This document shows, piece after piece, positions 1 to 64,000 of a stretch of DNA of 64,000 nucleotides (the first letter of the stretch is position 1; every line of letters starts with the position of its first letter). Where the stretch lies: NCBI RefSeq assembly GCF_014697615.1, contig NZ_JACJSD010000006.1, positions 62,001 through 126,000 of the forward strand, given 5' to 3'. Below the pieces are notes generated by a model. It had not been told where the DNA came from. It was given only the letters and a program-made list of their open reading frames with translations, and ran no database searches. Both the position numbers and the translations under genes were made by a program. The DNA comes from Nostoc sp. FACHB-280 (GTDB lineage Bacteria; Cyanobacteriota; Cyanobacteriia; Cyanobacteriales; Nostocaceae).

Positions 1-76
1 TCATTTAAGTTACATCATGTTAATGGTAATAAAAGCTGCAAAACCTCTCCCCTGCTCCCTGCTCCCTACTCCCCAC

Positions 77-946
77 CTAATATGGTGGATAGCCAAAATC
101 ATCTTCATCAGCATAAATATAGGAACTGGAAACACCTGCCATAGCAGGTTTATTGGTTTCTGTTCTCACTGGTTCCTTACCAAATTCTTTGTATTCTTCA
201 AAATACTTGCAAATAATTGCCGACTCAGGCGCATCAGAAGCAATCAAGTATTGTGTTAATGTCCCCACTGTTGGATGCTTGTAATCTACAGTCGAAGCAA
301 CCAGCACCGTATTCGGCTCAATACCTCTTTCTTCGCACTCAATTATCGGGCAGAATATCCCATGCGCGTGGAACAAAGGGCCTTTTGGTGTTAATGGTTG
401 TTTGCGATAAACAGCATAAGCTTTTTCTAATTCGGCAACAAAACCACTCACCACTTTGCCTTGCTGAAATTCACAATAAGTTTTGCTGAAACTCGCTCCG
501 GCTGCACCATTTAGGGTTAATTGCAATGGCAATTCATGTAAAAATTTCTTATCTTCACTGACTAAGAAAATTAAATAGCGTGTAAAAGTTTTAAACTTCA
601 ATTTATCCGCTAAAAAAGCATCATAATTTTCTTTGAGCGTACCTAACTTCAGCCCTGTTTCCCGGTCTTTGACTGACAAAGGGCCTCGACGCACAATCAC
701 CAAACGCGGAGTAGTAGTCATAAAAACTGTTTCAACACCAGAGCTAAATTCATGCTCTACTTGCTGCCAATTTTCATCCGGCTGAAAACCCACAGCATTA
801 GCATTATCTAACTTGATGGCAAGACCATAGGTTTGCATCCCATCAGTGCCGTATCGAGGATTAATCATCTGACACCAAGGGATGACTTGAGAAGGCGGCG
901 CATTAAATTTATCGTCCTCAAAGTCGAACTTAGCAGATGCTTTCAT
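77..946 (-). CDS. DUF5895-type conserved cyanobacterial protein
   Basis: A 289-residue soluble protein of unknown function. It opens with MKASAKFDFEDDKFNAP and has a conserved core (IPWCQMINPRYG, LAIKLDNANAVGF, TPRLVIVRRGPLSV) that I recognise as the cyanobacterial DUF5895 family, which is often found in accessory regions. No signal peptide, membrane segment or catalytic motif is visible. The reading frame extends 34 codons upstream to 1048, but that extension looks unlike protein and the family begins at MKAS, so the ATG at 946 is preferred; no clear ribosome binding site supports either start. It is transcribed alone, divergently from the Uma2 gene. The family assignment is from memory of the motif and was not searched. 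Confidence 0.7.
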   Translation of the reverse strand: MKASAKFDFEDDKFNAPPSQVIPWCQMINPRYGTDGMQTYGLAIKLDNANAVGFQPDENWQQVEHEFSSGVETVFMTTTPRLVIVRRGPLSVKDRETGLKLGTLKENYDAFLADKLKFKTFTRYLIFLVSEDKKFLHELPLQLTLNGAAGASFSKTYCEFQQGKVVSGFVAELEKAYAVYRKQPLTPKGPLFHAHGIFCPIIECEERGIEPNTVLVASTVDYKHPTVGTLTQYLIASDAPESAIICKYFEEYKEFGKEPVRTETNKPAMAGVSSSYIYADEDDFGYPPY

Positions 947-1171
947 CGTTTTGTGCTGTATGTGTGTTTTGCTAGACAAGTTGATGGTTGTGCGCTGATG
1001 TGGGAATTGTATCTCCCATTTGTACCATCCAAATGGTACATTCTGCACATTATGAAGTAGATTTTAACAAGAGGGGTTAGAGGCTAGGGATTATTATTTT
1101 TACTCAGAACTCAGCACTTTCAACCTAGACGCTAAAATAAACCCATCACTACCAGATGCAGTCATCTCCTC

Positions 1172-1876
1172 ATGTCCCTCGCCAAAGAACTAGACACTCC
1201 TCAAGCAACCCCAGAAGATGTTATCTTTCCTCCAGGTGATTTATACAGCGATGAACCTCCCTTGGAAACAGAACTGCATCTAGAGCAGATTATGCTCTTA
1301 CTCAAATGTCTAAAGTGGTTGTGGCGAGATAGAAACGATTTCTACGCTGCGGGAAATCTGACTATTTACTACAGTTGGAATAAACGCAAAGATGAACACT
1401 TCCGGGGGCCAGATTTTTTCGTCGTGCTGGATACAGAGCGTAGAACTCGCAAAAGTTGGGTCGTTTGGGAAGAAGAAGGGAAATATCCCAATGTAATTTT
1501 AGAAATTCTTTCGGAATCAACAGCGAAAACCGATAAAGATTTAAAGAAAAAACTATACCAAGATACTTTTCGCACACCCGATTATTTTTGGTTCGACCCA
1601 GAAACTCAAGAATTTGCCGGGTTTCATTTAGTTGATGGTCAATACCAAACTCTAGAAACCAATGCTCAAGGACATTTGTGGAGTCAGCAGTTAGGTTTAT
1701 ACTTGGGAATTCATGAAGGATTATTGCGATTTTTTACTCCAGTAGGTCTATTAGTTCCAACACCAGAAGAAGCCGCAGAATTTGAATGTCAGCAAAAAGA
1801 ACTAGCCGAAGCACGAGCCGAAAAGTTAGCAGCAAAACTGCGGGAATTAAATATTGACCCAGAAACAATTGATTAA
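1172..1876 (+). CDS. Uma2 family (DUF820) putative endonuclease-fold protein
   Basis: A 234-residue member of the Uma2/DUF820 family, a restriction-endonuclease-like (PD-(D/E)XK) fold greatly expanded in cyanobacteria, with no settled biological role. Visible family features are the GPDFFVVLD segment (Asp of the core), VILEILSESTAKTD (Glu before a conserved Ser), the KKLYQD helix and DYFWFDPE. The C-terminal 40 residues are a charged helix (EAAEFECQQKELAEAR...), common in this family and possibly a dimerisation coil. The ATG start lacks a strong Shine-Dalgarno sequence. It stands alone, followed by a 14-base tandem repeat, and is probably monocistronic. Nuclease activity is inferred from the fold only. 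Confidence 0.85.
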   Translation: MSLAKELDTPQATPEDVIFPPGDLYSDEPPLETELHLEQIMLLLKCLKWLWRDRNDFYAAGNLTIYYSWNKRKDEHFRGPDFFVVLDTERRTRKSWVVWEEEGKYPNVILEILSESTAKTDKDLKKKLYQDTFRTPDYFWFDPETQEFAGFHLVDGQYQTLETNAQGHLWSQQLGLYLGIHEGLLRFFTPVGLLVPTPEEAAEFECQQKELAEARAEKLAAKLRELNIDPETID

Positions 1877-1882
1877 TAGGGA

Positions 1883-1928
1883 ATAGGTTACAGGTGATAG
1901 GTTACAGGTGATAGGTTACAGGTGATAG
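1883..1928 (+). repeat. Tandem 14-mer repeat, three units
   Basis: Three consecutive copies of ATAGGTTACAGGTG follow the Uma2 gene stop and end in a partial fourth unit. They belong to the short tandem repeat class common between genes of heterocystous cyanobacteria. The unit resembles the heptamer array AGGTAAT/AGGTGAC at 27044..27081. Confidence 0.8.
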
Positions 1929-1991
1929 TAAAGGTTACTGAGCGCAGTCGAAGTACACCCTCATACCCTTACACCCTTAATTTTGATTATT

Positions 1992-3161
1992 ATGCGAACG
2001 ATCGCCGAAATTAACGATAAAATCAGCCGCCAGTGTGCAGTCGTTTTAACAGTTGAAGAACTTAAAGCCAGAGTTGCAGAAGTTGGTGTCAGCAAAGTTG
2101 CTCAAGAAGTTGATGTGATTACCACTGGCACCTTTGAGCCAATGGAATCTAGTGGTGCGATTATTAATCTGGGACACACTGACCCACCGATAAAAATTCG
2201 TCGTTGTTGGATAGATGGTGTACCAGCATATTCCGGTTTTGGGGCTGTAGATTTATACTTAGGTGCTAGTTGTGTCGTTGATACAATGGACGGTGAGGAA
2301 ATCCGCGAACGTGGTGGTGGTCACGTTATTGAAGATTTAATTGCCGGGAAACAAGTACAAGTCAGGGCGCAAGGACAAGTTACAGATTGTTATCCACGAG
2401 CAACATTTGAAACTACCATTACCCGCGATACTATCAATCAATTTTATTTATTCAACCCGCGTAACCTTTATCAAAATTTTATCGTGGGTGTGAATGGTGG
2501 CGATCGCCCACTTTTTACTTATCTTGGCCCTTTACAACCCCATCTCGGTAACGCTGTCTACTCTAACCCAGGGGCAATTTCGCCTTTATTCAACGACCCC
2601 GATTTGCAACTTATTGGCATTGGAACACGAATTTTTTTAGGTGGCGGTATCGGCTATATCGCGTGGGAAGGAACACAACACTTCCCCTTACAAAAGCGGT
2701 TAGCTAATCGTACACCCATTGGCCCGGCTGCTACCCTAGCCTTAATTGGTGATGCTAAACAAATGTCAGGCAATTGGGTGCGTGGTTGTTACTTTAAAAG
2801 TTATGGCCCTTCGTTGATGTTGGGTGTGGGAATACCATTCCCCGTATTAAACGAAACTGTCGTTGAACACTGTGCAGTGCAAGATAAAGATTTAGTCGCA
2901 CCCATCGTCGATTTTTCCATTCCCCGGCGCGTGCGTCCGACCTTTGGGTTGGTGAGTTACGCCCAACTGAAATCCGGGCGACTCACCATCGAAAATAAAA
3001 CTGTGCGTGCTGCACCTTTAGCTAGTATGTCCTTATCTCGGCAAGTCGCCGCCGAATTAAAACAATGGATTGCAGCCGGCACTTTTACCCTCACAGAACC
3101 AGTCGCCCCCATTCCAATGGAGCGATCGTTTTTACCCCAAGACCGTTGGACAGATTTTTAG
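1992..3161 (+). CDS. DUF39 homocysteine biosynthesis protein
   Basis: A 389-residue protein matching the DUF39 homocysteine biosynthesis family, which in methanogens takes part in putting sulfide onto an aspartate-semialdehyde-derived backbone to make homocysteine. Visible segments are TTGTFEPMESSGAIINLGH near the N terminus, WIDGVPAYSGFGAVDLYLGA, the glycine-rich RERGGGHVIEDLIAGK, and GIGTRIFLGGGIGYIAWEGTQH in the middle. The C-terminal CBS or ferredoxin domains of some archaeal homologues are absent. The ATG at 1992 is chosen over an in-frame TTG at 1983. The gene is probably monocistronic and converges on the RGG-rich protein gene across a hairpin terminator. The role in cyanobacteria is inferred from the archaeal family. 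Confidence 0.8.
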   Translation: MRTIAEINDKISRQCAVVLTVEELKARVAEVGVSKVAQEVDVITTGTFEPMESSGAIINLGHTDPPIKIRRCWIDGVPAYSGFGAVDLYLGASCVVDTMDGEEIRERGGGHVIEDLIAGKQVQVRAQGQVTDCYPRATFETTITRDTINQFYLFNPRNLYQNFIVGVNGGDRPLFTYLGPLQPHLGNAVYSNPGAISPLFNDPDLQLIGIGTRIFLGGGIGYIAWEGTQHFPLQKRLANRTPIGPAATLALIGDAKQMSGNWVRGCYFKSYGPSLMLGVGIPFPVLNETVVEHCAVQDKDLVAPIVDFSIPRRVRPTFGLVSYAQLKSGRLTIENKTVRAAPLASMSLSRQVAAELKQWIAAGTFTLTEPVAPIPMERSFLPQDRWTDF

Positions 3162-3186
3162 GAAGGCAAAAGAAAAGGCAAAATTC

Positions 3187-3241
3187 AAAAGTAAAAAGGC
3201 AAAAGCAAGATTCAATTCTTATCTTTTACCTTTTTACTTTT
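3187..3241. terminator. Bidirectional hairpin between convergent genes
   Basis: AAAAGTAAAAAGG (3187..3199) pairs perfectly with CCTTTTTACTTTT (3229..3241) and is flanked by A and T runs on both sides. It lies between two convergent stops (3161 and 3259), so it may terminate both. It belongs to a recurring AAAAGGCAAAAG-type terminator family in this window. Confidence 0.65.
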
Positions 3242-3258
3242 AACTTTTAACTTTTTCC

Positions 3259-4272
3259 TTACTCTTGCGGTGGCTTTTGCTTTTTAATGGGCTTAGGAAC
3301 TGGAGCAGAAGATTTTGGCAGAGGTTTGGACACTGCTGAAGCTTCCCCGCCGCCGATCTTTTTGACTGGACGTGGGCTGGAACTGTCTCCAGGGCTACGT
3401 CTGGGCGGGAATGGTCGGCGACCACCGCCACCACCACCACGGAAACCACCAGGGCCACCTCTTTGGGGTGGTCGGCGTTTTTTGGGTAAATCCGCGATCG
3501 CTTCTGCTGTTTCGATGGCTAATAAATCACCATCTCGTTTGACTTGGAAATCCCAAAACTTGCCCACAGCTTTAGTCGCTAGGACACCTTTGAGTTTTAA
3601 TTTAAAGTATTTGGGTTTTTCATCTTGTTTGCGAGCAGCTTGCTTAATTTTGACAACTAAATTTTTGTCATCAAAAGATTGGTAAACTACTTCGCCACGC
3701 ACAGAAAAACCACCATCGGGAATATCTGATGAAGGTTTAATGTCGCTTTTATCTGTTACAGCAGCATCGGCTTGAGGCAATTCATCATCGGCCGAATCTT
3801 GTGCTTGCTGTTTGGCCAAATTTTCGGGTTCCCATACACCCACAATTTGCAGATGTAAGGCATCGCTTTCTTGCTTAGTACGGGGATAAACTACCCAGAG
3901 GTGATTTTTTTCTAAATCAAGGTGATTCTTGACTAAGCTCATAATTCGACCGAGGAGAACAGCTTGGATTTCCACACCATCCGCAGTCAGGAGCGTACCT
4001 TGAGTAAACTGTTCACTGCTTGCAATGTAGCGACCTCGGACTAACCCGATCGCTCTGTACTGCATTGGTTCGCTGGGTGGTGGAATTGGTTGCTGTCGAT
4101 TGACTAAATGAGCATCGTTGGCAATCTCACTAGGGTCAGTAGGCAAATTTTCCGATTCAGAAACAGTAGCTACTACTGTTGGTACATCAGCAGCTGTATC
4201 TGTTTCGGTTTCAGGTTGATTGGACTCAGGCAAATTAGAAGATTCAGGCGAAGGCATCAGGTCGGAATTCAT
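3259..4272 (-). CDS. Conserved protein with disordered RGG-rich C-terminal tail
   Basis: A 337-residue protein I cannot name. The N-terminal ~90 residues are acidic and low in complexity (Pro, Ser, Glu, Asp). The middle (~90-260) looks folded, with RAIGLVRGRYIAS and two beta-rich blocks (LWVVYPRTK, GGFSVRGEVVYQS). The last ~80 residues are very basic and glycine-rich, with PPQRGGPGGFRGGGGGGRR followed by Pro/Lys repeats. RGG-like tails typically bind RNA or form condensates, so an RNA-related role is possible but is only inference. The start is the ATG at 4272, preceded by AAGGAG at good spacing; the 40 codons upstream are rejected. It is divergent from the TPR protein gene. Confidence 0.75.
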   Translation of the reverse strand: MNSDLMPSPESSNLPESNQPETETDTAADVPTVVATVSESENLPTDPSEIANDAHLVNRQQPIPPPSEPMQYRAIGLVRGRYIASSEQFTQGTLLTADGVEIQAVLLGRIMSLVKNHLDLEKNHLWVVYPRTKQESDALHLQIVGVWEPENLAKQQAQDSADDELPQADAAVTDKSDIKPSSDIPDGGFSVRGEVVYQSFDDKNLVVKIKQAARKQDEKPKYFKLKLKGVLATKAVGKFWDFQVKRDGDLLAIETAEAIADLPKKRRPPQRGGPGGFRGGGGGGRRPFPPRRSPGDSSSPRPVKKIGGGEASAVSKPLPKSSAPVPKPIKKQKPPQE

Positions 4273-4647
4273 AAAAACTCCTTGCGGCGGAGACACATCC
4301 CATTGTGGGATTTTACTAAAGCAACTGGAAAGCGCGTTTGTGCGGCTGATGAAAGTATATTGTGTTCCACCAAGACACACGACAACGCCCAATACAATTC
4401 TAAAAACGCTAAATTTACATTTATACTCTAAATGTTTAATCTAGCGTCTAGACACTAGTTTCGGAAGCATATCATAGGTACTACTCTGACGGCTCCCCCT
4501 AAAGTCATCAATTACTTTAGCAGCGTAAATAGTTATTTGTTATAAAATTCACAGACAATTGGCGGTATTCCGCAAAGTTTTGGAAATTTTTACTTTCCAA
4601 TTTGTGTCAATGATAATGTCATTAGAGTTCTGGAGAATTATAAAACT
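4273..4647. promoter_or_regulatory. Divergent intergenic region with imperfect 18-bp palindrome
   Basis: This 375-base AT-rich gap separates the RGG protein and TPR protein genes and must hold both promoters. The only clear structure is the near-palindrome CTAGCGTCTAGACACTAG at 4441..4458 (one mismatched pair, seen at two positions), a possible operator. No RNA gene or small ORF with a ribosome binding site was recognised. Confidence 0.35.
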
Positions 4648-5526
4648 GTGTCTGAAGCGCGTAATCGTTGGATAGTCCGAGTCATCTTGGCATTAGCAGT
4701 TCTTATGTTTGTAGGTGTATCTATAGTTCCTATTATTAGCGCATTCAATAGCCCGACATCGACAAACCAGAATGCTGCAAATCCTACAGGTAACTTAGCT
4801 TCCTCTGACCAAAAAACAAAATTACAAGATGAAGTACGGGGTTATGAACTAGTTTTACAACGGGAACCTGAAAATCAAACTGCTCTGAAAGGTTTATTAC
4901 AAGCACGTTTACAACTTTTAAGCCTGAATCAAGGTGATGTTCAAGGAGTAATTGCCCCTTTAGAAAAACTAGCTAAACTCAATCCTGAAAGATCAGAATA
5001 TGGAGTCCTCCTCGCCCAAGCCAAACAGCAAATTGGCGATAAAGAAGGAGCCGCCCAAGCATATCGCACAATTTTGGATACCAAACCCGGTGATTTAAAA
5101 GCTTTACAAGGTATGGTAGCACTGCTCTTAGACCAAAAACGCCCAGAAGCTGCGATCGGTCTATTACAAGAAACTTTGAATAATGCTACCCAAGCTAACA
5201 CCATTCAGCCGGGAAGCGTGAATGTAGTTGCTGTGCAAGTGCTACTAGGCAATGTCTATGCAGCCCAAAAACGTTTTCCTCAAGCAATGAATGTCTATGA
5301 CCAAGCGATTAAAAAAGATCCCAAGGATTTTCGCCCTGTCTTAGCTAAAGCTATGCTTTTGAAGGAACAAGGCAAAACAACCGAAGCTAAACCTTTGTTT
5401 AGTAATGCAGCCAGTTTAGCGCCTGCTCAATACCGAGACGAAATTAACAAAGCCGCAACCACTTCCCCAACTCCTGCGCCCACTGCATCTGCCGCACCTG
5501 CACCTGCAAGTACTCCCAAACCTTAA
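4648..5526 (+). CDS. Membrane-anchored tetratricopeptide repeat protein
   Basis: A 292-residue protein with one N-terminal membrane segment (~9-32, IVRVILALAVLMFVGVSIV) and at least four tetratricopeptide units from ~60 to 255 (for example VLLAQAKQQIGDKEGAAQAY and LLGNVYAAQKRFPQAMNVYD), ending in a Pro/Ala/Thr linker. TPR arrays bind proteins; the orientation suggests a thylakoid- or plasma-membrane-anchored assembly factor, but no partner is indicated. The start is GTG at 4648 with GGAG about 12 bases upstream; no ATG fits the hydrophobic segment. Monocistronic, with a weak GGGGTT/AACCCC hairpin downstream. Confidence 0.8.
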   Translation: MSEARNRWIVRVILALAVLMFVGVSIVPIISAFNSPTSTNQNAANPTGNLASSDQKTKLQDEVRGYELVLQREPENQTALKGLLQARLQLLSLNQGDVQGVIAPLEKLAKLNPERSEYGVLLAQAKQQIGDKEGAAQAYRTILDTKPGDLKALQGMVALLLDQKRPEAAIGLLQETLNNATQANTIQPGSVNVVAVQVLLGNVYAAQKRFPQAMNVYDQAIKKDPKDFRPVLAKAMLLKEQGKTTEAKPLFSNAASLAPAQYRDEINKAATTSPTPAPTASAAPAPASTPKP

Positions 5527-5568
5527 AATATTGGGTGGTTTAAGATAACTGTAAAAAATAAATGTTTT

Positions 5569-5591
5569 GGGGTTTCTCTGGCAGGAACCCC
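5569..5591 (+). terminator. Possible hairpin terminator after TPR gene
   Basis: GGGGTT (5569..5574) can pair with AACCCC (5586..5591) around an 11-base loop. It lies between the TPR gene stop and the higA-like start. The stem is short and the following T run is poor, so termination is uncertain. Confidence 0.35.
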
Positions 5592-5625
5592 TAATTAATG
5601 CAAAAATTCCAATCTGGAGAGATAA

Positions 5626-5919
5626 ATGGCACGCTCACCCATTCACCCAGGAGAAATTCTTGGGGATGAAATCACAGAACTTGGTATGACAGCAAGTGAT
5701 TTAACGTGTGTTCTTTATGTTCCCAAAAACCGGATTACCGAAATCATTAATGGAAAAAGAGGGATAACAGCTGATACAGCTTTGCGATTAGGTCAATATT
5801 TTGGAACTGGTGGAGAATTTTGGCTAAATCTTCAGAAAAACTATGAATTGAGGTTAGCTGAACAAACGGTTGGTAAAGAAATTCAGGAAACTATTCGTCC
5901 TCGTGTTTTAGTCTCTTAA
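5626..5919 (+). CDS. higA: HigA-family antitoxin (XRE helix-turn-helix), apparently orphan
   Basis: A 97-residue single-domain protein of the HigA/VapI addiction-module antitoxin family. The start SPIHPGEILGDEI is the family signature, followed by an XRE helix-turn-helix (residues ~18-65: GMTASDLTCVLYVPKNRITE, INGKRGITADTALRLGQYF) and the typical FWLNLQKNYELRLA. HigA normally neutralises the HigB mRNA interferase and represses its own operon. higB usually sits directly upstream, but only 99 bases separate this gene from the TPR gene, and no higB-like frame follows either. GGAGAG lies a suitable distance before the ATG. It may be a solitary regulator or a module remnant. Confidence 0.88.
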   Translation: MARSPIHPGEILGDEITELGMTASDLTCVLYVPKNRITEIINGKRGITADTALRLGQYFGTGGEFWLNLQKNYELRLAEQTVGKEIQETIRPRVLVS

Positions 5920-6085
5920 ACTTAGCAACCTTTGATTGGAATCATTATTATGATGATTTCCTCACGCAGAAGCACAGAGAAAATAATCTCAAAAATAATC
6001 TTTTTGCGTAAATCCTCATGGGTAAACTTCATCACATCGAGTATAAAGAGTGATTACGATTACTTTTGTGATGTTGGGGTGGTCT

Positions 6086-6988
6086 GTGTTCAAATTTCTC
6101 ACTAAACTTGACTATTTACTCAAAGAAACCTTTTTAGGATTATTGCGTGGCGGCTGGATGAATTGGGCTGCTGTTAGCACTGTGGCGGTATTATTATTTT
6201 TGTTCGGCTTGAGTTTGCAAACTTCTTGGCAAGTAGAAAAACTCCTCAATCAATTTGGTAGCCAATTGGAAGTTTCAGTATATTTAGAACCGGGAGTAGA
6301 AGCCAAAAGCATTGAACATTTGGTAGTAAAAATGCCGGAAGTGGTTTCGATGCAAAGTATTAGCAAAGAAGAAGCTTGGCCAAAATTAGTCAAAGATTTG
6401 GGAATTGCAGATATTGACGGTGCGACTCAGCAGCTAGGCGAAAATCCTTTAGTGGATGAGATGAAAGTCAAAGCACGGAGTTCTCAAGTAGTACCAGTTT
6501 TAGCCACAAATTTGGCTAAGTTGCACGGTGTAGATACTGTTGAATATGTGGATGAAGCTGTAAAAAGAATTGCTCAGTTGCATCGCGGTTTAAATTGGTT
6601 TACTGTGACAATTACCAGTATTTTGACTTTAACTGCGATCGCTGTTACTACTACCACCATTCGCCTCATTGTGCTGGCGCGACGGCGGGAAATTGAGATT
6701 ATGCAACTAGTCGGCGCAACTTCCGCCTGGATTTACCTACCGTTTATTTTACAAGGAATTTCCTTTGGTTTAGTTGGCGGTGCGATCGCTTGGAGTTTCA
6801 TTTCGGTAATTGAACAATTTTTAGGTAAACTCCTAGCAAATCAACCAGAGTTTATCCAATTCCTTGCCAATGGTTTACAACTTGCACCCTCACAAATCTT
6901 ATTATTACCCCTGATTCTCTTAAGTTTCGGTGCAACGGTAGGATTAATAGGCAGCTTATTTGCAGTACATCGATTTGCTAAAGCTTAG
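6086..6988 (+). CDS. ftsX: Cell division protein FtsX (ABC-transporter-like permease)
   Basis: A 300-residue FtsX, the integral-membrane partner of the FtsE ATPase, which couples divisome state to peptidoglycan hydrolases. It has the expected order: cytoplasmic N terminus (FKFLTKLDYLLKETFLGLL), first membrane helix (~27-47), a periplasmic loop of about 110 residues with the PLVDEMKVKA motif, then three helices in the FtsX permease domain with LARRREIEIMQLVGAT between them. The GTG at 6086 follows GGGGTGG and matches the family N terminus; an ATG at 6071 and a GTG at 6050 are in-frame alternatives. ftsE is not adjacent. Confidence 0.9.
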   Translation: MFKFLTKLDYLLKETFLGLLRGGWMNWAAVSTVAVLLFLFGLSLQTSWQVEKLLNQFGSQLEVSVYLEPGVEAKSIEHLVVKMPEVVSMQSISKEEAWPKLVKDLGIADIDGATQQLGENPLVDEMKVKARSSQVVPVLATNLAKLHGVDTVEYVDEAVKRIAQLHRGLNWFTVTITSILTLTAIAVTTTTIRLIVLARRREIEIMQLVGATSAWIYLPFILQGISFGLVGGAIAWSFISVIEQFLGKLLANQPEFIQFLANGLQLAPSQILLLPLILLSFGATVGLIGSLFAVHRFAKA

Positions 6989-7099
6989 TTAATAGTCAAG
7001 AGTTCTCTATTATATTGAGCAAATAACAAATGATATAGCAGTCGAAGTATAGGTGAGGATATTTAAAAAGCAAGAATACTAATCATAGTAAAACTTTAC

Positions 7100-7129
7100 C
7101 TCCTGCCTCCTGCCTTCTGCCTTCTGCCT
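7100..7129. repeat. Heptanucleotide tandem repeat (CTCCTGC/CTTCTGC)
   Basis: About four heptamers (CTCCTGC twice, then CTTCTGC twice) lie between ftsX and the DUF3598 gene. The same array occurs on either strand at 12845..12880, 24494..24531 and 24711..24741, a dispersed short-tandem-repeat (STRR-like) family of heterocystous cyanobacteria. Confidence 0.75.
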
Positions 7130-7158
7130 CTTGCTATAAATGACCAAGGACAAATAAC

Positions 7159-7968
7159 ATGACATCTCAATGGGAATCTTTATTAAAAAATCTCGGTGAG
7201 TGGCGAGGTTCATTCACCAGATTTTCCACCCAAGGTCAACTCTTAGAAGATATTAAAAGTGTTGTTTCCTTTGAAGGATTAAACGAAAATAAAACTATGC
7301 GTCAAATTGTCCGCCGTGAAGGACAAGAAGATTTAGTTTTAGAATACAGTTCTTTAGCTAAGAGTATACTTTTCTTTGAAAATGGTGCATTTTCTCAAGG
7401 TTCAATTCAGTTAGCACCTTTTACCGAATTTGGCGCAGAACTTGGTTTAATTTATGAAAATCGCCGCTTACGTCTAGTTCAATTATTTGATAAAAACGGT
7501 CAACTTGATAAACTAACTTTAATCCGAGAACATTTAGCTGGAACCGAACCAGTAGAACATCCTCCCTTAACAGTAAATGATTTGTTGGGAGAATGGCACG
7601 GTGAGGCGATTACAATATATCCAGACTGGCGATCGCCTGATAAATACTATTCAACTTTAAAATTACATTTAGATGATACTGGACGTTTAGTGCAGAGTTT
7701 AACTTTTGGCGAAAGAACCATCACTTCAACAGCAACTATCAAAGGTTCTCTCATTCACTTTGACCAAGACCCACAAAAGCAAGTCCAAATTTTACTATTA
7801 CCTAATGGCGCTTCGGCAACATCGCCATTGCAAGTAAAATTACGTCAACCCTTATTTTTAGAAGTTGGTTGGCTAATTCAGCCTAACTTACGCCAGCGCA
7901 TGGTTCGCACCTACAGCGATAAAGGTGAATGGGTTAGTCTTACTTTGGTAACTGAAAAAAAGATGTAG
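7159..7968 (+). CDS. DUF3598 family protein, lipocalin-like
   Basis: A 269-residue soluble protein of the cyanobacterial DUF3598 family. Two beta-rich halves are visible: residues ~1-130 (WESLLKNLGEWRGSFTRFS, LIYENRRLRLVQLFD) and ~140-269 (LLGEWHGEAITIYPDWRSP, FLEVGWLIQPNLRQRMVRTY). The repeated GEWxGxxT pattern and strand content fit the calycin/lipocalin-like fold shared with phycobilin lyases of the CpcS/T type, so bilin or other hydrophobic ligand binding is possible but not shown. The ATG at 7159 is preceded by AT-rich sequence with no strong ribosome site. It appears monocistronic. Confidence 0.78.
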   Translation: MTSQWESLLKNLGEWRGSFTRFSTQGQLLEDIKSVVSFEGLNENKTMRQIVRREGQEDLVLEYSSLAKSILFFENGAFSQGSIQLAPFTEFGAELGLIYENRRLRLVQLFDKNGQLDKLTLIREHLAGTEPVEHPPLTVNDLLGEWHGEAITIYPDWRSPDKYYSTLKLHLDDTGRLVQSLTFGERTITSTATIKGSLIHFDQDPQKQVQILLLPNGASATSPLQVKLRQPLFLEVGWLIQPNLRQRMVRTYSDKGEWVSLTLVTEKKM

Positions 7969-7990
7969 AAGAATTTGTTTACCATTCCTA

Positions 7991-8488
7991 CTACGAAAAA
8001 TAATTATGAATCGCCCTTTGCGATCCCACTAAATGAGCGCCCCAATGAATTTCAAAATGAAAACGCCATTCCCATACGGCTTCCATAAGATAACTATGCT
8101 CGTAAAGTATAAGACCTCGTTTTAGGTCTTGATAAATATCATTTAAATCATCGATAAGACTGTTAGTTACAGGTTGATTATCTTCTATATTTAGTGGTTC
8201 AAACACATCCCAATAATTATCAATAGGTAATATCTGAAACCGCTTATAAATACTACTTAATTTGTAAGATGAGCGAATATCGTCTACTTCTTTGCCACAA
8301 TTAATTTCAGATAAATCAATTTCAAGTAAATCAATTATACCTAAATGAAGTTCAGCTAAAAGTTTTCGAGCCGTTACCATTTCTTGCTCTGGATCGCTGC
8401 TAGAAGCTTCTGCCCAATCACAATACTTACGAACAGTATCAGCAAATTTTTGAATTTTTGTTTTTGTATATAAATTAGACAGTTCCAT
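7991..8488 (-). CDS. DUF5063 family protein
   Basis: A 165-residue all-helical soluble protein with the DUF5063 pattern: VRKYCDWAE near the N terminus, an LLAELHLGIIDL helix, and a C-terminal DLNDIYQDLKRGL...WEWRFHFEIHWGAHLVGSQRAIH block. The conserved Trp/His-rich C-terminal helix recurs in a family distributed through bacteria, including some polymorphic-toxin neighbourhoods. No enzymatic motif is known and no function can be assigned. It faces the DUF3598 gene tail to tail; a MITE copy (8507..8630) lies immediately upstream and may supply or disturb its promoter. Confidence 0.7.
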   Translation of the reverse strand: MELSNLYTKTKIQKFADTVRKYCDWAEASSSDPEQEMVTARKLLAELHLGIIDLLEIDLSEINCGKEVDDIRSSYKLSSIYKRFQILPIDNYWDVFEPLNIEDNQPVTNSLIDDLNDIYQDLKRGLILYEHSYLMEAVWEWRFHFEIHWGAHLVGSQRAIHNYFS

Positions 8489-8506
8489 AAAAGAATTTTT
8501 GCCTAT

Positions 8507-8630
8507 TATAGGAATCCTAAATTATTTATGAAATTTTCTTTCTTCTCTTTCTTCTCTTTCTTTGTGTCCTTTGCGTCCTTTGCGGTTCGTTAAAAAGAAT
8601 ATTTTTTACAACTCAGATAGGATTGCTATA
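8507..8630. mobile_element. MITE-like element, family M1 copy A
   Basis: Terminal inverted repeats TATAGGAATCCTAAAT (left) and the complement of TATAGCAATCCTATC (right) bound a 124-base insert of pyrimidine-rich sequence with TTTGTGTCCTTTGCGTCC and a GAATATTTTTT block. It is nearly identical inside to copy C (about 30975..31102) and shares ends with copies B and D. There is no coding capacity, so it must have been mobilised in trans. Confidence 0.7.
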
Positions 8631-8688
8631 ACAATAACTCAATTCACAGGAATGCTCCAACTTAAATCCATCTTGTAAATGAATATTA

Positions 8689-9234
8689 TCAATCAAAAGA
8701 ATAACCAGCAAAGAAAATTTCACTCGGCTGGTTATCTGCATAAACAATGATATATCTTGCTGTACCTCTATCAATACTGTCCCAAAATTGATTTCTGCCA
8801 TTAGGATTTATGTTACCAAAAAGCACTAACTCTATCATTTCATGAGTAGGTTTCTCAGTACCGAATAAAGTCATAAGTTCTGCTGGAGGTAGTAGAAAAG
8901 CAGTGTTAAAAACTTCGCCAAGTATTTGATAAAATTCTTCTCCTCCTAGTAATGCCTCTTCAAACTCATCTCTTGAAAGTGGACATGGTCTATCATCAAC
9001 TCGAAGAATATCAAGAATTGAACGTGTGCCATCTGCGTCAGAGGCTTCTAGTGCTGCTTCAATGGATATATGCTGCGCTCCAGGAGCAGGAGAATTTTCT
9101 GTAATTGGGAAATCAAGCAGTGGTATTGCAGGATTATATCGACCTGCTTGAAATTCTCTTTGGCGGAGTGTCTGTAATGCTGCATTCAGATCAGGTTGAT
9201 AATCTGTGTAGTACCAATAAACTTCTGCACCCAT
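8689..9234 (-). CDS. Conserved hypothetical protein
   Basis: A 181-residue soluble protein of unknown function. It begins MGAEVYWYYTDYQPDLNAAL, followed by LRQREFQAGRYNPAIP, a segment I have seen at the start of uncharacterised proteins in cyanobacteria and planctomycetes. Further on are an ADGTRSILDILRV turn and a C-terminal beta-strand block ending in YIIVYADNQPSEIFFAGYSFD. No signal peptide, helix-turn-helix or catalytic signature is seen. The preceding context (DUF5063, MITE) looks accessory, and immunity-type proteins often have this size and composition, but that is only a guess. The ATG at 9234 is the first good start. Confidence 0.65.
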   Translation of the reverse strand: MGAEVYWYYTDYQPDLNAALQTLRQREFQAGRYNPAIPLLDFPITENSPAPGAQHISIEAALEASDADGTRSILDILRVDDRPCPLSRDEFEEALLGGEEFYQILGEVFNTAFLLPPAELMTLFGTEKPTHEMIELVLFGNINPNGRNQFWDSIDRGTARYIIVYADNQPSEIFFAGYSFD

Positions 9235-9283
9235 AGAAATTAGTCACTAAATTTAAGAATGAGCCACATCATGCCCTACATTC

Positions 9284-9859
9284 TTACATCAAAGAACAGC
9301 GACGCTGCAACGCTTTCTGAAGTAAAGTTTGATATTCTTCATCGCCAATCCCGTATGCACCGAAGCGTTCTAAATGTGGGTTCATCATTTGAGCGTCAAA
9401 CAGGACAAATTGTTTTTGGCGCAATCTTTCCACTAACTTGACCATTGCTACTTTTGAGCCTTCGGGAATGCGGTAAAACATCGATTCACCGATGAAAGCA
9501 CCACCAATGACTATTCCTAAAATACCGCCGGCGAGTTCATCACCTTGCCAAGTTTCAAAACTGTGAGCAAAACCTGTTTTATGCAGTAAAAAGTAAATTT
9601 CTTTTAATTCATCTGATATCCAGGTTGTTTCTCGGTTCGCACAGCCAGCCACAACAGCCGGAAAATCGCGGTTAATCGCTACTGTAAACCGTTCTTGATT
9701 CAAAACACGCTGCAAAGACTTAGGATAGCGGAATCGCTGGTCTAGAGGAATCAAAGTCCGATCGCGGCTACCATACCAACCCAAGCCATGAGCGTCATCA
9801 GCCATGAGAAAATAACCTTGGGCATATCCTTGAATAATTGCAGCGATATCATATTGCAT
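9284..9859 (-). CDS. aat: Leucyl/phenylalanyl-tRNA-protein transferase
   Basis: A 191-residue Aat, the N-end-rule enzyme that transfers Leu or Phe from aminoacyl-tRNA to proteins with an N-terminal Lys or Arg, marking them for ClpS/ClpAP degradation. Family motifs are clear: [11 protein letters not shown] (GxFPMxD-type), [68 protein letters not shown] and the [17 protein letters not shown] block. It is somewhat shorter than the E. coli protein, as is usual for cyanobacteria. The start is ATG at 9859. The gene is divergent from the small conserved gene at 9967 and is probably monocistronic. Confidence 0.95.
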
Positions 9860-9966
9860 AGATAGATCAAAATAAAATAAAAAAATTCAGAGGAACGCCA
9901 TTTGATGCGATCGCCATCCTCTGCGCTCCTCTGGGATATATTTAGCATGACTCTGCATTTACCAAA

Positions 9967-10296
9967 ATGACACAACCAATCCCATCCATTACCCTACCAC
10001 CAGCTAACAACCCCCTCCTTGAAGGTGAGTGGTTACAAGAGCGTTTGTTGCGGTGGTTAGATGCAGAATTTATCCCTGAAGCAGTCAATCAAACGATTGC
10101 TCAACGAGCCGCGCAAATTTATGTGCGCCAACGTATGGAAGGAGAAAACGACTTGGGTTCTCTGGTAATTGCCATTGTCACAGAGATGCAAGGGTTTGAT
10201 TTTTCCAAAAGCTTTTATGGAGAGTTTGCGATCGCTAACGCCGTCAGCGATCTACTCTTAGAAAGTCTGGGTATAGACCGTTGCTGCGGTCAATAA
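9967..10296 (+). CDS. Conserved small cyanobacterial protein
   Basis: A 109-residue mostly helical protein, function unknown. The N-terminal ~20 residues are proline-rich and probably disordered (IPSITLPPANNPLLEGEWL); the rest forms amphipathic helices with LRWLDAEFIPEAVNQTIAQRA and a C-terminal FYGEFAIANAVSDLLLESLGID. It has no membrane segment. Near-identical small proteins occur across cyanobacteria in my memory, suggesting a core function. The ATG at 9967 lies 107 bases from the divergent aat start. A 9-mer tandem repeat (AATGACTAATGACTAATGACC, near 10330) follows the stop. Confidence 0.7.
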   Translation: MTQPIPSITLPPANNPLLEGEWLQERLLRWLDAEFIPEAVNQTIAQRAAQIYVRQRMEGENDLGSLVIAIVTEMQGFDFSKSFYGEFAIANAVSDLLLESLGIDRCCGQ

Positions 10297-10356
10297 TTAT
10301 TGTCATTGTCATTTGTCCTTAGCAATAACCAATGACTAATGACTAATGACCAATGA

Positions 10357-10659
10357 CTACCAACTAGACTTAACAACTCCAGGTAATAAACCTTCGTGCG
10401 CCCACTCCCGCAGAACGTTCCGAGACAGCCCGAAGTCACGGTAAACACCTCTAGGACGACCAGTTACCCAACAGCGATTGCGGCGACGGTTGGGCGCACT
10501 GTTACGAGGTAGTTGTTGAATTTTACGGTGAGCGTCCAGTTTCTCTTCTAAAGATTCTGCTTGTTTGAACTCTTCTATTAGAGTTTCCCGCTTTTCCGCA
10601 TACTTTGCGACTAATTTGGCGCGTTTTTTCTCGCGCTCAATCATACTTTTTTTCGCCAT
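10357..10659 (-). CDS. rpsN: 30S ribosomal protein S14
   Basis: A 100-residue S14, a small-subunit head protein placed late in assembly near the decoding-site 16S helices. It is the longer, zinc-free type found in cyanobacteria and plastids: the CxxC pairs of the short form are missing. Visible family motifs are [16 protein letters not shown] at the start, [20 protein letters not shown], and [16 protein letters not shown] near the end. It is encoded alone rather than in a ribosomal protein operon, as is usual in cyanobacteria. The ATG at 10659 is unambiguous. Confidence 0.97.
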
Positions 10660-10737
10660 ACATTCTAAATAAAGACAGCATTTTCCATTCTACAGTGTCC
10701 GAATCAATTCTAGGGATAGTTCAGTACTTATCCAAAA

Positions 10738-11391
10738 TTATTTGTCAGATGTTGGACATAAATCAGCCAACTCACAAGCTGAACAAGCGGGAGAACGGGC
10801 TTTACAAATAGCACGACCATGATAAATCAGCCGAATTGACCAATTTTCCCAATCTGGTTGGGGTAATAACTTCATTAAATCTTGTTCAATTTTAATGGGT
10901 TCAGCATGTTTAGTTAAACCCAAGCGTTGACTGAGGCGCTTAACGTGAGTATCTACAGTTACTCCAGCATTGATCCCATAAGCGTGAGCTAAAACTACAT
11001 TTGCTGTTTTTCGCGCCACACCAGGTAATTTTAATAATTGCTCCATTTGGTTAGGAACAACCGAATCAAATTCAGTCACAATCATCCGACAGGCGGCTTG
11101 AATATTTTTAGCTTTATTGCGATAAAACCCTGTAGAACGCACCAAGTTTTCTAATTCTTCTAAATCAGCATTGGCTAAACTGGCTGCATCGGGAAAGCGA
11201 CCAAATAAAGCTGGTGTAACTTTATTGACGCGCTCATCTGTACATTGTGCGGAAAGAATGGTGGCAACGAGTAATTGTACAGGTGTTGAGTAGTTTAATG
11301 AGCAAGTTGCATCTGGATATAAATGCTTGAGGCGTTGGAGAATTTCTAACGCCCGTTGTTTTTTTGAGTTAGATTTGCGGGTGGTGGTCAT
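10738..11391 (-). CDS. nth: Endonuclease III (DNA glycosylase/AP lyase)
   Basis: A 217-residue Nth, which removes oxidised pyrimidines and nicks the resulting abasic site in base excision repair. The helix-hairpin-helix LPGVARKTANVVL carries catalytic Lys128; VDTHVKRLSQRLGL carries Asp147; and the C-terminal CKARSPACSACELADLC (C-x6-C-x2-C-x5-C, Cys196-212) binds the 4Fe-4S cluster. All key residues are present. The frame runs 14 codons further upstream through a repeat of the AAAGGCAAAAGTAAAA type, so the internal ATG at 11391 is preferred. It lies upstream of rpsN on the same strand, with about 80 bases between. Confidence 0.95.
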   Translation of the reverse strand: MTTTRKSNSKKQRALEILQRLKHLYPDATCSLNYSTPVQLLVATILSAQCTDERVNKVTPALFGRFPDAASLANADLEELENLVRSTGFYRNKAKNIQAACRMIVTEFDSVVPNQMEQLLKLPGVARKTANVVLAHAYGINAGVTVDTHVKRLSQRLGLTKHAEPIKIEQDLMKLLPQPDWENWSIRLIYHGRAICKARSPACSACELADLCPTSDK

Positions 11392-11685
11392 AAAAAAAGG
11401 CAAAAGTAAAAAGGCAAAAGTAAAAAAAGGCATTGCTGAATATGAGGATTAAAATTAAAAATTCAATCTCTCAAACTCTTATTCTCCGCGCCTCTGGTTA
11501 CTGAGCGAAGTCGAAGTATGCGCCTCTGCGTGAGATAAAAATCATCTAACTCATCAGCAACACCTAAAAAAATCATTGCCTATTTACTGAGAAATTAGTA
11601 AGTAAAAAATAAATTAGCCTGCTTGTGCAGGCTTGGTTTGATGAGCCTCAGACTTGAGTCTGAGTGCTTTAATTTTGTGCCATAA
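11392..11685. repeat. Intergenic repeat cluster between nth and rseP
   Basis: This 294-base gap holds AAAGGCAAAAGTAAAA units, an element starting GGCATTGCTGAAT (about 11431) with the string GGTTACTGAGCGAAGTCGAAG and GCGCCTCTGCGTGAGATA that recurs near 50155..50265, and two hairpins: GCCTGC-TTGT-GCAGGC (11617..11632) and CTCAGACT-TG-AGTCTGAG (11647..11664). The hairpins follow rseP and may terminate it. Confidence 0.6.
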
Positions 11686-12759
11686 CTACTGAGTAGTTAA
11701 CTGAATGGTTTCTTTGACAATTAAGAAAATACCTAAACCCAAAAGTAGGACTAAGCCAGTTTGCATTACACCTTCTTGAATGCGGTTAGGTAAGGGTTTA
11801 CCGCGTAAACCTTCAATTAATAGAAAAGCTAGTTGTCCACCATCTAATGCTGGGAGGGGCAAGATATTGATAATGGCTAAGTTAATGCTGATAATTGCGG
11901 CAAAAGATAACAAGTTTGTGCTGTCATCTGCGGCTAATTTTGCCCCAACTTTGACGATATTAACTGGGCCAGAAACTTGTCCGATGGTTTGTTTGAAGTT
12001 GGTAATTAATTGTCCAAAACCATTAAGTGTGCCGACAAACAATTGTTGGAAGCGGTTAGCAGCAATGCCAAAAATCTCGAAGGGATTGCTAGGGCGACGA
12101 AAAACAGGTTTACCATTTGGCCCTAATTGAATACCAACCAAGCCTTTACCATCAGCGCCTAGGGTTGGGGTTAATTTTAGGGAAACTTGTTTATCTTTCT
12201 GTTGAACTTTGAGGGAAATTTCTTGGTTGGGATGGGTTTGAATTTCTTTGGTCAAGATGGCTGTGGACTTATCGGAAGCTGGGAGTTCTTGACCGTTAAT
12301 GGCTAAAACTATGTCACCTTCTCTAATTCCGGCTTGATAGGCAATAGATTGTTCATTGACTGGTTGAACAATTACGCCGGGTTGATAATTAAACTTTTCA
12401 GGGATGCCCACAATGCCCAATTGCAGCACTAGGACTAAATAAGCAAAGATTAAATTTGCGATGACTCCCGCACTGATCACGATCGCCCGGTCTAAAATTG
12501 GACGGTTACGCAGTAGATTCGGGTCGTTAGGTGGAATGTCACTATCTGGGTCATCATCGGGAAAACCAACAAAGCCGCCCAAGGGAAAAGCACGTATAGC
12601 ATATTCGGTTTCCGTTCCTTGATATTTCCACAAAATCGGCCCAAACCCCAAGGAAAAGCGGTTAGCATAAATGCCTTGAGACCGCGCTGCTACAAAGTGT
12701 CCCAGTTCATGTACCAAAATTAAAACAGCCAAGACTGCGATCGCTGCTAAAACTGACAT
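11686..12759 (-). CDS. rseP: RIP metalloprotease (site-2 protease), RseP type
   Basis: A 357-residue intramembrane zinc protease of the S2P/RseP family, which cleaves membrane-spanning regulators such as anti-sigma factors. The HELGH zinc motif is at residues 17-21 in the first membrane helix. A single PDZ domain spans ~110-200 (IVQPVNEQSIAYQAGIREGD, IVLAINGQELPASD), and the third zinc ligand lies in NILPLPALDGGQLAFLL in the penultimate helix. The one-PDZ architecture and length are typical of cyanobacterial homologues. The ATG at 12759 places the HExxH in the right position. Substrates are not indicated by context; it appears monocistronic. Confidence 0.94.
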   Translation of the reverse strand: MSVLAAIAVLAVLILVHELGHFVAARSQGIYANRFSLGFGPILWKYQGTETEYAIRAFPLGGFVGFPDDDPDSDIPPNDPNLLRNRPILDRAIVISAGVIANLIFAYLVLVLQLGIVGIPEKFNYQPGVIVQPVNEQSIAYQAGIREGDIVLAINGQELPASDKSTAILTKEIQTHPNQEISLKVQQKDKQVSLKLTPTLGADGKGLVGIQLGPNGKPVFRRPSNPFEIFGIAANRFQQLFVGTLNGFGQLITNFKQTIGQVSGPVNIVKVGAKLAADDSTNLLSFAAIISINLAIINILPLPALDGGQLAFLLIEGLRGKPLPNRIQEGVMQTGLVLLLGLGIFLIVKETIQLTTQ

Positions 12760-12844
12760 AAAGCAAATAAGTCAAAATATTCGGATATATTTCCTTATTG
12801 TAGTAGTTGAAGAACGGACGCTGAGACTGAATGCTGTTATGTGG

Positions 12845-12880
12845 GAGGAGGCAGAAGGCAGGAGGCAGAAGGCAGGAGGG
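12845..12880. repeat. Heptanucleotide tandem repeat (GGCAGGA/GGCAGAA)
   Basis: Alternating GGCAGAA and GGCAGGA units, about five in all. Same family, opposite strand, as the array at 7100..7129. Confidence 0.75.
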
Positions 12881-12903
12881 AAAAGCCTAAATTATTACTC
12901 ACT

Positions 12904-13044
12904 GGGCGATTGAAATCGCAGCTACACAGACGAAACCCACACTTCGACAAGCTCAGTGACCGCCTACGTGGGTTTGAAAACCTTGATTTTGTGTTAGTCC
13001 ACGCAGGTGGACTTTGCTTGTGTAGTAGCGAATTCTATTCGCCC
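12904..13044. repeat. Palindromic interspersed element, family P copy 1
   Basis: The ends are inverted repeats: GGGCGATTGAAATCGC...CTACAC on the left and GTGTAGTAGCGAATTC...TTCGCCC on the right. Inside is a second hairpin (AGTCCACGCAGGTGGACT). A copy of the small repeat ACTTCGACAAGCTCAGTGACC sits within the left arm. Related copies are at 43328..43475 and 58173..58312. Confidence 0.65.
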
Positions 13045-13529
13045 AATACTTTTCAAACATCCTCTTACTGTGCGTGGCATTCAATCTTTCAAATTGTCAG
13101 AATTTGAGCGAGTTCTTGCGTTAGTTCTTATTGTGTTAATGGCTCTACATTCTCCATCAAATTAAAATCAGTATATTAAACTACTTTTTAACTGGTGCAA
13201 TTACATAAATACGGTAGATGCATCACCTCAATCAGTCACTCAGATTAAATTTTAAATACTCTTGACAGAAACTTTAAAAAGTAACTAAAAAATTGTAGTG
13301 AATGAACAGAGTAAATCTAGATAGATGTATTGAGACTCAATAAAATATTGCCAACTTGCTCACAATCTCATCGTCAAATAGTTCACTCTTATAGCAGAAT
13401 TCAGAGTTTAGAAGTAACGCAGTCTATTTCTCTACCTTGAGACATAGGTTATATACTTCAAGTGAAAATCAGCCATATATCTAAAAATAATTAGCTTTCG
13501 AGTATTAAGTTAAACTGAGCGCAAAATAA

Positions 13530-15215
13530 ATGGGACAAGGTTTTTTACAAATCGGCTTGACGCTATGTCTTGTCATAGCGATCGCACCTATTTTGGGAAG
13601 ATATATAGCGCGTGTGTTCCTGGGACAAAGAACAATCCTTGATCCCCTGATGAACCCGATAGAACATAGCATTTATCTAGTTGCAGGTGTTAATAGAAAA
13701 GATGATATGACTGGCTGGCAGTATATCCGAGCGATTCTGTCTAGCAATCTGGTGATGGGGATTTTAGTTTTTGGGTTGATACATACTCAAAGATTTTTAC
13801 CTTGGAATCCCAATGGATTTTACTCGCCTCGTTGGCATACATTACTGCACACGGTGATTTCTTTTGTTACCAACACCGATCAGCAGCACTATATCCCCGA
13901 AACTACTCTCAGTTACTTCAGCCAAGTCGCGGCGTTAGGCTTTTTGATGTTCACTTCGGCTGGTACAGGGTTAGCGGTGGGGATCGCCTTTATGCGCGGG
14001 TTGACTAGCAAAAAATTGGGTAACTTTTATGTTGACCTGACTCGCGGCATTACCAGGATATTATTACCGATTTCCTTAGTGGGAGCGATCGCCCTTGTTT
14101 TCTTGGGTGTACCGCACACTCTAGATAAACCATTAATTGTGGAAACTCTAGAAGGCAGCACACAATATATCGCCAGAGGCCCTGTTGCTTCCTTTGAGAT
14201 GATTAAGATGCTGGGTGAAAATGGCGGTGGTTTCTTTGCGGCGAACTCTGCCCATCCTTTTGAAAACCCCAATGGCGCATCTAACTTAATTGAACTCATC
14301 GCCATGATTGCCATTCCCTCAGCTTTGATATTCACCTACGGGATCTTTGCAAAAAACTTCAAACAAGCTTGGCTGTTGTTTTGGATGGTATTTACCGCCT
14401 TCGTAATTTTGGTGTGGGTGACAGTCAGTGGTGAACTGCAAGGAAATCCCCTCGTAAATGCCAACTTAGTAGCAGAACTGCCGAATTTAGAAGGTAAAGA
14501 AGTCCGAATTGGAGTTGTACAGACAGCATTGTGGGCTGTAACTACCACCGCCACCATGACAGGCGCAGTCAATGGAATGCTAGATTCTTTAATGCCTCAA
14601 GGATTATTTGCGACATTATTTAATTTATTTGTGCAGATTATTTGGGGAGGACAGGGTACAGGGATCGCTTACCTGCTGATTTACTTAATTCTCACGGTGT
14701 TTTTAACTGGGCTGATGGTGGGACGCACACCAGAATTTTTAGGACGCAAAATCGAAAAGCGCGAAATTGTCCTCGCCAGCGTCGTGCTGTTGATTCACCC
14801 CATCGTGATTTTAATTCCCAGTGCGATCGCCTTAGCTTATCCCTTTTCTTTGTCTGGCATTACTAACCCAGGCTTTCATGGAATTTCTCAAGTTGTTTAT
14901 GAATATGCTTCAGCCGCCGCCAATAACGGTTCTGGCTTAGAAAAACTCGCCGATAATACCCTGTGGTGGAACTTCAGCACCAGTTTGAGTATGTTAGCAG
15001 GACGCTACATCCCGATGATTGCCATCTTACTGTTAGCTGATAATATGTCACGCAAACCAACCACACCAGAAACACCAGGAACCCTCAAAACCGATTCCCT
15101 ACTCTTCACCACAGTTACTGCTGGTATAGTACTGATTTTAGGAGTCTTGACATTTTTCCCCGTTTTAGCCCTAGGCCCCATCGCCGAAGGATTTAAACTA
15201 GCATCTGGCAGTTAG
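13530..15215 (+). CDS. kdpA: Potassium-transporting ATPase subunit KdpA
   Basis: A 561-residue KdpA, the channel-like K+-selecting subunit of the high-affinity KdpFABC P-type ATPase, related to the SKT family. About ten membrane helices are present. Selectivity-filter regions are visible as [35 protein letters not shown], and [18 protein letters not shown]. The length matches KdpA of other bacteria. The ATG at 13530 precedes [16 protein letters not shown], a normal N terminus. It is the first gene of the operon kdpA-kdpB-kdpG-kdpC. Expression should be induced by low potassium, though no operator was recognised. Confidence 0.97.
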
Positions 15216-15218
15216 AAA

Positions 15219-15345
15219 GTGCTGAGTGCTGAGTGGAGGGAGACAAGGTAGAGGGGGGAGACAAGGTAGAAGTAGAAATAGAAATATTACTCCCTTATCT
15301 CCCTTGTCCCCCTTGTCTCCCTTGTCCCCCTTATCCCCCCGCACC
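15219..15345 (+). repeat. Inverted and tandem nonamer repeats between kdpA and kdpB
   Basis: The kdpA-kdpB gap contains GTGCTGAGTGCTGAGT, two GGGAGACAAGG units, and then a run of nine-base units of the CCCTTGTCC/TCCCTTGTC type. The purine and pyrimidine arms are complementary, so the mRNA can fold into a long hairpin in the middle of the operon. The same repeat, in the other orientation, sits inside the yraN coding sequence (41092..41181). Confidence 0.7.
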
Positions 15346-15387
15346 CTCACCCCTGCCCCCCCGCATCCCCCTGCACCACTAAACGAT

Positions 15388-17493
15388 ATGAACCAAGTGG
15401 CACCTACCCAAAAATCAAAAAACACAAAACTGCGTCCGAGCGATCGCCGTCAGGCGCGGAAAAAGGCCAGAATCGATAACAAAGGAATTTATTTGAGAGC
15501 CATCAAGGATGCTTTTATCAAGCTCAATCCCATCGCCGCCATTAAAAATCCGGTGATGTTTGTGGTGTGGATTGGCACTTTGATTACCTTGGCTGTGACA
15601 ATTGATCCCAACTTATTCGGCCCCACCCAACAGCGAAATCCCCAACTGTTTAACGGTATCCTCACCGGGATTTTGTTTTTTACAGTGTGGTTTGCTAACT
15701 TTGCCGAAGCTGTCGCCGAAGGACGTGGTAAAGCCCAAGCTGATGCCTTGCGATCGACTCAATCAGAAACCATTGCCAAAAAACTTGCCTCTGATGGTTC
15801 AATCTCTGAAGTTCCTTCCACTAGCCTTAGACAAGGTGACAACGTATATATTGTGGCTGGCGACATTATCCCCGCCGATGGGGAAGTAATTATGGGTGTC
15901 GCCTCGGTGGATGAATCAGCCATTACCGGCGAATCTGCACCAGTCCTCAAAGAATCAGGTTCAGACGTAGCGAGTTCCGTGACAGGTGGCACACGCATCA
16001 TCTCTGACGAATTAATCATCCGCGTCACAGCTGATCCCGGCAAAGGTTTTATTGATCGGATGATTACCTTAGTGGAAGGTGCGGAACGCAGCAAAACACC
16101 AAACGAAGTTGCCTTAACAGTATTACTGTCCGTATTAAGCTTAATATTTCTGTTTGTAGTGGCTACCTTGCCAGCCTTTGCTTACTACGTTCAAAGTCCG
16201 ATTAGTATCCCCGTTTTAATTGCTTTATTAGTTGCGTTGATCCCCACAACCATCGGTGGCTTACTCAGCGCCATCGGGATTGCAGGGATGGATCGAGTCG
16301 CCCAATATAATGTGATTGCTACTTCTGGACGGGCGGTAGAAGCCTGTGGTGATGTAAATACATTAGTTTTAGACAAAACCGGCACAATTACCCTGGGTAA
16401 TCGTTTAGCGGAAGAATTTATTCCGATTAACGGTCATTCTATGCAGGAAGTGGCTTATATTGCCTTAATTGCCAGCATCTTTGACGATACGCCTGAAGGT
16501 AAATCGATTGTCAGGCTGGCAGAGAGATTAGGCGCAAGACTAGATTTTGATCCCAGCCGCGCCAGTGCTGTGGAATTTTCTGCTAAAACCCGGATGAGTG
16601 GCACAAATTTAGCCAATGGACGAGAAGTCCGCAAAGGTGCAGTTGGAGCAATTCAAGGATTTGTGCGATCGCGTAACGGCCGAGATACTCCAGAACTAGA
16701 AGTTGCATACCAGCGAATCTCCCAACAAGGAGGTACACCGTTAGCGGTTTGCTTAGATCAAGAAATTTACGGTGTCATCTATCTCAAAGATATTGTTAAA
16801 CCCGGTATTCGTGAACGTTTTGCACAGTTACGCCGTATGGGTGTACGTACTGTCATGCTCACCGGAGACAACCACATTACTGCATCTGTAATTGCCCAAG
16901 AAGCTGGTGTTGATGATTTTATTGCTGAAGCCACACCAGAAGATAAAATCAGCGTCATTCAAAAAGAACAAGCTGAAGGTAAATTAGTAGCGATGACAGG
17001 CGACGGAACTAACGATGCTCCTGCCTTAGCACAGGCAAATGTTGGTGTCGCTATGAATACTGGTACACAAGCAGCTAAAGAAGCTGCCAACATGGTAGAT
17101 TTAGACTCTGATCCCACCAAACTCATCGATATTGTCAGTATTGGTAAACAATTGCTGATTACCCGTGGGGCATTAACCACATTTTCAATTGCTAATGATA
17201 TTGCTAAGTATTTTGCAATTATCCCAGTAATTTTTACAGCCGCTAATCTGCAAAGTCTCAATATTATGAATTTAACTAGTACGAATTCGGCGGTGTTATC
17301 GGCACTAATTTACAATGCGCTGATTATTCCGGCGTTAATTCCTTTAGCCTTAAAAGGTGTCAAATTTCGCCCGTTGACAGCGAATCAATTATTAAAACGT
17401 AATATTTTAATTTATGGCTTAGGTGGGTTAATTGCACCATTTATTGCCATTAAAATCATAGATTTATTGATTACCGCAGTTGGCTTGGCATAG
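15388..17493 (+). CDS. kdpB: Potassium-transporting P-type ATPase subunit KdpB
   Basis: A 701-residue KdpB, the catalytic P-type ATPase subunit that hydrolyses ATP to drive K+ uptake through KdpA. The phosphorylated Asp329 is in DKTGT, the actuator TGES at 180-183, and the hinge in [18 protein letters not shown]; the nucleotide-binding region lies between. About seven membrane helices are seen. The basic N-terminal ~45 residues ([19 protein letters not shown]) are longer than in E. coli. The frame is open 54 codons upstream, but those translate the intercistronic repeat, so the ATG at 15388 is the start. It is cotranscribed with kdpA, with an unusually long 172-base spacer. Confidence 0.97.
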
Positions 17494-17571
17494 AAGGAAG
17501 TGTGAAATTTCTAATGACTTACACAAAAATTACCAAAAAGATTAATTTATATTTACTACTCAGCACTTTGC

Positions 17572-17732
17572 TATAGCAATCCTATGTGAGTTGTGAAAAA
17601 GTATCATTTTTAATGAACCGCAAAGGGCGCATAGACGCGATAGCGGCTTCCCGCAGGGTAGGACACAAAGAAAGAAAAGAAAGAGAAATAAGAAAAGAAA
17701 GACAATTTGGCAAATAATTTAGGATTGCTATA
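17572..17732. mobile_element. MITE-like element, family M1 copy B
   Basis: Bounded by TATAGCAATCCTATG and its inverted partner ending AGGATTGCTATA; 161 bases. The inside contains GAACCGCAAAGGGCGCA and GGACACAAAGAAAG as in copies A and C (opposite strand), split by an extra module TAGACGCGATAGCGGCTTCC. It lies between kdpB and kdpG, inside the kdp operon. Confidence 0.7.
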
Positions 17733-17784
17733 TTGACCAATTTTAAATTTTTACCCTGTTAGTCAGGTAAATTAGCAGATAAGT

Positions 17785-18012
17785 ATGAATAAAGAGTTTA
17801 TGGATTTAAGGCGACAATGGCGTAAACAAAAATTTTTTATCGGCATTCTGATTGTCATTGGAATTACTTTAGGACTTTCTCGTGTAGCTTATGCAGCCAG
17901 CAATAACACCTTACAAATTCAATTTACTTGGGCGTATGGTGTTTTATCTGCCATTCTTTTAGGGCTGATTATTTACTTATTTGTGGTGTTTTTTCAGCCA
18001 GAACGCTTTTAA
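17785..18012 (+). CDS. kdpG: KdpG, small cyanobacterial Kdp membrane subunit (KdpF-like C terminus)
   Basis: A 75-residue protein with two membrane helices (~16-36 IGILIVIGITLGLSRVAYA and ~49-70 YGVLSAILLGLIIYLFVVFF) and ending FFQPERF. It lies between kdpB and kdpC, where Anabaena has the gene described as kdpG; the second helix and tail resemble KdpF, the small lipid-like stabilising subunit of E. coli Kdp. It probably stabilises the complex. The ATG at 17785 begins MNKEFMDLRRQWRKQ. There are 291 bases, including a MITE, between it and kdpB, so cotranscription with kdpB is likely but not certain. Confidence 0.82.
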   Translation: MNKEFMDLRRQWRKQKFFIGILIVIGITLGLSRVAYAASNNTLQIQFTWAYGVLSAILLGLIIYLFVVFFQPERF

Positions 18013-18042
18013 AAATTTAATCCTCAACACTCAACAATTGTT

Positions 18043-18645
18043 ATGGTAATTATTCGAGAAGCTCTCAGAGCAATGCGTATGACGCTGATATTATGGTTGC
18101 TAACAGCATTAATTTATCCTTTAGCAATCTTAATTATCGGTCAAGGTTTATTTCCGTTTCAAGCTAATGGCAGCGTCGTGTTAAATATAGATGATAAGCC
18201 CATTGGTTCAACTTTAATTGGTCAGATATTTACAGACGATCGCTATTTTCAAGGTCGTCCCAGCGCCGTCAGATATAGTCAAGGTAGAAAGGCAAAACCA
18301 AACGGTATATCTGGTGGTAGTAATCTGGCTCCTAGTAACCCAGAGTTACTCAACCGTGTAACTGAACAAGCTACTCAATATCAAGAACAAAGTATTCAAC
18401 CAAGTGAAGATTTAATTTATACCTCTGGTTCAGGTATAGATCCACATATTTCCCTCAAAGCTGCTAGAGAACAACTACCAAGGGTAGCTAATGCTCGTGG
18501 TATCAAAGAAGATGACATCATACCCTTACTCAATAAGTTTACTGATGGCAGATTTTTATGGATTTTCGGTGAACCAGGAGTTAATATTCTCCGCTTGAAT
18601 TATGCACTTGATTTGCAAGATATTAATCGGAAGTTAAATCAATGA
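18043..18645 (+). CDS. kdpC: Potassium-transporting ATPase subunit KdpC
   Basis: A 200-residue KdpC, the single-pass membrane subunit that stabilises the KdpA-KdpB complex and raises nucleotide affinity. One membrane helix lies at ~15-37 (LILWLLTALIYPLAILIIGQ). The extracytoplasmic domain has family motifs GSTLIGQIFTDDRYFQGRPSA, GGSNLAPSNPELL, and SGSGIDPHISLKAAREQLPRVA. The N-terminal MVIIREALRAMRMT is normal for the group. It starts 30 bases after kdpG and is clearly cotranscribed with it. kdpD does not follow directly: an insertion of about 1.1 kb separates the two. Confidence 0.96.
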   Translation: MVIIREALRAMRMTLILWLLTALIYPLAILIIGQGLFPFQANGSVVLNIDDKPIGSTLIGQIFTDDRYFQGRPSAVRYSQGRKAKPNGISGGSNLAPSNPELLNRVTEQATQYQEQSIQPSEDLIYTSGSGIDPHISLKAAREQLPRVANARGIKEDDIIPLLNKFTDGRFLWIFGEPGVNILRLNYALDLQDINRKLNQ

Positions 18646-18687
18646 AAAATTGTACTTCTTTACAAAAGGCTTGAGCAGAGCGATCGC

Positions 18688-18837
18688 CTACAATACACTC
18701 AGGTAAGTTTGCTCAGAATTCATTGGTAAAACCCGCAACTTACGATTTCTTAAGTCTGGTTCTAATCCTAAAACTTCCATAGGCGTAACACCTAAAAGAG
18801 CATAAGATACTTCTGTGAGTTCCAAACAATCAAAGTT
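18688..18837 (-). pseudogene. C-terminal remnant of a clan AA (retropepsin-like) aspartic protease
   Basis: On the minus strand an open segment of 49 codons ends at the stop 18688..18690 and reads ELTEVSYALLGVTPMEVLGL followed by EPDLRNRKLRVLPM. In small bacterial clan AA aspartic proteases the C terminus has the same LLGxTxLExLGLxxD...L.PLPM pattern. The N-terminal part with the catalytic Asp is absent: an in-frame stop and then the DUF2887 start replace it. It is therefore a truncated remnant in the kdpC-kdpD gap. The assignment rests on one short motif, so confidence is moderate. Confidence 0.5.
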
Positions 18838-18839
18838 TC

Positions 18840-19694
18840 ATGCGTCGAGATTCGATATTTTACAAATTATTTCAGCAATCCCCGACTTTGATATTTGAAT
18901 TATTAACAAATCCTCCCACAAATGCAGAAGCTTATCGATTTGACTCCGTAGCTGTCAAAGAACCAACATTTGAAATCGATGGAGTATTTTTACCACCAGA
19001 AAATACCAGTCCGGGTGCTGTATATTTCTGTGAGGTTCAGTTTCAGAAGGATGAAAGGCTTTATGAAAGGGTATTTGCAGAATCATCGTTATATTTCTAC
19101 CGCAATCGTGATAGATTTAATGACTGGCAAGCAGTGATAATTTACCCATCTCGCAGTATTGAACAAAACGATATTTATCCCCATCGAAATCAACTCAATG
19201 GCGATCAAGTACATCGAATTTATCTAGATGAATTGGGAGATATTCGTTCTTTACCTGTTTGGGTGGCTTTGATGGTATTAACTAATTTAGATGATGAACT
19301 TGCACCTACTGAGGCTAGATATTTACTTGAGCGTTCCTCTGTGGAACAGTCGGAAACTGCAAGTCGCGCCATAATTGAGTTGGTCATCACAATCCTGGTA
19401 TACAAGTTTGAACAGTTAAGCCGAACAGAGGTAGAGCAAATGTTAGGAATAACGCTTCAGGAAACGAGAGTTTACCGAGAAATTAAGGAAGAGGGACGAG
19501 AAGAAGGCAGAATTGAGGGAGAGCGTTCACTTATTCTCCGGCTACTACAAAAACGGGTGGGAGAATTACCTCCAGATGTGTGTGAATCTATTACAACTCT
19601 GTGTTTAGAAGAATTAGAAAATCTGGGCGAAGCGTTGCTTGATTTTACTAGTTTGGCTGATTTGCAAGTTTGGTTAGAAACAGTTCAAAATTAG
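18840..19694 (+). CDS. DUF2887 / Rpn-family putative PD-(D/E)XK nuclease
   Basis: A 284-residue protein of the cyanobacterial DUF2887 group, related to the Rpn/PD-(D/E)XK transposase-nuclease families. The start MRRDSIFYKLFQQSPTLIFE is the family signature. The putative active site is Asp in FEIDGVFLPP plus the EVQF motif (GAVYFCEVQFQKDERLYER). A YxxYRNRD segment follows, and the C-terminal half is helical with a charged REEGRIEGERSLILRLLQKR stretch. Rpn proteins promote recombination; this group is uncharacterised. It interrupts the kdp operon between kdpC and kdpD, beside a protease remnant, and its 3' end lies only 50 bases from the kdpD start, suggesting a later insertion. Confidence 0.82.
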   Translation: MRRDSIFYKLFQQSPTLIFELLTNPPTNAEAYRFDSVAVKEPTFEIDGVFLPPENTSPGAVYFCEVQFQKDERLYERVFAESSLYFYRNRDRFNDWQAVIIYPSRSIEQNDIYPHRNQLNGDQVHRIYLDELGDIRSLPVWVALMVLTNLDDELAPTEARYLLERSSVEQSETASRAIIELVITILVYKFEQLSRTEVEQMLGITLQETRVYREIKEEGREEGRIEGERSLILRLLQKRVGELPPDVCESITTLCLEELENLGEALLDFTSLADLQVWLETVQN

Positions 19695-19744
19695 GATGGG
19701 CGTTTGCTGTAACAATGGCGATCGCATCTTCACATAGCATTCTT

Positions 19745-20905
19745 ATGTTAGACCAAACTAATTCAGGTGTAGCTATCAATTCTTCTTACCCAGCGCGTCG
19801 AGGTAAACATAAAATCTTTATTGGGATGGCTCCCGGCGTGGGTAAAACCTATCGAATGTTAGAGGAAGGAAATGCACTCAAACAAGAAGGAATTGATGTA
19901 GTTATTGGACTGTTAGAAACCCACGGACGCAAAGAAACAGCAGAAAAAGCCGCAGGATTAGAAATTATTCCGCGTCAGCAAATAGCTAGAGGTGGGTTGA
20001 CGCTGACGGAAATGGATACCGAGGCGATTTTACAAAGGTGTTTAGGAACTAGCTCTTATGCGTCTAAATCCCAATTGGTTTTAGTTGATGAACTGGCTCA
20101 TACCAATGTTCCTGGTTCCTCACGGGAAAAACGCTACCAAGATGTTGAAGTGATTTTAGCTGCGGGTATTGATGTTTACTCTACGATGAATGTGCAGCAT
20201 TTAGAAAGTCTCAATGATTTGGTAGCAAGAATTACGGGGGTGGTGGTACGAGAACGAGTTCCAGATAGAATTTTAGAAGCAGCAGACGAGGTGGTGGTAG
20301 TAGATGTTACACCAGAAACTCTGCAAGAGCGATTATTGGAAGGGAAAATTTACGAGCAGTCAAAAATCCAACAATCTTTAGATAACTTTTTTCAACGCCG
20401 GAATTTAATTGCTTTACGAGAATTGGCTTTGCGAGAGGTAGCCGACAACATCGAAGAAGATGCGATCGCCTCTACTCCTAATGGACAATTTTGCAACATC
20501 CATGAAAGAGTTTTAGTCTGTGTATCTACTTACCCAAATTCATTACAATTATTGCGCCGTGGTGCGAGACTGGCTAATTATATGAATGCACCACTGTATG
20601 TTGTGTTTGTTGCTGATCCTGAGCGTTTTTTAAATAAGGAAGAAAGTTTACACATTCATAACTGTGAAAAGTTGTGTCAGGAGTTTACAGGGACTTTTCT
20701 TCGCGTCACCAATGGTAACATTGCTCAAGCGATCGCTGAAGTTGCGGAGAAATACCGCATTACCCAAATTGTCATCGGAGAAAGTCAGCGATCGCGCTGG
20801 CAAATTCTGTTTAAGGGTTCATTAACTCAAAAATTAGTTCGCTTATTGAAAAATATTGATATTCATATTATTGCTAGTGATAAACAATCTGCGGTTAAAA
20901 GTTAA
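19745..20905 (+). CDS. kdpD: Truncated KdpD: N-terminal sensor and UspA-like domains only
   Basis: A 386-residue protein equal to the cytoplasmic N-terminal half of KdpD. The KdpD domain has Walker A GMAPGVGKT (Lys34) and Walker B-like LVLVDELAHTN, then STMNVQHLESLND. A universal-stress-like domain follows (~250-375, ending ITQIVIGESQRSRWQ). The four-helix membrane domain, GAF and histidine kinase parts of E. coli KdpD are missing; the gene ends cleanly. Short KdpD of this kind is known from Anabaena. kdpE is not nearby. The ATG at 19745 puts Walker A at the usual position; a TTG at 19670 and an ATG at 19715 overlap or crowd the DUF2887 gene and are less likely. Confidence 0.9.
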   Translation: MLDQTNSGVAINSSYPARRGKHKIFIGMAPGVGKTYRMLEEGNALKQEGIDVVIGLLETHGRKETAEKAAGLEIIPRQQIARGGLTLTEMDTEAILQRCLGTSSYASKSQLVLVDELAHTNVPGSSREKRYQDVEVILAAGIDVYSTMNVQHLESLNDLVARITGVVVRERVPDRILEAADEVVVVDVTPETLQERLLEGKIYEQSKIQQSLDNFFQRRNLIALRELALREVADNIEEDAIASTPNGQFCNIHERVLVCVSTYPNSLQLLRRGARLANYMNAPLYVVFVADPERFLNKEESLHIHNCEKLCQEFTGTFLRVTNGNIAQAIAEVAEKYRITQIVIGESQRSRWQILFKGSLTQKLVRLLKNIDIHIIASDKQSAVKS

Positions 20906-21003
20906 ATATATTCCCAACTGATTGATCTGTTTGGGCATTTTAGATGCACTGATAATTTATAAATGCTATATTTTAATGCGTCTGATTAATTCCTAATTGT
21001 ATT

Positions 21004-21945
21004 ATGAAAGTTAATAATATTAGCATCAAAAATATCAAAATACAACAAAATTATATTCTACAAAATATTTTTAATTTAGCATCTCAGCCTGATTCCCATA
21101 CAAATAAAATCCAAGAATTAACCCAAACTCTCAATCAAACAGTCTCCACAATTGAAAATATCTGCTCTACTCAACAAATCACTCCCGCAAACCTCACTAA
21201 TTCATCTCGCAAAATCTATTCTTGGTTTAAGTTTCTTTCTGATGAACAAAACCTACAGCTTCACTTTAATAGTACTTATCGTGTACGACAAATAATTGCA
21301 CAAATCCTCTCTACAGAACAACAAAGTGCTGTTGAAGTTATGGTCGAATTTACTAATTTAGCGGGATTATATCAAGGTAAAAGGTCTAGTAAATTTGTTT
21401 CGCTCAAAATTAACGAAGGTTTTATTAATGCTGAGGAAGACGTTTTACAAGCATTAGTGAAATGCACTCTCTTTGGTAAAAATCCAGAAAGTACTCGATT
21501 AATTAGAGGGTTTGCGAGTTCTGAAGAATATATTGCTGTTCTCTTAGAGTTAGATTTAATTGCAGAGGTAATTGCCGAAAATCCTCAAGGTAATTTTTAT
21601 AATTTGCATGAATTGTTTGATCAGCTTAATTTTGAATACTTTGCAGCGAATCTTGTTAAACCCAGGCTTGTATGGAGCCAAATCAAAACCTATCGTAAGT
21701 TTGGGCATTACGAGCCAGCTAGAGATAGGGTAGTGATTAGCACAACTCTGGATAATGCTTATATCCCTAAGTTTGTGCCTGAGTTTGTTTTATACCACGA
21801 ATTACTGCATAAATACCACGGCACAAAGTGGGTAAATGGTAAACGAATGGTTCACACCAACCAATTTCGCTCTGATGAACGGAAGTTTAAGTTTTACACA
21901 GAAGCAGATGAATGGTTAAAAAAGTTAACATTCCATCAAAGTTGA
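21004..21945 (+). CDS. SprT-like putative zinc metalloprotease
   Basis: A 313-residue soluble protein whose C-terminal ~110 residues resemble the SprT/WSS1-like zincin fold: LHELFDQLNFEYFAANLVKP, RLVWSQIKTYRKFGHYEP, DRVVISTTLDN, and the zinc motif HELLHKYH at 265-272, with a later His in RMVHTNQFRSDE. The N-terminal ~190 residues are helical and unlike anything I recognise. SprT-type proteins include DNA-protein crosslink proteases, but this one lacks the usual C-terminal zinc ribbon. The ATG at 21004 is weakly supported. It lies about 100 bases after kdpD and could be transcribed with it. Confidence 0.7.
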   Translation: MKVNNISIKNIKIQQNYILQNIFNLASQPDSHTNKIQELTQTLNQTVSTIENICSTQQITPANLTNSSRKIYSWFKFLSDEQNLQLHFNSTYRVRQIIAQILSTEQQSAVEVMVEFTNLAGLYQGKRSSKFVSLKINEGFINAEEDVLQALVKCTLFGKNPESTRLIRGFASSEEYIAVLLELDLIAEVIAENPQGNFYNLHELFDQLNFEYFAANLVKPRLVWSQIKTYRKFGHYEPARDRVVISTTLDNAYIPKFVPEFVLYHELLHKYHGTKWVNGKRMVHTNQFRSDERKFKFYTEADEWLKKLTFHQS

Positions 21946-22095
21946 GAAAAACCTTACCCAATCAAGATTTCACACTTTGACTCCAACTTTAAGTATGTTT
22001 GGGGTTTTTTATTGAGATTTTAGTAGTACAATTGTTCTAGTGATAGACCTCTGAGCGATACTTTGCCGACTCGAAGTTTAAACGATATCAATACT

Positions 22096-22758
22096 ATGAT
22101 GACACCATTACAGGGTATAGTTGCAGGCCAAACCCAATCGAAGTTTGAGCAATATCATGAACATCAAGCTAATCGCCCAAAGAGCTTTAAGCGCGAACAT
22201 ATTGCTTTTCAACGGCTAACTGATGTCACTCAGGTAATTTTGCATCATGCTTTTTGGTTGGCGGAACAAAAGAAACAGCTTTCTTTACGAGATTATAAAC
22301 AGCTACTTTTAGAACATGGTTGGCAAGGTGAAGAAAAGCGATATCTGAAAATAGCAGCAGCGTTTGCGAAGTTTTCGCCGCAAGATGTCGCGCAAGTTGA
22401 GCCGAGAACTATTTATCAATTGGCAGAAAACAGCAAAAAATACGAGCAAGTTATCAATCGGCTACTAGATTTAAGCATTATTAATCAAGAAAGTGTGCGT
22501 TCTTTAATTAAAAAGCAGCGTCCAGCCAAAATTGCTGAGTATAAAAATGAAAAACCTAGTATTTGGCGACGGACAAAAAACGGTGGGAGATACTGCCAAA
22601 TTCCGCCAATTCATGAACCGTCAGAACAAACTGGGATGACTTTGCAAAGAATGATGGATGAAGAAGGATTGAGCGCACAACATATTGTGGCAGAAGCGAT
22701 CGCACTCCGACAAGCATATAAACAAGGACAATTAGTCCACACTGCCAATCAAGTTTAA
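22096..22758 (+). CDS. Hypothetical helical protein
   Basis: A 220-residue, charged, mainly helical protein without recognised family. Residues ~25-110 (FQRLTDVTQVILHHAFWLAE, LSLRDYKQLLLEHGWQGEEK, RYLKIAAAFAKFSPQDVAQV) recall helical segments of plasmid- and phage-borne DUF3102-like proteins, but the match is not convincing. A basic stretch RRTKNGGRYCQIPPIHEP lies near 165. The codon frame extends upstream to a TTG at 22063; the ATG at 22096 is preferred. A strong hairpin terminator follows at 22769. It is separated from the SprT-like gene by about 150 bases on the same strand. Confidence 0.55.
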   Translation: MMTPLQGIVAGQTQSKFEQYHEHQANRPKSFKREHIAFQRLTDVTQVILHHAFWLAEQKKQLSLRDYKQLLLEHGWQGEEKRYLKIAAAFAKFSPQDVAQVEPRTIYQLAENSKKYEQVINRLLDLSIINQESVRSLIKKQRPAKIAEYKNEKPSIWRRTKNGGRYCQIPPIHEPSEQTGMTLQRMMDEEGLSAQHIVAEAIALRQAYKQGQLVHTANQV

Positions 22759-22768
22759 TTTTTTCACA

Positions 22769-22807
22769 AAAAAGCACTTAAGGATTTTGCTCACCTCAGT
22801 GCTTTTT
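22769..22807 (+). terminator. Rho-independent terminator
   Basis: AAAAAGCACT (22769..22778) pairs with AGTGCTTTTT (22798..22807) around a 19-base loop, giving a stem followed by a T run. It lies 10 bases after the stop of the hypothetical gene at 22096..22758. Confidence 0.8.
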
Positions 22808-22975
22808 AGTGTAACTCTACACCAGTTCACTTGATGGCTACAATATTTATTAAATACAACACATCTATCTAAAGAGGTATTGTACAAACTAATTGTAACT
22901 AATGTTTCGTGAAGTGGTATCACTCCTTGCAAAAAGTAAGATTACATCTGATGTGGCAAAATTGAATATGCTACA

Positions 22976-22999
22976 AGTGACAGTTGTACAACTGTCACT
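22976..22999. promoter_or_regulatory. 24-bp perfect palindrome downstream of aldehyde dehydrogenase gene
   Basis: AGTGACAGTTGT is followed directly by its exact reverse complement, with no spacer. A gapless palindrome of this length is more like a protein-binding site or recombination site than a terminator hairpin. It lies 25 bases beyond the 3' end of the ALDH gene, and no gene starts beside it. Confidence 0.5.
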
Positions 23000-23024
23000 A
23001 TGACAAAGCATCGTATTAATCAGG

Positions 23025-24443
23025 CTACTTGTTATCAAACCACCAAGGGTCTTGATTAGAATTAGTTTTAATCAAAAAGGCTTTTTTCCGCAAAAACCGT
23101 TTGAGGGCGGCTGCACCCATACGTGAACCTCCTAAGCCGGAGAATTTAAAGGCGTTTTTCTCACCTTCGTGCATGATGGAGGTGAGGCCAGCATCATTAA
23201 TACTGATAGCACCTGCATCTATTTGTTGAGCAACGGCTAAAGCCTCAGTTTCGGTTTCTGCAAACACCGCCGCACTTAGTCCATAAATTGAATCATTCGC
23301 TAAATTAACTGCTTCTTCTACTGTGGCAAAAGCCATGACGGGCATGATAGGGCCAAAAGTCTCTTCCGTCATGACTTTCATTGTATGGTTAACTTGAGTT
23401 AACACCGTGGGACGACACCACCAACCGCCGCCTAACTCCTCAACTTTGCCGCCGCAATGAATGACTGCACCTTTTTCCACGGCATCAGAGATATGTTCGT
23501 TAATTATGCCAGCTTGTCTTTCGGCAATAATCGGGCCAAGTTCGCCACTTTCAATGGTGGGATAAGCTAATTGTAGGCGATGGGCTTTAGCTACTAGCTG
23601 ATGATAAAACTTATCAAAGATAGATTCAGCAACGTAAATTCGCTCAATTGATAAACATGACTGTCCGGTGTTGACGACGGAACCCCATAAAATCGCTGAT
23701 GTGGCTAATTCTAAATTGGCAGATTCTAAAACGATCGCCGGATCTTTCCCACCCAATTCTAAAAAAGCGGGGATAAATTTTTCAGCTGCGGCGACTGCAA
23801 CTTTGCGTCCAGTGGTGTCACTACCTGTAAAGCAGATTAAATCTACATTCTCAATTAAAGCCGCCGCAGTTTCTCCAGATCCTTCCACAAAACTTAAAAC
23901 ATCACGTAATGCGGGAACTTCGTTAATTGCAGCTGTGAGTGGAGCGATGAAACGCGGAGCAATTTTACTAGGTTTCACAACTACCGCACAACCCGCCAGC
24001 AGCGCCGGAATAGTATCGATTGTAGAGAGTAAAAGCGGGAAATTCCAGGGACTAATCACCCCAACTACAGGGTAAGGGGTTGATGTTTGTTGTAGGGCGA
24101 TAAAGGGGATAGATGTATTTTTGGCTGAATCTTGTAATAAGTCTGGCGCTAACCCACACCAGCGATCAATGCTAGATAGAAACGAGTCAATTTCCAGCAC
24201 TGAGATAGATAATCTACCTGTATCATTGACCAAAGCATCTGTGAGTTTTTCACGTCTAGCTAATATTGCTTGCTTCCATTCTTGTAAAACTGCAACTCTT
24301 CCTTCTACACCCAGTTTTTGCCAACGCACTTGCGCCCTTCGCGCCCGGTTGCATTGCTGTGCCAGCAGTTTTGGCGGCGGTGGGATAATTACATAATCAT
24401 ATTTGCCGGTGCGCGGGTTACGGACTTCGATTGGTTTTTTCAT
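23025..24443 (-). CDS. Aldehyde dehydrogenase, NAD(P)-dependent
   Basis: A 472-residue ALDH-superfamily enzyme oxidising an aldehyde to the carboxylate. The active site is complete: Asn134 in SPWNFP, Glu229 in FLELGGKDP, and the nucleophile Cys263 in NTGQSCLSIERIYV. The coenzyme-binding CFTGSDTTGRKV and the EETFGPIMPV motif are also present. The C-terminal ~30 residues are basic (KRFLRKKAFLIKT). The substrate is not defined; cyanobacterial relatives include fatty aldehyde dehydrogenases that act after alkane or lipid turnover. The ATG at 24443 is the natural start. Transcribed alone; flanked by repeats upstream and a palindrome downstream. Confidence 0.93.
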   Translation of the reverse strand: MKKPIEVRNPRTGKYDYVIIPPPPKLLAQQCNRARRAQVRWQKLGVEGRVAVLQEWKQAILARREKLTDALVNDTGRLSISVLEIDSFLSSIDRWCGLAPDLLQDSAKNTSIPFIALQQTSTPYPVVGVISPWNFPLLLSTIDTIPALLAGCAVVVKPSKIAPRFIAPLTAAINEVPALRDVLSFVEGSGETAAALIENVDLICFTGSDTTGRKVAVAAAEKFIPAFLELGGKDPAIVLESANLELATSAILWGSVVNTGQSCLSIERIYVAESIFDKFYHQLVAKAHRLQLAYPTIESGELGPIIAERQAGIINEHISDAVEKGAVIHCGGKVEELGGGWWCRPTVLTQVNHTMKVMTEETFGPIMPVMAFATVEEAVNLANDSIYGLSAAVFAETETEALAVAQQIDAGAISINDAGLTSIMHEGEKNAFKFSGLGGSRMGAAALKRFLRKKAFLIKTNSNQDPWWFDNK

Positions 24444-24743
24444 TGGTCATTGGTCATTTTTCAAATTTCACATTTATAACTGTCCTTCGGGTGAGGCAGG
24501 AGGCAGGAGGCAGGAGGCAGAAGGCAGGAGGGAAGATTTTTAATTTAAAATCTGGGTTCTGTTCAATGTTAATCCTGAGCGTAGCCGAAGGATTCATCAA
24601 AGGTAAAGCTTTTTTCTCTCACATTTGGGTTTAAGTCCCCCAGCCACAATCTGAAATTTGGCAGTTTTCGATTAAAGGCGGGTTTGAATCCCCCTCTAAT
24701 CAGCTTCGGTCTCCTGCCTCCTGCCTTTAAACTCCTGCCTTCT
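24444..24743. repeat. Repeat-filled intergenic region
   Basis: This 300-base gap between two minus-strand genes contains GGCAGGA heptamers at 24494..24531, a CCTGAGCGTAGCCGAAGGATTC unit, and an opposing CTCCTGC array at 24711..24741. The two arrays are complementary and could pair. No gene or RNA was recognised. Confidence 0.6.
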
Positions 24744-25787
24744 TCAAATCACTCCTAGCTGAGATAGCCGTTCTATTGTTTGTTGCTGTGTTTGGATGAA
24801 GTGTTTGCGGTCTACTTGTTGATTTAGCATAGTGTTTGCTGGGTAAAATTGTGCCTCGCTATAGCTTTGGGCATAGATTTCAAATCGCTGACGGGAAAGT
24901 AAATTATTTAACCCTGGACGATGGCGATCGCGTCTTAAAGCGGCTAAATCTATCTCGGCAAAGGCAGCCATGCTTTCCCCTGTACCTGTCTCTGCCAATA
25001 CAATCCCGCGATGATCTACTATTTTTGAGCCGCCATCAACGGAAGAAATAGGAATAGTACTATTAGCTAGACCTGCGGTATTGCTAGAAACAACGTAAGC
25101 CATATTTTCCACAGCACGAGAAATTTTTGCTGCATCTTTGGGTGTGAGGTTTTTGTTATAGACTTCTGAGGTAGAGTGCAGAAAAATCTCGGCACCACGC
25201 ATTGCTAAACACCGTGCCACTTCTGGATACAAAATTTCTTCGGAAGCTAAAGCGGCTAAATTACCAATTGCAGTTTTCGCTACAGGAAAAACCCCTTCTA
25301 AACCATAGCAATCAAGATATTGATCCCAAACATCATGGGGGGTTGGTGCGAACAAAGAATTTAGCCGCCGATACCGCAAAACAATCGTGCCAGAAGGGTC
25401 AATGACAAAGCAAGTTTGAAAGTATAAATGGGGAAAGTTGGGGTCGAGTTCGTAGGCGTTTCCAGCTAAAAATATCTGATGTTTTTGAGCAATTTTACTG
25501 AGGGCTTCATACTCTGCGCCCTGCATTTCTATACAAGCTTTTTCTCCCCACACAGCCAGAGATTCCCCCATCGGGAAACCTGTGAGGAAATATTCTGGGA
25601 GGACAATTAAACGACAGTCAAACCCAATAAAAGCAATGCTGGCGGCGATTTGTTGTGCCAAGCGGTTGATAGTATTATGAATGATTTCTTGGGCTGCGTG
25701 GCGATCGCTTGCTTGATTGACAGCATGACAAGTAACTTGCAATGCTAAGGCTCGGTACGATGCGATGGAATTGGGAATATCTGCCAT
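24744..25787 (-). CDS. Nitrilase/carbon-nitrogen hydrolase homologue lacking the catalytic Cys
   Basis: A 347-residue member of the nitrilase superfamily, whose enzymes use a Glu-Lys-Cys triad on amides or nitriles. Glu65 is present (VLPEYFLTG). The position expected for Lys is Arg (LRYRRLN, 139-142), and the usual Cys before the xxxxxPE motif is Ser182 (ASEEILYPE). The overall fold is intact (RGAEIFLHSTSE, MAYVVSSNTAG). I believe this ASEEILYPE form recurs in a distinct branch, so it may have a different chemistry or a binding role rather than being a decayed gene. The ATG at 25787 is clear. It is in line with the ALDH gene, 300 bases upstream. Confidence 0.8.
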   Translation of the reverse strand: MADIPNSIASYRALALQVTCHAVNQASDRHAAQEIIHNTINRLAQQIAASIAFIGFDCRLIVLPEYFLTGFPMGESLAVWGEKACIEMQGAEYEALSKIAQKHQIFLAGNAYELDPNFPHLYFQTCFVIDPSGTIVLRYRRLNSLFAPTPHDVWDQYLDCYGLEGVFPVAKTAIGNLAALASEEILYPEVARCLAMRGAEIFLHSTSEVYNKNLTPKDAAKISRAVENMAYVVSSNTAGLANSTIPISSVDGGSKIVDHRGIVLAETGTGESMAAFAEIDLAALRRDRHRPGLNNLLSRQRFEIYAQSYSEAQFYPANTMLNQQVDRKHFIQTQQQTIERLSQLGVI

Positions 25788-26021
25788 GCTGTTTGCTGTT
25801 TAGAAACGCCTCACTATCAATTTACAAGGATATGCTAACTATGCCTAGCGATCGCGCCATCAAGCATAATTTAATATGACAGCAACATACACCCTTTCAC
25901 TCCCACAATCTTTATGTGTAAGTCCTGACCTTGTTTGAGAGCAAGGTATGAGAAAATACAAGATTGGCCAAGTGGTCAATTATGTACTTTCTCTACTTAA
26001 CCCATCTCAGAACAAGGAATA

Positions 26022-27056
26022 ATGGCAAAAAACTTTCATCAAAACTCGCAATTTTCCGCAGATAATTCTATTTCGCACCCTCGTATAGCAAAGCCAAGTT
26101 CTGAGTTTTATACTGTTTTTTCCCCAGCAGAAGTTTTAGAAATTATTCACGCCTTAGAAACTCGATGGGAAATTCCTCTGAAATATTCTTATAAAGGTCA
26201 AGGGGCGAAAATTTGGCATGATTTTTATCAAAAATTTATTAGTCCTAAATGGTATCGCAAATCAAGTGTAGAAATTGACCTTTTAAGGAACAGTTTTGCA
26301 TATATTTATGAAAATATATCAAAATCTAGCCAAGTCAATATTATCGACGTGGGTGCAGGAAATTCATATCCGGCTAAAGAATTTGTGGCTAAACTCAATC
26401 AATTGAATAAAATTAATAAATATATTGCTTTAGATATTAGTGAAGGATTGCTGACTGTATCCAAGAAAAATTTTACAACTTGGTTTCCTAAACTAGATTA
26501 TAGCAACCAACAAATTGACATTGAAAATAGCTGTATACCTGCAAATTTCTCAGGAAACCCCAAAATCATTCTGCACTTGGGTGTAACAATGGGCAACCAT
26601 CATAATAGAAATCAGGTACTGAATAACTTTAGAAAGAGTATGGATGAAAATGATTTGCTCATCTTTACTAATGAAATTGGTTCTAACTCTCAATGGGATG
26701 GCATAGCCAGAGGTGGCTGTAAGTATCACGCCGAAGCAATATATCGTACAATCAAAAATACTATTGGTATTAAATCTCAAGATTGTCAACTGATTAGAAA
26801 GTATGATTTAGCAACAGATAGTGTCGTTGCTAATATCAAATTCCAGCATAATTACACTATCAATTTCAGCTTTCAAGGAATAGATAAATCTATTGAAATT
26901 CCCAAGGGTAAAGAAATTACAATTTGGAGGCATCATAAATATGAAATGCCTAAACTTACCCAAGAACTAGAAAGTGCGGGACTAGAACTTGTTCATTACA
27001 CTACTAACAAATATTCCTCACATATTATGTCAATTTGTCAGGTAGGTAATAGGTAA
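26022..27056 (+). CDS. EgtD-like SAM-dependent (histidine-type) methyltransferase
   Basis: A 344-residue protein of the DUF2260/Methyltransf_33 family, which includes EgtD, the histidine N-alpha-trimethylase of ergothioneine synthesis. The SAM site is visible: IIDVGAGNSYPAKEFV (motif I), KYIALDISEGLL (motif II) and ILHLGVTMGNHHNR. The C-terminal WRHHKYEMPKLTQELESAGL and MSICQVG match the family. It is more AT-rich than its neighbours. No egtB-like gene is in the window, so ergothioneine synthesis is not supported locally; another amino-acid or peptide substrate is possible. AAGGA precedes the ATG at 26022. The last four codons and stop fall in a heptamer repeat (27044..27081). Confidence 0.8.
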   Translation: MAKNFHQNSQFSADNSISHPRIAKPSSEFYTVFSPAEVLEIIHALETRWEIPLKYSYKGQGAKIWHDFYQKFISPKWYRKSSVEIDLLRNSFAYIYENISKSSQVNIIDVGAGNSYPAKEFVAKLNQLNKINKYIALDISEGLLTVSKKNFTTWFPKLDYSNQQIDIENSCIPANFSGNPKIILHLGVTMGNHHNRNQVLNNFRKSMDENDLLIFTNEIGSNSQWDGIARGGCKYHAEAIYRTIKNTIGIKSQDCQLIRKYDLATDSVVANIKFQHNYTINFSFQGIDKSIEIPKGKEITIWRHHKYEMPKLTQELESAGLELVHYTTNKYSSHIMSICQVGNR

Positions 27057-27081
27057 TAGGTGACAGGTGACAGATGACAGG
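27044..27081. repeat. Heptamer tandem repeat at 3' end of methyltransferase gene
   Basis: Units AGGTAAT, AGGTAAT, AGGTGAC, AGGTGAC, AGATGAC. The array begins inside the methyltransferase reading frame and supplies its stop codon, so the original C terminus may have been altered. Confidence 0.75.
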
Positions 27082-27110
27082 AACATTGCCAAAAACCACG
27101 TAATTAATTC

Positions 27111-27228
27111 AGGACTTACGCAGAATAATGAAAAAACGTAGACGCGCAAGCGGCTTCCCAAAGGGTACCGCAAAGGGCGAAAAGGACACGAAGTTAAGAG
27201 GATTCGAGAGGGTTTTTGCGTAAGTCCT
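27111..27228. mobile_element. MITE-like element with AGGACTTACGCA terminal inverted repeats
   Basis: AGGACTTACGCA (27111..27122) and TGCGTAAGTCCT (27217..27228) are perfect 12-base inverted ends of a 118-base element. The interior has TAGACGCGCAAGCGGCTTCC, GGGTACCGCAAAGGGCG and AAGGACACGAAG, modules also found inside M1 copy B although the ends differ. It lies between the methyltransferase and murD genes, and its right edge is a few bases from the murD stop. Confidence 0.7.
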
Positions 27229-27232
27229 ATTA

Positions 27233-28603
27233 TTAATTTCCCGCCCAAGCCAAACACAACTGACGGAAATCGTCACCACGCACTTCAAAGTTGGGATACT
27301 GGTCAAAACTTGCACAAGCGGGAGACAGCAAGACTACAGGTGCTTGGTGTTGTTTGGCTAATTCGGCTGACCGAGGTACAGCTTGTGCCATTGTTTCCAC
27401 GATTTCGTAATTAATGTAACCAACTTCTTGTAAGCGTAGGGCAAAGGCTGGTGCGGCTGCGCCAATTAATAATACAGCTGCGGCTTTGGCTTGAATTTTG
27501 GCTAACCAACCTGTATCATCACCGGGTTTGGCTTCTCCCCCTGCAATCAAAATTGTCGGACTCTTCACTGAAGCTAACCCGACTTCGGCTGCGTCGTAGT
27601 TGGTGGCTTTGCTGTCATTGATAAAGTCAATACCTTCCCAAGTGCAGATATGTTCTAGTCGGTGGGGAACGCCAGGAAATTGTTCGATGGCTTTGGTAAT
27701 TGCATCGGGTTGAATGTCTGCTAATCTGGCTGCGGCTACGGCCATGAGGAGATTTTGCAGGTTGTGTTCTCCTACCATGCGTAATGCAGAGGCTGGAATA
27801 ATTCTGGTTGGTGTGGAAGTGGCGTTGAGTTTTTCCACAACCCAGCCATCTTCGATGTAAAAACCTTTGTCACCAATTAAAAAATCTTGGCCTTTGACAC
27901 TTGTCCAATAAGCATCAGGCCAATGGCTAAGACCGACTTTATTTAAATAAGCATCATCGCCGTTAAATACTTGTAACTGAGACTGCTTTAACAGCTTGGC
28001 TTTGATATCGTAGTAATTTTCTAAAGTTTGGTGACGGGCGAGGTGGTCTGGTGTAAATGTTGTCCATACACCGATGCGGGGTGCTAAGGATGAAGATGAT
28101 TCGATTTGATAGCTGCTAATTTCACCGATGACCCAATCGGGAAGTTTGGGGGATAGGGCGACTTCACAAGCTGCATAGCCGATGTTACCGCAGGCGGGAG
28201 CATCAAAACCTGCTGCTTGGAAAATGGCGGCGATTAAGGCTGTGGTGGTTGTTTTGCCGTTTGTACCCGTGATGGCTACCCAAGGCTGGGATTTTAAATA
28301 TCGCCAAGCAAGTTCCATTTCGCCAATTGTTTCAATCCCTAGTTCCCGCGCTTTGACTAACAAGGGAATATCCCAAGGTACACCGGGACTAACAACAATT
28401 AATTGGGGTAAATCAGTATCGGTTAAATCTAGGGAATATCCTAGTTTAACGGTGATTTGTTCGGCAGCAAGTTCTTGTTGTTGTTGCAGGAAGGTGTCAG
28501 AGGTGTTGCGATCGCCTAGATCCACCTCCCAGCCTTCCCGTTTCAACAATCTCGCCGCAGCAACACCGGACTTACCTAATCCAATTACATGAGCTTTGGA
28601 CAT
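27233..28603 (-). CDS. murD: UDP-N-acetylmuramoylalanine-D-glutamate ligase
   Basis: A 456-residue MurD, the cytoplasmic ATP-dependent ligase adding D-Glu to UDP-MurNAc-L-Ala in peptidoglycan synthesis. Domain 1 starts [18 protein letters not shown]; the ATP-binding P-loop is [22 protein letters not shown] and [11 protein letters not shown] are the conserved domain 2-3 motifs; [22 protein letters not shown] is the C-terminal MurD signature. The frame extends 10 codons upstream, but the ATG at 28603 directly begins the Rossmann fold and is preferred. Same strand as glyS, 83 bases downstream of it, so cotranscription is possible. Confidence 0.96.
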
Positions 28604-28686
28604 AGACTGTAGCAGAGACCCCTGGTTAAGCACTCATTATACTAACGCTTATTGGCAACATTTACACCATATTTTGTTGATCTACG

Positions 28687-30837
28687 CTACAGATTTTTGA
28701 CGATCGCCCCAAAGTCAGCTAACACCCGTGCGTGATTTCGCAACAATCCGAGCAAATTCAAGCGGTTCCGCTTAATATCTGGGTTGGTATCCATAACTAA
28801 CACGCTTTCCGGGCCATCAAAGAAATTACTGACTGTAGGGGCGATTTTTTCTAACGCTGCAACTAACAGCTGATAGTTTCTTGATTGCTGGGCGGTTTGG
28901 GTTTGGGGTACTAATTCCACAATGGCATCATAAAATGCTTTCTCTGATGATTTTTGGAATAGTTCAGCATTAATTAAACCTGCTGGTTCTAGCTGCTGAG
29001 TATCCAAATCGCCTTGGGCTGCGAGGCGGGTAGAACGGTTGACGGTTTCGTAGATTTTATCAAGGGTAGCATCGTTGCGGATTTGTTGCAGATATAAGGC
29101 GCGATCGCGGACATCTAATAAGTCTTGCAATGCTCTTTCTGTATATTCTGGGTCATTTTCGCCCAAAACAGCATTCACCAAATCGTAATCAATTTGTTTT
29201 TCTTCTTGCAGTAATGTCCGAATTCTTTGTAGGAAAAATTCTTGCAAGCTCGTGACTAATGTCCCTGATTCTTTGTTATATTCTTGAGCAAAATTAGCGG
29301 CTGTTTGCTGCAATAAATTATCTAAATTAATTCCTAAATTCGCAGCCCAAGCAATATTTACAATGGCATTTGCCGCGCGACGTAAAGCAAAGGGGTCGGA
29401 AGAACCAGAAGGAATCATCCCCAAGCCGAAAATGCTGACTAAGGTATCTAATCTATCTGCTATACCGACGACTTGACCTGTTAAAGTTTCTGGTAAAATG
29501 TCATCGGCTCCCCGTGGTAAATAATGTTCAAAAATTGCCGTTGCCACTGCGGCATTTTCGCCACTGGCTAAAGCATATTTCTGCCCCATAATGCCTTGCA
29601 ATTCGGGGAATTCATACACCATTTGGCTGACTAAATCAGCTTTACATAATAAAGCAGCGCGGTGAATATTTTGGCGGTCGGTATCAGCTAAATTCAGTTG
29701 GGCAGCAATTTGCTCGGCAATATTAATGATGCGGTTCACCTTCGCACGTAGCGAACCCAAATCTTCTTGGAAAGTCACCTTTTCTAACTGGGGTAAAAAG
29801 CTTTCTAAAGGTTTCGCTATATCGGCATTATAGAAAAACTGTCCATCAGCTAATCGGGCGCGGATGACTCTTTCATTACCTTTAGCGATGATATCTGATT
29901 TTGTCGGGTCGCCATTAGAAACGGTGATGAAATTCGGTAGTAATTCTTGGTGATTTTCTCCTTTGAAAACCGGAAAATATCGTTGATGGCTAACCATGAC
30001 AGTTGTAATCACTTCTGTGGGTAAATTCAAAAATTCCGAGTCAAATTTACCCACAACTGGCGAAGGCCATTCAACCAAATTAGTTACTTCTGTTAATAAA
30101 TCGGGATAGATTTCTGTGGAACCATTGACCGAATTAACGGCGGCGTAAACTTCTTTTGCAATTGTTGTTGCACGTTCATTATCATCCACGACTACATAAG
30201 CAGAACGCAGAGTTTCAACGTAATCAGTTGCTTGGTTAATAGTGATAGTTTCGGGATGTAAAACACGATGACCATGAGAAATGCGATCGCTGTTAATTCT
30301 ATCCGAACCATTCACCAATTCTATCGGCAAAATCCCATCATCTAACAACGCCACCAACCAACGCACCGGACGGGAAAATCTTACATCGCCATCGCCCCAG
30401 CGCATCAACCGCTTACCTTCTAAATTTAAAATCCATTGGGGAACCAGTTCAGTCAAAATTTCCGCTACCGGACGACCAGGAGTTTTTTTGTTAACAAACA
30501 CAAAATCGCCTTTATCCGTCGGGCGAACTTGTAGCGCGTCCAATTCTACACCTTGCTTTTTGGCAAAGCCTATAGCTGCTGGTGTGGGTTGACCATCTTT
30601 AAACGCAGCTTGGGCGGGAGGGCCTTTAATTTCTTCTTCCCGGTCTGGTTGTTGCTGTGGTAGACCCTTGATAAGCACCGCCAAGCGTCGGGGAGTACCG
30701 TAAACTTCTACAGCGTCACTGTTGAGACTATTAGCTGTCAAAGTTTGGGGAATGCGCGATCGCCATTGTACGATAGCATCACTGAGAAAATTTGCAGGTA
30801 GTTCTTCTGTACCAACTTCTAATAAAAAATCCGGCAT
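28687..30837 (-). CDS. glyS: Glycyl-tRNA synthetase beta subunit
   Basis: A 716-residue GlyS, the beta chain of the heterotetrameric bacterial glycyl-tRNA synthetase, which binds tRNA-Gly while the alpha chain holds the active site. Start [18 protein letters not shown] is the family signature; also visible are [40 protein letters not shown], and [28 protein letters not shown] with [13 protein letters not shown] in the HD-like region. The C-terminal anticodon-binding domain ends with [18 protein letters not shown]. The length is normal and the gene intact. glyQ is not nearby, as is usual in cyanobacteria. Confidence 0.97.
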
Positions 30838-30937
30838 AGGACAAGGTTCACATCAGTCAATTCCACCAGTTTACCTTGCCATCATGTTTAAGTATGCCAT
30901 ACTTTAGCATCTATACGCTCTAAAGTGAGAATGTCTC

Positions 30938-31237
30938 ATGCCAACTGCTGAACAAGGCATCAGGTGTGTCATACTATGTCAATCCTAAATCATTTGTGAA
31001 ATTCTCTTTCTTCTCCTTCTTCTCTTTCTTTGTGTCCTTTGCGTCCTTTGCGGTTCGTTAAAAAGAATATTTTTTCATAACTCATATAGGAGGATTGCTA
31101 TATGTCAATCTTTGACTAATACATTCACTCCTATTTATATTGTCCGTCTCGATGAGCAAACAGGTAATGTCTTTATTTTGGCAGGCGATAATATAGAGAT
31201 AGAAATTTATCGCAATGGTCTTTGGAGGTTCTTGTGA
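30938..31237 (+). pseudogene. DUF6888-type small gene interrupted by a MITE
   Basis: The ATG at 30938 opens MPTAEQGIRCVILCQS and stops at 30986 inside a MITE. The frame resumes after the element at 31109 and reads LTNTFTPIYIVRLDEQTGNV then FILAGDNIEIEIYRNGLWRF to a stop at 31235. Taking out 126 bases joins the halves in frame into a 57-residue protein matching the cyanobacterial DUF6888 family (MPTxEQ..., YLVRxDExTGNxxILAGExIEI). Its stop overlaps the ATG of the DUF6887 gene (TGATG). The protein is presumably lost. The family function is unknown; the two-gene coupling recalls toxin-antitoxin pairs. Confidence 0.75.
30975..31102. mobile_element. MITE-like element, family M1 copy C, inside the DUF6888 gene
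   Basis: Left end CAATCCTAAATCATTTGTG and right end AGGATTGCTATA are M1 ends; the interior is almost identical to copy A at 8507..8630. The 10-base string TATGTCAATC occurs at both edges (30975..30984 and 31101..31110), consistent with a target duplication, or with a TA target plus a changed left end. The near identity to copy A suggests recent movement. Confidence 0.72.
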
Positions 31238-31455
31238 TGAAACCTGACTTTAGTAGTATGACCAAAACTGAGTTAAGAGCTTTCGTCATTGCTCACCCCG
31301 ACAATAAAGCAGCATTTCGTACCTTTGTTGACCGCTTTACGTCTGAAGCATCACCACAGATTTTTGATATTCCAAAATCAAATGCTGAAATTGAAGAAGT
31401 TGAATTTTTAATTAGACAAAAGTTAGCAGAACTAAATATGAAACGAGATTTTTAG
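31237..31455 (+). CDS. DUF6887 family small protein
   Basis: A 72-residue protein starting MKPDFSSMTKTELRAFVIAH, the signature of the cyanobacterial DUF6887 family, followed by DNKAAFRTFVDRFTSE and an acidic C-terminal helix (EIEEVEFLIRQKLAELN). No function is known. In other cyanobacteria such genes sit directly after a DUF6888 gene; here the ATG overlaps the stop of the broken DUF6888 frame (TGATG), and GGAGG lies 8 bases upstream of the ATG. The gene can still be translated from its own ribosome site. It converges on the DndD-like ATPase gene. Confidence 0.75.
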   Translation: MKPDFSSMTKTELRAFVIAHPDNKAAFRTFVDRFTSEASPQIFDIPKSNAEIEEVEFLIRQKLAELNMKRDF

Positions 31456-31520
31456 GTAGTTGCACAGCTTAAGCTTGATTTTCTACTTCCTCTGTTTCTT
31501 TAAAATATCCCCTAACAAAA

Positions 31521-33593
31521 TCACCAATTACGCTCAACCACCATCACCTCAGTATATTCAAACTCATTCGGACTTTGCTTCACTAACGGATATCTTTCCT
31601 CACCCAACTCAATATAATCTTGTTCACAATCAGGCTTAGAAGAATAATAAGTCAACACATATTCCCTGCCAATTCTATTCGCCATTTCTTGCTCTACTTC
31701 ACCACGCCATTGAGTTTTTGTCACTAAAATAATTAACTGATTTGCTAACTCAGGTAATGTTTGAGCAATGCGACGACGATAGCTTTCATCCAAGCTACCA
31801 AATGGAGAATCCATCACAATGGGAAAAGTACTGCTATTTGGTACAGTTAAAACTTTGCGCTTTTCACTCCATTCGCGGACTTTATCAATAATACTGGCAA
31901 TAAAAGACAAACTGAGGATTTGGTTTTCCCCTGTAGATGCAGCAACAAGTGATTCGACTCCCGTCGTATTTTCTACTAAAGTGAGTTCATATTTATCGCT
32001 AATTTTCGGCAGATAAGGCGCAAAAGATATTGAGGTGAATATTTCCTGCAATCGCTTTTCTAATTGCCAACGAAACTGTTTTTCTTGACGATTTCTGACT
32101 TCTGTTAATCTTTCAATTGCATCTTGAGTGGCGTTGATACGTCTTTGGGCTAATAACTGCTTTTCTTCATTCAATTTCTGCTTGGCTATTTGTTTGGTTA
32201 AAGCATCAATGTCTGTTTTTAAATGGGAAATTCGCTGTTGATTTGCACCTTGTTCTCGGTTCAATTCATCAATTTTACTTTCAATTTCATCTAAGCGTTT
32301 TTGTAAACTACTAATTTCTTCGTTTGCATCTTTACGCAACCGTTCTTGAATTGTGTCTAATTCAAGTTCAATTTGTGAGATATTTTGGCGTAACTGATTA
32401 ATTCTCGTTTGTTCTCTATCGACTTCTTCCCAAAATGCTATGGCTTGCTTATCAATTTCATCGACTTGGGCGCTCATCCGAATTGCTGTTTCTTCTACAG
32501 CCGACGAACCAGCTTGATTCAACCAGAGGCTAACATTAGTATGAGCATGATTACCGTTATGTAATTCTGCGCCACAAATACAGCGTTGACCTTTGAGTAA
32601 TTCGTTGATAAATTCTCGTGAAATGCCAGAAGTTAATTCGCCTTGTGCTTTCAAATCATTAAGTATTATCCGAAATTGGTTGGTTGTTTCTGATAGTAAA
32701 ACGGTATAACCACGCGCCGAAATAATTTTCTTCAGAGCTTCTTTAGTTTGACGCAATAATTCTTGATTGGATGTTTTTTGATTTTCTAATTCCTGTCGTC
32801 TGTCTTGCAGTTCTTTAGCGGCGCTGAGTTCGAGTAAACGATTCCCAGTTTCTTTTTTAAAGTTTTGTTGATACTCTAACTCTTGTTTGATTTCTGTTTG
32901 TCTGGTGTTAATCTGGGCAATTTCTTGTTCTAGCTTGTCTTGTTCTTTGAGAAGTTGTTTAATTTCCGAGTCACCGATGGCTTTTAATTCATTCTCTAAA
33001 CTTTTCTTGGCTTCACTCAGATGTTTAATAGAACGGTTAATTACCTCCACACCCAAGAAAATTTTGATAGCTTCAGCGATTTCTGCTTTTTTATCAGAAC
33101 GGACTATTTCTTCAATACGTTCCCCATCAAAGAAGAAGTATTGATGTAAACTGGCGGGTAAAATCTGCCCAATGATTTCTTCTGGTTTTTGCAGGGGGAA
33201 ATACCATCTACCATCATCCCCAGCCACTTGCATTAATAATTCTGTTTTGAGAGATTCAAAGTCTGTTTTATCTTTATATATGCGACATTGGCGTTTGGCG
33301 TTGTAGCGTTTACCTTCATGCTCCCAGTTAATTTCTACCCAACATTCTATCGATTGCCCAGTTTTAGCTTCTGCGATCGCTCTTTTGTTCACCAACTGTT
33401 CTGTCGATGCAAAGGCAGCACTGAACTTCTCATATAATACCCAGGTAAAAGCATTCAGTAAACTGGTTTTTCCCGCTCCATTATTACCATGAATAATTGT
33501 GGTGTTGAGAATATCACCCCCAGCCAAAACTATCTCTGGTGTTCTGCCATAAAAAGAGCGAAAGTTACACAGTTTAATGGAAGTGAGCTTCAT
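31521..33593 (-). CDS. DndD-like SMC-family ATPase
   Basis: A 690-residue ABC/SMC-type ATPase. The N terminus has Walker A GNNGAGKT (36-43) and FFFDGERIEEI; two long coiled coils surround a central hook with Cys pair CICGAEL; the C-terminal head has a signature-like STGENQILSLSF and Walker B PIVMDSPFGSLDE. The FFFDGE motif and layout match DndD, the ATPase of DNA phosphorothioation clusters, rather than Rad50 or RecN. dndA, dndC and dndE are not in the window, so a modification role is unsupported; a stand-alone DNA-sensing or defence ATPase is plausible. It overlaps the 57-residue gene upstream by an ATGA junction. Confidence 0.78.
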   Translation of the reverse strand: MKLTSIKLCNFRSFYGRTPEIVLAGGDILNTTIIHGNNGAGKTSLLNAFTWVLYEKFSAAFASTEQLVNKRAIAEAKTGQSIECWVEINWEHEGKRYNAKRQCRIYKDKTDFESLKTELLMQVAGDDGRWYFPLQKPEEIIGQILPASLHQYFFFDGERIEEIVRSDKKAEIAEAIKIFLGVEVINRSIKHLSEAKKSLENELKAIGDSEIKQLLKEQDKLEQEIAQINTRQTEIKQELEYQQNFKKETGNRLLELSAAKELQDRRQELENQKTSNQELLRQTKEALKKIISARGYTVLLSETTNQFRIILNDLKAQGELTSGISREFINELLKGQRCICGAELHNGNHAHTNVSLWLNQAGSSAVEETAIRMSAQVDEIDKQAIAFWEEVDREQTRINQLRQNISQIELELDTIQERLRKDANEEISSLQKRLDEIESKIDELNREQGANQQRISHLKTDIDALTKQIAKQKLNEEKQLLAQRRINATQDAIERLTEVRNRQEKQFRWQLEKRLQEIFTSISFAPYLPKISDKYELTLVENTTGVESLVAASTGENQILSLSFIASIIDKVREWSEKRKVLTVPNSSTFPIVMDSPFGSLDESYRRRIAQTLPELANQLIILVTKTQWRGEVEQEMANRIGREYVLTYYSSKPDCEQDYIELGEERYPLVKQSPNEFEYTEVMVVERNW

Positions 33594-33763
33594 TGTACGG
33601 CTTCCTTGACAATTGCCAAAATATCATCGTTGATGGGGCTATTACTTTTCTTATCTAGCCTATTTTTTTCAAGATTCCAGACTCGCTCAATAATCTGCCG
33701 CACTTCCGGCGAGGCGCTAGTAATTGGCTCTTGCACATCATCGATATTCTGCTCTGGCAACAT
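33590..33763 (-). CDS. Small protein (57 aa) coupled to the DndD-like ATPase
   Basis: The frame runs from ATG at 33763 to TGA at 33590..33592 and overlaps the ATPase start as ATGA, so the two are translationally coupled. The product (MLPEQNIDDVQEPITSASPE, then VRQIIERVWNLEKNRL, ending DDILAIVKEAVQ) has an acidic disordered start and two helices. I know no family; it is too short for DndE and unlike it. A partner or regulator of the ATPase is the natural inference from coupling. Codon use resembles the ATPase gene, supporting real coding. Confidence 0.65.
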   Translation of the reverse strand: MLPEQNIDDVQEPITSASPEVRQIIERVWNLEKNRLDKKSNSPINDDILAIVKEAVQ

Positions 33764-34079
33764 CTCAGTTTCGTATGAGTTATGCTTTATTTTAGCCGGA
33801 GATGATTGATAATTTTACATCCGCCATCTGACTCTTACTCGCATCTTTAATTTAGGGTAATTATGGGGAGGAAAATTTTAAAATTTTTTGACAAAATTCA
33901 GGTTTATTATGGTGAATTTACTGATATACTGATTTTAGGTTGAATCTTGATCATAATGGAGTGTATGTTGCTTTAAAAATCTTGCTGCTATCCCATTATG
34001 ATCAAGATTAATTATTCCATGAATCACCGAGATATTTTCAGGTAGCAAACAAAATTTTACAAAATTAACCGCAGATGGA
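33764..34079. promoter_or_regulatory. Regulatory gap with a 17-bp inverted repeat
   Basis: This 316-base AT-rich gap lies between the helicase stop and the start of the 57-aa/ATPase operon, so it should contain the operon promoter. AATCTTGATCATAATGG at 33943..33959 is repeated inverted and perfectly at 33993..34009 with a 33-base loop. It could be a terminator of the helicase gene, a two-half-site operator, or the ends of a tiny element. No ORF was found. Confidence 0.5.
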
Positions 34080-35555
34080 TTAAACATCTAATAATCCATA
34101 GCGTTTTTGTAAGTCTAACAACTTCATTCTCGCTTCCCCAGCGTTATCGGCTAAATCGGCAAATTCAACAAAGCGCCGTAGTTCTTTTCTTAATAAATTG
34201 CGCTCAACTTCTATAGTTTCTCTGTCTAAATCTGGTGGCAGCACAATCATATCGTAAATAGTCGCCCGTTCCTTACTCGGATGAGGGCGTAAAACTCTGC
34301 CTCGGCGTTGAATAAATTGGCGAGGATTTCCCGAACTTGATAAAATCACCGCAGTTTTAATGGCGGGAATATCAACTCCCTCATCTAAACAGCGAATGGC
34401 GACTAAACCTTGTAACTCACCATTTTCAAATTGACGGCGTAAAACTTCTCTTTCTGCTAAAGGCGTTTGGGCTGTATAGGTACTAACTTTATAACCTAAA
34501 TCTCCTCCCAGAATTTTCACAACTGCTTTGAGTTGTTGGAGAGATAAACGTCCCGTTTCCAATGAACCATCACTACAATAAAAAAGTGTATGAGTAGTGT
34601 CGCGACGTGTTGCCATTAATTGCCGTAATGCAGTTAATTTATTGGCTGCTGCACCAACTAATCTCGCCCGTTGCATTAATAAAGGTTTTAAATCTTCGTT
34701 GTCTTCAAAGTTGGGTGACTTTTCAGTTTTGCGTTCTCGATAAAGTAAAGAACGCCCGATTTTTTTAGTTAACTTTAAATAGGCAATGCTTTCGGTTTCC
34801 GTTAACTCTACCAAAATTGGATAATACAAATAATGTACCAAAGCACCTTGTGCGATCGCATCCCGCAATGTAAACTCTGGTTGCAGTACCGGGCCGAAAT
34901 AATCAAATAAAGATTGCGTACCGCTATCATCAAAATATCTTTCCGGTGTGGCAGATAAAGCCAACCGCAACCCAACCCGCCGGGGTAAACTTTCCTCTAA
35001 CTTAGGTGCGCCTAAATTATGGGCTTCATCCCCAATAATTAACGTTTTTGGCGGTAAATACTTGAGTTGCGATTGGAAACCTTCACCAATTAATGTCGAG
35101 TTGGTCGTAATGATGGTGATAAAGCCTTGAGAACCAGAACGCAAATTGTAAAGTTGAGTAGAAAGTTGACTTTGCCAACTGCGAACATTCTCAAAGGCTA
35201 ATATCGGTTGTAAATTAAACTTTTCGCATTCTCGCGCCCATTGGGTGACAAGATGACGATAGGGACACACCACCAACAATACTTGTAAGTTAATTTGCTG
35301 GTACAATTCACAAGCGATCGCCAATGCAGTAATAGTTTTACCACTACCAGTCGCCATTTTTAATGTTCCTCTGCCATTGTTAGCAAACCAGTTAGTAACA
35401 GCTTGGCGCTGATACGGGCGCAATTGCAGAGATAGCGGTAGCCTCGGACATCCTGGTAGTGCTTGGTGATGATACTTACCCTTACCTTCCCTAGCAAACG
35501 GTATTCTTAGCCGGAAAGTGGGTAGCTGCTGCACTGAATTTTGCGTCAGGTACAT
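34080..35555 (-). CDS. Superfamily 2 DEAH-type helicase, phosphorothioation-restriction-like
   Basis: A 491-residue SF2 helicase. Motif I is KMATGSGKTITALA, motif II GDEAHNLGAP (DEAH), motif III LALSATP, motif V AIRCLDEGVDIPAIKTAVIL, and motif VI QFIQRRGRVLRP. There is no nuclease domain. The order SLQLRPYQRQAV then LVVCPYRHLVTQWARECEKF and the length match, from memory, the cyanobacterial helicase family annotated as a DNA phosphorothioation restriction component (dnd_restrict_1). It precedes the 57-aa/DndD-like operon on the same strand, which supports a shared defence role. The N-terminal 25 residues are atypical. Alternative: a general XPB/UvrB-type repair helicase. Confidence 0.72.
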   Translation of the reverse strand: MYLTQNSVQQLPTFRLRIPFAREGKGKYHHQALPGCPRLPLSLQLRPYQRQAVTNWFANNGRGTLKMATGSGKTITALAIACELYQQINLQVLLVVCPYRHLVTQWARECEKFNLQPILAFENVRSWQSQLSTQLYNLRSGSQGFITIITTNSTLIGEGFQSQLKYLPPKTLIIGDEAHNLGAPKLEESLPRRVGLRLALSATPERYFDDSGTQSLFDYFGPVLQPEFTLRDAIAQGALVHYLYYPILVELTETESIAYLKLTKKIGRSLLYRERKTEKSPNFEDNEDLKPLLMQRARLVGAAANKLTALRQLMATRRDTTHTLFYCSDGSLETGRLSLQQLKAVVKILGGDLGYKVSTYTAQTPLAEREVLRRQFENGELQGLVAIRCLDEGVDIPAIKTAVILSSSGNPRQFIQRRGRVLRPHPSKERATIYDMIVLPPDLDRETIEVERNLLRKELRRFVEFADLADNAGEARMKLLDLQKRYGLLDV

Positions 35556-35599
35556 AAAAAATCAAAAACAAAGTTGGTGATGAACCCTAATACAAAGTC

Positions 35600-35648
35600 A
35601 AAAGTCAAAAGTTAAAAGTAAAATTTTTTCTTTTGCCTTTTGACTTTT
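35600..35648 (-). terminator. Hairpin downstream of lexA
   Basis: AAAAGTCAAAAG (35600..35611) pairs perfectly with CTTTTGACTTTT (35637..35648). It sits just past the lexA stop at 35653 and is followed, on the minus strand, by a short T-rich stretch. Same AAAAG-type terminator family as at 3187 and 36342. Confidence 0.6.
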
Positions 35649-35652
35649 AACT

Positions 35653-36258
35653 TCAGTTGTATCCACGCCAAACGCCGACAAGAGAACCTTGCACCTGTAC
35701 CTGCATTGCCGAAACTTCAATCGGGCTATATTTTTGGTTAGCAGGTTGGAGAGTAACGCGATCGCCATTGCGGTAAAAACGTTTTAATGTATTACCGTAA
35801 CCATCCACCCGCGCTGCCACAATTGTGCCATTTTTTAACTGATCTGGTTCTAGGACTGGGCGTAAAAATACCACATCCCCATCAGCAATTAAATCTTCTA
35901 TCATACTGTCGCCTGTCACCCGCAAAGCATAGGTTTGTGGCGGTAAAGAAAAGTTGCCAAAATCTAAATAATCGACAGCCTCTGTGTAAGGTTCAATTAA
36001 ACCACCAGCCGCGATATTACCTAAAATTGGTACACCTTGCTTGGCTGGATGTAAAATCCGAATTGTGCGAGCTTTACCTTCAGTCCATTCAATGTAGCCT
36101 TTATTTCTTAAATGTTCTAAGCGACTTTGAATTGGTGCTGGCGATTTCAAATTCATCGCTTGCATCATTTGGCGAATTGAAGGAGAATGTTGGTGAAGTC
36201 GGATATATTCTGCCAACCATTCATATAATTCTTGTTGCGCTTCTGTTAGTCGTTCCAT
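35653..36258 (-). CDS. lexA: LexA repressor
   Basis: A 201-residue LexA. An N-terminal winged helix-turn-helix (HQHSPSIRQMMQAMNLKSPA, then SRLEHLRNKGYIEW) is followed by the Ala84-Gly85 self-cleavage site (NIAAGGLIEP) and the S24-type catalytic dyad Ser118 (TGDSMIED) and Lys159 (GNTLKRFY). All residues for RecA-stimulated cleavage are present. In cyanobacteria LexA regulates DNA repair only partly and also carbon, redox and salt genes. The start is ATG at 36258; the 8 codons upstream are rejected. It is directly upstream of the helicase gene on the same strand, but a hairpin separates them. Confidence 0.95.
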   Translation of the reverse strand: MERLTEAQQELYEWLAEYIRLHQHSPSIRQMMQAMNLKSPAPIQSRLEHLRNKGYIEWTEGKARTIRILHPAKQGVPILGNIAAGGLIEPYTEAVDYLDFGNFSLPPQTYALRVTGDSMIEDLIADGDVVFLRPVLEPDQLKNGTIVAARVDGYGNTLKRFYRNGDRVTLQPANQKYSPIEVSAMQVQVQGSLVGVWRGYN

Positions 36259-36341
36259 AATAATTATTGCCAGTAAATACAAATGTCCCTAGAACATTAG
36301 TACTACAAAAAATTCCAGATAACAAGGTGAAATAAAAAAAT

Positions 36342-36382
36342 AAAAGGCAAAAGAAAGAAAAAGTTTAGTTCTTTTGCCTTTT
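36342..36382 (-). terminator. Terminator of argF
   Basis: AAAAGGCAAAAGAA (36342..36355) and TTCTTTTGCCTTTT (36369..36382) form a perfect 14-bp stem with a 13-base loop. On the minus strand the stem is followed by a run of seven T. It lies 20 bases past the argF stop. Confidence 0.8.
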
Positions 36383-36402
36383 ATCTTTTTAATTGTTCCT
36401 GT

Positions 36403-37323
36403 TCACTCAGCCCCCAAAATACTAGCCAGCAAGGCTTTTTGTGCGTGAAGACGATTTTCGGCCTGATCCCAAACCCGTGAGTGTGAACCTTCAATTACTT
36501 CTTCAGTAATTTCTTCACCGCGATGGGCTGGTAAACAATGTAAAACAATTGCATCTTGATCAGCCAAACTCAGCAATTGTTCCGAAATTTGATAAGGTTG
36601 AAAAACTGGCATTCGGTCATCAGCTTCTTGTTCTTGACCCATACTTGCCCAAACATCAGTGTAAAGTACCGATGCTTCTTTAGCAGCTAATTCTGGATCA
36701 TGAGTCAGCAGAACTTCTGTTTTACCCGATGCGATCGCTCGTGCTTGTTCTACAATTTTGGCATCAGGTTCAAATCCTTTGGGAGTAGCAACCCTAACAT
36801 TCATCCCCGCCAACGCACAACCCAGCAACAAAGAATTAGCTACATTATTGCCATCACCAACATAAGTCAAAGTTAAACCAGCCAACTTCCCAAAACATTC
36901 TTGAATCGTCAACAAATCAGCCAATATCTGACAAGGATGTTCCGCATCTGTCAAAGCATTAATTACCGGAATTTTGGCATAGTTAGCGAAAATTTCTAAA
37001 TCTTCCTGGGCAAAAGTCCGAATTGCCAAAACATCTAAATATCTATCTAACACCCTTGCTGTATCTTGGATCGGTTCGCCGCGACTCACTTGGGTAACAT
37101 TAGGATGAAGATCAATTACCTGTCCACCCAATTGATACATCGCTACAGTAAAACTCACCCGCGTGCGAGTCGAAGCCTTAGAAAACAACAAACCCAACAC
37201 TTTATTACACCGCAACTTTAGCTGTTGAGATTTCAATTGCCCAGCTAATTCCAGAATTTCTTGAAGTTCCGTTGGACTGAAGTCCGCCAGACTTAATATA
37301 TCTCGTCCGATTAACACTGCCAT
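36403..37323 (-). CDS. argF: Ornithine carbamoyltransferase
   Basis: A 306-residue OTCase making citrulline from ornithine and carbamoyl phosphate in arginine biosynthesis. The carbamoyl-phosphate site STRTR is at 51-55 (here SKASTRTR rather than the commoner EKSSTRTR), HPCQ in DAEHPCQILADL, the ornithine SMG loop in VWASMGQE, and the HCLPAHRG motif with the active Cys. The ATG at 37323 begins AVLIGRDILSLADFSP; a 19-codon upstream extension is rejected. In cyanobacteria this step also feeds cyanophycin synthesis. It is followed by a strong terminator. Confidence 0.96.
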   Translation of the reverse strand: MAVLIGRDILSLADFSPTELQEILELAGQLKSQQLKLRCNKVLGLLFSKASTRTRVSFTVAMYQLGGQVIDLHPNVTQVSRGEPIQDTARVLDRYLDVLAIRTFAQEDLEIFANYAKIPVINALTDAEHPCQILADLLTIQECFGKLAGLTLTYVGDGNNVANSLLLGCALAGMNVRVATPKGFEPDAKIVEQARAIASGKTEVLLTHDPELAAKEASVLYTDVWASMGQEQEADDRMPVFQPYQISEQLLSLADQDAIVLHCLPAHRGEEITEEVIEGSHSRVWDQAENRLHAQKALLASILGAE

Positions 37324-37566
37324 GTTTTTGATCTGTAAAGAACAATTATCTATTGCTGTTTCTTTACCTAGCCGTGTCAAAAAAAATACAGTTAACCACT
37401 GTATCCAATCTTTTTGCGTCCAGCCCAGGATTTTGAGTTAGCTTTTGCTATGAATATTAATTTATCAACTTTATTGACCAATCAAATCAAGGATTTTTTT
37501 GCAGCTTCCTCTAGACAACCATCAAGCTTGTGCTATAATTATAAATCGGTGATACTTAATCACAAC

Positions 37567-37638
37567 GCCAGCATAGCACAGTGGTAGTGCATCCGACTTG
37601 TAATCGGAAGGTCGCAGGTTCAAATCCAGCTGCTGGCT
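37567..37638 (+). tRNA. trnT: tRNA-Thr (anticodon TGT)
   Basis: A 72-base cloverleaf: acceptor GCCAGCA/TGCTGGC, D stem GCAC/GTGC, anticodon stem TCCGA/TCGGA with loop CTTGTAA (anticodon TGT, reading ACA), and T arm GCAGG-TTCAAAT-CCAGC, discriminator T; CCA is not encoded. The T stem has an A-A mismatch (37616 with 37628) where CCTGC would be expected. The D and anticodon stems show compensated changes, so the gene looks maintained. It is followed after three bases by a CAST-like transposon end. Confidence 0.95.
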
Positions 37639-37640
37639 TT

Positions 37641-37742
37641 TGTACACTCGCAGATTACATGTCGCAATTTGCAAGTTAATGTCGCTTTGACTGTTTTTAG
37701 ACTCAATATTGATTGACCAGATTTTTCGCAAATTAATGTCGT
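37641..37742 (+). mobile_element. Solitary end of a type V-K CRISPR-associated (Tn7-like) transposon
   Basis: Starting three bases after tRNA-Thr, TGTACA is followed by three direct copies of a motif: CGCAGATTACATGTCGC (37649..37665), TTGCAAGTTAATGTCGCT (37669..37686) and TTCGCAAATTAATGTCGT (37725..37742). A TGTACA terminus plus repeated TTAATGTCG-type TnsB sites is the hallmark of type V-K CAST ends, and these elements insert just downstream of tRNA genes. No tnsB, tnsC, tniQ, cas12k or CRISPR array, and no opposite end, is in the window. The distance from a GTA trinucleotide at 37584 to the junction is 54 bases, in the range known for V-K insertion. This suggests a remnant. Confidence 0.7.
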
Positions 37743-37917
37743 TAGAGGGATGAGATTGGTATGAGGAAGGGATCGCTATTTCTCAACCTATATCTCATGT
37801 ATTAACTGCTGATTACCTAACTAATGCAGCAAAATTACAAGAATCTTAAGATTTTGATAGACTTAATGTCCAGTTTGCGTTTAAAATACACTAAGCCGAG
37901 AGGAATAGTGTGTATTT

Positions 37918-38379
37918 ATGGAAAGCGCCCAAAAAGCTAGTCAAGAGTTGAGTTTAGCAGTAAATACAGCCCCAGAGCGATCGCCCCAGACTGTTCCTCA
38001 AGAATCCCAGAAAAATATTTTCAAAAAGCTGAGAGGTGGATTCTTGCTGGTTTTGGGATATTTACTATCCCCTTTATGTTGGTGGAATGACATCGTATTT
38101 AATTTACCCATTGCTTACTTTTTTGGGTACTTATGTAGTTTATTTTCCCCAAAATTGCTCATACCTTGTGCCATCGTTGGTTATTGGCTGTCCAATGTTG
38201 TGGGAATTCTCTTGATGCAATATGGTTCTAAAGATATCTTTCAAAAGAATTCACAAGAACGCAACCTCAAAAAAGAACTGTTATCAGGGTTAGTTTCTTC
38301 CACAATTTACACTATCGTAATTATTTTACTGATTCAATTGAAGATACTAGAAGCACCTGTCTTATTCGCTAAGAGTTAA
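37918..38379 (+). CDS. Conserved membrane protein, unknown function
   Basis: A 153-residue protein with a ~35-residue polar N terminus, then three hydrophobic segments (~40-75 LLVLGYLLSPLCWWNDIVFN, ~80-100 and ~128-147 TIYTIVIILLIQLKIL). The N-terminal LSPLCWWND motif looks conserved-family-like, but I cannot name the family. No signal peptide or catalytic residue stands out. The ATG at 37918 is preceded by GAGAGGAATAG. It lies beyond the CAST-like end and could be host sequence or old cargo; base composition and its membrane character suggest a host gene. M1 copy D follows the stop. Confidence 0.65.
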   Translation: MESAQKASQELSLAVNTAPERSPQTVPQESQKNIFKKLRGGFLLVLGYLLSPLCWWNDIVFNLPIAYFFGYLCSLFSPKLLIPCAIVGYWLSNVVGILLMQYGSKDIFQKNSQERNLKKELLSGLVSSTIYTIVIILLIQLKILEAPVLFAKS

Positions 38380-38480
38380 TAGCAATCCGAGTTGATTTGT
38401 GAAAATTGAGAGGCTCAGATCCCCGACTTCTTTAAGAAGCCGGGGATCTTGTCGTTCACAAATGATTTAGGACTGCTATA
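38379..38480. mobile_element. MITE-like element, family M1 copy D, carrying a terminator-like hairpin
   Basis: Ends ATAGCAATCCGAGTTGATTTGTG and AATGATTTAGGACTGCTATA are M1 termini. The interior is different: a hairpin ATCCCCGACTTCTTTAAGAAGC/GGGGAT (38417..38449), also found at 53683..53711. It lies between convergent genes and may terminate both. Confidence 0.62.
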
Positions 38481-38498
38481 CTTTCTATTCCTGATTTA

Positions 38499-39305
38499 CT
38501 ATTTATAAGCTTTAAGTAATTCACTAAAATTCCAGATTTTCGGATTTTCTTTACCAATAACTAGCGGTAACTTGCCATTCCATTTTTCGATTGCTTGTTT
38601 TTGCAGTAATTCAGGAGTTAAGCCATCCCGCAATAATCTATAAATTTCCGCCTCACCTCTGGCTAAATTAACTCTTGCTTCTGCTTCTTTCACAGCTTTC
38701 AAAGCTAAAAACTCTGCTTTTTTAGCTTCTTGTTCAGCAATTTGTTTTGCTTCTACCGCCTCACCAAATCGCTCCGAAAAATGAACATGAACTAAAGAAA
38801 TATCATCAACTGCAATATGATAGCTACGTAAACGAGTAGTTAAATCTGAGTCTAAACCTAATTTGACATTTCCACGTTTAGTAATAATTTCTTCCGCAGT
38901 ATACTGGGCAATGATCGCTTTGATAACTTCTTCTACAGATGGATTAATAATGCGGGAAACGATATTTTCTTGGTTGCCAATTTGTTGAAAAATAATATTG
39001 GCTTCTTCGGGTATTATATGCCAGTTCAAAGCCACATCAGTAAACACATCTTGTAAATCTTTAGAAGCTGCTTCAGTAGATATTTCCTGTTTCTGCACAC
39101 GCACACTCAGCTTTTCAACGGTATTCACTACTGGAATAATTAAATGCAGCCCTTCTCCCAGGATTTGTTCTTGTACCTCGCCAAATTTCATTAACACCCC
39201 ACGTTCACCTGCATTCACTATCACGCAAGGCGTGAGAAAAATAGTGATTAAAACTAAAAGCGCCGTCAATTTACCAGCACTATTAAAAGCTTTATTGTTT
39301 TTCAT
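38499..39305 (-). CDS. Prohibitin-family (SPFH/Band 7) membrane protein
   Basis: A 268-residue prohibitin-like protein: N-terminal membrane anchor (~13-32 ALLVLITIFLTPCVIVNA), PHB domain (~33-190: AGERGVLMKFGEVQEQILGE, GLHLIIPVVNTVEKLSVRVQ, VALNWHIIPEEANIIFQQIG), and a coiled coil rich in Ala/Glu (FGEAVEAKQIAEQEAKKAEF). SPFH proteins form large membrane rings that shield proteases such as FtsH; cyanobacterial prohibitins are linked to photosystem repair and thylakoid integrity. The ATG at 39305 is good. Monocistronic. Confidence 0.9.
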   Translation of the reverse strand: MKNNKAFNSAGKLTALLVLITIFLTPCVIVNAGERGVLMKFGEVQEQILGEGLHLIIPVVNTVEKLSVRVQKQEISTEAASKDLQDVFTDVALNWHIIPEEANIIFQQIGNQENIVSRIINPSVEEVIKAIIAQYTAEEIITKRGNVKLGLDSDLTTRLRSYHIAVDDISLVHVHFSERFGEAVEAKQIAEQEAKKAEFLALKAVKEAEARVNLARGEAEIYRLLRDGLTPELLQKQAIEKWNGKLPLVIGKENPKIWNFSELLKAYK

Positions 39306-39558
39306 CTTCGTCTATAAAACCCACTAGTCTGGAGTAGAGTTAAAATACTCTTTTTTAAGTTGCCAACTAGTGGCTAATAATTAAATACACTAAATTGATG
39401 GGAAAATAGTTTTTATGACTGAACAAAAGTATGACATAGCCTTGTCTGCTAAACAAGCTTAGAGGATATCTGCGATCGCCTACAGTAATCCCCATAAATA
39501 CAGCACCTTGCAAGCCTGCTGAATTTTGGGATATGTATTTCATTCCACATCAGGTATC

Positions 39559-39891
39559 ATGCAATCTGTCTACGCTATTAGTAAACTAGTAGAGTTGTTT
39601 GGTGACAGGGATGGAAAGATGAAAGTTTGGATTGCTTGCTTTGTGCTATTGTTCGCGTTGGCAGAACTGTTTGACTGGTTACAAGAATTTTCTTTGCCAT
39701 TGCCCATTTATATTTTAGGTGGGGCATTTTTAGCCGTTGCTTCTAATTATGACAAGATTGTGGGTTCTTACTTGGGTAATACATCAATTGCAGCATCACT
39801 CGAAACACCACAATTAGATGTACCCACTCAACCCTTAGCCTCGATTTCTCATACTGTTGAGGATGTGCAGAAATCGGAAAACCAAGCTTAG
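39559..39891 (+). CDS. Small conserved membrane-associated protein
   Basis: A 110-residue protein with a short N-terminal helix, two adjacent hydrophobic segments (~24-40 KVWIACFVLLFALAELF, then SLPLPIYILGGAFLAVASNY) and a polar, Thr/Pro-rich C-terminal tail. I know the ALAELFxWL...SLPLPIYILGGAFLAIASNYDK pattern from short cyanobacterial proteins without assigned role. The ATG at 39559 is chosen; the frame is open to a TTG at 39526. Its 3' end overlaps that of the Lin0512 gene by four bases, tail to tail. Confidence 0.65.
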   Translation: MQSVYAISKLVELFGDRDGKMKVWIACFVLLFALAELFDWLQEFSLPLPIYILGGAFLAVASNYDKIVGSYLGNTSIAASLETPQLDVPTQPLASISHTVEDVQKSENQA

Positions 39892-40259
39892 TCTGTTTCG
39901 ATGAGGACTGTCACCGCAGCGATCGCAATTAACATATCATCATTTTTATCATTCAGAGAGGGAATCGCCCGTCCCTGAACCACCATTCCCCCAGATTCAA
40001 CATTTATCGTTTTGCGTCCAAAGGGTAGTACTGCGAGAACCTCATCTGTTCTCACTTGTTCGGGATAAGGTACTGCTACTTGCACTTCTACAATCATCTC
40101 ATTAGGATCATTCAACCCAGCCACTTCCCAGACTCCGGGTAAAGCATTGTGCGCGATCGCATTTCGGACTGCTCTTGCAGCTGCTACAGTTGGTTCCTGT
40201 CCATGCTGATCTACACCCATCCCCATCTCAATCACTAACCGTTTACGCGCCACAGTCAC
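39888..40259 (-). CDS. Lin0512 family protein
   Basis: A 123-residue protein of the Lin0512 family: KRLVIEMGMGVDQHGQEPTV at the start, AAARAVRNAIAHNALPGVWE, then VQVAVPYPEQVRTDEVLAVLPFGR and MVVQGRAIPSLNDKNDDMLIAIAAV. The family has an alpha/beta fold and an active-site-like MGxGVDxHGQ motif, found in cyanobacteria, plants and Firmicutes; no biochemical role is settled. The ATG at 40259 is followed by a basic MTVARKR. Monocistronic, with a TTACACC/GGTGAA hairpin between it and the pentapeptide gene. Confidence 0.85.
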   Translation of the reverse strand: MTVARKRLVIEMGMGVDQHGQEPTVAAARAVRNAIAHNALPGVWEVAGLNDPNEMIVEVQVAVPYPEQVRTDEVLAVLPFGRKTINVESGGMVVQGRAIPSLNDKNDDMLIAIAAVTVLIETD

Positions 40260-40422
40260 CTCCTGGAAAAGAACTAATAATAAATTGAATAGAACTTACC
40301 TATGAAAACGAAAAATCAACAGTTTGGGAAAGGGTTTAAGGGTGAAAGGTTATATGCGTGTAGATGAGAAACAACTCTTACACCTTCACACCCTTAAAAA
40401 CAACCTTTCTTCGTAATTCCTG

Positions 40423-40932
40423 TTAAGGACAAAACAAAGTATCACGGGTTTCTCGTCCTGTGGTGGGATTAGTACCTTTAGCTACCTTGCATAATTTTTT
40501 TTGTTCATCTGGACGCAACAGAACATCAGTAAAATCGGCTCCATCAATAATTGCGCCGTCAAATTTGGCATTAGCCGCAAATGCACCTTCTAAAACTGCA
40601 TTAGTCAAATTTGCTTTAATTAGACGTGCTGAATCTAACGTGGCATTTGTCAAGTCAGTTCCCTGTAAATTTGCTGACTCTAAATTGGCAGCAAAGAAAC
40701 TTACACCACGCAAGTTACTATTGCTAAAGTTACTTTGACGGAGATTAGCTTTGGTAAAGCTAGAATCTGTTAAATCACGTTCCGAAAAATCAGCGTCTAT
40801 CAATATTTCTTTGTTATATTCGAGTGCTAAAGCTGTGGGCGCATAATTAAAAGTGGCTGTGACGCTAAATAATGCCAACAGCAATAAACTGAGTATGCTT
40901 GCCCAAATGCGATCGCTTAACCTAGAATTCAT
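40423..40932 (-). CDS. Pentapeptide-repeat protein, probably thylakoid lumen or periplasm
   Basis: A 169-residue protein with a signal peptide (~9-36 IWASILSLLLLALFSVTATF then ALA) and about 15 A(N/D)LxX pentapeptides forming a right-handed beta-helix (FTKANLRQSNFSNSNLRGVS, ANLESANLQGTDLTNATLDS). The C terminus (DVLLRPDEQKKLCKVAKGTN, ending DTLFCP) with two Cys is typical of lumenal pentapeptide proteins conserved in cyanobacteria and chloroplasts. The ATG at 40932 gives a proper signal sequence; the frame 11 codons further overlaps yraN. Divergent from yraN with a 14-base spacing between start codons. Confidence 0.88.
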   Translation of the reverse strand: MNSRLSDRIWASILSLLLLALFSVTATFNYAPTALALEYNKEILIDADFSERDLTDSSFTKANLRQSNFSNSNLRGVSFFAANLESANLQGTDLTNATLDSARLIKANLTNAVLEGAFAANAKFDGAIIDGADFTDVLLRPDEQKKLCKVAKGTNPTTGRETRDTLFCP

Positions 40933-40946
40933 GGTACTTTTCACCA

Positions 40947-41474
40947 ATGGCGAATCATCCTCCATCCCATTATCTCGATATTGGTCAACAAGGTGAAGAC
41001 TTAGTTACACAATGGTTACAGTCTACAGGTTGGTTGATTTTACATCGCCGCTTTTCTTGTCGTTGGGGAGAGATTGATATTATTGCTCAGTATCAAGGGG
41101 GAGAAGGAGGAAAGAGGGGACAAGGTGGACAAGGGGGACAAGGGAGACAGCACTCAGCACTTATAACTCAGCACTCTACACTTGCTTTTGTTGAGGTGAA
41201 AACTCGCAGTTCAGGAAATTGGGATGCAGGGGGAAGAGACGCTATTACCCCACAAAAACAGGCAAAACTCTGGCGTACAGCAGAAATGTTTTTAAATCAA
41301 TATCCCGAAAACGCTGAATATCCCTGTCGTTTTGATGTGGCTATTGTGGGTTATCAGCAAATATCTAAATTAAAAACTCAAATTACTTCCACCCAAGATG
41401 CTGTATTTAGTGCATCAATAGGGGATTATAAATTTTTTCTGGAAGAATATATTCCCGCAGCTTTTGATTTATAA
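40947..41474 (+). CDS. yraN: YraN family (UPF0102) endonuclease-like protein with internal repeat insertion
   Basis: A 175-residue YraN, a Holliday-resolvase-like PD-(D/E)XK fold. The core is GEDLVTQWLQSTGWLILHRR, WGEIDIIAQ (Glu42, Asp44) and FVEVKTRSSG (Glu83, Lys85), all present. About 29 residues (50-78, GGEGGKRGQGGQGGQGRQHS then ALITQHST) are inserted between the two catalytic strands, where relatives have a short turn. The insert is encoded by a GGACAAGGG nonamer repeat plus CACTCAGCACT sequence that is intergenic elsewhere (kdpA-kdpB). The nine-base unit keeps the frame. The protein may remain folded with a flexible loop. Confidence 0.88.
   Translation: MANHPPSHYLDIGQQGEDLVTQWLQSTGWLILHRRFSCRWGEIDIIAQYQGGEGGKRGQGGQGGQGRQHSALITQHSTLAFVEVKTRSSGNWDAGGRDAITPQKQAKLWRTAEMFLNQYPENAEYPCRFDVAIVGYQQISKLKTQITSTQDAVFSASIGDYKFFLEEYIPAAFDL
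41092..41181 (+). repeat. Nonamer repeat inserted in yraN coding sequence
   Basis: GGACAAGGT, GGACAAGGG, GGACAAGGG and AGACAGCAC units follow a G-rich lead, then CACTCAGCACTTATAACTC. It is the reverse orientation of the kdpA-kdpB spacer repeat (15219..15345). It adds about 28 codons without breaking the frame. Confidence 0.75.
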
Positions 41475-41573
41475 ACTCGCTGATTAAAGTGAGGGCGAAT
41501 AATAATTGATCACAACTGAAATAGTTTGTTAGCAATTACAGATTCTTTCTAGCCGCCCTCACTATAAACAGTT

Positions 41574-41963
41574 TCACGCTAAGGTTTCTGGACAGTAGCC
41601 TAATCCACGAACAAACTGTTGGCGGAATGCTTCAATTTCTTCTCTCTCTGGGCTACCATGAGAGACGATCGCTACTTGATAGCGGCGCATTACGTCTACT
41701 GGACACTGACCAGCTTCCAAACTCCAAAGTGCCATTTGTACACGCATAGGTGGTTCGTAGCAAATTCCTAATTCATTTAGAAAAGCTCGAAAGTCCCCAT
41801 CCTGTTGCGTTGAGATTTGACCTTTAAGTTTGATCCTAACCACCCAGCCATCTATTTGATGAATCACTGTAACGAAAGAGACAGGCAACTGGGGTGTGGC
41901 GTGCAGATGTTGAACGACCCTCAATGTTAGACTAGCATTTGCCAGATAATACAAATATTCCAT
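41574..41963 (-). CDS. Conserved cyanobacterial hypothetical protein
   Basis: A 129-residue soluble alpha/beta protein: MEYLYYLANASLTLRVVQHL, then PVSFVTVIHQIDGWVVRIKL, LNELGICYEPPMRVQMALWS, and SHGSPEREEIEAFRQQFVRG at the C terminus. The family appears restricted to cyanobacteria as far as I remember; no function known. The ATG at 41963 is preferred over one 8 codons upstream because the upstream residues are unlike the rest and repeat a MALIP-type junk start. It converges with yraN. A terminator-like inverted region lies between them. Confidence 0.6.
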   Translation of the reverse strand: MEYLYYLANASLTLRVVQHLHATPQLPVSFVTVIHQIDGWVVRIKLKGQISTQQDGDFRAFLNELGICYEPPMRVQMALWSLEAGQCPVDVMRRYQVAIVSHGSPEREEIEAFRQQFVRGLGYCPETLA

Positions 41964-42035
41964 GTTGGTGCTTGGGATCAAAGCCAATCCTACACTTCTA
42001 TCATCCTCAATAGATCACTTTCGCGGTAGGGTAGA

Positions 42036-42062
42036 AGCCCCCGTCTTTGAATGGGGAGTTTT
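42036..42062. repeat. Hairpin resembling an IS200/IS605-type end
   Basis: GTAGAAGCCCCCGTCTTTGA followed by ATGGGGAGTTTTAC resembles the right-end hairpin of IS605-type elements in cyanobacteria (GTAGAAGCCCC...GGGGAGT). No tnpA or tnpB frame is near. It could be a decayed or non-autonomous (PATE-like) end. Confidence 0.35.
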
Positions 42063-42183
42063 ACCCAATTCATAACCAATCACTAGGGATTACCTAATGA
42101 TGTCCCTTGGAAAACTCTATGACTGAAATGGTGTTTTCCTTAGAAAATATCAAATAAACCCGTATAAATTAGCATAACCTTCA

Positions 42184-43323
42184 ATGGAGCCAGCAATAAC
42201 AAAAGAAAATTTTAATAAAGTTACAGATACAGGAGTAGAAGACAGACAGTTAGATTGTTCCTTAACTGGCTATGACTACATACTACCGCCAGAACTAATT
42301 GCTCAAAATCCGGTAGTTCCTAGAGATAGTTCTCGCTTATTAGTAGTCAACTCTACCGCCACAGGTAACAATTTAGCCCCGCTACACCACATCTTCCGCG
42401 ATTTACCAGAACTCCTGCGCCCTGGCGATTTGTTGGTGATGAATAATACAAAAGTTATCCCCGCCAGACTGTACGGGAATAAATCTACAGGGGCAGAAAT
42501 TGAAGTATTACTGTTAGAAGAGAGGCAAAATAACTGTTGGTTAGCTTTAGTCAAACCAGGAAAGCGGTTTAAATTAGGCTCACAAATTATTTTCTCTGGT
42601 AAAAATTCCTCTACTCCCCAATTAACAGCTACAGTTTTAGAAAATGATGCGGCGACTGGCGGGCGGTTGTTGCAATTTGATGTACCGCCAGGAAAATCTT
42701 TGGTAGAACTGTTAGATAATTTTGGTGAAATTCCTTTACCACCTTATATAACTACCACAGCCGCAGCTGATGAACAATATCAGACAGTCTATGCCGAACA
42801 ACCAGGTGCGATCGCTGCACCCACGGCTGGGTTACACTTTACTCCAGAATTACTAGCAAAGTTGCGCGATCGCAATATCCATCAAGCATTTGTCACACTG
42901 CATGTTGGTGTTGGGACATTTCGCCCTGTGGAAGTGGAAGATGTCACCACCCACGAAATGCACGAAGAATGGATTGAAGTTCCTGCGGCTACAGTAGAAC
43001 AAATCCGCGCCACGAAAGCTGCTGGGGGCAGAATTATTGCAGTTGGTACAACAGTCGTGCGCTCTTTAGAAGGTGCGGCGCAGTCTGGAGAATTGCAACC
43101 ATTTTGTGGCAAAACCAACTTATTTATTTATCCTGGCTATCAATGGCGGGTAGTAGATGGGTTAATTACTAATTTTCACCTACCGCGTTCGAGTTTACTT
43201 ATGTTGGTGAGTGCTTTAATTGGCAGACCAAGATTATTGCAAATATACCAAGAAGCGATCGCTGCCCGATATCGTTTTTATTCTTTTGGTGATGCTATGC
43301 TAATTTTGCCAGTCAGCACCTAG
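42184..43323 (+). CDS. queA: S-adenosylmethionine:tRNA ribosyltransferase-isomerase
   Basis: A 379-residue QueA, which moves the ribosyl part of SAM onto preQ1 in tRNA to give epoxyqueuosine. Family motifs are [74 protein letters not shown]-type (here [20 protein letters not shown]), and [16 protein letters not shown] near the end. The N-terminal ~30 residues before CSLTGYDY are extra compared with E. coli. The ATG at 42184 is the first start, although a later start near CSLTGY cannot be excluded. Monocistronic, with a strong terminator at 43512. Confidence 0.95.
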
Positions 43324-43327
43324 CCCC

Positions 43328-43475
43328 GACGAATGGAATTCGCGCGCCACTTGCTTCAAGTCGGGAAACCCGCCCAACGCAGTGGCTTGGCTATAAAAAC
43401 AAAGTCCGTCTACGCGGACTAACATTAAATTCAGGGTTTTTCCCTTTAGCCGCGACTTCAGTCGCTAGGTGCAAA
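43328..43475. repeat. Palindromic interspersed element, family P copy 2
   Basis: GACGAATGGAATTCGCG at the left and CGCGACTTCAGTCGCTAGGTGC at the right form the outer arms; AAAGTCCGTCTACGCGGACT is an inner hairpin. It follows queA directly. Related to 12904..13044 and 58173..58312. Confidence 0.6.
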
Positions 43476-43511
43476 ATTTGAATAAATAAACCCTGAATTA
43501 TTACGTCAACA

Positions 43512-43552
43512 TTAAAAAGAAGCCCTAGTGATAACATAGGGCTTCTTTTTAA
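43512..43552. terminator. Strong bidirectional terminator between queA and the Hlip genes
   Basis: TTAAAAAGAAGCCCTA (43512..43527) pairs perfectly with TAGGGCTTCTTTTTAA (43537..43552) around a 9-base loop, with A and T runs on both sides. It serves both the queA end and the convergent small gene at 43584. Confidence 0.88.
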
Positions 43553-43583
43553 TCTATTCAATTGATTAACGAAAACCAACGGC

Positions 43584-43823
43584 TTAACCTACATTACTGA
43601 AAAATGTTTCCCAGAGGCTGCCTACAGTTACCATAGCAATTATCAGATTAGTGAAAAACCTACCTAATTCAACGTTTTGACCCAATGTTTTGTCATCTTG
43701 ACCTTTACTAAAAAATAGTGACCAAGCTTGGTTAACATTGATTGTTTCAAAGTTGTTGAAATCAGGGCGAAAAACCACAGATCCAATCATATCTTTTTTA
43801 GGAAAATCAAAATCAGTTCTCAT
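43584..43823 (-). CDS. Small one-helix membrane protein next to Hlip
   Basis: A 79-residue protein: polar N terminus (MRTDFDFPKKDMIGSVVFRP), then LGQNVELGRFFTNLIIAMVT as a single C-terminal membrane helix ending ETFFSNVG. No chlorophyll-binding ExxNGR motif. I do not recognise the family; its position just downstream of the Hlip gene, 61 bases away on the same strand, suggests cotranscription and a thylakoid role. GAGG lies 7 bases before the ATG at 43823, which is why that start is chosen over ATG 43835 or TTG 43862. Confidence 0.6.
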   Translation of the reverse strand: MRTDFDFPKKDMIGSVVFRPDFNNFETINVNQAWSLFFSKGQDDKTLGQNVELGRFFTNLIIAMVTVGSLWETFFSNVG

Positions 43824-43884
43824 AAATTGCCTCATTAAATTTCTATTTGTTGATTGAGTCAAATTCTAAAATAGTCAAACTTAT

Positions 43885-44097
43885 CTACAGGTTTGTTAGC
43901 CAACCGATTAAGCTATGTCCGGTGATGATTTCTACAGCGATGATTGAGACAAAACCAATCATTGCCAAACGCCCATTGAGTTTCTCTGCATACTCGGTAA
44001 AACCAACTCGTGGGGTTTCTTCTACATAAACTTTTGGTTCAATTGCATAGTTGTTGAGTTGACCGAGTTCATTCATGGTGAAGCCTTTGCTGATCAT
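43885..44097 (-). CDS. High-light-inducible (Hlip/SCP) chlorophyll-binding protein
   Basis: A 70-residue one-helix Hlip. The chlorophyll-binding motif EKLNGRLAMIGF (ExxNGRxAMxGF) begins the membrane helix (~42-62), which ends ITGHSLIGWL. The N terminus NYAIEPKVYVEETPRVGFTE is of the HliC/HliA-like group. Hlips bind chlorophyll and carotenoid and protect newly made photosystem II from excess light. The ATG at 44097 follows AAGGAAAAAAGAG; a 30-codon upstream extension is AT-rich and rejected. Probably induced by high light and cotranscribed with the small gene at 43584. Confidence 0.92.
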   Translation of the reverse strand: MISKGFTMNELGQLNNYAIEPKVYVEETPRVGFTEYAEKLNGRLAMIGFVSIIAVEIITGHSLIGWLTNL

Positions 44098-44476
44098 CTC
44101 TTTTTTCCTTGGCTGGTTTATGTAACTAAATATAACAAAATGTAAATAATATTTGCAATATATTGACAAAAATAGTTTATAGTGCAAACCATACTAAACG
44201 AAGTTGTAAATACCGAACTCAAACAAAAATCAAGATTTTGCGGAGGATGAAGGCGTATAGGGGCAAAATCAAGTCAAAAATTTTCTGACTTTTGAATTTT
44301 GACTTCCCCGTAGGAGTGTATGTATCTAAAACCCTGACACCCTGTCACCGTTCGGCTGACGCTCACGGCGGAAGCCTATTACCTGTCCCCTGCTATATTC
44401 ATCTGGCACTTTTAATTTTTCCAGCTGTAGTGGGTACTCTGACATATAGAACTCACTACAATACAGGCTGCTAATT

Positions 44477-45610
44477 ATGTATAAACACCATCAAATTCGT
44501 CAGTGGTATTGCGGCTTTCCTCAGATGGCGTTTCACCAAATGATTAATTGGCGGAAGTCGCATTTAACAATCATCTCAGCGGCCTCGGCGTTTTTGGTAT
44601 TGGCTGCACCATTAGTAATAAATTTACCGGGAAGTCGGTTATTAGCAGAAAATGTGATCTCTCAAGATTTGGATGCAGCGATTTTTTACCAAAAAGGAGT
44701 GACGCTATATAACCGCAAAGATTTAGACGGTGCGGAATCTGCCTTTCGTCAAGCCTTGGAACGTGACCCAAATATTGGGATGGCGCGGAATTATTTGGGG
44801 AATATTCTGTTAAGACAAAATCGCCTGGATGCAGCAGTGCAAGAATATGGCGAGGCAATTAGAATGAACCCCAACCAAAGTGAGGTTTATTACAACTTGG
44901 GGTTAGCGTTACAACGACAAGGACAGAAAGAAGCTGCTGTCACCGCTTACCGACAAGCTATAGTTATAGATCCCAAAATAGCCACAGCCCAGTACAACTT
45001 GGGTGTATTGCTACATGAACTAGGACAACCACAAGAAGCGATCGCAGCTTATCAACAAGCGGCTAATCTAGATAGTGGTAATGAGAATACCTTTTTTAAC
45101 TTAGCGATCGCGCTGCAAGAACAAGGAAAATTAGAAGATGCGATCGCAGCTTACCGTCAAGTTATCCAACTCAACCCCAAAAATACTGTCGCCTATAATA
45201 ATATGGCTGGTTTGTTGGTAGTCCAAGGACAGACGGCTGAGGCAATTAATGTTTATAGACAAGCTATTCGCCAAAACTCCAAAGATGCCGTCGCCTATCA
45301 CAACTTAGGTATCACTTTATACAATCAAGGCGAACTCAAAAAAGCAAACGCAGCCTTGAAAAATGCCCTGAATAACTACCGCACACAAGGTAACACCGAA
45401 CAAACTGCCAAAGTTGAACAACTAATGCAGCAAATTACCCAGCAAATCGCCCAACAGAAATTACAAGAACAACAACAGCGTCAAGCAGGTAAAAAACCCG
45501 CACCAACTGAAAATGTAGCTACACCAGAACAACCCACCCCCACAACACCCGAAGGAACACCAGCTAAACCTGGAGATGTGCCGGTTTCTTTTGGACAAGA
45601 GAGTAAATAA
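44477..45610 (+). CDS. TPR protein with N-terminal signal-anchor
   Basis: A 377-residue protein with an N-terminal hydrophobic segment (~31-52 LTIISAASAFLVLAAPLVIN) and seven consecutive tetratricopeptide units from ~68 to 310, each of the AxxxYxxAIxLxPxNxxAYxNLG type (VYYNLGLALQRQGQKEAAVT, TAQYNLGVLLHELGQPQEAI, VAYHNLGITLYNQGELKKAN). A Gln-rich linker (LMQQITQQIAQQKLQEQQQR) and Pro/Thr-rich tail follow. It is an exported or membrane-tethered scaffold of unknown partner. ATG at 44477; a second in-frame ATG (MAFHQM) is possible. A large palindromic repeat follows the stop. Confidence 0.85.
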   Translation: MYKHHQIRQWYCGFPQMAFHQMINWRKSHLTIISAASAFLVLAAPLVINLPGSRLLAENVISQDLDAAIFYQKGVTLYNRKDLDGAESAFRQALERDPNIGMARNYLGNILLRQNRLDAAVQEYGEAIRMNPNQSEVYYNLGLALQRQGQKEAAVTAYRQAIVIDPKIATAQYNLGVLLHELGQPQEAIAAYQQAANLDSGNENTFFNLAIALQEQGKLEDAIAAYRQVIQLNPKNTVAYNNMAGLLVVQGQTAEAINVYRQAIRQNSKDAVAYHNLGITLYNQGELKKANAALKNALNNYRTQGNTEQTAKVEQLMQQITQQIAQQKLQEQQQRQAGKKPAPTENVATPEQPTPTTPEGTPAKPGDVPVSFGQESK

Positions 45611-45693
45611 AAAAGATAGGTGTAAGGGTGTAGGGGTGTAAGTGTTTAGAGGGTGTTTGAAAAGTGGTTGGTTGTGATTATTAGCATTTCTTG

Positions 45694-45767
45694 ATCCCCC
45701 CTAACCCCCCTTAAAAAGGGGGAAATGCTTCAAAGTCCCCCTTTTTAAGGGGGATTTAGGGGGATCT
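45694..45767. repeat. Large G/C-run inverted repeat
   Basis: GATCCCCCCTAACCCCCCTT then AAAAAGGGGGAA, and TCCCCCTTTTTAAGGGGGAT then TTAGGGGGATC, form a nested palindrome of 74 bases. This GATCCCCCTAAATCCCCCTT type is a widespread intergenic repeat of cyanobacteria. It lies between the TPR gene and the FemAB-like gene (convergent) and could terminate both. Confidence 0.75.
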
Positions 45768-45890
45768 AAAATGTTTGGCTTACCAACAATAGGATTTTTA
45801 AAACATCTTCTTAAAAACCCTTACAACATTCTCTAAAACCCTAATTTTTCATTTTCTTGCGTCAGTCCTATATATTTCATACTTCACACT

Positions 45891-47072
45891 TCACACTTGT
45901 TTTTGACTAAATGGCATTTCCTCATTAATGGCGGCAATTTCCTGCTGTTCTAGTTGATTCACCTCTTTAATATATGGAAGTAAAATTTGTGCCAGACGCT
46001 GATTGTAAAAGCGATGTAGGCTGTAATTGGGTGTAGCTGGAAATCCACGGCGTTTTTTGTGTCTACCACCTGCACCGGGATCGAATAATTGGATATTATT
46101 AGCGATCGCCCACTCAATTGGTGTGTAATAGCAAGCATCAAAATGCAGGCAATCGATTTCTTGAAAACTCCCCCAATAACGCCCATACAATCTCTCACCT
46201 TTATAAAGGCAAAAAGACATACCCACAGGGTGACGATTGTCATGTTCGCTATAGGCAGCAAAAAACACCACCCGATGGCGATAATCGGCGTGTAGCTGTT
46301 CAAAAAATTGCTTTGTTAAATACTTACTGCCCCACCAGCCAAACTTATCACAAGTATCGGCGTAAAATTGGTACATCAAGGGAAACAAAGATTTAGGAAT
46401 GTCATCACCAGTGATTGGCTGTAGTCTTAAACCCGCCTTTTCCACTGCTTTCCGTTCCCGCTTGATATTCCGGCGCTGATTGGCGTTGAAAACTCCTAAA
46501 TAATCGTCAAAATTATTAAATCCGGTATTTTCCCAAATATAGCTGTGGTGCAACCAAGAACTAAACCCGTTACGTTCCAGAACTGGCCGCCATTCGGGAT
46601 CAACATAGAGAAAGTGACAACCAGAAATGCGGTATTTGTTGCAGAAACAGTCAATTTCATGCACCATCATGGCGGTGATTTCGTCTTCATCTTCTCCTGG
46701 CGCGATTAAGAAGCGATAACCTTCAGCCGGTGTAAAGGGAGCCATCCCCAAGAGTTTAGGATAATACTGCACACCGATGCGATCGCTTAATTCTGCCCAT
46801 TGATGATCAAAAACAAATTCACCATAACTATGTCCTTTTAAATATAAAGGCGCAGCTGCAATCAAGGTTTTGTCACGCCACAAAGTTAAGTGATTTGGCA
46901 ACCAACCAGTTTTGTCTGTAGCACTATGGGAAGTTTCCAAATTTTTTAACCATTGCCACTCCAAAAACGGAGTTTTCAAGGGCAGTGCTAAAGCATCCCA
47001 GGCACTTTGCGGGACTTCGGCAATTTTATTAATCCAGGCAACAGAATAGCGCGGCTTAAGTTGTTCCACCAT
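45891..47072 (-). CDS. FemAB-like/GNAT-fold peptidoglycan-type aminoacyltransferase homologue (DUF482)
   Basis: A 393-residue protein of the FemAB_like (DUF482) family, with a double GNAT-type fold. Visible blocks are WDALALPLKTPFLEWQWLKN, APLYLKGHSYGEFVFDHQWA, FNANQRRNIKRERKAVEKAG, MYQFYADTCDKFGWWGSKYL, and LYGRYWGSFQEIDCLHFDAC...LFDPGAGGRHKKRRGF. Family members are predicted N-acyltransferases; the substrate is unknown. The ATG at 47072 is chosen because the 19 codons further upstream translate a TGTGAAG-type repeat. It is just downstream of the RibD-C gene on the same strand and may be cotranscribed. Confidence 0.85.
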   Translation of the reverse strand: MVEQLKPRYSVAWINKIAEVPQSAWDALALPLKTPFLEWQWLKNLETSHSATDKTGWLPNHLTLWRDKTLIAAAPLYLKGHSYGEFVFDHQWAELSDRIGVQYYPKLLGMAPFTPAEGYRFLIAPGEDEDEITAMMVHEIDCFCNKYRISGCHFLYVDPEWRPVLERNGFSSWLHHSYIWENTGFNNFDDYLGVFNANQRRNIKRERKAVEKAGLRLQPITGDDIPKSLFPLMYQFYADTCDKFGWWGSKYLTKQFFEQLHADYRHRVVFFAAYSEHDNRHPVGMSFCLYKGERLYGRYWGSFQEIDCLHFDACYYTPIEWAIANNIQLFDPGAGGRHKKRRGFPATPNYSLHRFYNQRLAQILLPYIKEVNQLEQQEIAAINEEMPFSQKQV

Positions 47073-47136
47073 CTTTTTCAAGGATGAAGTATGAAGTGTG
47101 AAGTGTGAAATTGATTTGTCAGACTTCACACTTTTC

Positions 47137-47832
47137 TTAGTCTAATGTTCGTTGCACTTGATAGTGTAAAAAGACCTCTTGCTCAACTTGCTTAACTTCC
47201 AAAAGTTTGAGCCGAGGAGCTAGATTCGCTAGAAATCCCTGTCCTTCTACTGGTGTACGTGCTGTAGTCCCACCTAAAATCAACGGGCAAACAGTCAGCC
47301 AAAATTCGTCTATTAAATCTGAGTTAACCATAGAAGCTACTAATTGACCACCACCTAAGACCGCTAGGCGTGTTATATCTATAGATGCCAAATGCTGTAA
47401 AAAAGCAGCAGTGTCAATTTTTCCAGTTGAGGTTTCAAAAACAAAAATCTGTTCAAAAAATTCTGAGCGTTTTTGCCAAATCGTTGCTCCCACTGTTGTT
47501 GTCAATAACCAACGTGGGATAGGCTGGTTAAAAAACTTGATTTCCGGATTAAAATCCGCAGACTGTGTAATCACTATATGAACCGGCTGGGGAGTCTTCC
47601 CCGCTTTGATTCGATGTTGCAGCAGTGTTGGATGTGATACGGTTAATGTCGTACCGTAAGCACGCAGTGTACCAGCACCGAAAAGAACGGCATCAGAGGC
47701 AGCGATTTGTGTTTCCAGGTGTGCTTTATCTGCCACAGAGCCAAATCGAGCAGGCGATCGCCTAAAATCTGCTATTTTGCCATCTGCACTCATTGCCAAA
47801 ACTACTGTGGTATGAGGACGATGTTGCGTCAT
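47137..47832 (-). CDS. RibD C-terminal/dihydrofolate reductase-fold reductase
   Basis: A 231-residue stand-alone RibD_C domain, the NADPH-dependent pyrimidine reductase fold of riboflavin synthesis. Start HTTVVLAMSADGKIADFRRS, then SDAVLFGAGTLRAYGTTLTV, a Rossmann-like RLAVLGGGQLVASMVNSDLI and EFWLTVCPLILGG are characteristic. No deaminase domain is attached, so it may act with a separate RibD-type deaminase or on another pterin-like substrate. The ATG at 47832 precedes MTQHRPHTTV; 21 codons upstream are rejected. It is the upstream gene of a likely pair with the FemAB-like gene. Confidence 0.85.
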   Translation of the reverse strand: MTQHRPHTTVVLAMSADGKIADFRRSPARFGSVADKAHLETQIAASDAVLFGAGTLRAYGTTLTVSHPTLLQHRIKAGKTPQPVHIVITQSADFNPEIKFFNQPIPRWLLTTTVGATIWQKRSEFFEQIFVFETSTGKIDTAAFLQHLASIDITRLAVLGGGQLVASMVNSDLIDEFWLTVCPLILGGTTARTPVEGQGFLANLAPRLKLLEVKQVEQEVFLHYQVQRTLD

Positions 47833-48133
47833 TGGGTTGGTTTGATAGTCTGAGGATTTTCTTGCTAGTGTGTTGATTGTAAAAAATCTTTGCACAGCAA
47901 GCTACTGTTTACCAATTTCATTACTTTACTGTTATGCAACATAAGCCGCGATTACATCTAGTACATAAGAGTTTTGGTATACGATATTTCTTTTTGCACA
48001 TTCAATGTTTGATACTGTTAGGGATCGTCAATAAAACCCTCCCAACGTAACAAAATGTCTCATTTAGCTAATCTAATTGCATATTGTTTGCTGTTGTGGT
48101 TTGCAGATGTGAAGTGAGACAGTGAGACACCCG

Positions 48134-50113
48134 ATGGCTAAGTCCCGTCAATCGTCGTTTAGACGTATTTTAGTAACAAGAATTTTGCTGCTGTTTGTCC
48201 CAGTGTTGTTACTGGGAGAACTTGTGGCTTTAAATAAAGCACGTTCTAGCTTGCTAAAAACTGCACGCCAAAATCTGACAGAAAGTGCAGTTCTCAAAGG
48301 AGAGAAAATAGCTAATGAGATTGCTAGTCTCAAAACCAGTTTATTAATTGCCAGTAAAACATCGGTATTGGGAAAAGGTTCAGAGGCTGAAGTCCAAAAC
48401 TTTATTAGTCAGATAGTTCAAGAATTACCAACCTACGTTGAATGTCTACAATTATCTGATTTGGAAAACGGCACTATCATTGCTAGTAGTTGTGGTGACA
48501 AACCAATCAGAGAACCAAAACTACCCTTTGTGACTGATAGTCCAGTCGAAATCAATCCAGTACTACCACCCAAAGCAGGTACCACTGGTCAAAGAGATAC
48601 AGAAAATCAGCTGCAAATGGTTCTCTCTGCCCCGGTTTACAATCAAACTGGGCAGTTAAAGTATGTTTTGAGTGTGCAATCATCGCTATACAAGCACACC
48701 AAAAATCTCCCAGGCTCACTCACAGGTTCTACATTGGTAATTGCTGACGATGGCACAATCTTGGCACACCCCATACCAGAGAGAATTAACAGCAATATTC
48801 AAGAATACCCTGATGCCAATAGTTTGCAAAGCATTATTCAAAATGCAATAACAGGTCAAAGCAACTCTGTCAACTTATCGTTTCAAGAAGGTAAAGAATT
48901 AGTTGCTGGCTATAGTGTAATTAGCAATCCGATCGCCAAACAACCACCACAATGGATTATCTTAGCCGTTACCAGTGTAGATAATGCCCTGTTTGGTTTA
49001 GAAGAAATTAAATTGATTTTGATAGTGCTAACAGTGGGTTTGATTGGTGCAACTTTGTTAGCATCTTTATACTTGGCTCCTTATTTAGCAGGCCCTGTAG
49101 AAGAATTGCGGGATTATGTGCTGAACATTCACAGTCATCATGCAGCCCAAACAGTACCACAGACTTTTAAAATTCGGGAGTTTAATCAACTAGCACAAGC
49201 AATTGACCAAATGTTTGACAGGCTGAAAGCTTGGGCGGAAGAATTAGAAAGTGCTTGGAAAGAAGCTAAAACAGCCAACCAAATTAAAAGTCAGTTTTTG
49301 GCGACAACTTCTCATGAGTTGCGTAACCCCCTGAACATTATTATTAATTGTGTACGCCTCGTGCGAGAAGATATGTGCGATAACCGCGATGAGGAAATGG
49401 AGTTCCTCAAACGCGCTGATGAAACCGCCATTCACTTGCTAGGAATTATCAACGATTTACTGGATATTTCTAAAATCGAAGCCGGGAAACTTTCTGTGGT
49501 TTCCGTCCCAATGGATTTACGACAAACACTGTTAGAGGTGATTAATATCCAATCAGTGAATGTGCAGCAAAAAGGCTTACAGTTAAAAACAACTTTGGGT
49601 AATGAGCCGATTCCAGTCAAGGCAGATGCGGCTAAACTGCGCCAAGTATTAATTAATATTATTGGTAATGCTACTAAGTTTACTGATGAAGGCAGTATTG
49701 CGATCGCCGCTATTATTGAACATAGTAATCACCATTCGCAAGTTGTTGTTTCTGTTACCGATACAGGTTTAGGAATTGAACCATCCCAACAACACAAGTT
49801 ATTTCGTCCCTTTGTACGGATAGATGGTGGCTCAACACGTAAATTTGATGGTACAGGATTAGGACTGGCAATTTCTCGCAACTTAATTGAACTGATGGGT
49901 GGTAGCATTTCCTTAGAAAGTGCCGGTCTAAACCACGGAACCACGGTTAAGATTACTTTACCCATTATAGATAGTGAGAATGGGGAAAATTTTAAACCTA
50001 CCTCTGAAGAAGCGGAAATCCCAGAGGTAGATTCTTTTGACCAAACTCAAGCCGCAAAATCTCAGTTAGATAACTATCAACTACCATTAGTAGAAAATCT
50101 CTTCAAAAGTTGA
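48134..50113 (+). CDS. Sensor histidine kinase with Cache domain
   Basis: A 659-residue membrane kinase: N-terminal helix (~15-35), periplasmic double-Cache-like domain (~40-290, with STLVIADDGTILAHPIPERI and QGSNSVN...GYSVISNPIAKQPP), second helix (~300-325), HAMP, then HisKA with His394 in TTSHELRNPLNII, and HATPase with NIIGNATKFTDEG, DTGLGIEPSQ, GTGLGLAISRNLIELMGG. There is no receiver domain, and no response regulator is adjacent, so the partner is elsewhere. The ATG at 48134 is taken; a GTG at 48122 is in frame. Ligand unknown (Cache domains bind small molecules). Confidence 0.93.
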   Translation: MAKSRQSSFRRILVTRILLLFVPVLLLGELVALNKARSSLLKTARQNLTESAVLKGEKIANEIASLKTSLLIASKTSVLGKGSEAEVQNFISQIVQELPTYVECLQLSDLENGTIIASSCGDKPIREPKLPFVTDSPVEINPVLPPKAGTTGQRDTENQLQMVLSAPVYNQTGQLKYVLSVQSSLYKHTKNLPGSLTGSTLVIADDGTILAHPIPERINSNIQEYPDANSLQSIIQNAITGQSNSVNLSFQEGKELVAGYSVISNPIAKQPPQWIILAVTSVDNALFGLEEIKLILIVLTVGLIGATLLASLYLAPYLAGPVEELRDYVLNIHSHHAAQTVPQTFKIREFNQLAQAIDQMFDRLKAWAEELESAWKEAKTANQIKSQFLATTSHELRNPLNIIINCVRLVREDMCDNRDEEMEFLKRADETAIHLLGIINDLLDISKIEAGKLSVVSVPMDLRQTLLEVINIQSVNVQQKGLQLKTTLGNEPIPVKADAAKLRQVLINIIGNATKFTDEGSIAIAAIIEHSNHHSQVVVSVTDTGLGIEPSQQHKLFRPFVRIDGGSTRKFDGTGLGLAISRNLIELMGGSISLESAGLNHGTTVKITLPIIDSENGENFKPTSEEAEIPEVDSFDQTQAAKSQLDNYQLPLVENLFKS

Positions 50114-50439
50114 GCATCTGCAACAGACAAAAGAATTTTATAAAAATAGCGGGCATTGCTGAATGAGGGGATGAATTTGATGTCTTGGAAATTTTTAACT
50201 CCTTATTCTCTCTGCGTCTTTGCGCCTCTGCGTGATATAAATCATCCCGCAATTATGCAACGCCAAATAGCGGTAGTCAATCAGATTAGGCAAGTGTTGA
50301 TAGCTGAAAGCCTTGATCATAAATTCGTCTGAACTACTTAACCTTTTATTCTATTTTTCTTAACCTCTAAAGATAACTTCAAAGTTTATTTAAGTGATAT
50401 TGCCACATCATTTACTTTTGAGCTTTGGAGCTTGGTCTG
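50114..50439. repeat. Intergenic gap with GGCATTGCTGAAT-type element
   Basis: From about 50152 to 50267 the gap carries GGGCATTGCTGAATGAGG, CTCTGCGTCTTTGCGCCTCTG and GATATAAATCATCCCGC, then a loosely inverted end TTGCATAATTGCGGG. The same composition occurs at about 11431..11550. The last 150 bases are AT-rich and presumably hold the promoter of the PEP-CTERM gene. Confidence 0.5.
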
Positions 50440-50997
50440 ATGAAATCATCTCAATACTTGGGCATTGCTAGTTTAGCGATCGCTCTATCTTTAGCGACTG
50501 TTGAAGTTAAGCCAACACAGGCGGCGGTATTTAATTATAATTTCACTACAAATGTGACTTCTGGTGCTAACCCTGGTCAATATTTTGGTTCATTGAGATA
50601 TGATGACACTAACTTAACTGGTGTTGGTGCAGAAAATCTTGATGTCAGCAATGGATTATTATCTGTTGTGTTTGATTATCTTGGTACTCGTTATACAGAA
50701 ACTGATGATGTTGATTTTCCCGCCGGAATTGCACCCATAGTTAGCTTTAACAATGGTAATTTTGTCGGACTCAGCTACTTAGTAGAAGATCAGTTTTTCA
50801 TTGGTGATGTTAATAATCCCTTAACTGGCGGAAATCGCTTTTATAGCATTGTCAGTGCTGACTTAACATCTGCAACAGAAACAGGCACAGTGACTTACAC
50901 TAGAGTTCCAGAACCCTTGGCGCTTGTAGGAACAGCGATCGCTACAGCTACCGGATTTTGGGTAAATCGTAAGAAAAAAGCATCGGTAACACAATAA
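50440..50997 (+). CDS. PEP-CTERM sorting domain protein
   Basis: A 185-residue exported protein: signal peptide (~1-30, LGIASLAIALSLATVEVKPT then QAA), a beta-rich middle (NYNFTTNVTSGANPGQYFGS), and a C-terminal PEP-CTERM tag RVPEPLALVGTAIATATGFW followed by NRKKK. Such tags are processed by exosortase and anchor or export proteins linked to exopolysaccharide. The ATG at 50440 has TTGGAG about 10 bases upstream. It is monocistronic with a good terminator (51003). Exact function unknown. Confidence 0.9.
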   Translation: MKSSQYLGIASLAIALSLATVEVKPTQAAVFNYNFTTNVTSGANPGQYFGSLRYDDTNLTGVGAENLDVSNGLLSVVFDYLGTRYTETDDVDFPAGIAPIVSFNNGNFVGLSYLVEDQFFIGDVNNPLTGGNRFYSIVSADLTSATETGTVTYTRVPEPLALVGTAIATATGFWVNRKKKASVTQ

Positions 50998-51002
50998 AAA
51001 AG

Positions 51003-51028
51003 TAGGGTGGCTAATCATCGCCACCCTA
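51003..51028. terminator. Terminator between convergent PEP-CTERM and phoX genes
   Basis: TAGGGTGGC (51003..51011) and GCCACCCTA (51020..51028) form a perfect 9-bp GC-rich stem with an 8-base loop, followed by TTTAATAA. It sits 6 bases after the + strand stop and 31 bases from the - strand stop. Confidence 0.85.
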
Positions 51029-51058
51029 TTTAATAACACTCCTGTTACTGAAACTTAT

Positions 51059-53407
51059 CTAGACAAATCTGCCATTAATTGGGTTGCGGCGTTGGATACC
51101 AATTACCGATGGACGAGGAGCGCCTTGGGGTTGACCTTGAATATTGCTAGGCCAACTACTACCACGAGGAACAGTACGAGTCTGATTGAATAGCGTACCA
51201 TCCAAAGCCAACATTTCTATTGAGCGGCTGAGAATTGTCCCATCATTAATTGGGGAATCTTCACCAGGATGCTGGACGGAAATAATCAGTGTATCGCCCA
51301 CAAAAGTCGGCCCTGTCATTTCACAACGCACAGGCCCTTGAGCAAATGGAAAGACTCTTCCCGCATCAGGGCCACTGGTGGGGATAAAGAACAGCCAATT
51401 ATTACCAAACACACCCGTAAAACTGGAGATATTACCCGTACTTGTGTGATTGATAGTTGTGGGATTACCAGCAGCACCAACGTTAAAACCGTTATGGGTA
51501 CCGGTGGACATATCCGTTACACCCCAAACGTTGGCTTGATTATCAAATACTAAGTTGTCTACACTGGCAAAACCAGCACCATCTTCTGCTCCGGCTTCAC
51601 CACCTTGAACAAATCTTTGCCATCTAAAGGTGAGTCCAGTGCTATCTGCACTATCTTCAATAATTTTGTAAAGTCCGCCTGACTGTTGAGTAGCATTCAC
51701 AGCAGCACTTAACTTAGCCACTTGGAAAATGCGAGAATCAGGATAACCGTCACTTCCAGGCGCACCATCAGTGTACGAAATGAAGACTTCTCTGCGATTG
51801 ATAGGATGTATTTCCAAATCTTCTGGGCGGGCGGTAGGAGTTCCCCCAATTAAGTTAGCAGCGAGGAACGCATCGCAGAGAACCGCACCTTGGCTAGTGT
51901 AGAAATCTTGGAGTGTTCTACCTTGATAATCTGGTAAGGCTATAGCTTCGTTAGTGCGATCGCAATTAAATGCTCCACCATTAACAGTCTGTCCAGCCAC
52001 ACCATTACGTCTGGGTAGTGGTAAACGACCTTGATTTTGTGCTACACCACGCGCCGCAAATTCTACAGATGAAATTACAGAAGGGGAGAGCGGGTTTGTG
52101 GGGGTATTGAGCCGTAAAGGTAGCCATTGGCCTGTACCATCTGGATTGTAACGAGCTACATAGAGAGTACCGCTTTCCCATAAATTGCTATTTGCTTTAC
52201 TGGTGGGTGAAGTCACAACAGCATCACTAATAAATTTCCATGTGTGTCCGCCGCGTCGATCATCACCCATATAGGCAACTAATTTTTTCCCAGCTTCCAC
52301 ACGCATAGTAATGTTTTCATGGCGGAAACGACCCAAAGCTGTATGTTTGCGGGGACGGAAATTGGGATTAGCTGGGTCAATTTCTACCATCCAGCCATAT
52401 TTTTCGCCAATTAAACCAAACCTTTCTCCAGTTGTTTCAGGGGTGTAACCTGTTTGAGAACCATTAGGTTGGACTGCTTCTGTCACACCGACAAAAAAGG
52501 CAGAAGCACCTTGGAAGTTTTCTTCCGCAGATAAGATTGTTCCCCAAGGTGTTGTACCACCAGAACAGTTGAACGCAGTACCAATAATTTTGTTACCCAA
52601 TCCATCAGCATTTACACTTTCAAATACTTGGGTTGCAGCTGGGCCAGTACCATATAAATAATTTTGGTCGCCTTGTTGATAGCTAAGAGTTCCCCAGCTA
52701 GTAACGCTTTGATATCTATCGGTTCTTTGGCGGTTGATTCCCAAGCCAGACAAACCATGAATCCGACGATTTCGGGGATCTCTAACTACGGTAAAACGTC
52801 TAGCAGAGTTGCGGCGAGAGATGCGAACAATTGAACCGCCTACGTTGTATAAAAATTCTCCATCTAGTTCCACACCTCTGGTTGCTGGTAAAGACCGACC
52901 AATGACTGGTGGAAATGTTGTTGGTAGCCCTTGAACATCAGCAGGCGCTTCTGGTGCTAAAGCCGAAAGGGGAAAACCAACATATTCATGATTCACCCAC
53001 AAAAAGCCTTCATCATTGGTTCTGCCCAGAGGAATGAAACCAGTGTAGTCGCAGTTGTACCCAAAATATTCATCAGGGTTGGGAAACACGCGATCGCCCC
53101 AACTGACGATAATGTAACGCTCAAATTCTGGCGGTACAATCACATCATCAACAACATTGTAGCTAGGCAAATTGGGACTGGTAGAAGGTGCAATTACTTG
53201 TCCTTGTCCAATTCCTGTTGGTAAGAAACTAGGTTGAGTTTGATAAATCGGTAAAGGATGCGGTAAACGTACTGGTGTAAAGCTTAGTGGAGTTGTTGTT
53301 GCCTCGGCGACATTAGACAAACCTGTTAAAAGTTTGTCTCCCAATACAGCAGCCCCCGCACTGCCACCAAAAAATATAAGAAGTTGTCTTCGACTTAATG
53401 TAGACAT
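51059..53407 (-). CDS. phoX: PhoX-family (DUF839) exported alkaline phosphatase
   Basis: A 782-residue secreted protein of the PhoX family, Ca/Fe-dependent phosphatases that release phosphate from organic esters. The Tat-type signal is at the N terminus (SRRQLLIFFGGSAGAAVLG). Conserved pieces include FGYNCDYTGFIP, NEGFLWVNHEYVG, GTILSAEENFQGA, FRHENITMRVEAGKKLVAYM, GDDRRGGHTWKFIS, RPEDLEIHPINRREVFISYT and DNLVFDNQANVWGVTDMS, which carry metal-binding residues. The ATG at 53407 is preceded by GAGGA; a TTG one codon earlier is less likely. Probably induced by phosphate starvation, but no Pho box was found. Some family members are not phosphatases. Confidence 0.88.
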   Translation of the reverse strand: MSTLSRRQLLIFFGGSAGAAVLGDKLLTGLSNVAEATTTPLSFTPVRLPHPLPIYQTQPSFLPTGIGQGQVIAPSTSPNLPSYNVVDDVIVPPEFERYIIVSWGDRVFPNPDEYFGYNCDYTGFIPLGRTNDEGFLWVNHEYVGFPLSALAPEAPADVQGLPTTFPPVIGRSLPATRGVELDGEFLYNVGGSIVRISRRNSARRFTVVRDPRNRRIHGLSGLGINRQRTDRYQSVTSWGTLSYQQGDQNYLYGTGPAATQVFESVNADGLGNKIIGTAFNCSGGTTPWGTILSAEENFQGASAFFVGVTEAVQPNGSQTGYTPETTGERFGLIGEKYGWMVEIDPANPNFRPRKHTALGRFRHENITMRVEAGKKLVAYMGDDRRGGHTWKFISDAVVTSPTSKANSNLWESGTLYVARYNPDGTGQWLPLRLNTPTNPLSPSVISSVEFAARGVAQNQGRLPLPRRNGVAGQTVNGGAFNCDRTNEAIALPDYQGRTLQDFYTSQGAVLCDAFLAANLIGGTPTARPEDLEIHPINRREVFISYTDGAPGSDGYPDSRIFQVAKLSAAVNATQQSGGLYKIIEDSADSTGLTFRWQRFVQGGEAGAEDGAGFASVDNLVFDNQANVWGVTDMSTGTHNGFNVGAAGNPTTINHTSTGNISSFTGVFGNNWLFFIPTSGPDAGRVFPFAQGPVRCEMTGPTFVGDTLIISVQHPGEDSPINDGTILSRSIEMLALDGTLFNQTRTVPRGSSWPSNIQGQPQGAPRPSVIGIQRRNPINGRFV

Positions 53408-53881
53408 CAAATTTTCCTCTGTTGTATCAGGAGAAATTTACTAGTAACCAACTCTTTTCCAAGCTGAAGAAATAACTCAAATTATGTGAGTTTTGTCAGT
53501 TTCAAACTTTAGTAAACCGACTTTAAAGCGTAGGTTAACACTGAGATTATCGTTAAAGTTTCACACTATATCCCAGATTTTACTTAACCTAATTACCAAT
53601 AATTATTAGTAGGTTATATAATGGTTAACTTAAAATTATGACTATCAACATAGTCATAATTTCTGTTGTTTCTCACAAAAATATCCCCAATTTCTTGAAG
53701 AAGTCGGGGATTTGACATTACATCTGTATTGAGTAAGCAACTAGTACAGTTCGGCGTAAATAAACCGACCACACTTCGACGGCGCTCAGTGACCATAAGA
53801 AATTGCTAAAAGGCTTGTTGTATCAATATTCTTTCTTTTTCTTTTTGACCTTTTACTTTTGCCTTGTTGTACTAGTCTCTT
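53408..53881. repeat. Intergenic region with a hairpin shared with MITE copy D
   Basis: This 474-base AT-rich gap separates phoX and the DUF928 gene. It holds the hairpin ATCCCCAATTTCTTGAAGAA...GGGGAT (53683..53711), a near copy of the hairpin in M1 copy D, the string ACTTCGACGGCGCTCAGTGACC (53771..53795), and a TTTTGACCTTTTACTTTTGCC run. The 3' side of the DUF928 gene lies here. No gene was recognised. Confidence 0.55.
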
Positions 53882-54700
53882 TTATTGACTAGCTGCTGTC
53901 GTGGGATGGAGGGGGATTAATGGCTGCTTAGACATTGCTTCTAATCCTACTGATTGTAAAACATCATCCCAATCTCGGACTAAAGTTAAGTCATTGGGAT
54001 GGGAAGCACGTAAATCAGCCAAGGTTTTTAATGTGTCATGCCAGTAACCATTTTCTGCATAGATGATGACACGTTGTTTAGGTGTTGCTGTTTGTAATTT
54101 ACTTGCTAATGTTGGGGGTACTTCGATACGTTCAATCCAGCCACTAGCAATTGGATCGCCACTGCGATCGCCGTTGGTAGAATCACACAGTAAAGAAAAA
54201 CGCCATTGATATTTTTTGCCAACTTCCAACCCCGAAAAATCTGTAGGTAAGGTGTAGCTCATAATGCCACTGCTGGCTGTGATCGGCAGAGTTTTGTCAA
54301 GTAATTCTTCTCCAGTTTCATCCCTGAGTAAAAACCCAGCTTGCTGTGCAGAGGTTTGGGGAACATTGACAAAAAATGCCGGGCGATCGCTCACTGTCAA
54401 TTCTACGGGAATTTGATTAGCGGCACTCTTGGGTGGTTTGGGTGGTAAAACTCCACTGATATTTTGCGGACTACATTTTCCCCTAGCTGCGCCGGCTTCG
54501 AGATTGCGAGAACCACGAATTCCTGGCACTTTAAATTTTAATAGAGAACGGCGACGCGGGAATAATCTAGGTGTAGAACGCGGAATACTGAATTGAGCAA
54601 TGCTATTAGTGGGTGCTGCAATTGTAGGGATTGTCCCCAGCCACAAATCGGGAATGAGAGTTAAGCCTAATGTAATTAATAGTAAGTTTCTATTGAGCAT
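53882..54700 (-). CDS. DUF928 domain exported protein
   Basis: A 272-residue protein of the cyanobacterial DUF928 family: signal peptide (~1-29, LLLITLGLTLIPDLWLGTIP then TIAAP), a basic Pro-rich region (PRLFPRRRSLLKFKVPGIRG), then a beta-rich domain (AGAARGKCSPQNISGVLPPK, PVELTVSDRPAFFVNVPQTS, KYQWRFSLLCDSTNGDRSGD) and a C-terminal helical part (WHDTLKTLADLRASHPND). The family is often near CHASE2 and TPS-CHAT genes. The role is unknown; an envelope or periplasmic part of that signalling cluster is the inference. ATG at 54700. Divergent from the CHASE2 gene. Confidence 0.85.
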   Translation of the reverse strand: MLNRNLLLITLGLTLIPDLWLGTIPTIAAPTNSIAQFSIPRSTPRLFPRRRSLLKFKVPGIRGSRNLEAGAARGKCSPQNISGVLPPKPPKSAANQIPVELTVSDRPAFFVNVPQTSAQQAGFLLRDETGEELLDKTLPITASSGIMSYTLPTDFSGLEVGKKYQWRFSLLCDSTNGDRSGDPIASGWIERIEVPPTLASKLQTATPKQRVIIYAENGYWHDTLKTLADLRASHPNDLTLVRDWDDVLQSVGLEAMSKQPLIPLHPTTAASQ

Positions 54701-55084
54701 ATTTTTTACAATATGTATGTTTTTATTAATGACTATTTCATACTATTTCAAGTTTCATTTTATGAATCTCTTCTGCCTAAATTTAGTTAATTTAGGCGTA
54801 AGATAGCCTCAGTAAAAACACTATAGCACTCCTTAATCATTCATAAATTAAAGAGATGCCCAGATTCTTGGAGAAATTCAGGGAGCTAAATCTATTGTTT
54901 ATTTCAAATCAATTTCATTGAGAAATATTAAACAACCAATGACAGAGTGAAGAAAAACAGGTAATTTGGACGCACATTAGCAAAATATTAGTTACAGCAA
55001 ACAATTATCACCTCCAAATTTCTTGGGGAAACAAGCTATTTTTTAACATTTACACTTTAGTTAATTGATCAAGAGGTAACGCCA
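54701..55084. promoter_or_regulatory. Divergent intergenic region DUF928/CHASE2
   Basis: A 384-base AT-rich gap with promoters for both divergent genes. An imperfect inverted run GCCTAAATTTAGTTAATTTAGGC (54776..54798) is the only clear structure: CCTAAAT pairs with ATTTAGG. The 3' end contains AAGAGGTAACGCC before the CHASE2 ATG. No ORF or RNA seen. Confidence 0.4.
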
Positions 55085-56791
55085 ATGGTCGGTCAAAATT
55101 CCCAATTCCGCAATTTCCGTCAAACAGTTTTCACTATTGGCGGGACAGTGGTCGTCACTAGTGTAGCGATCGCAGGATTAATTTTGGGATTGCGAGAATT
55201 GGGTAGTTTGCAGGGGATGGAGTTAGCTGCATTTGATTGGTTAATGCGATCGCGTCCCGACGAAGGGGTAGACAATCGCTTTTTAATTGTGGGTGTGGAT
55301 GATAACGATATTCAAACCCGCAAAGAATATCCCATTGAAGACGGCACAATGGCGCAGTTATTAACAAAACTCGCAGAACACGAACCGCGTGTGATTGGGA
55401 TAGATATTTTGCGAGATGTGAAACAAGGCGCAGCCACAGGTCGTGCAGATTTAATGCAAATATTAGCAGACAACGAGAATATAGCGGCGGTTTGCGTTCT
55501 GAGTAAAGCCGATTCTCCTGGTATCGCCGCCGCACCTGGGATTCCTGAAGATAGAGTCGGGGTTGCAGATTTTCCTGTAGATGCTGGTGGTACAGTCCGC
55601 CAAGGGATGATTATTTCCGTTCCTAAAGCTTCCAAACTGCCCAAACCCAGCGAACATATCTGCAATATTGCTGATCCCGAAAACCAATTACCATCGCTGA
55701 GTTTTCAAATGGTGGTGCGTTACCTAGATGCTCAAGGGATTGAACCAGAACCAACAAAATCAGGGGAATTAAAATTTGGTTCCACTGTTCTTAAACGCCT
55801 AACACCAAAATCAGGCGGCTATCACAACATCGATACATCAGATTACCAAATACTACTTAACTACCGTTCTGCTAAAAATGCCGTCAAGCAAGTTTCTCTC
55901 AGTGATGTTTTAGCTGATAAAGTTGATCCAGCCTTAATCAAAGACAAAATTGTGATGATTGGCTATACTGCCCAAATTGTCAAAGATACCTTTTACACAC
56001 CATATAGTGCGGGTGCAGCCGATAGCCAAAAAATGCCAGGGGTAGTAGTTCACGCCCAAAATGCTAGTCAGATATTAAGTGCAGTTTTAGATAAACGACC
56101 TTTATTTTGGTATTGGAATGAATGGGAAGAAGGGTTGTGGATTTTTGCTTGGTCATTAGTTGGGGGATTTTTGGCTTGGCAAATTCGCAAACCTTGGCTG
56201 TTGATATTGGGTGGCGGTGTAGCGATCGCTGTATTATTAGGTAGTACTTATATCATCTTTATCCAAGCTGGTTGGATACCTTTAGTACCACCAGTTTTAG
56301 GTTTGTTAGGCAGTTCTGTTGCTGTGGTTTTAATAGACAGATATGCCGCCACAATTGTTAAAACAGTCAAAGGCTTTCTCAAAATTAATATTGACATTGA
56401 CGAAAACAAAAAAAATCAAGAAGTAGCAGCAATTACCGAAAGTGATTACTTTTTAGAACTACAACAAAAAGCCAAAGATTTGCGGGGGCGAGATAATATT
56501 GAAGACTTCCCACCCACAATTTTACCTACTGTAAATAACTTAGAAACTAATCATCTGTTAGCTGACACCATCATTTCTCAACCTCCTAATTCTGCACCCA
56601 CAGAAATAGATTATCTCCAGCAAGTACGCGACAGACGTAACCAAATTAATTCCCAAGAAACCTTACTACCTCACAACCCCAACAATAACTTAGAAATCAC
56701 CACCACACCAACCACAATTGAAGAACCAGACGAACTAGAATATCTAGCAGATTTACAACGTCGTAGTAAAAAATTGAAAGAAAACAAATAA
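55085..56791 (+). CDS. CHASE2-domain membrane protein without attached effector
   Basis: A 568-residue protein: one N-terminal helix (~15-36), an extracytoplasmic CHASE2 domain (~40-335; LAAFDWLMRSRPDEGVDNRF, VVGVDDNDIQTRKEYPIEDG, YHNIDTSDYQILLNYRSAKN), three C-terminal helices (~355-425: WIFAWSLVGGFLAWQIRKPW, ILGGGVAIAVLLGSTYIIFI) and a cytoplasmic, helical and disordered tail of ~145 residues. CHASE2 is usually fused to a kinase or cyclase; here there is none, so signalling may pass through the cotranscribed wHTH and ParA proteins. AAGAGGTAA precedes the ATG. The gene is five bases from the next. Confidence 0.9.
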   Translation: MVGQNSQFRNFRQTVFTIGGTVVVTSVAIAGLILGLRELGSLQGMELAAFDWLMRSRPDEGVDNRFLIVGVDDNDIQTRKEYPIEDGTMAQLLTKLAEHEPRVIGIDILRDVKQGAATGRADLMQILADNENIAAVCVLSKADSPGIAAAPGIPEDRVGVADFPVDAGGTVRQGMIISVPKASKLPKPSEHICNIADPENQLPSLSFQMVVRYLDAQGIEPEPTKSGELKFGSTVLKRLTPKSGGYHNIDTSDYQILLNYRSAKNAVKQVSLSDVLADKVDPALIKDKIVMIGYTAQIVKDTFYTPYSAGAADSQKMPGVVVHAQNASQILSAVLDKRPLFWYWNEWEEGLWIFAWSLVGGFLAWQIRKPWLLILGGGVAIAVLLGSTYIIFIQAGWIPLVPPVLGLLGSSVAVVLIDRYAATIVKTVKGFLKINIDIDENKKNQEVAAITESDYFLELQQKAKDLRGRDNIEDFPPTILPTVNNLETNHLLADTIISQPPNSAPTEIDYLQQVRDRRNQINSQETLLPHNPNNNLEITTTPTTIEEPDELEYLADLQRRSKKLKENK

Positions 56792-56796
56792 TCATC

Positions 56797-57093
56797 ATGA
56801 ATTACCAAGAACCAACCCAATCATCTCCCCAAAATAGTCAACTAGATATCCTCGATTTACCAGACGAACAGCGACAACTAATAAATTGGATAACTCGCCA
56901 ACAAAAAGTTACTTTAGCAGAAGTAGCAAGCCATTTGAATATTACTGAAGAACTAGCACAACAGCAACTAAAAACTTTAGTGACTCAAAGATTTATTCAA
57001 GAAGTAGATGATAGTGAATTAATCTACTATCAACCCTACTTTGGTGAAAAAAAGAAAAGTAAACTCAGTCAAAATATTTGGGATAAACTCTAA
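56797..57093 (+). CDS. Small winged-helix protein
   Basis: A 98-residue protein with a disordered N terminus and a winged helix-turn-helix (~25-85): LPDEQRQLINWITRQQKVTL, AEVASHLNITEELAQQQLKT, LVTQRFIQEVDDSELIYYQP. The C terminus is basic (FGEKKKSKLSQNIWDKL). It starts five bases after the CHASE2 stop and is certainly cotranscribed. MarR/DprA-like wing topology suggests DNA binding, but such small winged helices can also mediate protein contacts. A one-to-one partner of CHASE2 or ParA is plausible. Confidence 0.8.
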   Translation: MNYQEPTQSSPQNSQLDILDLPDEQRQLINWITRQQKVTLAEVASHLNITEELAQQQLKTLVTQRFIQEVDDSELIYYQPYFGEKKKSKLSQNIWDKL

Positions 57094-57116
57094 AATTATG
57101 TAAAAATTCTTACAAC

Positions 57117-57136
57117 TATAGCAATTCTAAATGATT
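57117..57136. repeat. Solo M1-type end
   Basis: TATAGCAATTCTAAATGATT is one terminal repeat of the M1 MITE family without a partner. It is followed 20 bases later by a different palindromic element (57157..57292), which may have replaced the rest. Confidence 0.45.
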
Positions 57137-57156
57137 CCTGAAAAAAATTAGTATGT

Positions 57157-57292
57157 GTAGTGGCGTGGCAAGGCTAAAATAGGGCATAAAAATAACTCTT
57201 GTGGTGTGGGCATCCTGCCCGCACCGGACGGGCTAGAAGCCCATCCCACAAGAAATTTATCATGCAACATTTAAGGCTTGCCGCGCCACTAC
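57157..57292. mobile_element. MITE-like nested palindrome upstream of the ParA gene
   Basis: Outer inverted ends GTAGTGGCGTGGCAAGGC (57157..) and GCTTGCCGCGCCACTAC (..57292), inner pair CTTGTGGTGTGGGC and GCCCATCCCACAAG; 136 bases. It lies between the wHTH and ParA genes and may separate or reshape the operon. The frame that precedes the ParA ATG reads through it. Confidence 0.68.
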
Positions 57293-57369
57293 GTACTATC
57301 AAACCGGATTTTTATATTACTCTGCGCTCTCTGTGTCTCTGTGGTTCGCCTACAAAAATCACTTTCATC

Positions 57370-58131
57370 ATGTCAAAAATTGTATCTATCCACTCCTTTC
57401 GCGGCGGTACAGGTAAATCAAACTCTACCGCTAACCTAGCCGGAATTGTTGCACGTTATGGTTATCGGGTTGGCATTGTTGATACAGATATTCAATCGCC
57501 AGGGATTCATGTTTTGTTTGGTTTTGATGAACAGAAAATGAAATATGCCTTGAATGATTATCTTTGGGGGCGCTGTAATATTGAAGAATCGGCATACGAT
57601 GTTAGCTCAGTTTTAGGGCATTCAGCAAACAAAAAAGGACGAATTTATCTCATTCCTTCGAGTATTAAAGCTAGAGATATCACCAAAGTCTTGCGGGAAG
57701 GATTTGATTTTAATTTACTTAACGAAGGCTTTCAAAAATTACTAACTGCTTTACAACTAGATTACCTCTTCATTGACACTCACCCAGGACTCAACGAAGA
57801 AACCTTACTTTCTATTGCTATTTCTGATATTTTAGTTTTAATTTTGCGTCCTGATCGCCAAGATTTTCAAGGTACAGCCGTCACCGTAGAAGTAGCCCGT
57901 AAACTGGAAGTACCAAATATGTTGTTGTTAATTAATAAAGCACTTCCAGCTTTAGATTTTGATGCTCTCAAACAACAAGTCGAAAAAATCTACAACGCAC
58001 CAGTAGCCGGAATTTTACCCCTAGCAGAAGAATTAATTCAACTAGCCAGTAGTGATTTATTCTGCTTACGTCATCCAGAACATCCCTTGAGTCAAGTTAT
58101 GGATAAAGTCGCACGGATGATTATGCAGTAA
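57370..58131 (+). CDS. MinD/ParA-family deviant Walker ATPase
   Basis: A 253-residue ParA/MinD-type ATPase. Start SKIVSIHSFRGGTGKSNSTA holds the deviant Walker A with the signature Lys; GIVDTDIQSPG and DYLFIDTHPGLNEETLLSIA are switch I and Walker B; VLILRPDRQDFQGTAVTVEV and LLINKALPALDFD follow. No C-terminal amphipathic membrane helix of the MinD kind is obvious. It may be the cytoplasmic output of the CHASE2 gene cluster, positioning or timing an envelope process. The ATG at 57370 follows repeat-derived sequence in frame (57199 start rejected). Confidence 0.9.
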   Translation: MSKIVSIHSFRGGTGKSNSTANLAGIVARYGYRVGIVDTDIQSPGIHVLFGFDEQKMKYALNDYLWGRCNIEESAYDVSSVLGHSANKKGRIYLIPSSIKARDITKVLREGFDFNLLNEGFQKLLTALQLDYLFIDTHPGLNEETLLSIAISDILVLILRPDRQDFQGTAVTVEVARKLEVPNMLLLINKALPALDFDALKQQVEKIYNAPVAGILPLAEELIQLASSDLFCLRHPEHPLSQVMDKVARMIMQ

Positions 58132-58172
58132 ATGGAATGGGTGTAAGGTGTGGGAGGGGTGGGAGCTTACAT

Positions 58173-58312
58173 CTTGCACCTAGCCTTGGCGAATGGAATT
58201 CGCGGCTAAACAAACGAAGTCCGCCTGCGCGGACTAATGAAAAATCAAGGTTTTGAAACCCGCGCAGGCGGGTTTTGCCTGTGTAGCCGCGACTTCAGTC
58301 GCCTGGTGCAAG
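58173..58312. repeat. Palindromic interspersed element, family P copy 3
   Basis: CTTGCACCTAG...GGAATTCGCGGCTA and TAGCCGCGACTTCAGTCGCC...GTGCAAG are inverted ends; inside are AGTCCGCCTGCGCGGACT and ACCCGCGCAGGCGGGT hairpins. It lies between the ParA gene and the first CHAT gene (convergent). Confidence 0.68.
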
Positions 58313-58379
58313 ATATGTGTGAGGATAGTGAAGAAATCTTTCCCCCCCTCTCTCCCCACACTCCCCACTCCCCATATCA

Positions 58380-61300
58380 TTACCAAGGATTTCCAATCAT
58401 CGTAAAAGCCGCCCAAAAATAGGGATGCGTCAACATTCTGTCGCCCATTTCTAGTAAAACTGGTGGTAAAGGAACATAACCACGCGCAGTCCGCAGCCTA
58501 CCCATTTCTATTCGCACTTGCCCTTTCAGCATAGCAACTTGCGATCGCCGCAGGGCTTCGGCTTTGATAGGTGCTATTTTCAACTTCTCATAAAATTGGG
58601 TCATTAATCCCAGTGTTCCTTCATCGGAAACATACCATAAACTTGCCAATGCAGATTTTGTACCAGCTTGCACCGCAAAACCAGCAAAACCTAATTCTGC
58701 ATCTTCATTACCCAAGGCTGTACGACAAGCACTCAGCACCACCAATTCCACTGGTGGGTGATTCCAACCCAATTGGCGAATCTGATCCATTTTTAATTGG
58801 GTGTCCCACAATTGAATATAAGAGTTACTCGGCGCACCGGAATTAAATTCGCCGTGAGTTGCTAGGTGAACAATCCCAAAGGCTGTTTGCTGTCGCTGGG
58901 CTTTTAGATTTGTTAAGGTGAAGGCTTCATTTAAAAAGGCTTTACCAGGCCACAGTTTTTGCGTGATAGTAGTTAATTCTGAAGGTACAGATGGTAGGGG
59001 ATCTTGATTCATAAATTGAGATGCACCCATCCCCAAAACTTCTGCTGTTTTAATATCAACGTATGTGGTATCTGTCAGGCTCAAACTTGGCATTAAGCCA
59101 ACACTATAGTTTTCAATAAGATACTGTTGACCATCATAAAGCGCCGCTATGGGCATAGTTCGCAAGCCTGCATCCACAATAAACACTAAATTGTTAATTT
59201 CTCGTGCTTGTAGATTAGATTTTAGGGGTGCAATCAGCCAGTTATATAGTTTTTGAGACGGAGTAAGATAGCTGTGTGACAAACTTGGTTGTGTGATATT
59301 GTTGGTAAACTGTTGACTCACAGCTAAAACTTGCGATCGCGTCACATCAATTACTTTCCGAATCGGTTCACCTTTACCCGTCACTACGACTAACTCTAAA
59401 ACATCATCAGCTTGAGGCATGAGTTTTTGTTCTGGTAAAACACTCCGCTTGAGTGTTTTCGGCACAAACGAAACGTAAATCAATGCAGGTTTTACACCTG
59501 TGGCAGCTTCAATGTTGACTAACATTTCACTAGCTTCTTTAATACCTTTAATTGGCGGTGTACCTGTACCTAAATATTGGGCAAACTGGTTAGTAAATCT
59601 AGCATCAATTTTAGATATCTCTTTATCTACATCTACATTTAGCAAAGACTGATCTTTTTCTAAAATTGGAATACTAGCTGTTTTCTTATCTTCTGTATCA
59701 GAATCATCTACATTAGTTAGGTCTATATTTAGCGGATTATTTGTTTCGGGATTAAAAGGATTATTTGGCTCTCCAGGAGGAGGATTATTTGTTCCAGGAT
59801 TAGGCGCGGGATTATCTGTTCCAGGATTATCGGGATTAGGTGTGGGAATAATTATTGGTTGTCGCGTGATATTAACATTGATTGATTGTGGTGCAGATTC
59901 CGAAACACCATCACTCACTTTAATGGTAAAAGCTGGTACTCGACCGACAGAACCTCTTTGTGGTGTATAAACTAAAACTGTATCTGGATTTAGAATAGTT
60001 TCTTGTGTAACGGGTGTTCCATCCTGCAAGTTTAAAGAACCAGATAATATCTCATCTACAAATATTTGGCTGACATCATTATTAACATCATGAGTATTAA
60101 TATTTAATGAACCAAAAGTAAATGTAACAGGACGATTTTGGCGAGTATCTGGTAAATTATAATTACCTGTTAAAGTCGGTGTGGTATTAACAGAAATAAT
60201 AGAAATTAAACCAGGCGTACCTTCTGCTTGTCCACCCAGTGGCAGTACAGGAAAAGTGTGAATTGGTGATGTCGGCGTAATTTGGGAATCGTCGCTATCT
60301 ATGATGTTTGCAACAGTTGGATTTTGATTAAGAAAACTAAGTTGACTGACGTTAATAGCTGCTTTTGTCCCATTCAAGTTAGCATCACCCACCACAAATG
60401 GCACATTATTTACGCCACCGTTATGTTGAATAGTGACAGAACCGGGTTGCGTAAATGCACTAGTCAAAATCGAATTTACTGTAGGCTGACCATTATCAAA
60501 AATTTCTCCTACTACCCTGACAGTGCCATTAGCTAAAAGATTAACATTACCACCTTGAGCAAGTGGGGGTGTATCAGGCAACGAAATACCAGCTTGAGGT
60601 GGAAGATTTGCAGTGAGAAACTCAATTTGTCCAACATCAATACTGCTCGCACTTGTATTGATACTGCCCACAGTAATGTTAGCACCAGCCCTTAAATTTA
60701 CTGCGCCTGCATTAGCAATACCCAAAATTAAATCTGCGGAAGTATCAATATTATTAGTTGTAATATTACCGCCTGCTGTTAAATTAACTGCGCCTGCCGT
60801 AGCACTTTCAAAACGACTGAAGGCTGAAGCATCAATATTATTAGTTGTAATATTACCGCCTGCTGTTATGTTAACTGTGCCGGACTGACCATTAAATCTA
60901 TCAGCAGTAATGATATTTTGAGTTATAACAACATCACCATTGCTAACAGTTAAACCAGAACCAGTTAACTTCACCTCACCATTATCGACAACTAAATTAG
61001 TGGCATTGCCACCACCACCACCAGTTAATAATGCCGCTAAATCATTCGATGGCAAATTATTATTAGTTGCATTTAACGGTTGAATTTCCAAACTCAAAGG
61101 ATTTCCCGCCAAACTGACTTTGAGTAAACTACTTCCCGGTACAGATGCAATTGTGACGTTACCCCCTGGAGCAGATAAACTGCCTGTACTTACCACTGTG
61201 CCAGCAAATAAACTTAAATTATTCCCTGATGGTACAGCTAAATTACCTTGGTTGAAAATTGCACTAGCAACACTACTATCAAAGGCGAAACTATTAGGTG

Positions 61301-61865
61301 TGCCGATGAGTTGACTGTAGTTGTTTGTGCCAACCGCATTTAACCAGTTATTATTCCCAAAACCAAGACGAGTGGCTGTAGTAGCTGTAAAGGATGCTGG
61401 CACGTTTAAACTGGCATTTTGTCCAAAGATAATGCCTGCGGGGTTGATTAAATATAAGTTGGAATTGCCTCCTGTGACGCGAATTATGCCGTTAATGATG
61501 GATGCGTCTCCACCTGTGACTCTACCTAAGATGTTTTGGATGGATGGTTGGGATAAAAAGTTGGCTGTTTGGTTGGCATCGAGTCCAAATTTGCTGAAGC
61601 TATGGAAGAGGTTGGCTTTGTCGCTGCTGAGGCTTCCACCACTAATATTGATGTTGTTGCCTTGGGTGTTAACTGTTGTGCCTGTGCCATCATTTGCGGG
61701 GGTGATGTTTTGGGCGATCGCTGTTTTAGGTGTTAGATATAATCCTAAAATGATGCTAGTAACGGTTAATATTGTGGCTTTACCTAAAGCTAGTTGAAAT
61801 GCCGACTGATGTTGTTGAAAAATTATTGAAAAGTTGATTGTAATTCTATTAAATTTCCTGTTCAA
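58380..61865 (-). CDS. Filamentous-haemagglutinin/CHAT (caspase-fold) exported protein
   Basis: A 1161-residue protein: signal peptide (to about residue 52, ending AIAQ), a two-partner-secretion TPS/FHA domain (~53-250: NLYLINPAGIIFGQNASLN, SFTATTATRLGFGNNNWLNA), beta-helix-like repeats, a Ca-type beta domain (~600-700), a Pro/Asn linker, and a C-terminal CHAT domain (~820-1161). The CHAT catalytic pair is His1004 (HLATHGEF) and Cys1047 (VVLSACRTALG), both intact. CHAT domains are separase/caspase-like proteases; here it would be outside the cell or in the periplasm. No TpsB is in the window. Paralogous to the next gene. Confidence 0.9.
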   Translation of the reverse strand: MNRKFNRITINFSIIFQQHQSAFQLALGKATILTVTSIILGLYLTPKTAIAQNITPANDGTGTTVNTQGNNINISGGSLSSDKANLFHSFSKFGLDANQTANFLSQPSIQNILGRVTGGDASIINGIIRVTGGNSNLYLINPAGIIFGQNASLNVPASFTATTATRLGFGNNNWLNAVGTNNYSQLIGTPNSFAFDSSVASAIFNQGNLAVPSGNNLSLFAGTVVSTGSLSAPGGNVTIASVPGSSLLKVSLAGNPLSLEIQPLNATNNNLPSNDLAALLTGGGGGNATNLVVDNGEVKLTGSGLTVSNGDVVITQNIITADRFNGQSGTVNITAGGNITTNNIDASAFSRFESATAGAVNLTAGGNITTNNIDTSADLILGIANAGAVNLRAGANITVGSINTSASSIDVGQIEFLTANLPPQAGISLPDTPPLAQGGNVNLLANGTVRVVGEIFDNGQPTVNSILTSAFTQPGSVTIQHNGGVNNVPFVVGDANLNGTKAAINVSQLSFLNQNPTVANIIDSDDSQITPTSPIHTFPVLPLGGQAEGTPGLISIISVNTTPTLTGNYNLPDTRQNRPVTFTFGSLNINTHDVNNDVSQIFVDEILSGSLNLQDGTPVTQETILNPDTVLVYTPQRGSVGRVPAFTIKVSDGVSESAPQSINVNITRQPIIIPTPNPDNPGTDNPAPNPGTNNPPPGEPNNPFNPETNNPLNIDLTNVDDSDTEDKKTASIPILEKDQSLLNVDVDKEISKIDARFTNQFAQYLGTGTPPIKGIKEASEMLVNIEAATGVKPALIYVSFVPKTLKRSVLPEQKLMPQADDVLELVVVTGKGEPIRKVIDVTRSQVLAVSQQFTNNITQPSLSHSYLTPSQKLYNWLIAPLKSNLQAREINNLVFIVDAGLRTMPIAALYDGQQYLIENYSVGLMPSLSLTDTTYVDIKTAEVLGMGASQFMNQDPLPSVPSELTTITQKLWPGKAFLNEAFTLTNLKAQRQQTAFGIVHLATHGEFNSGAPSNSYIQLWDTQLKMDQIRQLGWNHPPVELVVLSACRTALGNEDAELGFAGFAVQAGTKSALASLWYVSDEGTLGLMTQFYEKLKIAPIKAEALRRSQVAMLKGQVRIEMGRLRTARGYVPLPPVLLEMGDRMLTHPYFWAAFTMIGNPW

Positions 61866-62232
61866 AAAAAAATTGATAACATATTTATTTTGAGTAATAA
61901 CTCGATTTAAGCTTTAACTTTTGTGGTTTAAATTATACACACTTAAGTATATACTTAATCAGTTTGTTTAAGTCAAAAATTGCAGAAAATCAATAAAATA
62001 TTTACCTTTATGTGAAGAAATCCTAGAATGTAGGAATTTCCAAATTGGGGAGGAATTCAGAATTAATTAGTCGGACTTGATATTACGCACAAAGTTTGAC
62101 TGTGGCAACTGAGTGAAGGACTGTAAAGGTGTAAGGGTCTTGAACATTTAGACACTTATACTCCTTTACACTCCCTCAAGCCCTTAGTTTTCCAAATGAA
62201 TATTTAAGTCCTAACAGTATGAATGCTGTGAT
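61866..62232. other. Intergenic region between two CHAT genes
   Basis: This 367-base AT-rich gap holds the promoter of the first CHAT gene on the minus strand and the 3' end of the second. A GTAAGGGTCTTGA...GGTGTAA segment at about 62125..62190 resembles the TTACACCCTTA repeats seen elsewhere. No ORF or RNA seen. Confidence 0.45.
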
Positions 62233-64000
62233 CTACCAAGGATTACCAATCATGGTAAAAGCTGACCAGAAATAGGGATGAGTTAGGCTTTTGTCGCCGA
62301 GTTCTAGTAAGACTGGTGGTAGTGGTAAATCACCATGAGAAGTTTTGAGTTTACCGTTTTCTAGGCGTACTTCTCCTTTAATCATGGCTATTTGTGCTTG
62401 TCGGAGGGCTTCCGCTTTAATCGGGGCTTGTTTTAACTTTTCATAAAATTCGGTCATTAAGCTGAATGTGCCTTCATCGGAGACATACCATAAACTGGCT
62501 AATGCAGACTTAGCACCAGCTTGCACAGCAAACCCAGCAAAACCTAATTCTGCATCTTCATCACCTAAAGCTGTACGACAAGCACTGAGTACTACTAGTT
62601 CTACAGGGGGGTTATTCCAACCAAGTTGACGCATTTGATCCATTCTTAGTTGACTATCCCACAATTGAATATACGAGTTACCGGGCGCACCTTTTCTAAA
62701 TTCACCGTGGGTGGCGAGGTGAACAATTCCGTAGGGTATTTGTTGTCTTTGGGCTTTAAGATTTTTTAAAGTGAAGGCTTCGTTTAAAAAGGCTTTACCT
62801 TGCCAAAGTTTTTGAGTGATGGTGTTTAATTCTGTGGGGACTGCTGGTAGTGGGTCGAGGTTGGTGAATTGTGATGCGCCCATACCCAAAACTTGCGCTT
62901 TTTTAATGTCTACATATTGAGTATTAGTTAAGCTGAGGCTGGGCATTAAACCCACACTATAACGTTCAACTAAGTATTGTTTACCATCATAAAGTGCTGC
63001 TACGGGCATAGCGCGTAACCCTGTATCCATGAGAAAAACTAAGTTATTAATTTCTCTGGTTTTGAAGTTAGATTCAAGGGGGGCAATCAACCAATTGTAT
63101 AGTTGTTGCGCTGGTTTGATATAAGTGCGCCGCAGGGCGGGGTCGGTAACTGCACTAGTTAATTGGCGGCTGGCGGCGATAACTTGCGATCGCGTTACAT
63201 TTGGAAATACTTGCCGAATGGGTTCACCTTTAGCTGTCACCACTACTAATTCTAAAATGTCGTTATCTTTAGAGAGAATGGGTAATTGAGCCGTTTCTTT
63301 AATACTTGCCGGGACAAATGAAACGTAAATTAAGGCAGGTTTAGCACCGGTAGAAGTTTCAATTTTAGTGAGAATATCTTGCGCATCAGTGATACTTTTA
63401 ATTGCTGGTTTACCTTCTCCCAAGTAACTTCCAACCTTATCAGTAAACTTTTCATCTGGAAGGAAATCGGGATCAGTGGGCAAATTTTTTGGAGGTTCTG
63501 GAGGTTGTGGAGGTGTTATACACAGAATAGTACATTGTGGTGGCGTAACAGTAATATTTACTTGTTGAGGCGCAGACTGAGAAACAACATCACTAGCTCT
63601 AACGGTAAAAGCTGGAATTTCACCACTGGCTCCTGATGGTGGTGTATATACTAAAACCGTACTAGAAGTTAATACACTACCAGATGTAACTGGTGTACCA
63701 TCTTGAAATGTCAGCGTGCCAGATGAAATTGCATCAAAAATTACAGTGATGTTGTCATTATTGACATCACTAGTAATCGGATTTAAAGACCCAAATGTGA
63801 AAGTTATCGGTTGATCTAGATCTGTGGAAAACAGTGAATTGATTGTAATCGTTGGTGGTGTGTTGATGGAAGTAAAATTAGCACCGTTACCTGTATCTGT
63901 TACTGTGCCACCATTTGGTAAAACTGGAAATGAAGTAACAGCTGTTGACGTATCATTTCTGACAATATTTCCAAATGTTCCATTAGTAGCGGAATTGCCT
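62233..64000 (-). CDS. Second filamentous-haemagglutinin-type/CHAT protein (5' part outside window)
   Basis: The frame is open without stops from 62233 to the window edge (589 codons), so it is the C-terminal part of a larger gene; a TTG at 63481 is only an internal codon. From N to C it has Ca-type beta domains (NTPPTITINSLFSTDLDQPI, TFTFGSLNPITSDVNNDNIT, TPPSGASGEIPAFTVRASDV), a Pro-rich linker, and a CHAT domain with catalytic HLATHGEF and VVLSACRTALG intact. It is about 65-70 percent like the CHAT half of the neighbouring gene by eye, ending PYFWSAFTMIGNPW. Tandem duplication is inferred. Its N-terminal TPS domain is assumed, not seen. Confidence 0.88.
   Translation of the reverse strand, partial: GNSATNGTFGNIVRNDTSTAVTSFPVLPNGGTVTDTGNGANFTSINTPPTITINSLFSTDLDQPITFTFGSLNPITSDVNNDNITVIFDAISSGTLTFQDGTPVTSGSVLTSSTVLVYTPPSGASGEIPAFTVRASDVVSQSAPQQVNITVTPPQCTILCITPPQPPEPPKNLPTDPDFLPDEKFTDKVGSYLGEGKPAIKSITDAQDILTKIETSTGAKPALIYVSFVPASIKETAQLPILSKDNDILELVVVTAKGEPIRQVFPNVTRSQVIAASRQLTSAVTDPALRRTYIKPAQQLYNWLIAPLESNFKTREINNLVFLMDTGLRAMPVAALYDGKQYLVERYSVGLMPSLSLTNTQYVDIKKAQVLGMGASQFTNLDPLPAVPTELNTITQKLWQGKAFLNEAFTLKNLKAQRQQIPYGIVHLATHGEFRKGAPGNSYIQLWDSQLRMDQMRQLGWNNPPVELVVLSACRTALGDEDAELGFAGFAVQAGAKSALASLWYVSDEGTFSLMTEFYEKLKQAPIKAEALRQAQIAMIKGEVRLENGKLKTSHGDLPLPPVLLELGDKSLTHPYFWSAFTMIGNPW

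Follow-up and report, generated by a model that had tools for sequence, protein, structure and literature searches.

A decayed left end from a type V-K CRISPR-associated transposon behind tRNA-Thr, next to a probably rearranged flank, in Nostoc sp. FACHB-280

The DNA analysed here, referred to as the window, is a stretch of 64,000 nucleotides (positions 62001-126000 of contig C70 in genome G000, a draft assembly of 113 contigs), and it raises the question of how a single end of a CRISPR-associated transposon (CAST) could come to stand alone directly behind a tRNA gene. The window was compared with a genus set of 11 genomes (G000-G010), to which its own genome belongs, and all window features given below lie on the forward strand. 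As evidenced through comparison of these sequences, positions 37641-37743 can with near certainty be regarded as the decayed left end (LE) of a type V-K CAST at its homing site, and it is highly probable that the remainder of the element at tRNA-Thr was lost by rearrangement.

The left end and its homing site

The tRNA-Thr gene called by ARAGORN (anticodon TGT; 37567-37638) is the CAST homing target. A preliminary description of the locus placed the sequence TGTACA three bases after this gene, and it is indeed found there (37641-37646, with the tRNA ending at 37638 and two T between them), forming the tRNA-side terminus of the LE remnant (37641-37743). Three direct copies of a repeat motif had also been described, of which two are exact copies of GCAnnTTAnTGTCG, namely the second and third TnsB-type repeats at 37671-37684 and 37728-37741, but the first (37650-37664), reading GCAGATTACATGTCG, is one base longer, with one additional base separating TTA from TGTCG. 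This longer spacing is also present in the outermost site of most relatives. The terminal TnsB-type site as a whole, TGTACACTCGCAGATTACATGTCG, occupies 37641-37664; the second repeat could be aligned with both G007 and G008, and the third with G007.

Together with the two preceding T (37639-37743), the remnant is identical at 98 of 105 positions to the LE behind tRNA-Thr in G007, where a guide, an array and cas12k accompany it, and the homology reaches 37743, one base beyond the limit given in the preliminary description, corresponding to about 103 bp of LE. The local alignment of these two ends scores 175, whilst the maximum in 500 dinucleotide shuffles was 41; far from being unlike any CAST end, the repeats are homologous to those of the G007 CAST. 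A 24-base terminal LE pattern, allowing up to 3 mismatches, gave 24 matches in 10 of the 11 genus genomes and none in a reversed control, and the window copy matches it with 0 mismatches. The short motifs taken singly are not enriched in the window, with 7 occurrences of TGTACA (shuffle mean 16.87) and 16 of the repeat motif at up to 2 mismatches (shuffle mean 16.48). TTAATGTCG, on the other hand, was found five times where the shuffle mean was 0.54 and none of 100 shuffles reached 5, and two of the five copies fall inside the LE remnant.

In the general V-K plan, as given in PMC9938897, the LE faces the tRNA and targeting involves a GTN PAM and a 17-nt anchor spacer, with PAM-LE distances of 46-82 nt and one exception at 147. 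The window agrees with this plan: the PAM GTA lies at 37584-37586, and its distance of 54 nt to the LE junction, as previously claimed, is inside the published range and at the lower end of the 54 to 66 nt measured for 13 of 15 oriented ends (two tRNA-Leu ends gave no value). The 17-nt anchor protospacer (37587-37603) recurs unchanged in the anchor guides of G007, G002 and Anabaena sp. 4-3 (L170). Its proposed position in the anticodon arm holds in that it covers the anticodon, but it starts at the end of the D arm. Within the genus set, a search for the guide pattern that allowed up to 3 mismatches gave matches in two of the 11 genomes, G002 and G007, in both cases beside tRNA-Thr; at this threshold the window's own genome contains no tRNA-Thr guide. 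As for the tRNA itself, the stem of the T arm (37615-37632), written GCAGG/CCAGC, has an A-A mismatch common to most genus copies, and reads GTCGG/CCGAC in G005 and L170.

Elements and stubs behind tRNA-Thr in related genomes

Comparison with relatives, which had been proposed as a check, revealed both an occupied and an empty site. In G002, a whole CAST is present at tRNA-Thr, in the order LE, guide, array, cas12k, cargo, tniQ, tnsC, tnsB and right end (RE), with ACTTA on both sides as a 5-bp duplication; its cas12k scores 977 bits to NF038191, and tniQ, tnsC and tnsB were identified through Pfam TniQ, TniB and Mu-transpos_C, respectively. The LE of this element is of another subtype than that of the window. 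The tRNA-Thr site of G003 is empty and reads ACCTA. In G007, tRNA-Thr is followed by the LE and then, on the other strand, by the 17-nt guide, which a truncated repeat precedes, and by array repeats and a cas12k interrupted by a single stop (TAG), and in Anabaena sp. 4-3 the LE, guide and cas12k likewise stand behind tRNA-Thr.

Across the genus set, 300 bases behind tRNA-Thr were inspected. An LE of the window's subtype is present in four of the 11 genomes (G000, G006, G007, G008) and one of the other subtype in a single genome (G002), with no LE in these 300 bases in the remaining six (G001, G003, G004, G005, G009, G010), so the sequence after tRNA-Thr is not one that all relatives share. In G001 (L006/L042), decayed repeats of a CAST array, together with a far-end-like site, stand about 170 bases after tRNA-Thr without an LE, and are another CAST relic at the same tRNA-Thr.

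Solitary LE stubs occur behind tRNA-Thr in G006, G008 and L168, and the stub in the window is therefore not exceptional among relatives. G006 has a second stub behind tRNA-Pro, and it keeps its LE although no cas12k or TnsB was found in its genome, which indicates that stubs outlive the elements they came from. A scan of named genomes with the LE pattern returned five records, three of them probably those of G006, G007 and G008, and a plasmid search with the G007 LE and guide returned 10 records, each matching the tRNA part only. The final 49-50 bases of tRNA-Thr also recur on their own, in L029 (G004:C93:30712-30761) and at G009:C129:4633-4681, and one might guess that these are traces of integrase-type islands at tRNA-Thr. 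Behind tRNA-Val in G007, a region of about 480 bp with no protein gene (L199; G007:C110:108873-109352) contains a CAST end, a guide matching tRNA-Val and a few array repeats, followed by a 51-bp near-palindrome in which two terminal sites stand inverted to each other; it looks like a guide-carrying mini-CAST relic.

The relocated flank and the missing remainder

From about 37752 on, the DNA corresponds to a different chromosomal locus than the native flank of tRNA-Thr. The start of this relocated flank (37752-38382), comprising intergenic DNA and an ORF at 37918-38379, was matched by BLAST from 37796-37847 onward and aligned by eye over 37752-37795. In G003, G007, G008 and G009 its head-to-head neighbour is a small gene, here called P, and in G003 this flank lies megabases from tRNA-Thr; the P gene of G000 is found at C70:131.64 kb, immediately adjoining an insertion sequence (IS) remnant of 490 bp. 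The native neighbour of tRNA-Thr, here called X, is found behind the tRNA in G003 and G010 and behind the CAST in G002, and in G000 it is located, inverted, at C70:48053-56498. In G001, 34 kb separate the edges of this segment, and its downstream end is the one beside P. The segment between the LE and the IS remnant (about 32 kb) is taken to be inverted relative to relatives, as its edges are oppositely ordered relative to P in G001; the comparison of its interior covered 37796-57109. Near its start, about 75-105 bases at window 38379-38484 have many matches across the genus genomes and represent a dispersed repeat family.

The earlier suggestion of a remnant, or an element reduced to one end, thus stands as regards a decayed LE, but this is not mere reduction, as a foreign locus follows from about 37752. 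The missing far end is explained by the rearrangement breakpoint at which the LE stops, and since the sequence behind it comes from another locus, no far end would be expected downstream.

Between the LE and the relocated flank lies AGAGGGAT (37744-37751), possibly, though weakly, an 8-bp scar of the end of an IS701-like element. It is identical to the end of the IS remnant (C70:131152-131640), and three of the six related copies examined also end in it; by itself, AGAGGGAT occurs twice in the window. The frame in the IS remnant corresponds to an IS701-like DDE transposase, below the NCBIfam cut-off, and one candidate for the other end of the IS701-like element, in the composite L157, differs in sequence. 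Whether such an element took part in the rearrangement is close to an even question, and its role is something we infer, as the 8-base match is short. The IS remnant was also considered as a tnsB-side CAST end, given a related copy near cas12k (G004:C13), and this was dropped on the basis of its IS701-like DDE transposase.

The lack of a transposase, Cas12k and second end, noted earlier for the window, extends to C70:2001-166000, where there is no cas12k, tnsB, tnsC or tniQ and where the only near-perfect terminal site is that at 37641, two other matches having 5 mismatches. A whole-genome search for intact CASTs and the opposite end yielded two CASTs of another subtype. With up to 3 mismatches allowed, G000 matches the 24-base LE pattern at three places, two of which, with 3 mismatches each, are ends of the other subtype, leaving no second end of the window LE's subtype at this threshold. 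The only cas12k genes are on C22 and C25; their products are about 59% identical to the G002 protein, for which the value with G007 Cas12k is 86%. When G000 was searched with the TnsB of G003, taken for the window LE's subtype since both G003 ends match the 24-base pattern with 0 mismatches, two transposases (44-45% identity), one remote match (28%) and one fragment of 34 residues on C92 were found.

The two resident V-K CASTs (L035 on C22, L037 on C25) have cas12k and arrays; that on C25 stands behind tRNA-Leu(TAG), and that on C22 behind an apparent split tRNA-Leu without an ARAGORN call. CAST pieces were also observed on C92 (L217:11306-12272, that is G000:C92:111306-112272), consisting of toxin-antitoxin-like cargo and a TnsB fragment of 43 residues. 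The cargo is 94% identical to the G007 element over 709 bases; these pieces adjoin DNA flanking the tRNA-Pro CAST of G001, and may derive from the lost element or from a different one.

A non-autonomous, MITE-like element would require two close inverted ends and was rejected, there being no second end on C70:2001-166000. More broadly, the LE could be a functional non-autonomous element or mark, in which binding by a resident TnsB gives target immunity to tRNA-Thr or mobilises the LE. TnsB is able to bind a single end, and target immunity has been suggested for V-K CASTs (PMC9527255 and PMC11406308, respectively), and two other CAST transposase sets are present in G000. However, the two resident LEs align to the window LE with a score of 25 each, below the shuffle maximum of 41, the resident TnsBs are no more than 44-45% identical to that of the window LE's subtype, and the tRNA-Thr guide is gone from the genome. 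The LE stubs of relatives, moreover, vary in length down to a single site, including in G006, and a functional role is thus very improbable; the remnant is most likely inactive now. Equally little credence can be given to an assembly artefact in which the LE or its downstream flank was misjoined. Whilst mobile elements favour misjoins in a draft of this kind, the reciprocal junction is consistent with the join of LE and flank, LE stubs stand behind tRNA-Thr in independent assemblies, and no long repeat bridges the join, as the LE stretch occurs once in G000.

It is also conceivable that the CAST itself rearranged the chromosome, as a V-K element without TnsA transposes replicatively and intramolecular homing onto tRNA-Thr could invert or delete DNA and leave the LE attached to the tRNA on one side and to foreign sequence on the other, with the copies decaying later. 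The position of the LE exactly at the synteny break would fit this, as would the replicative transposition with cointegrates described for V-K systems in PMC11406308 and the element flanks in G001 and G003, in which visual inspection showed no evident pair of matching 5-bp repeats. Against this, the scan of C70:2001-166000 found no right end or element copy at the junctions at 56.5 kb and 131.6 kb, and the IS remnant is present at the reciprocal junction. X is also absent from the inspected stretches of G001, G004 and G005, all without an LE behind tRNA-Thr, and lost synteny is therefore common here. Rearrangement by the CAST is accordingly considered unlikely. The wider proposal, that solitary LEs behind tRNAs are scars of replicative homing, each stub marking an inversion or deletion caused by the element, with the tRNA-LE joint persisting since no deletion can extend into the tRNA, is viewed as decidedly unlikely.

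Proposed history and relation to known systems

Building on the homology to a guide-bearing CAST LE, the PAM and its distance, the intact element and empty site in relatives, and the foreign synteny, the insertion mechanism and order of events behind a rearranged V-K insertion may be envisaged as follows. Following the known V-K route, Cas12k, with TniQ, TnsC and TnsB, would have been guided to the GTA PAM by a short anchor crRNA in which 17 nt of tRNA-Thr are copied. TnsB would have joined the LE 54 nt from this PAM, immediately beyond the 3' end of the tRNA, which would have stayed intact. A later break of the locus inside the element would then have led to the joining of the tRNA and 103 bp of LE to a remote part of the chromosome, comprising at least the window from 37752 onward; the opposite edge of this part would lie about 32 kb away next to the IS701-like remnant, and the rest of the CAST would have been lost from the tRNA-Thr locus.

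The LE stub is a fossil of an already known type of element, ordinary in kind; what is new here is that the LE appears to end at a rearrangement breakpoint, with the DNA from about 37752 apparently derived from another locus. Such stubs record past guided insertions after the guide and genes have been lost, and as they persist without these, tRNA 3' flanks can reveal the history of CAST homing, even for a genome such as G006 with no detected cas12k. The foreign synteny behind the window stub also offers a concrete case for the question of whether CASTs without TnsA rearrange their native hosts, a question that a review regards as unsettled for cointegrates (PMC11406308). Degenerated cas12k copies are mentioned in PMC9938897. 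No description of solitary CAST LE stubs was found in the accessible parts of these two papers, PMC9527255 and other listings; most subscription papers lay outside this scope, and it is not claimed that such stubs are unpublished.

Amongst the relatives, the G007 CAST resembles the window in the tRNA and LE, but still has its anchor guide, array and a cas12k, albeit interrupted by the TAG. The stubs of G006, G008 and L168 are of the same subtype as the window LE, also with no cas12k found in the stretch inspected, and differ from it in length, being reduced to roughly a single site in G006 and L168 and longer than the window's in G008. With the general plan of V-K CASTs, as set out in PMC9938897, the window has in common an LE downstream of a tRNA, the TGTACA terminus, TnsB-type repeats, a GTN PAM 54 nt before the end and a protospacer within the tRNA, but of a V-K CAST only 103 bp of LE is present, with no array, cas12k, tnsB, tnsC, tniQ or right end at the locus.
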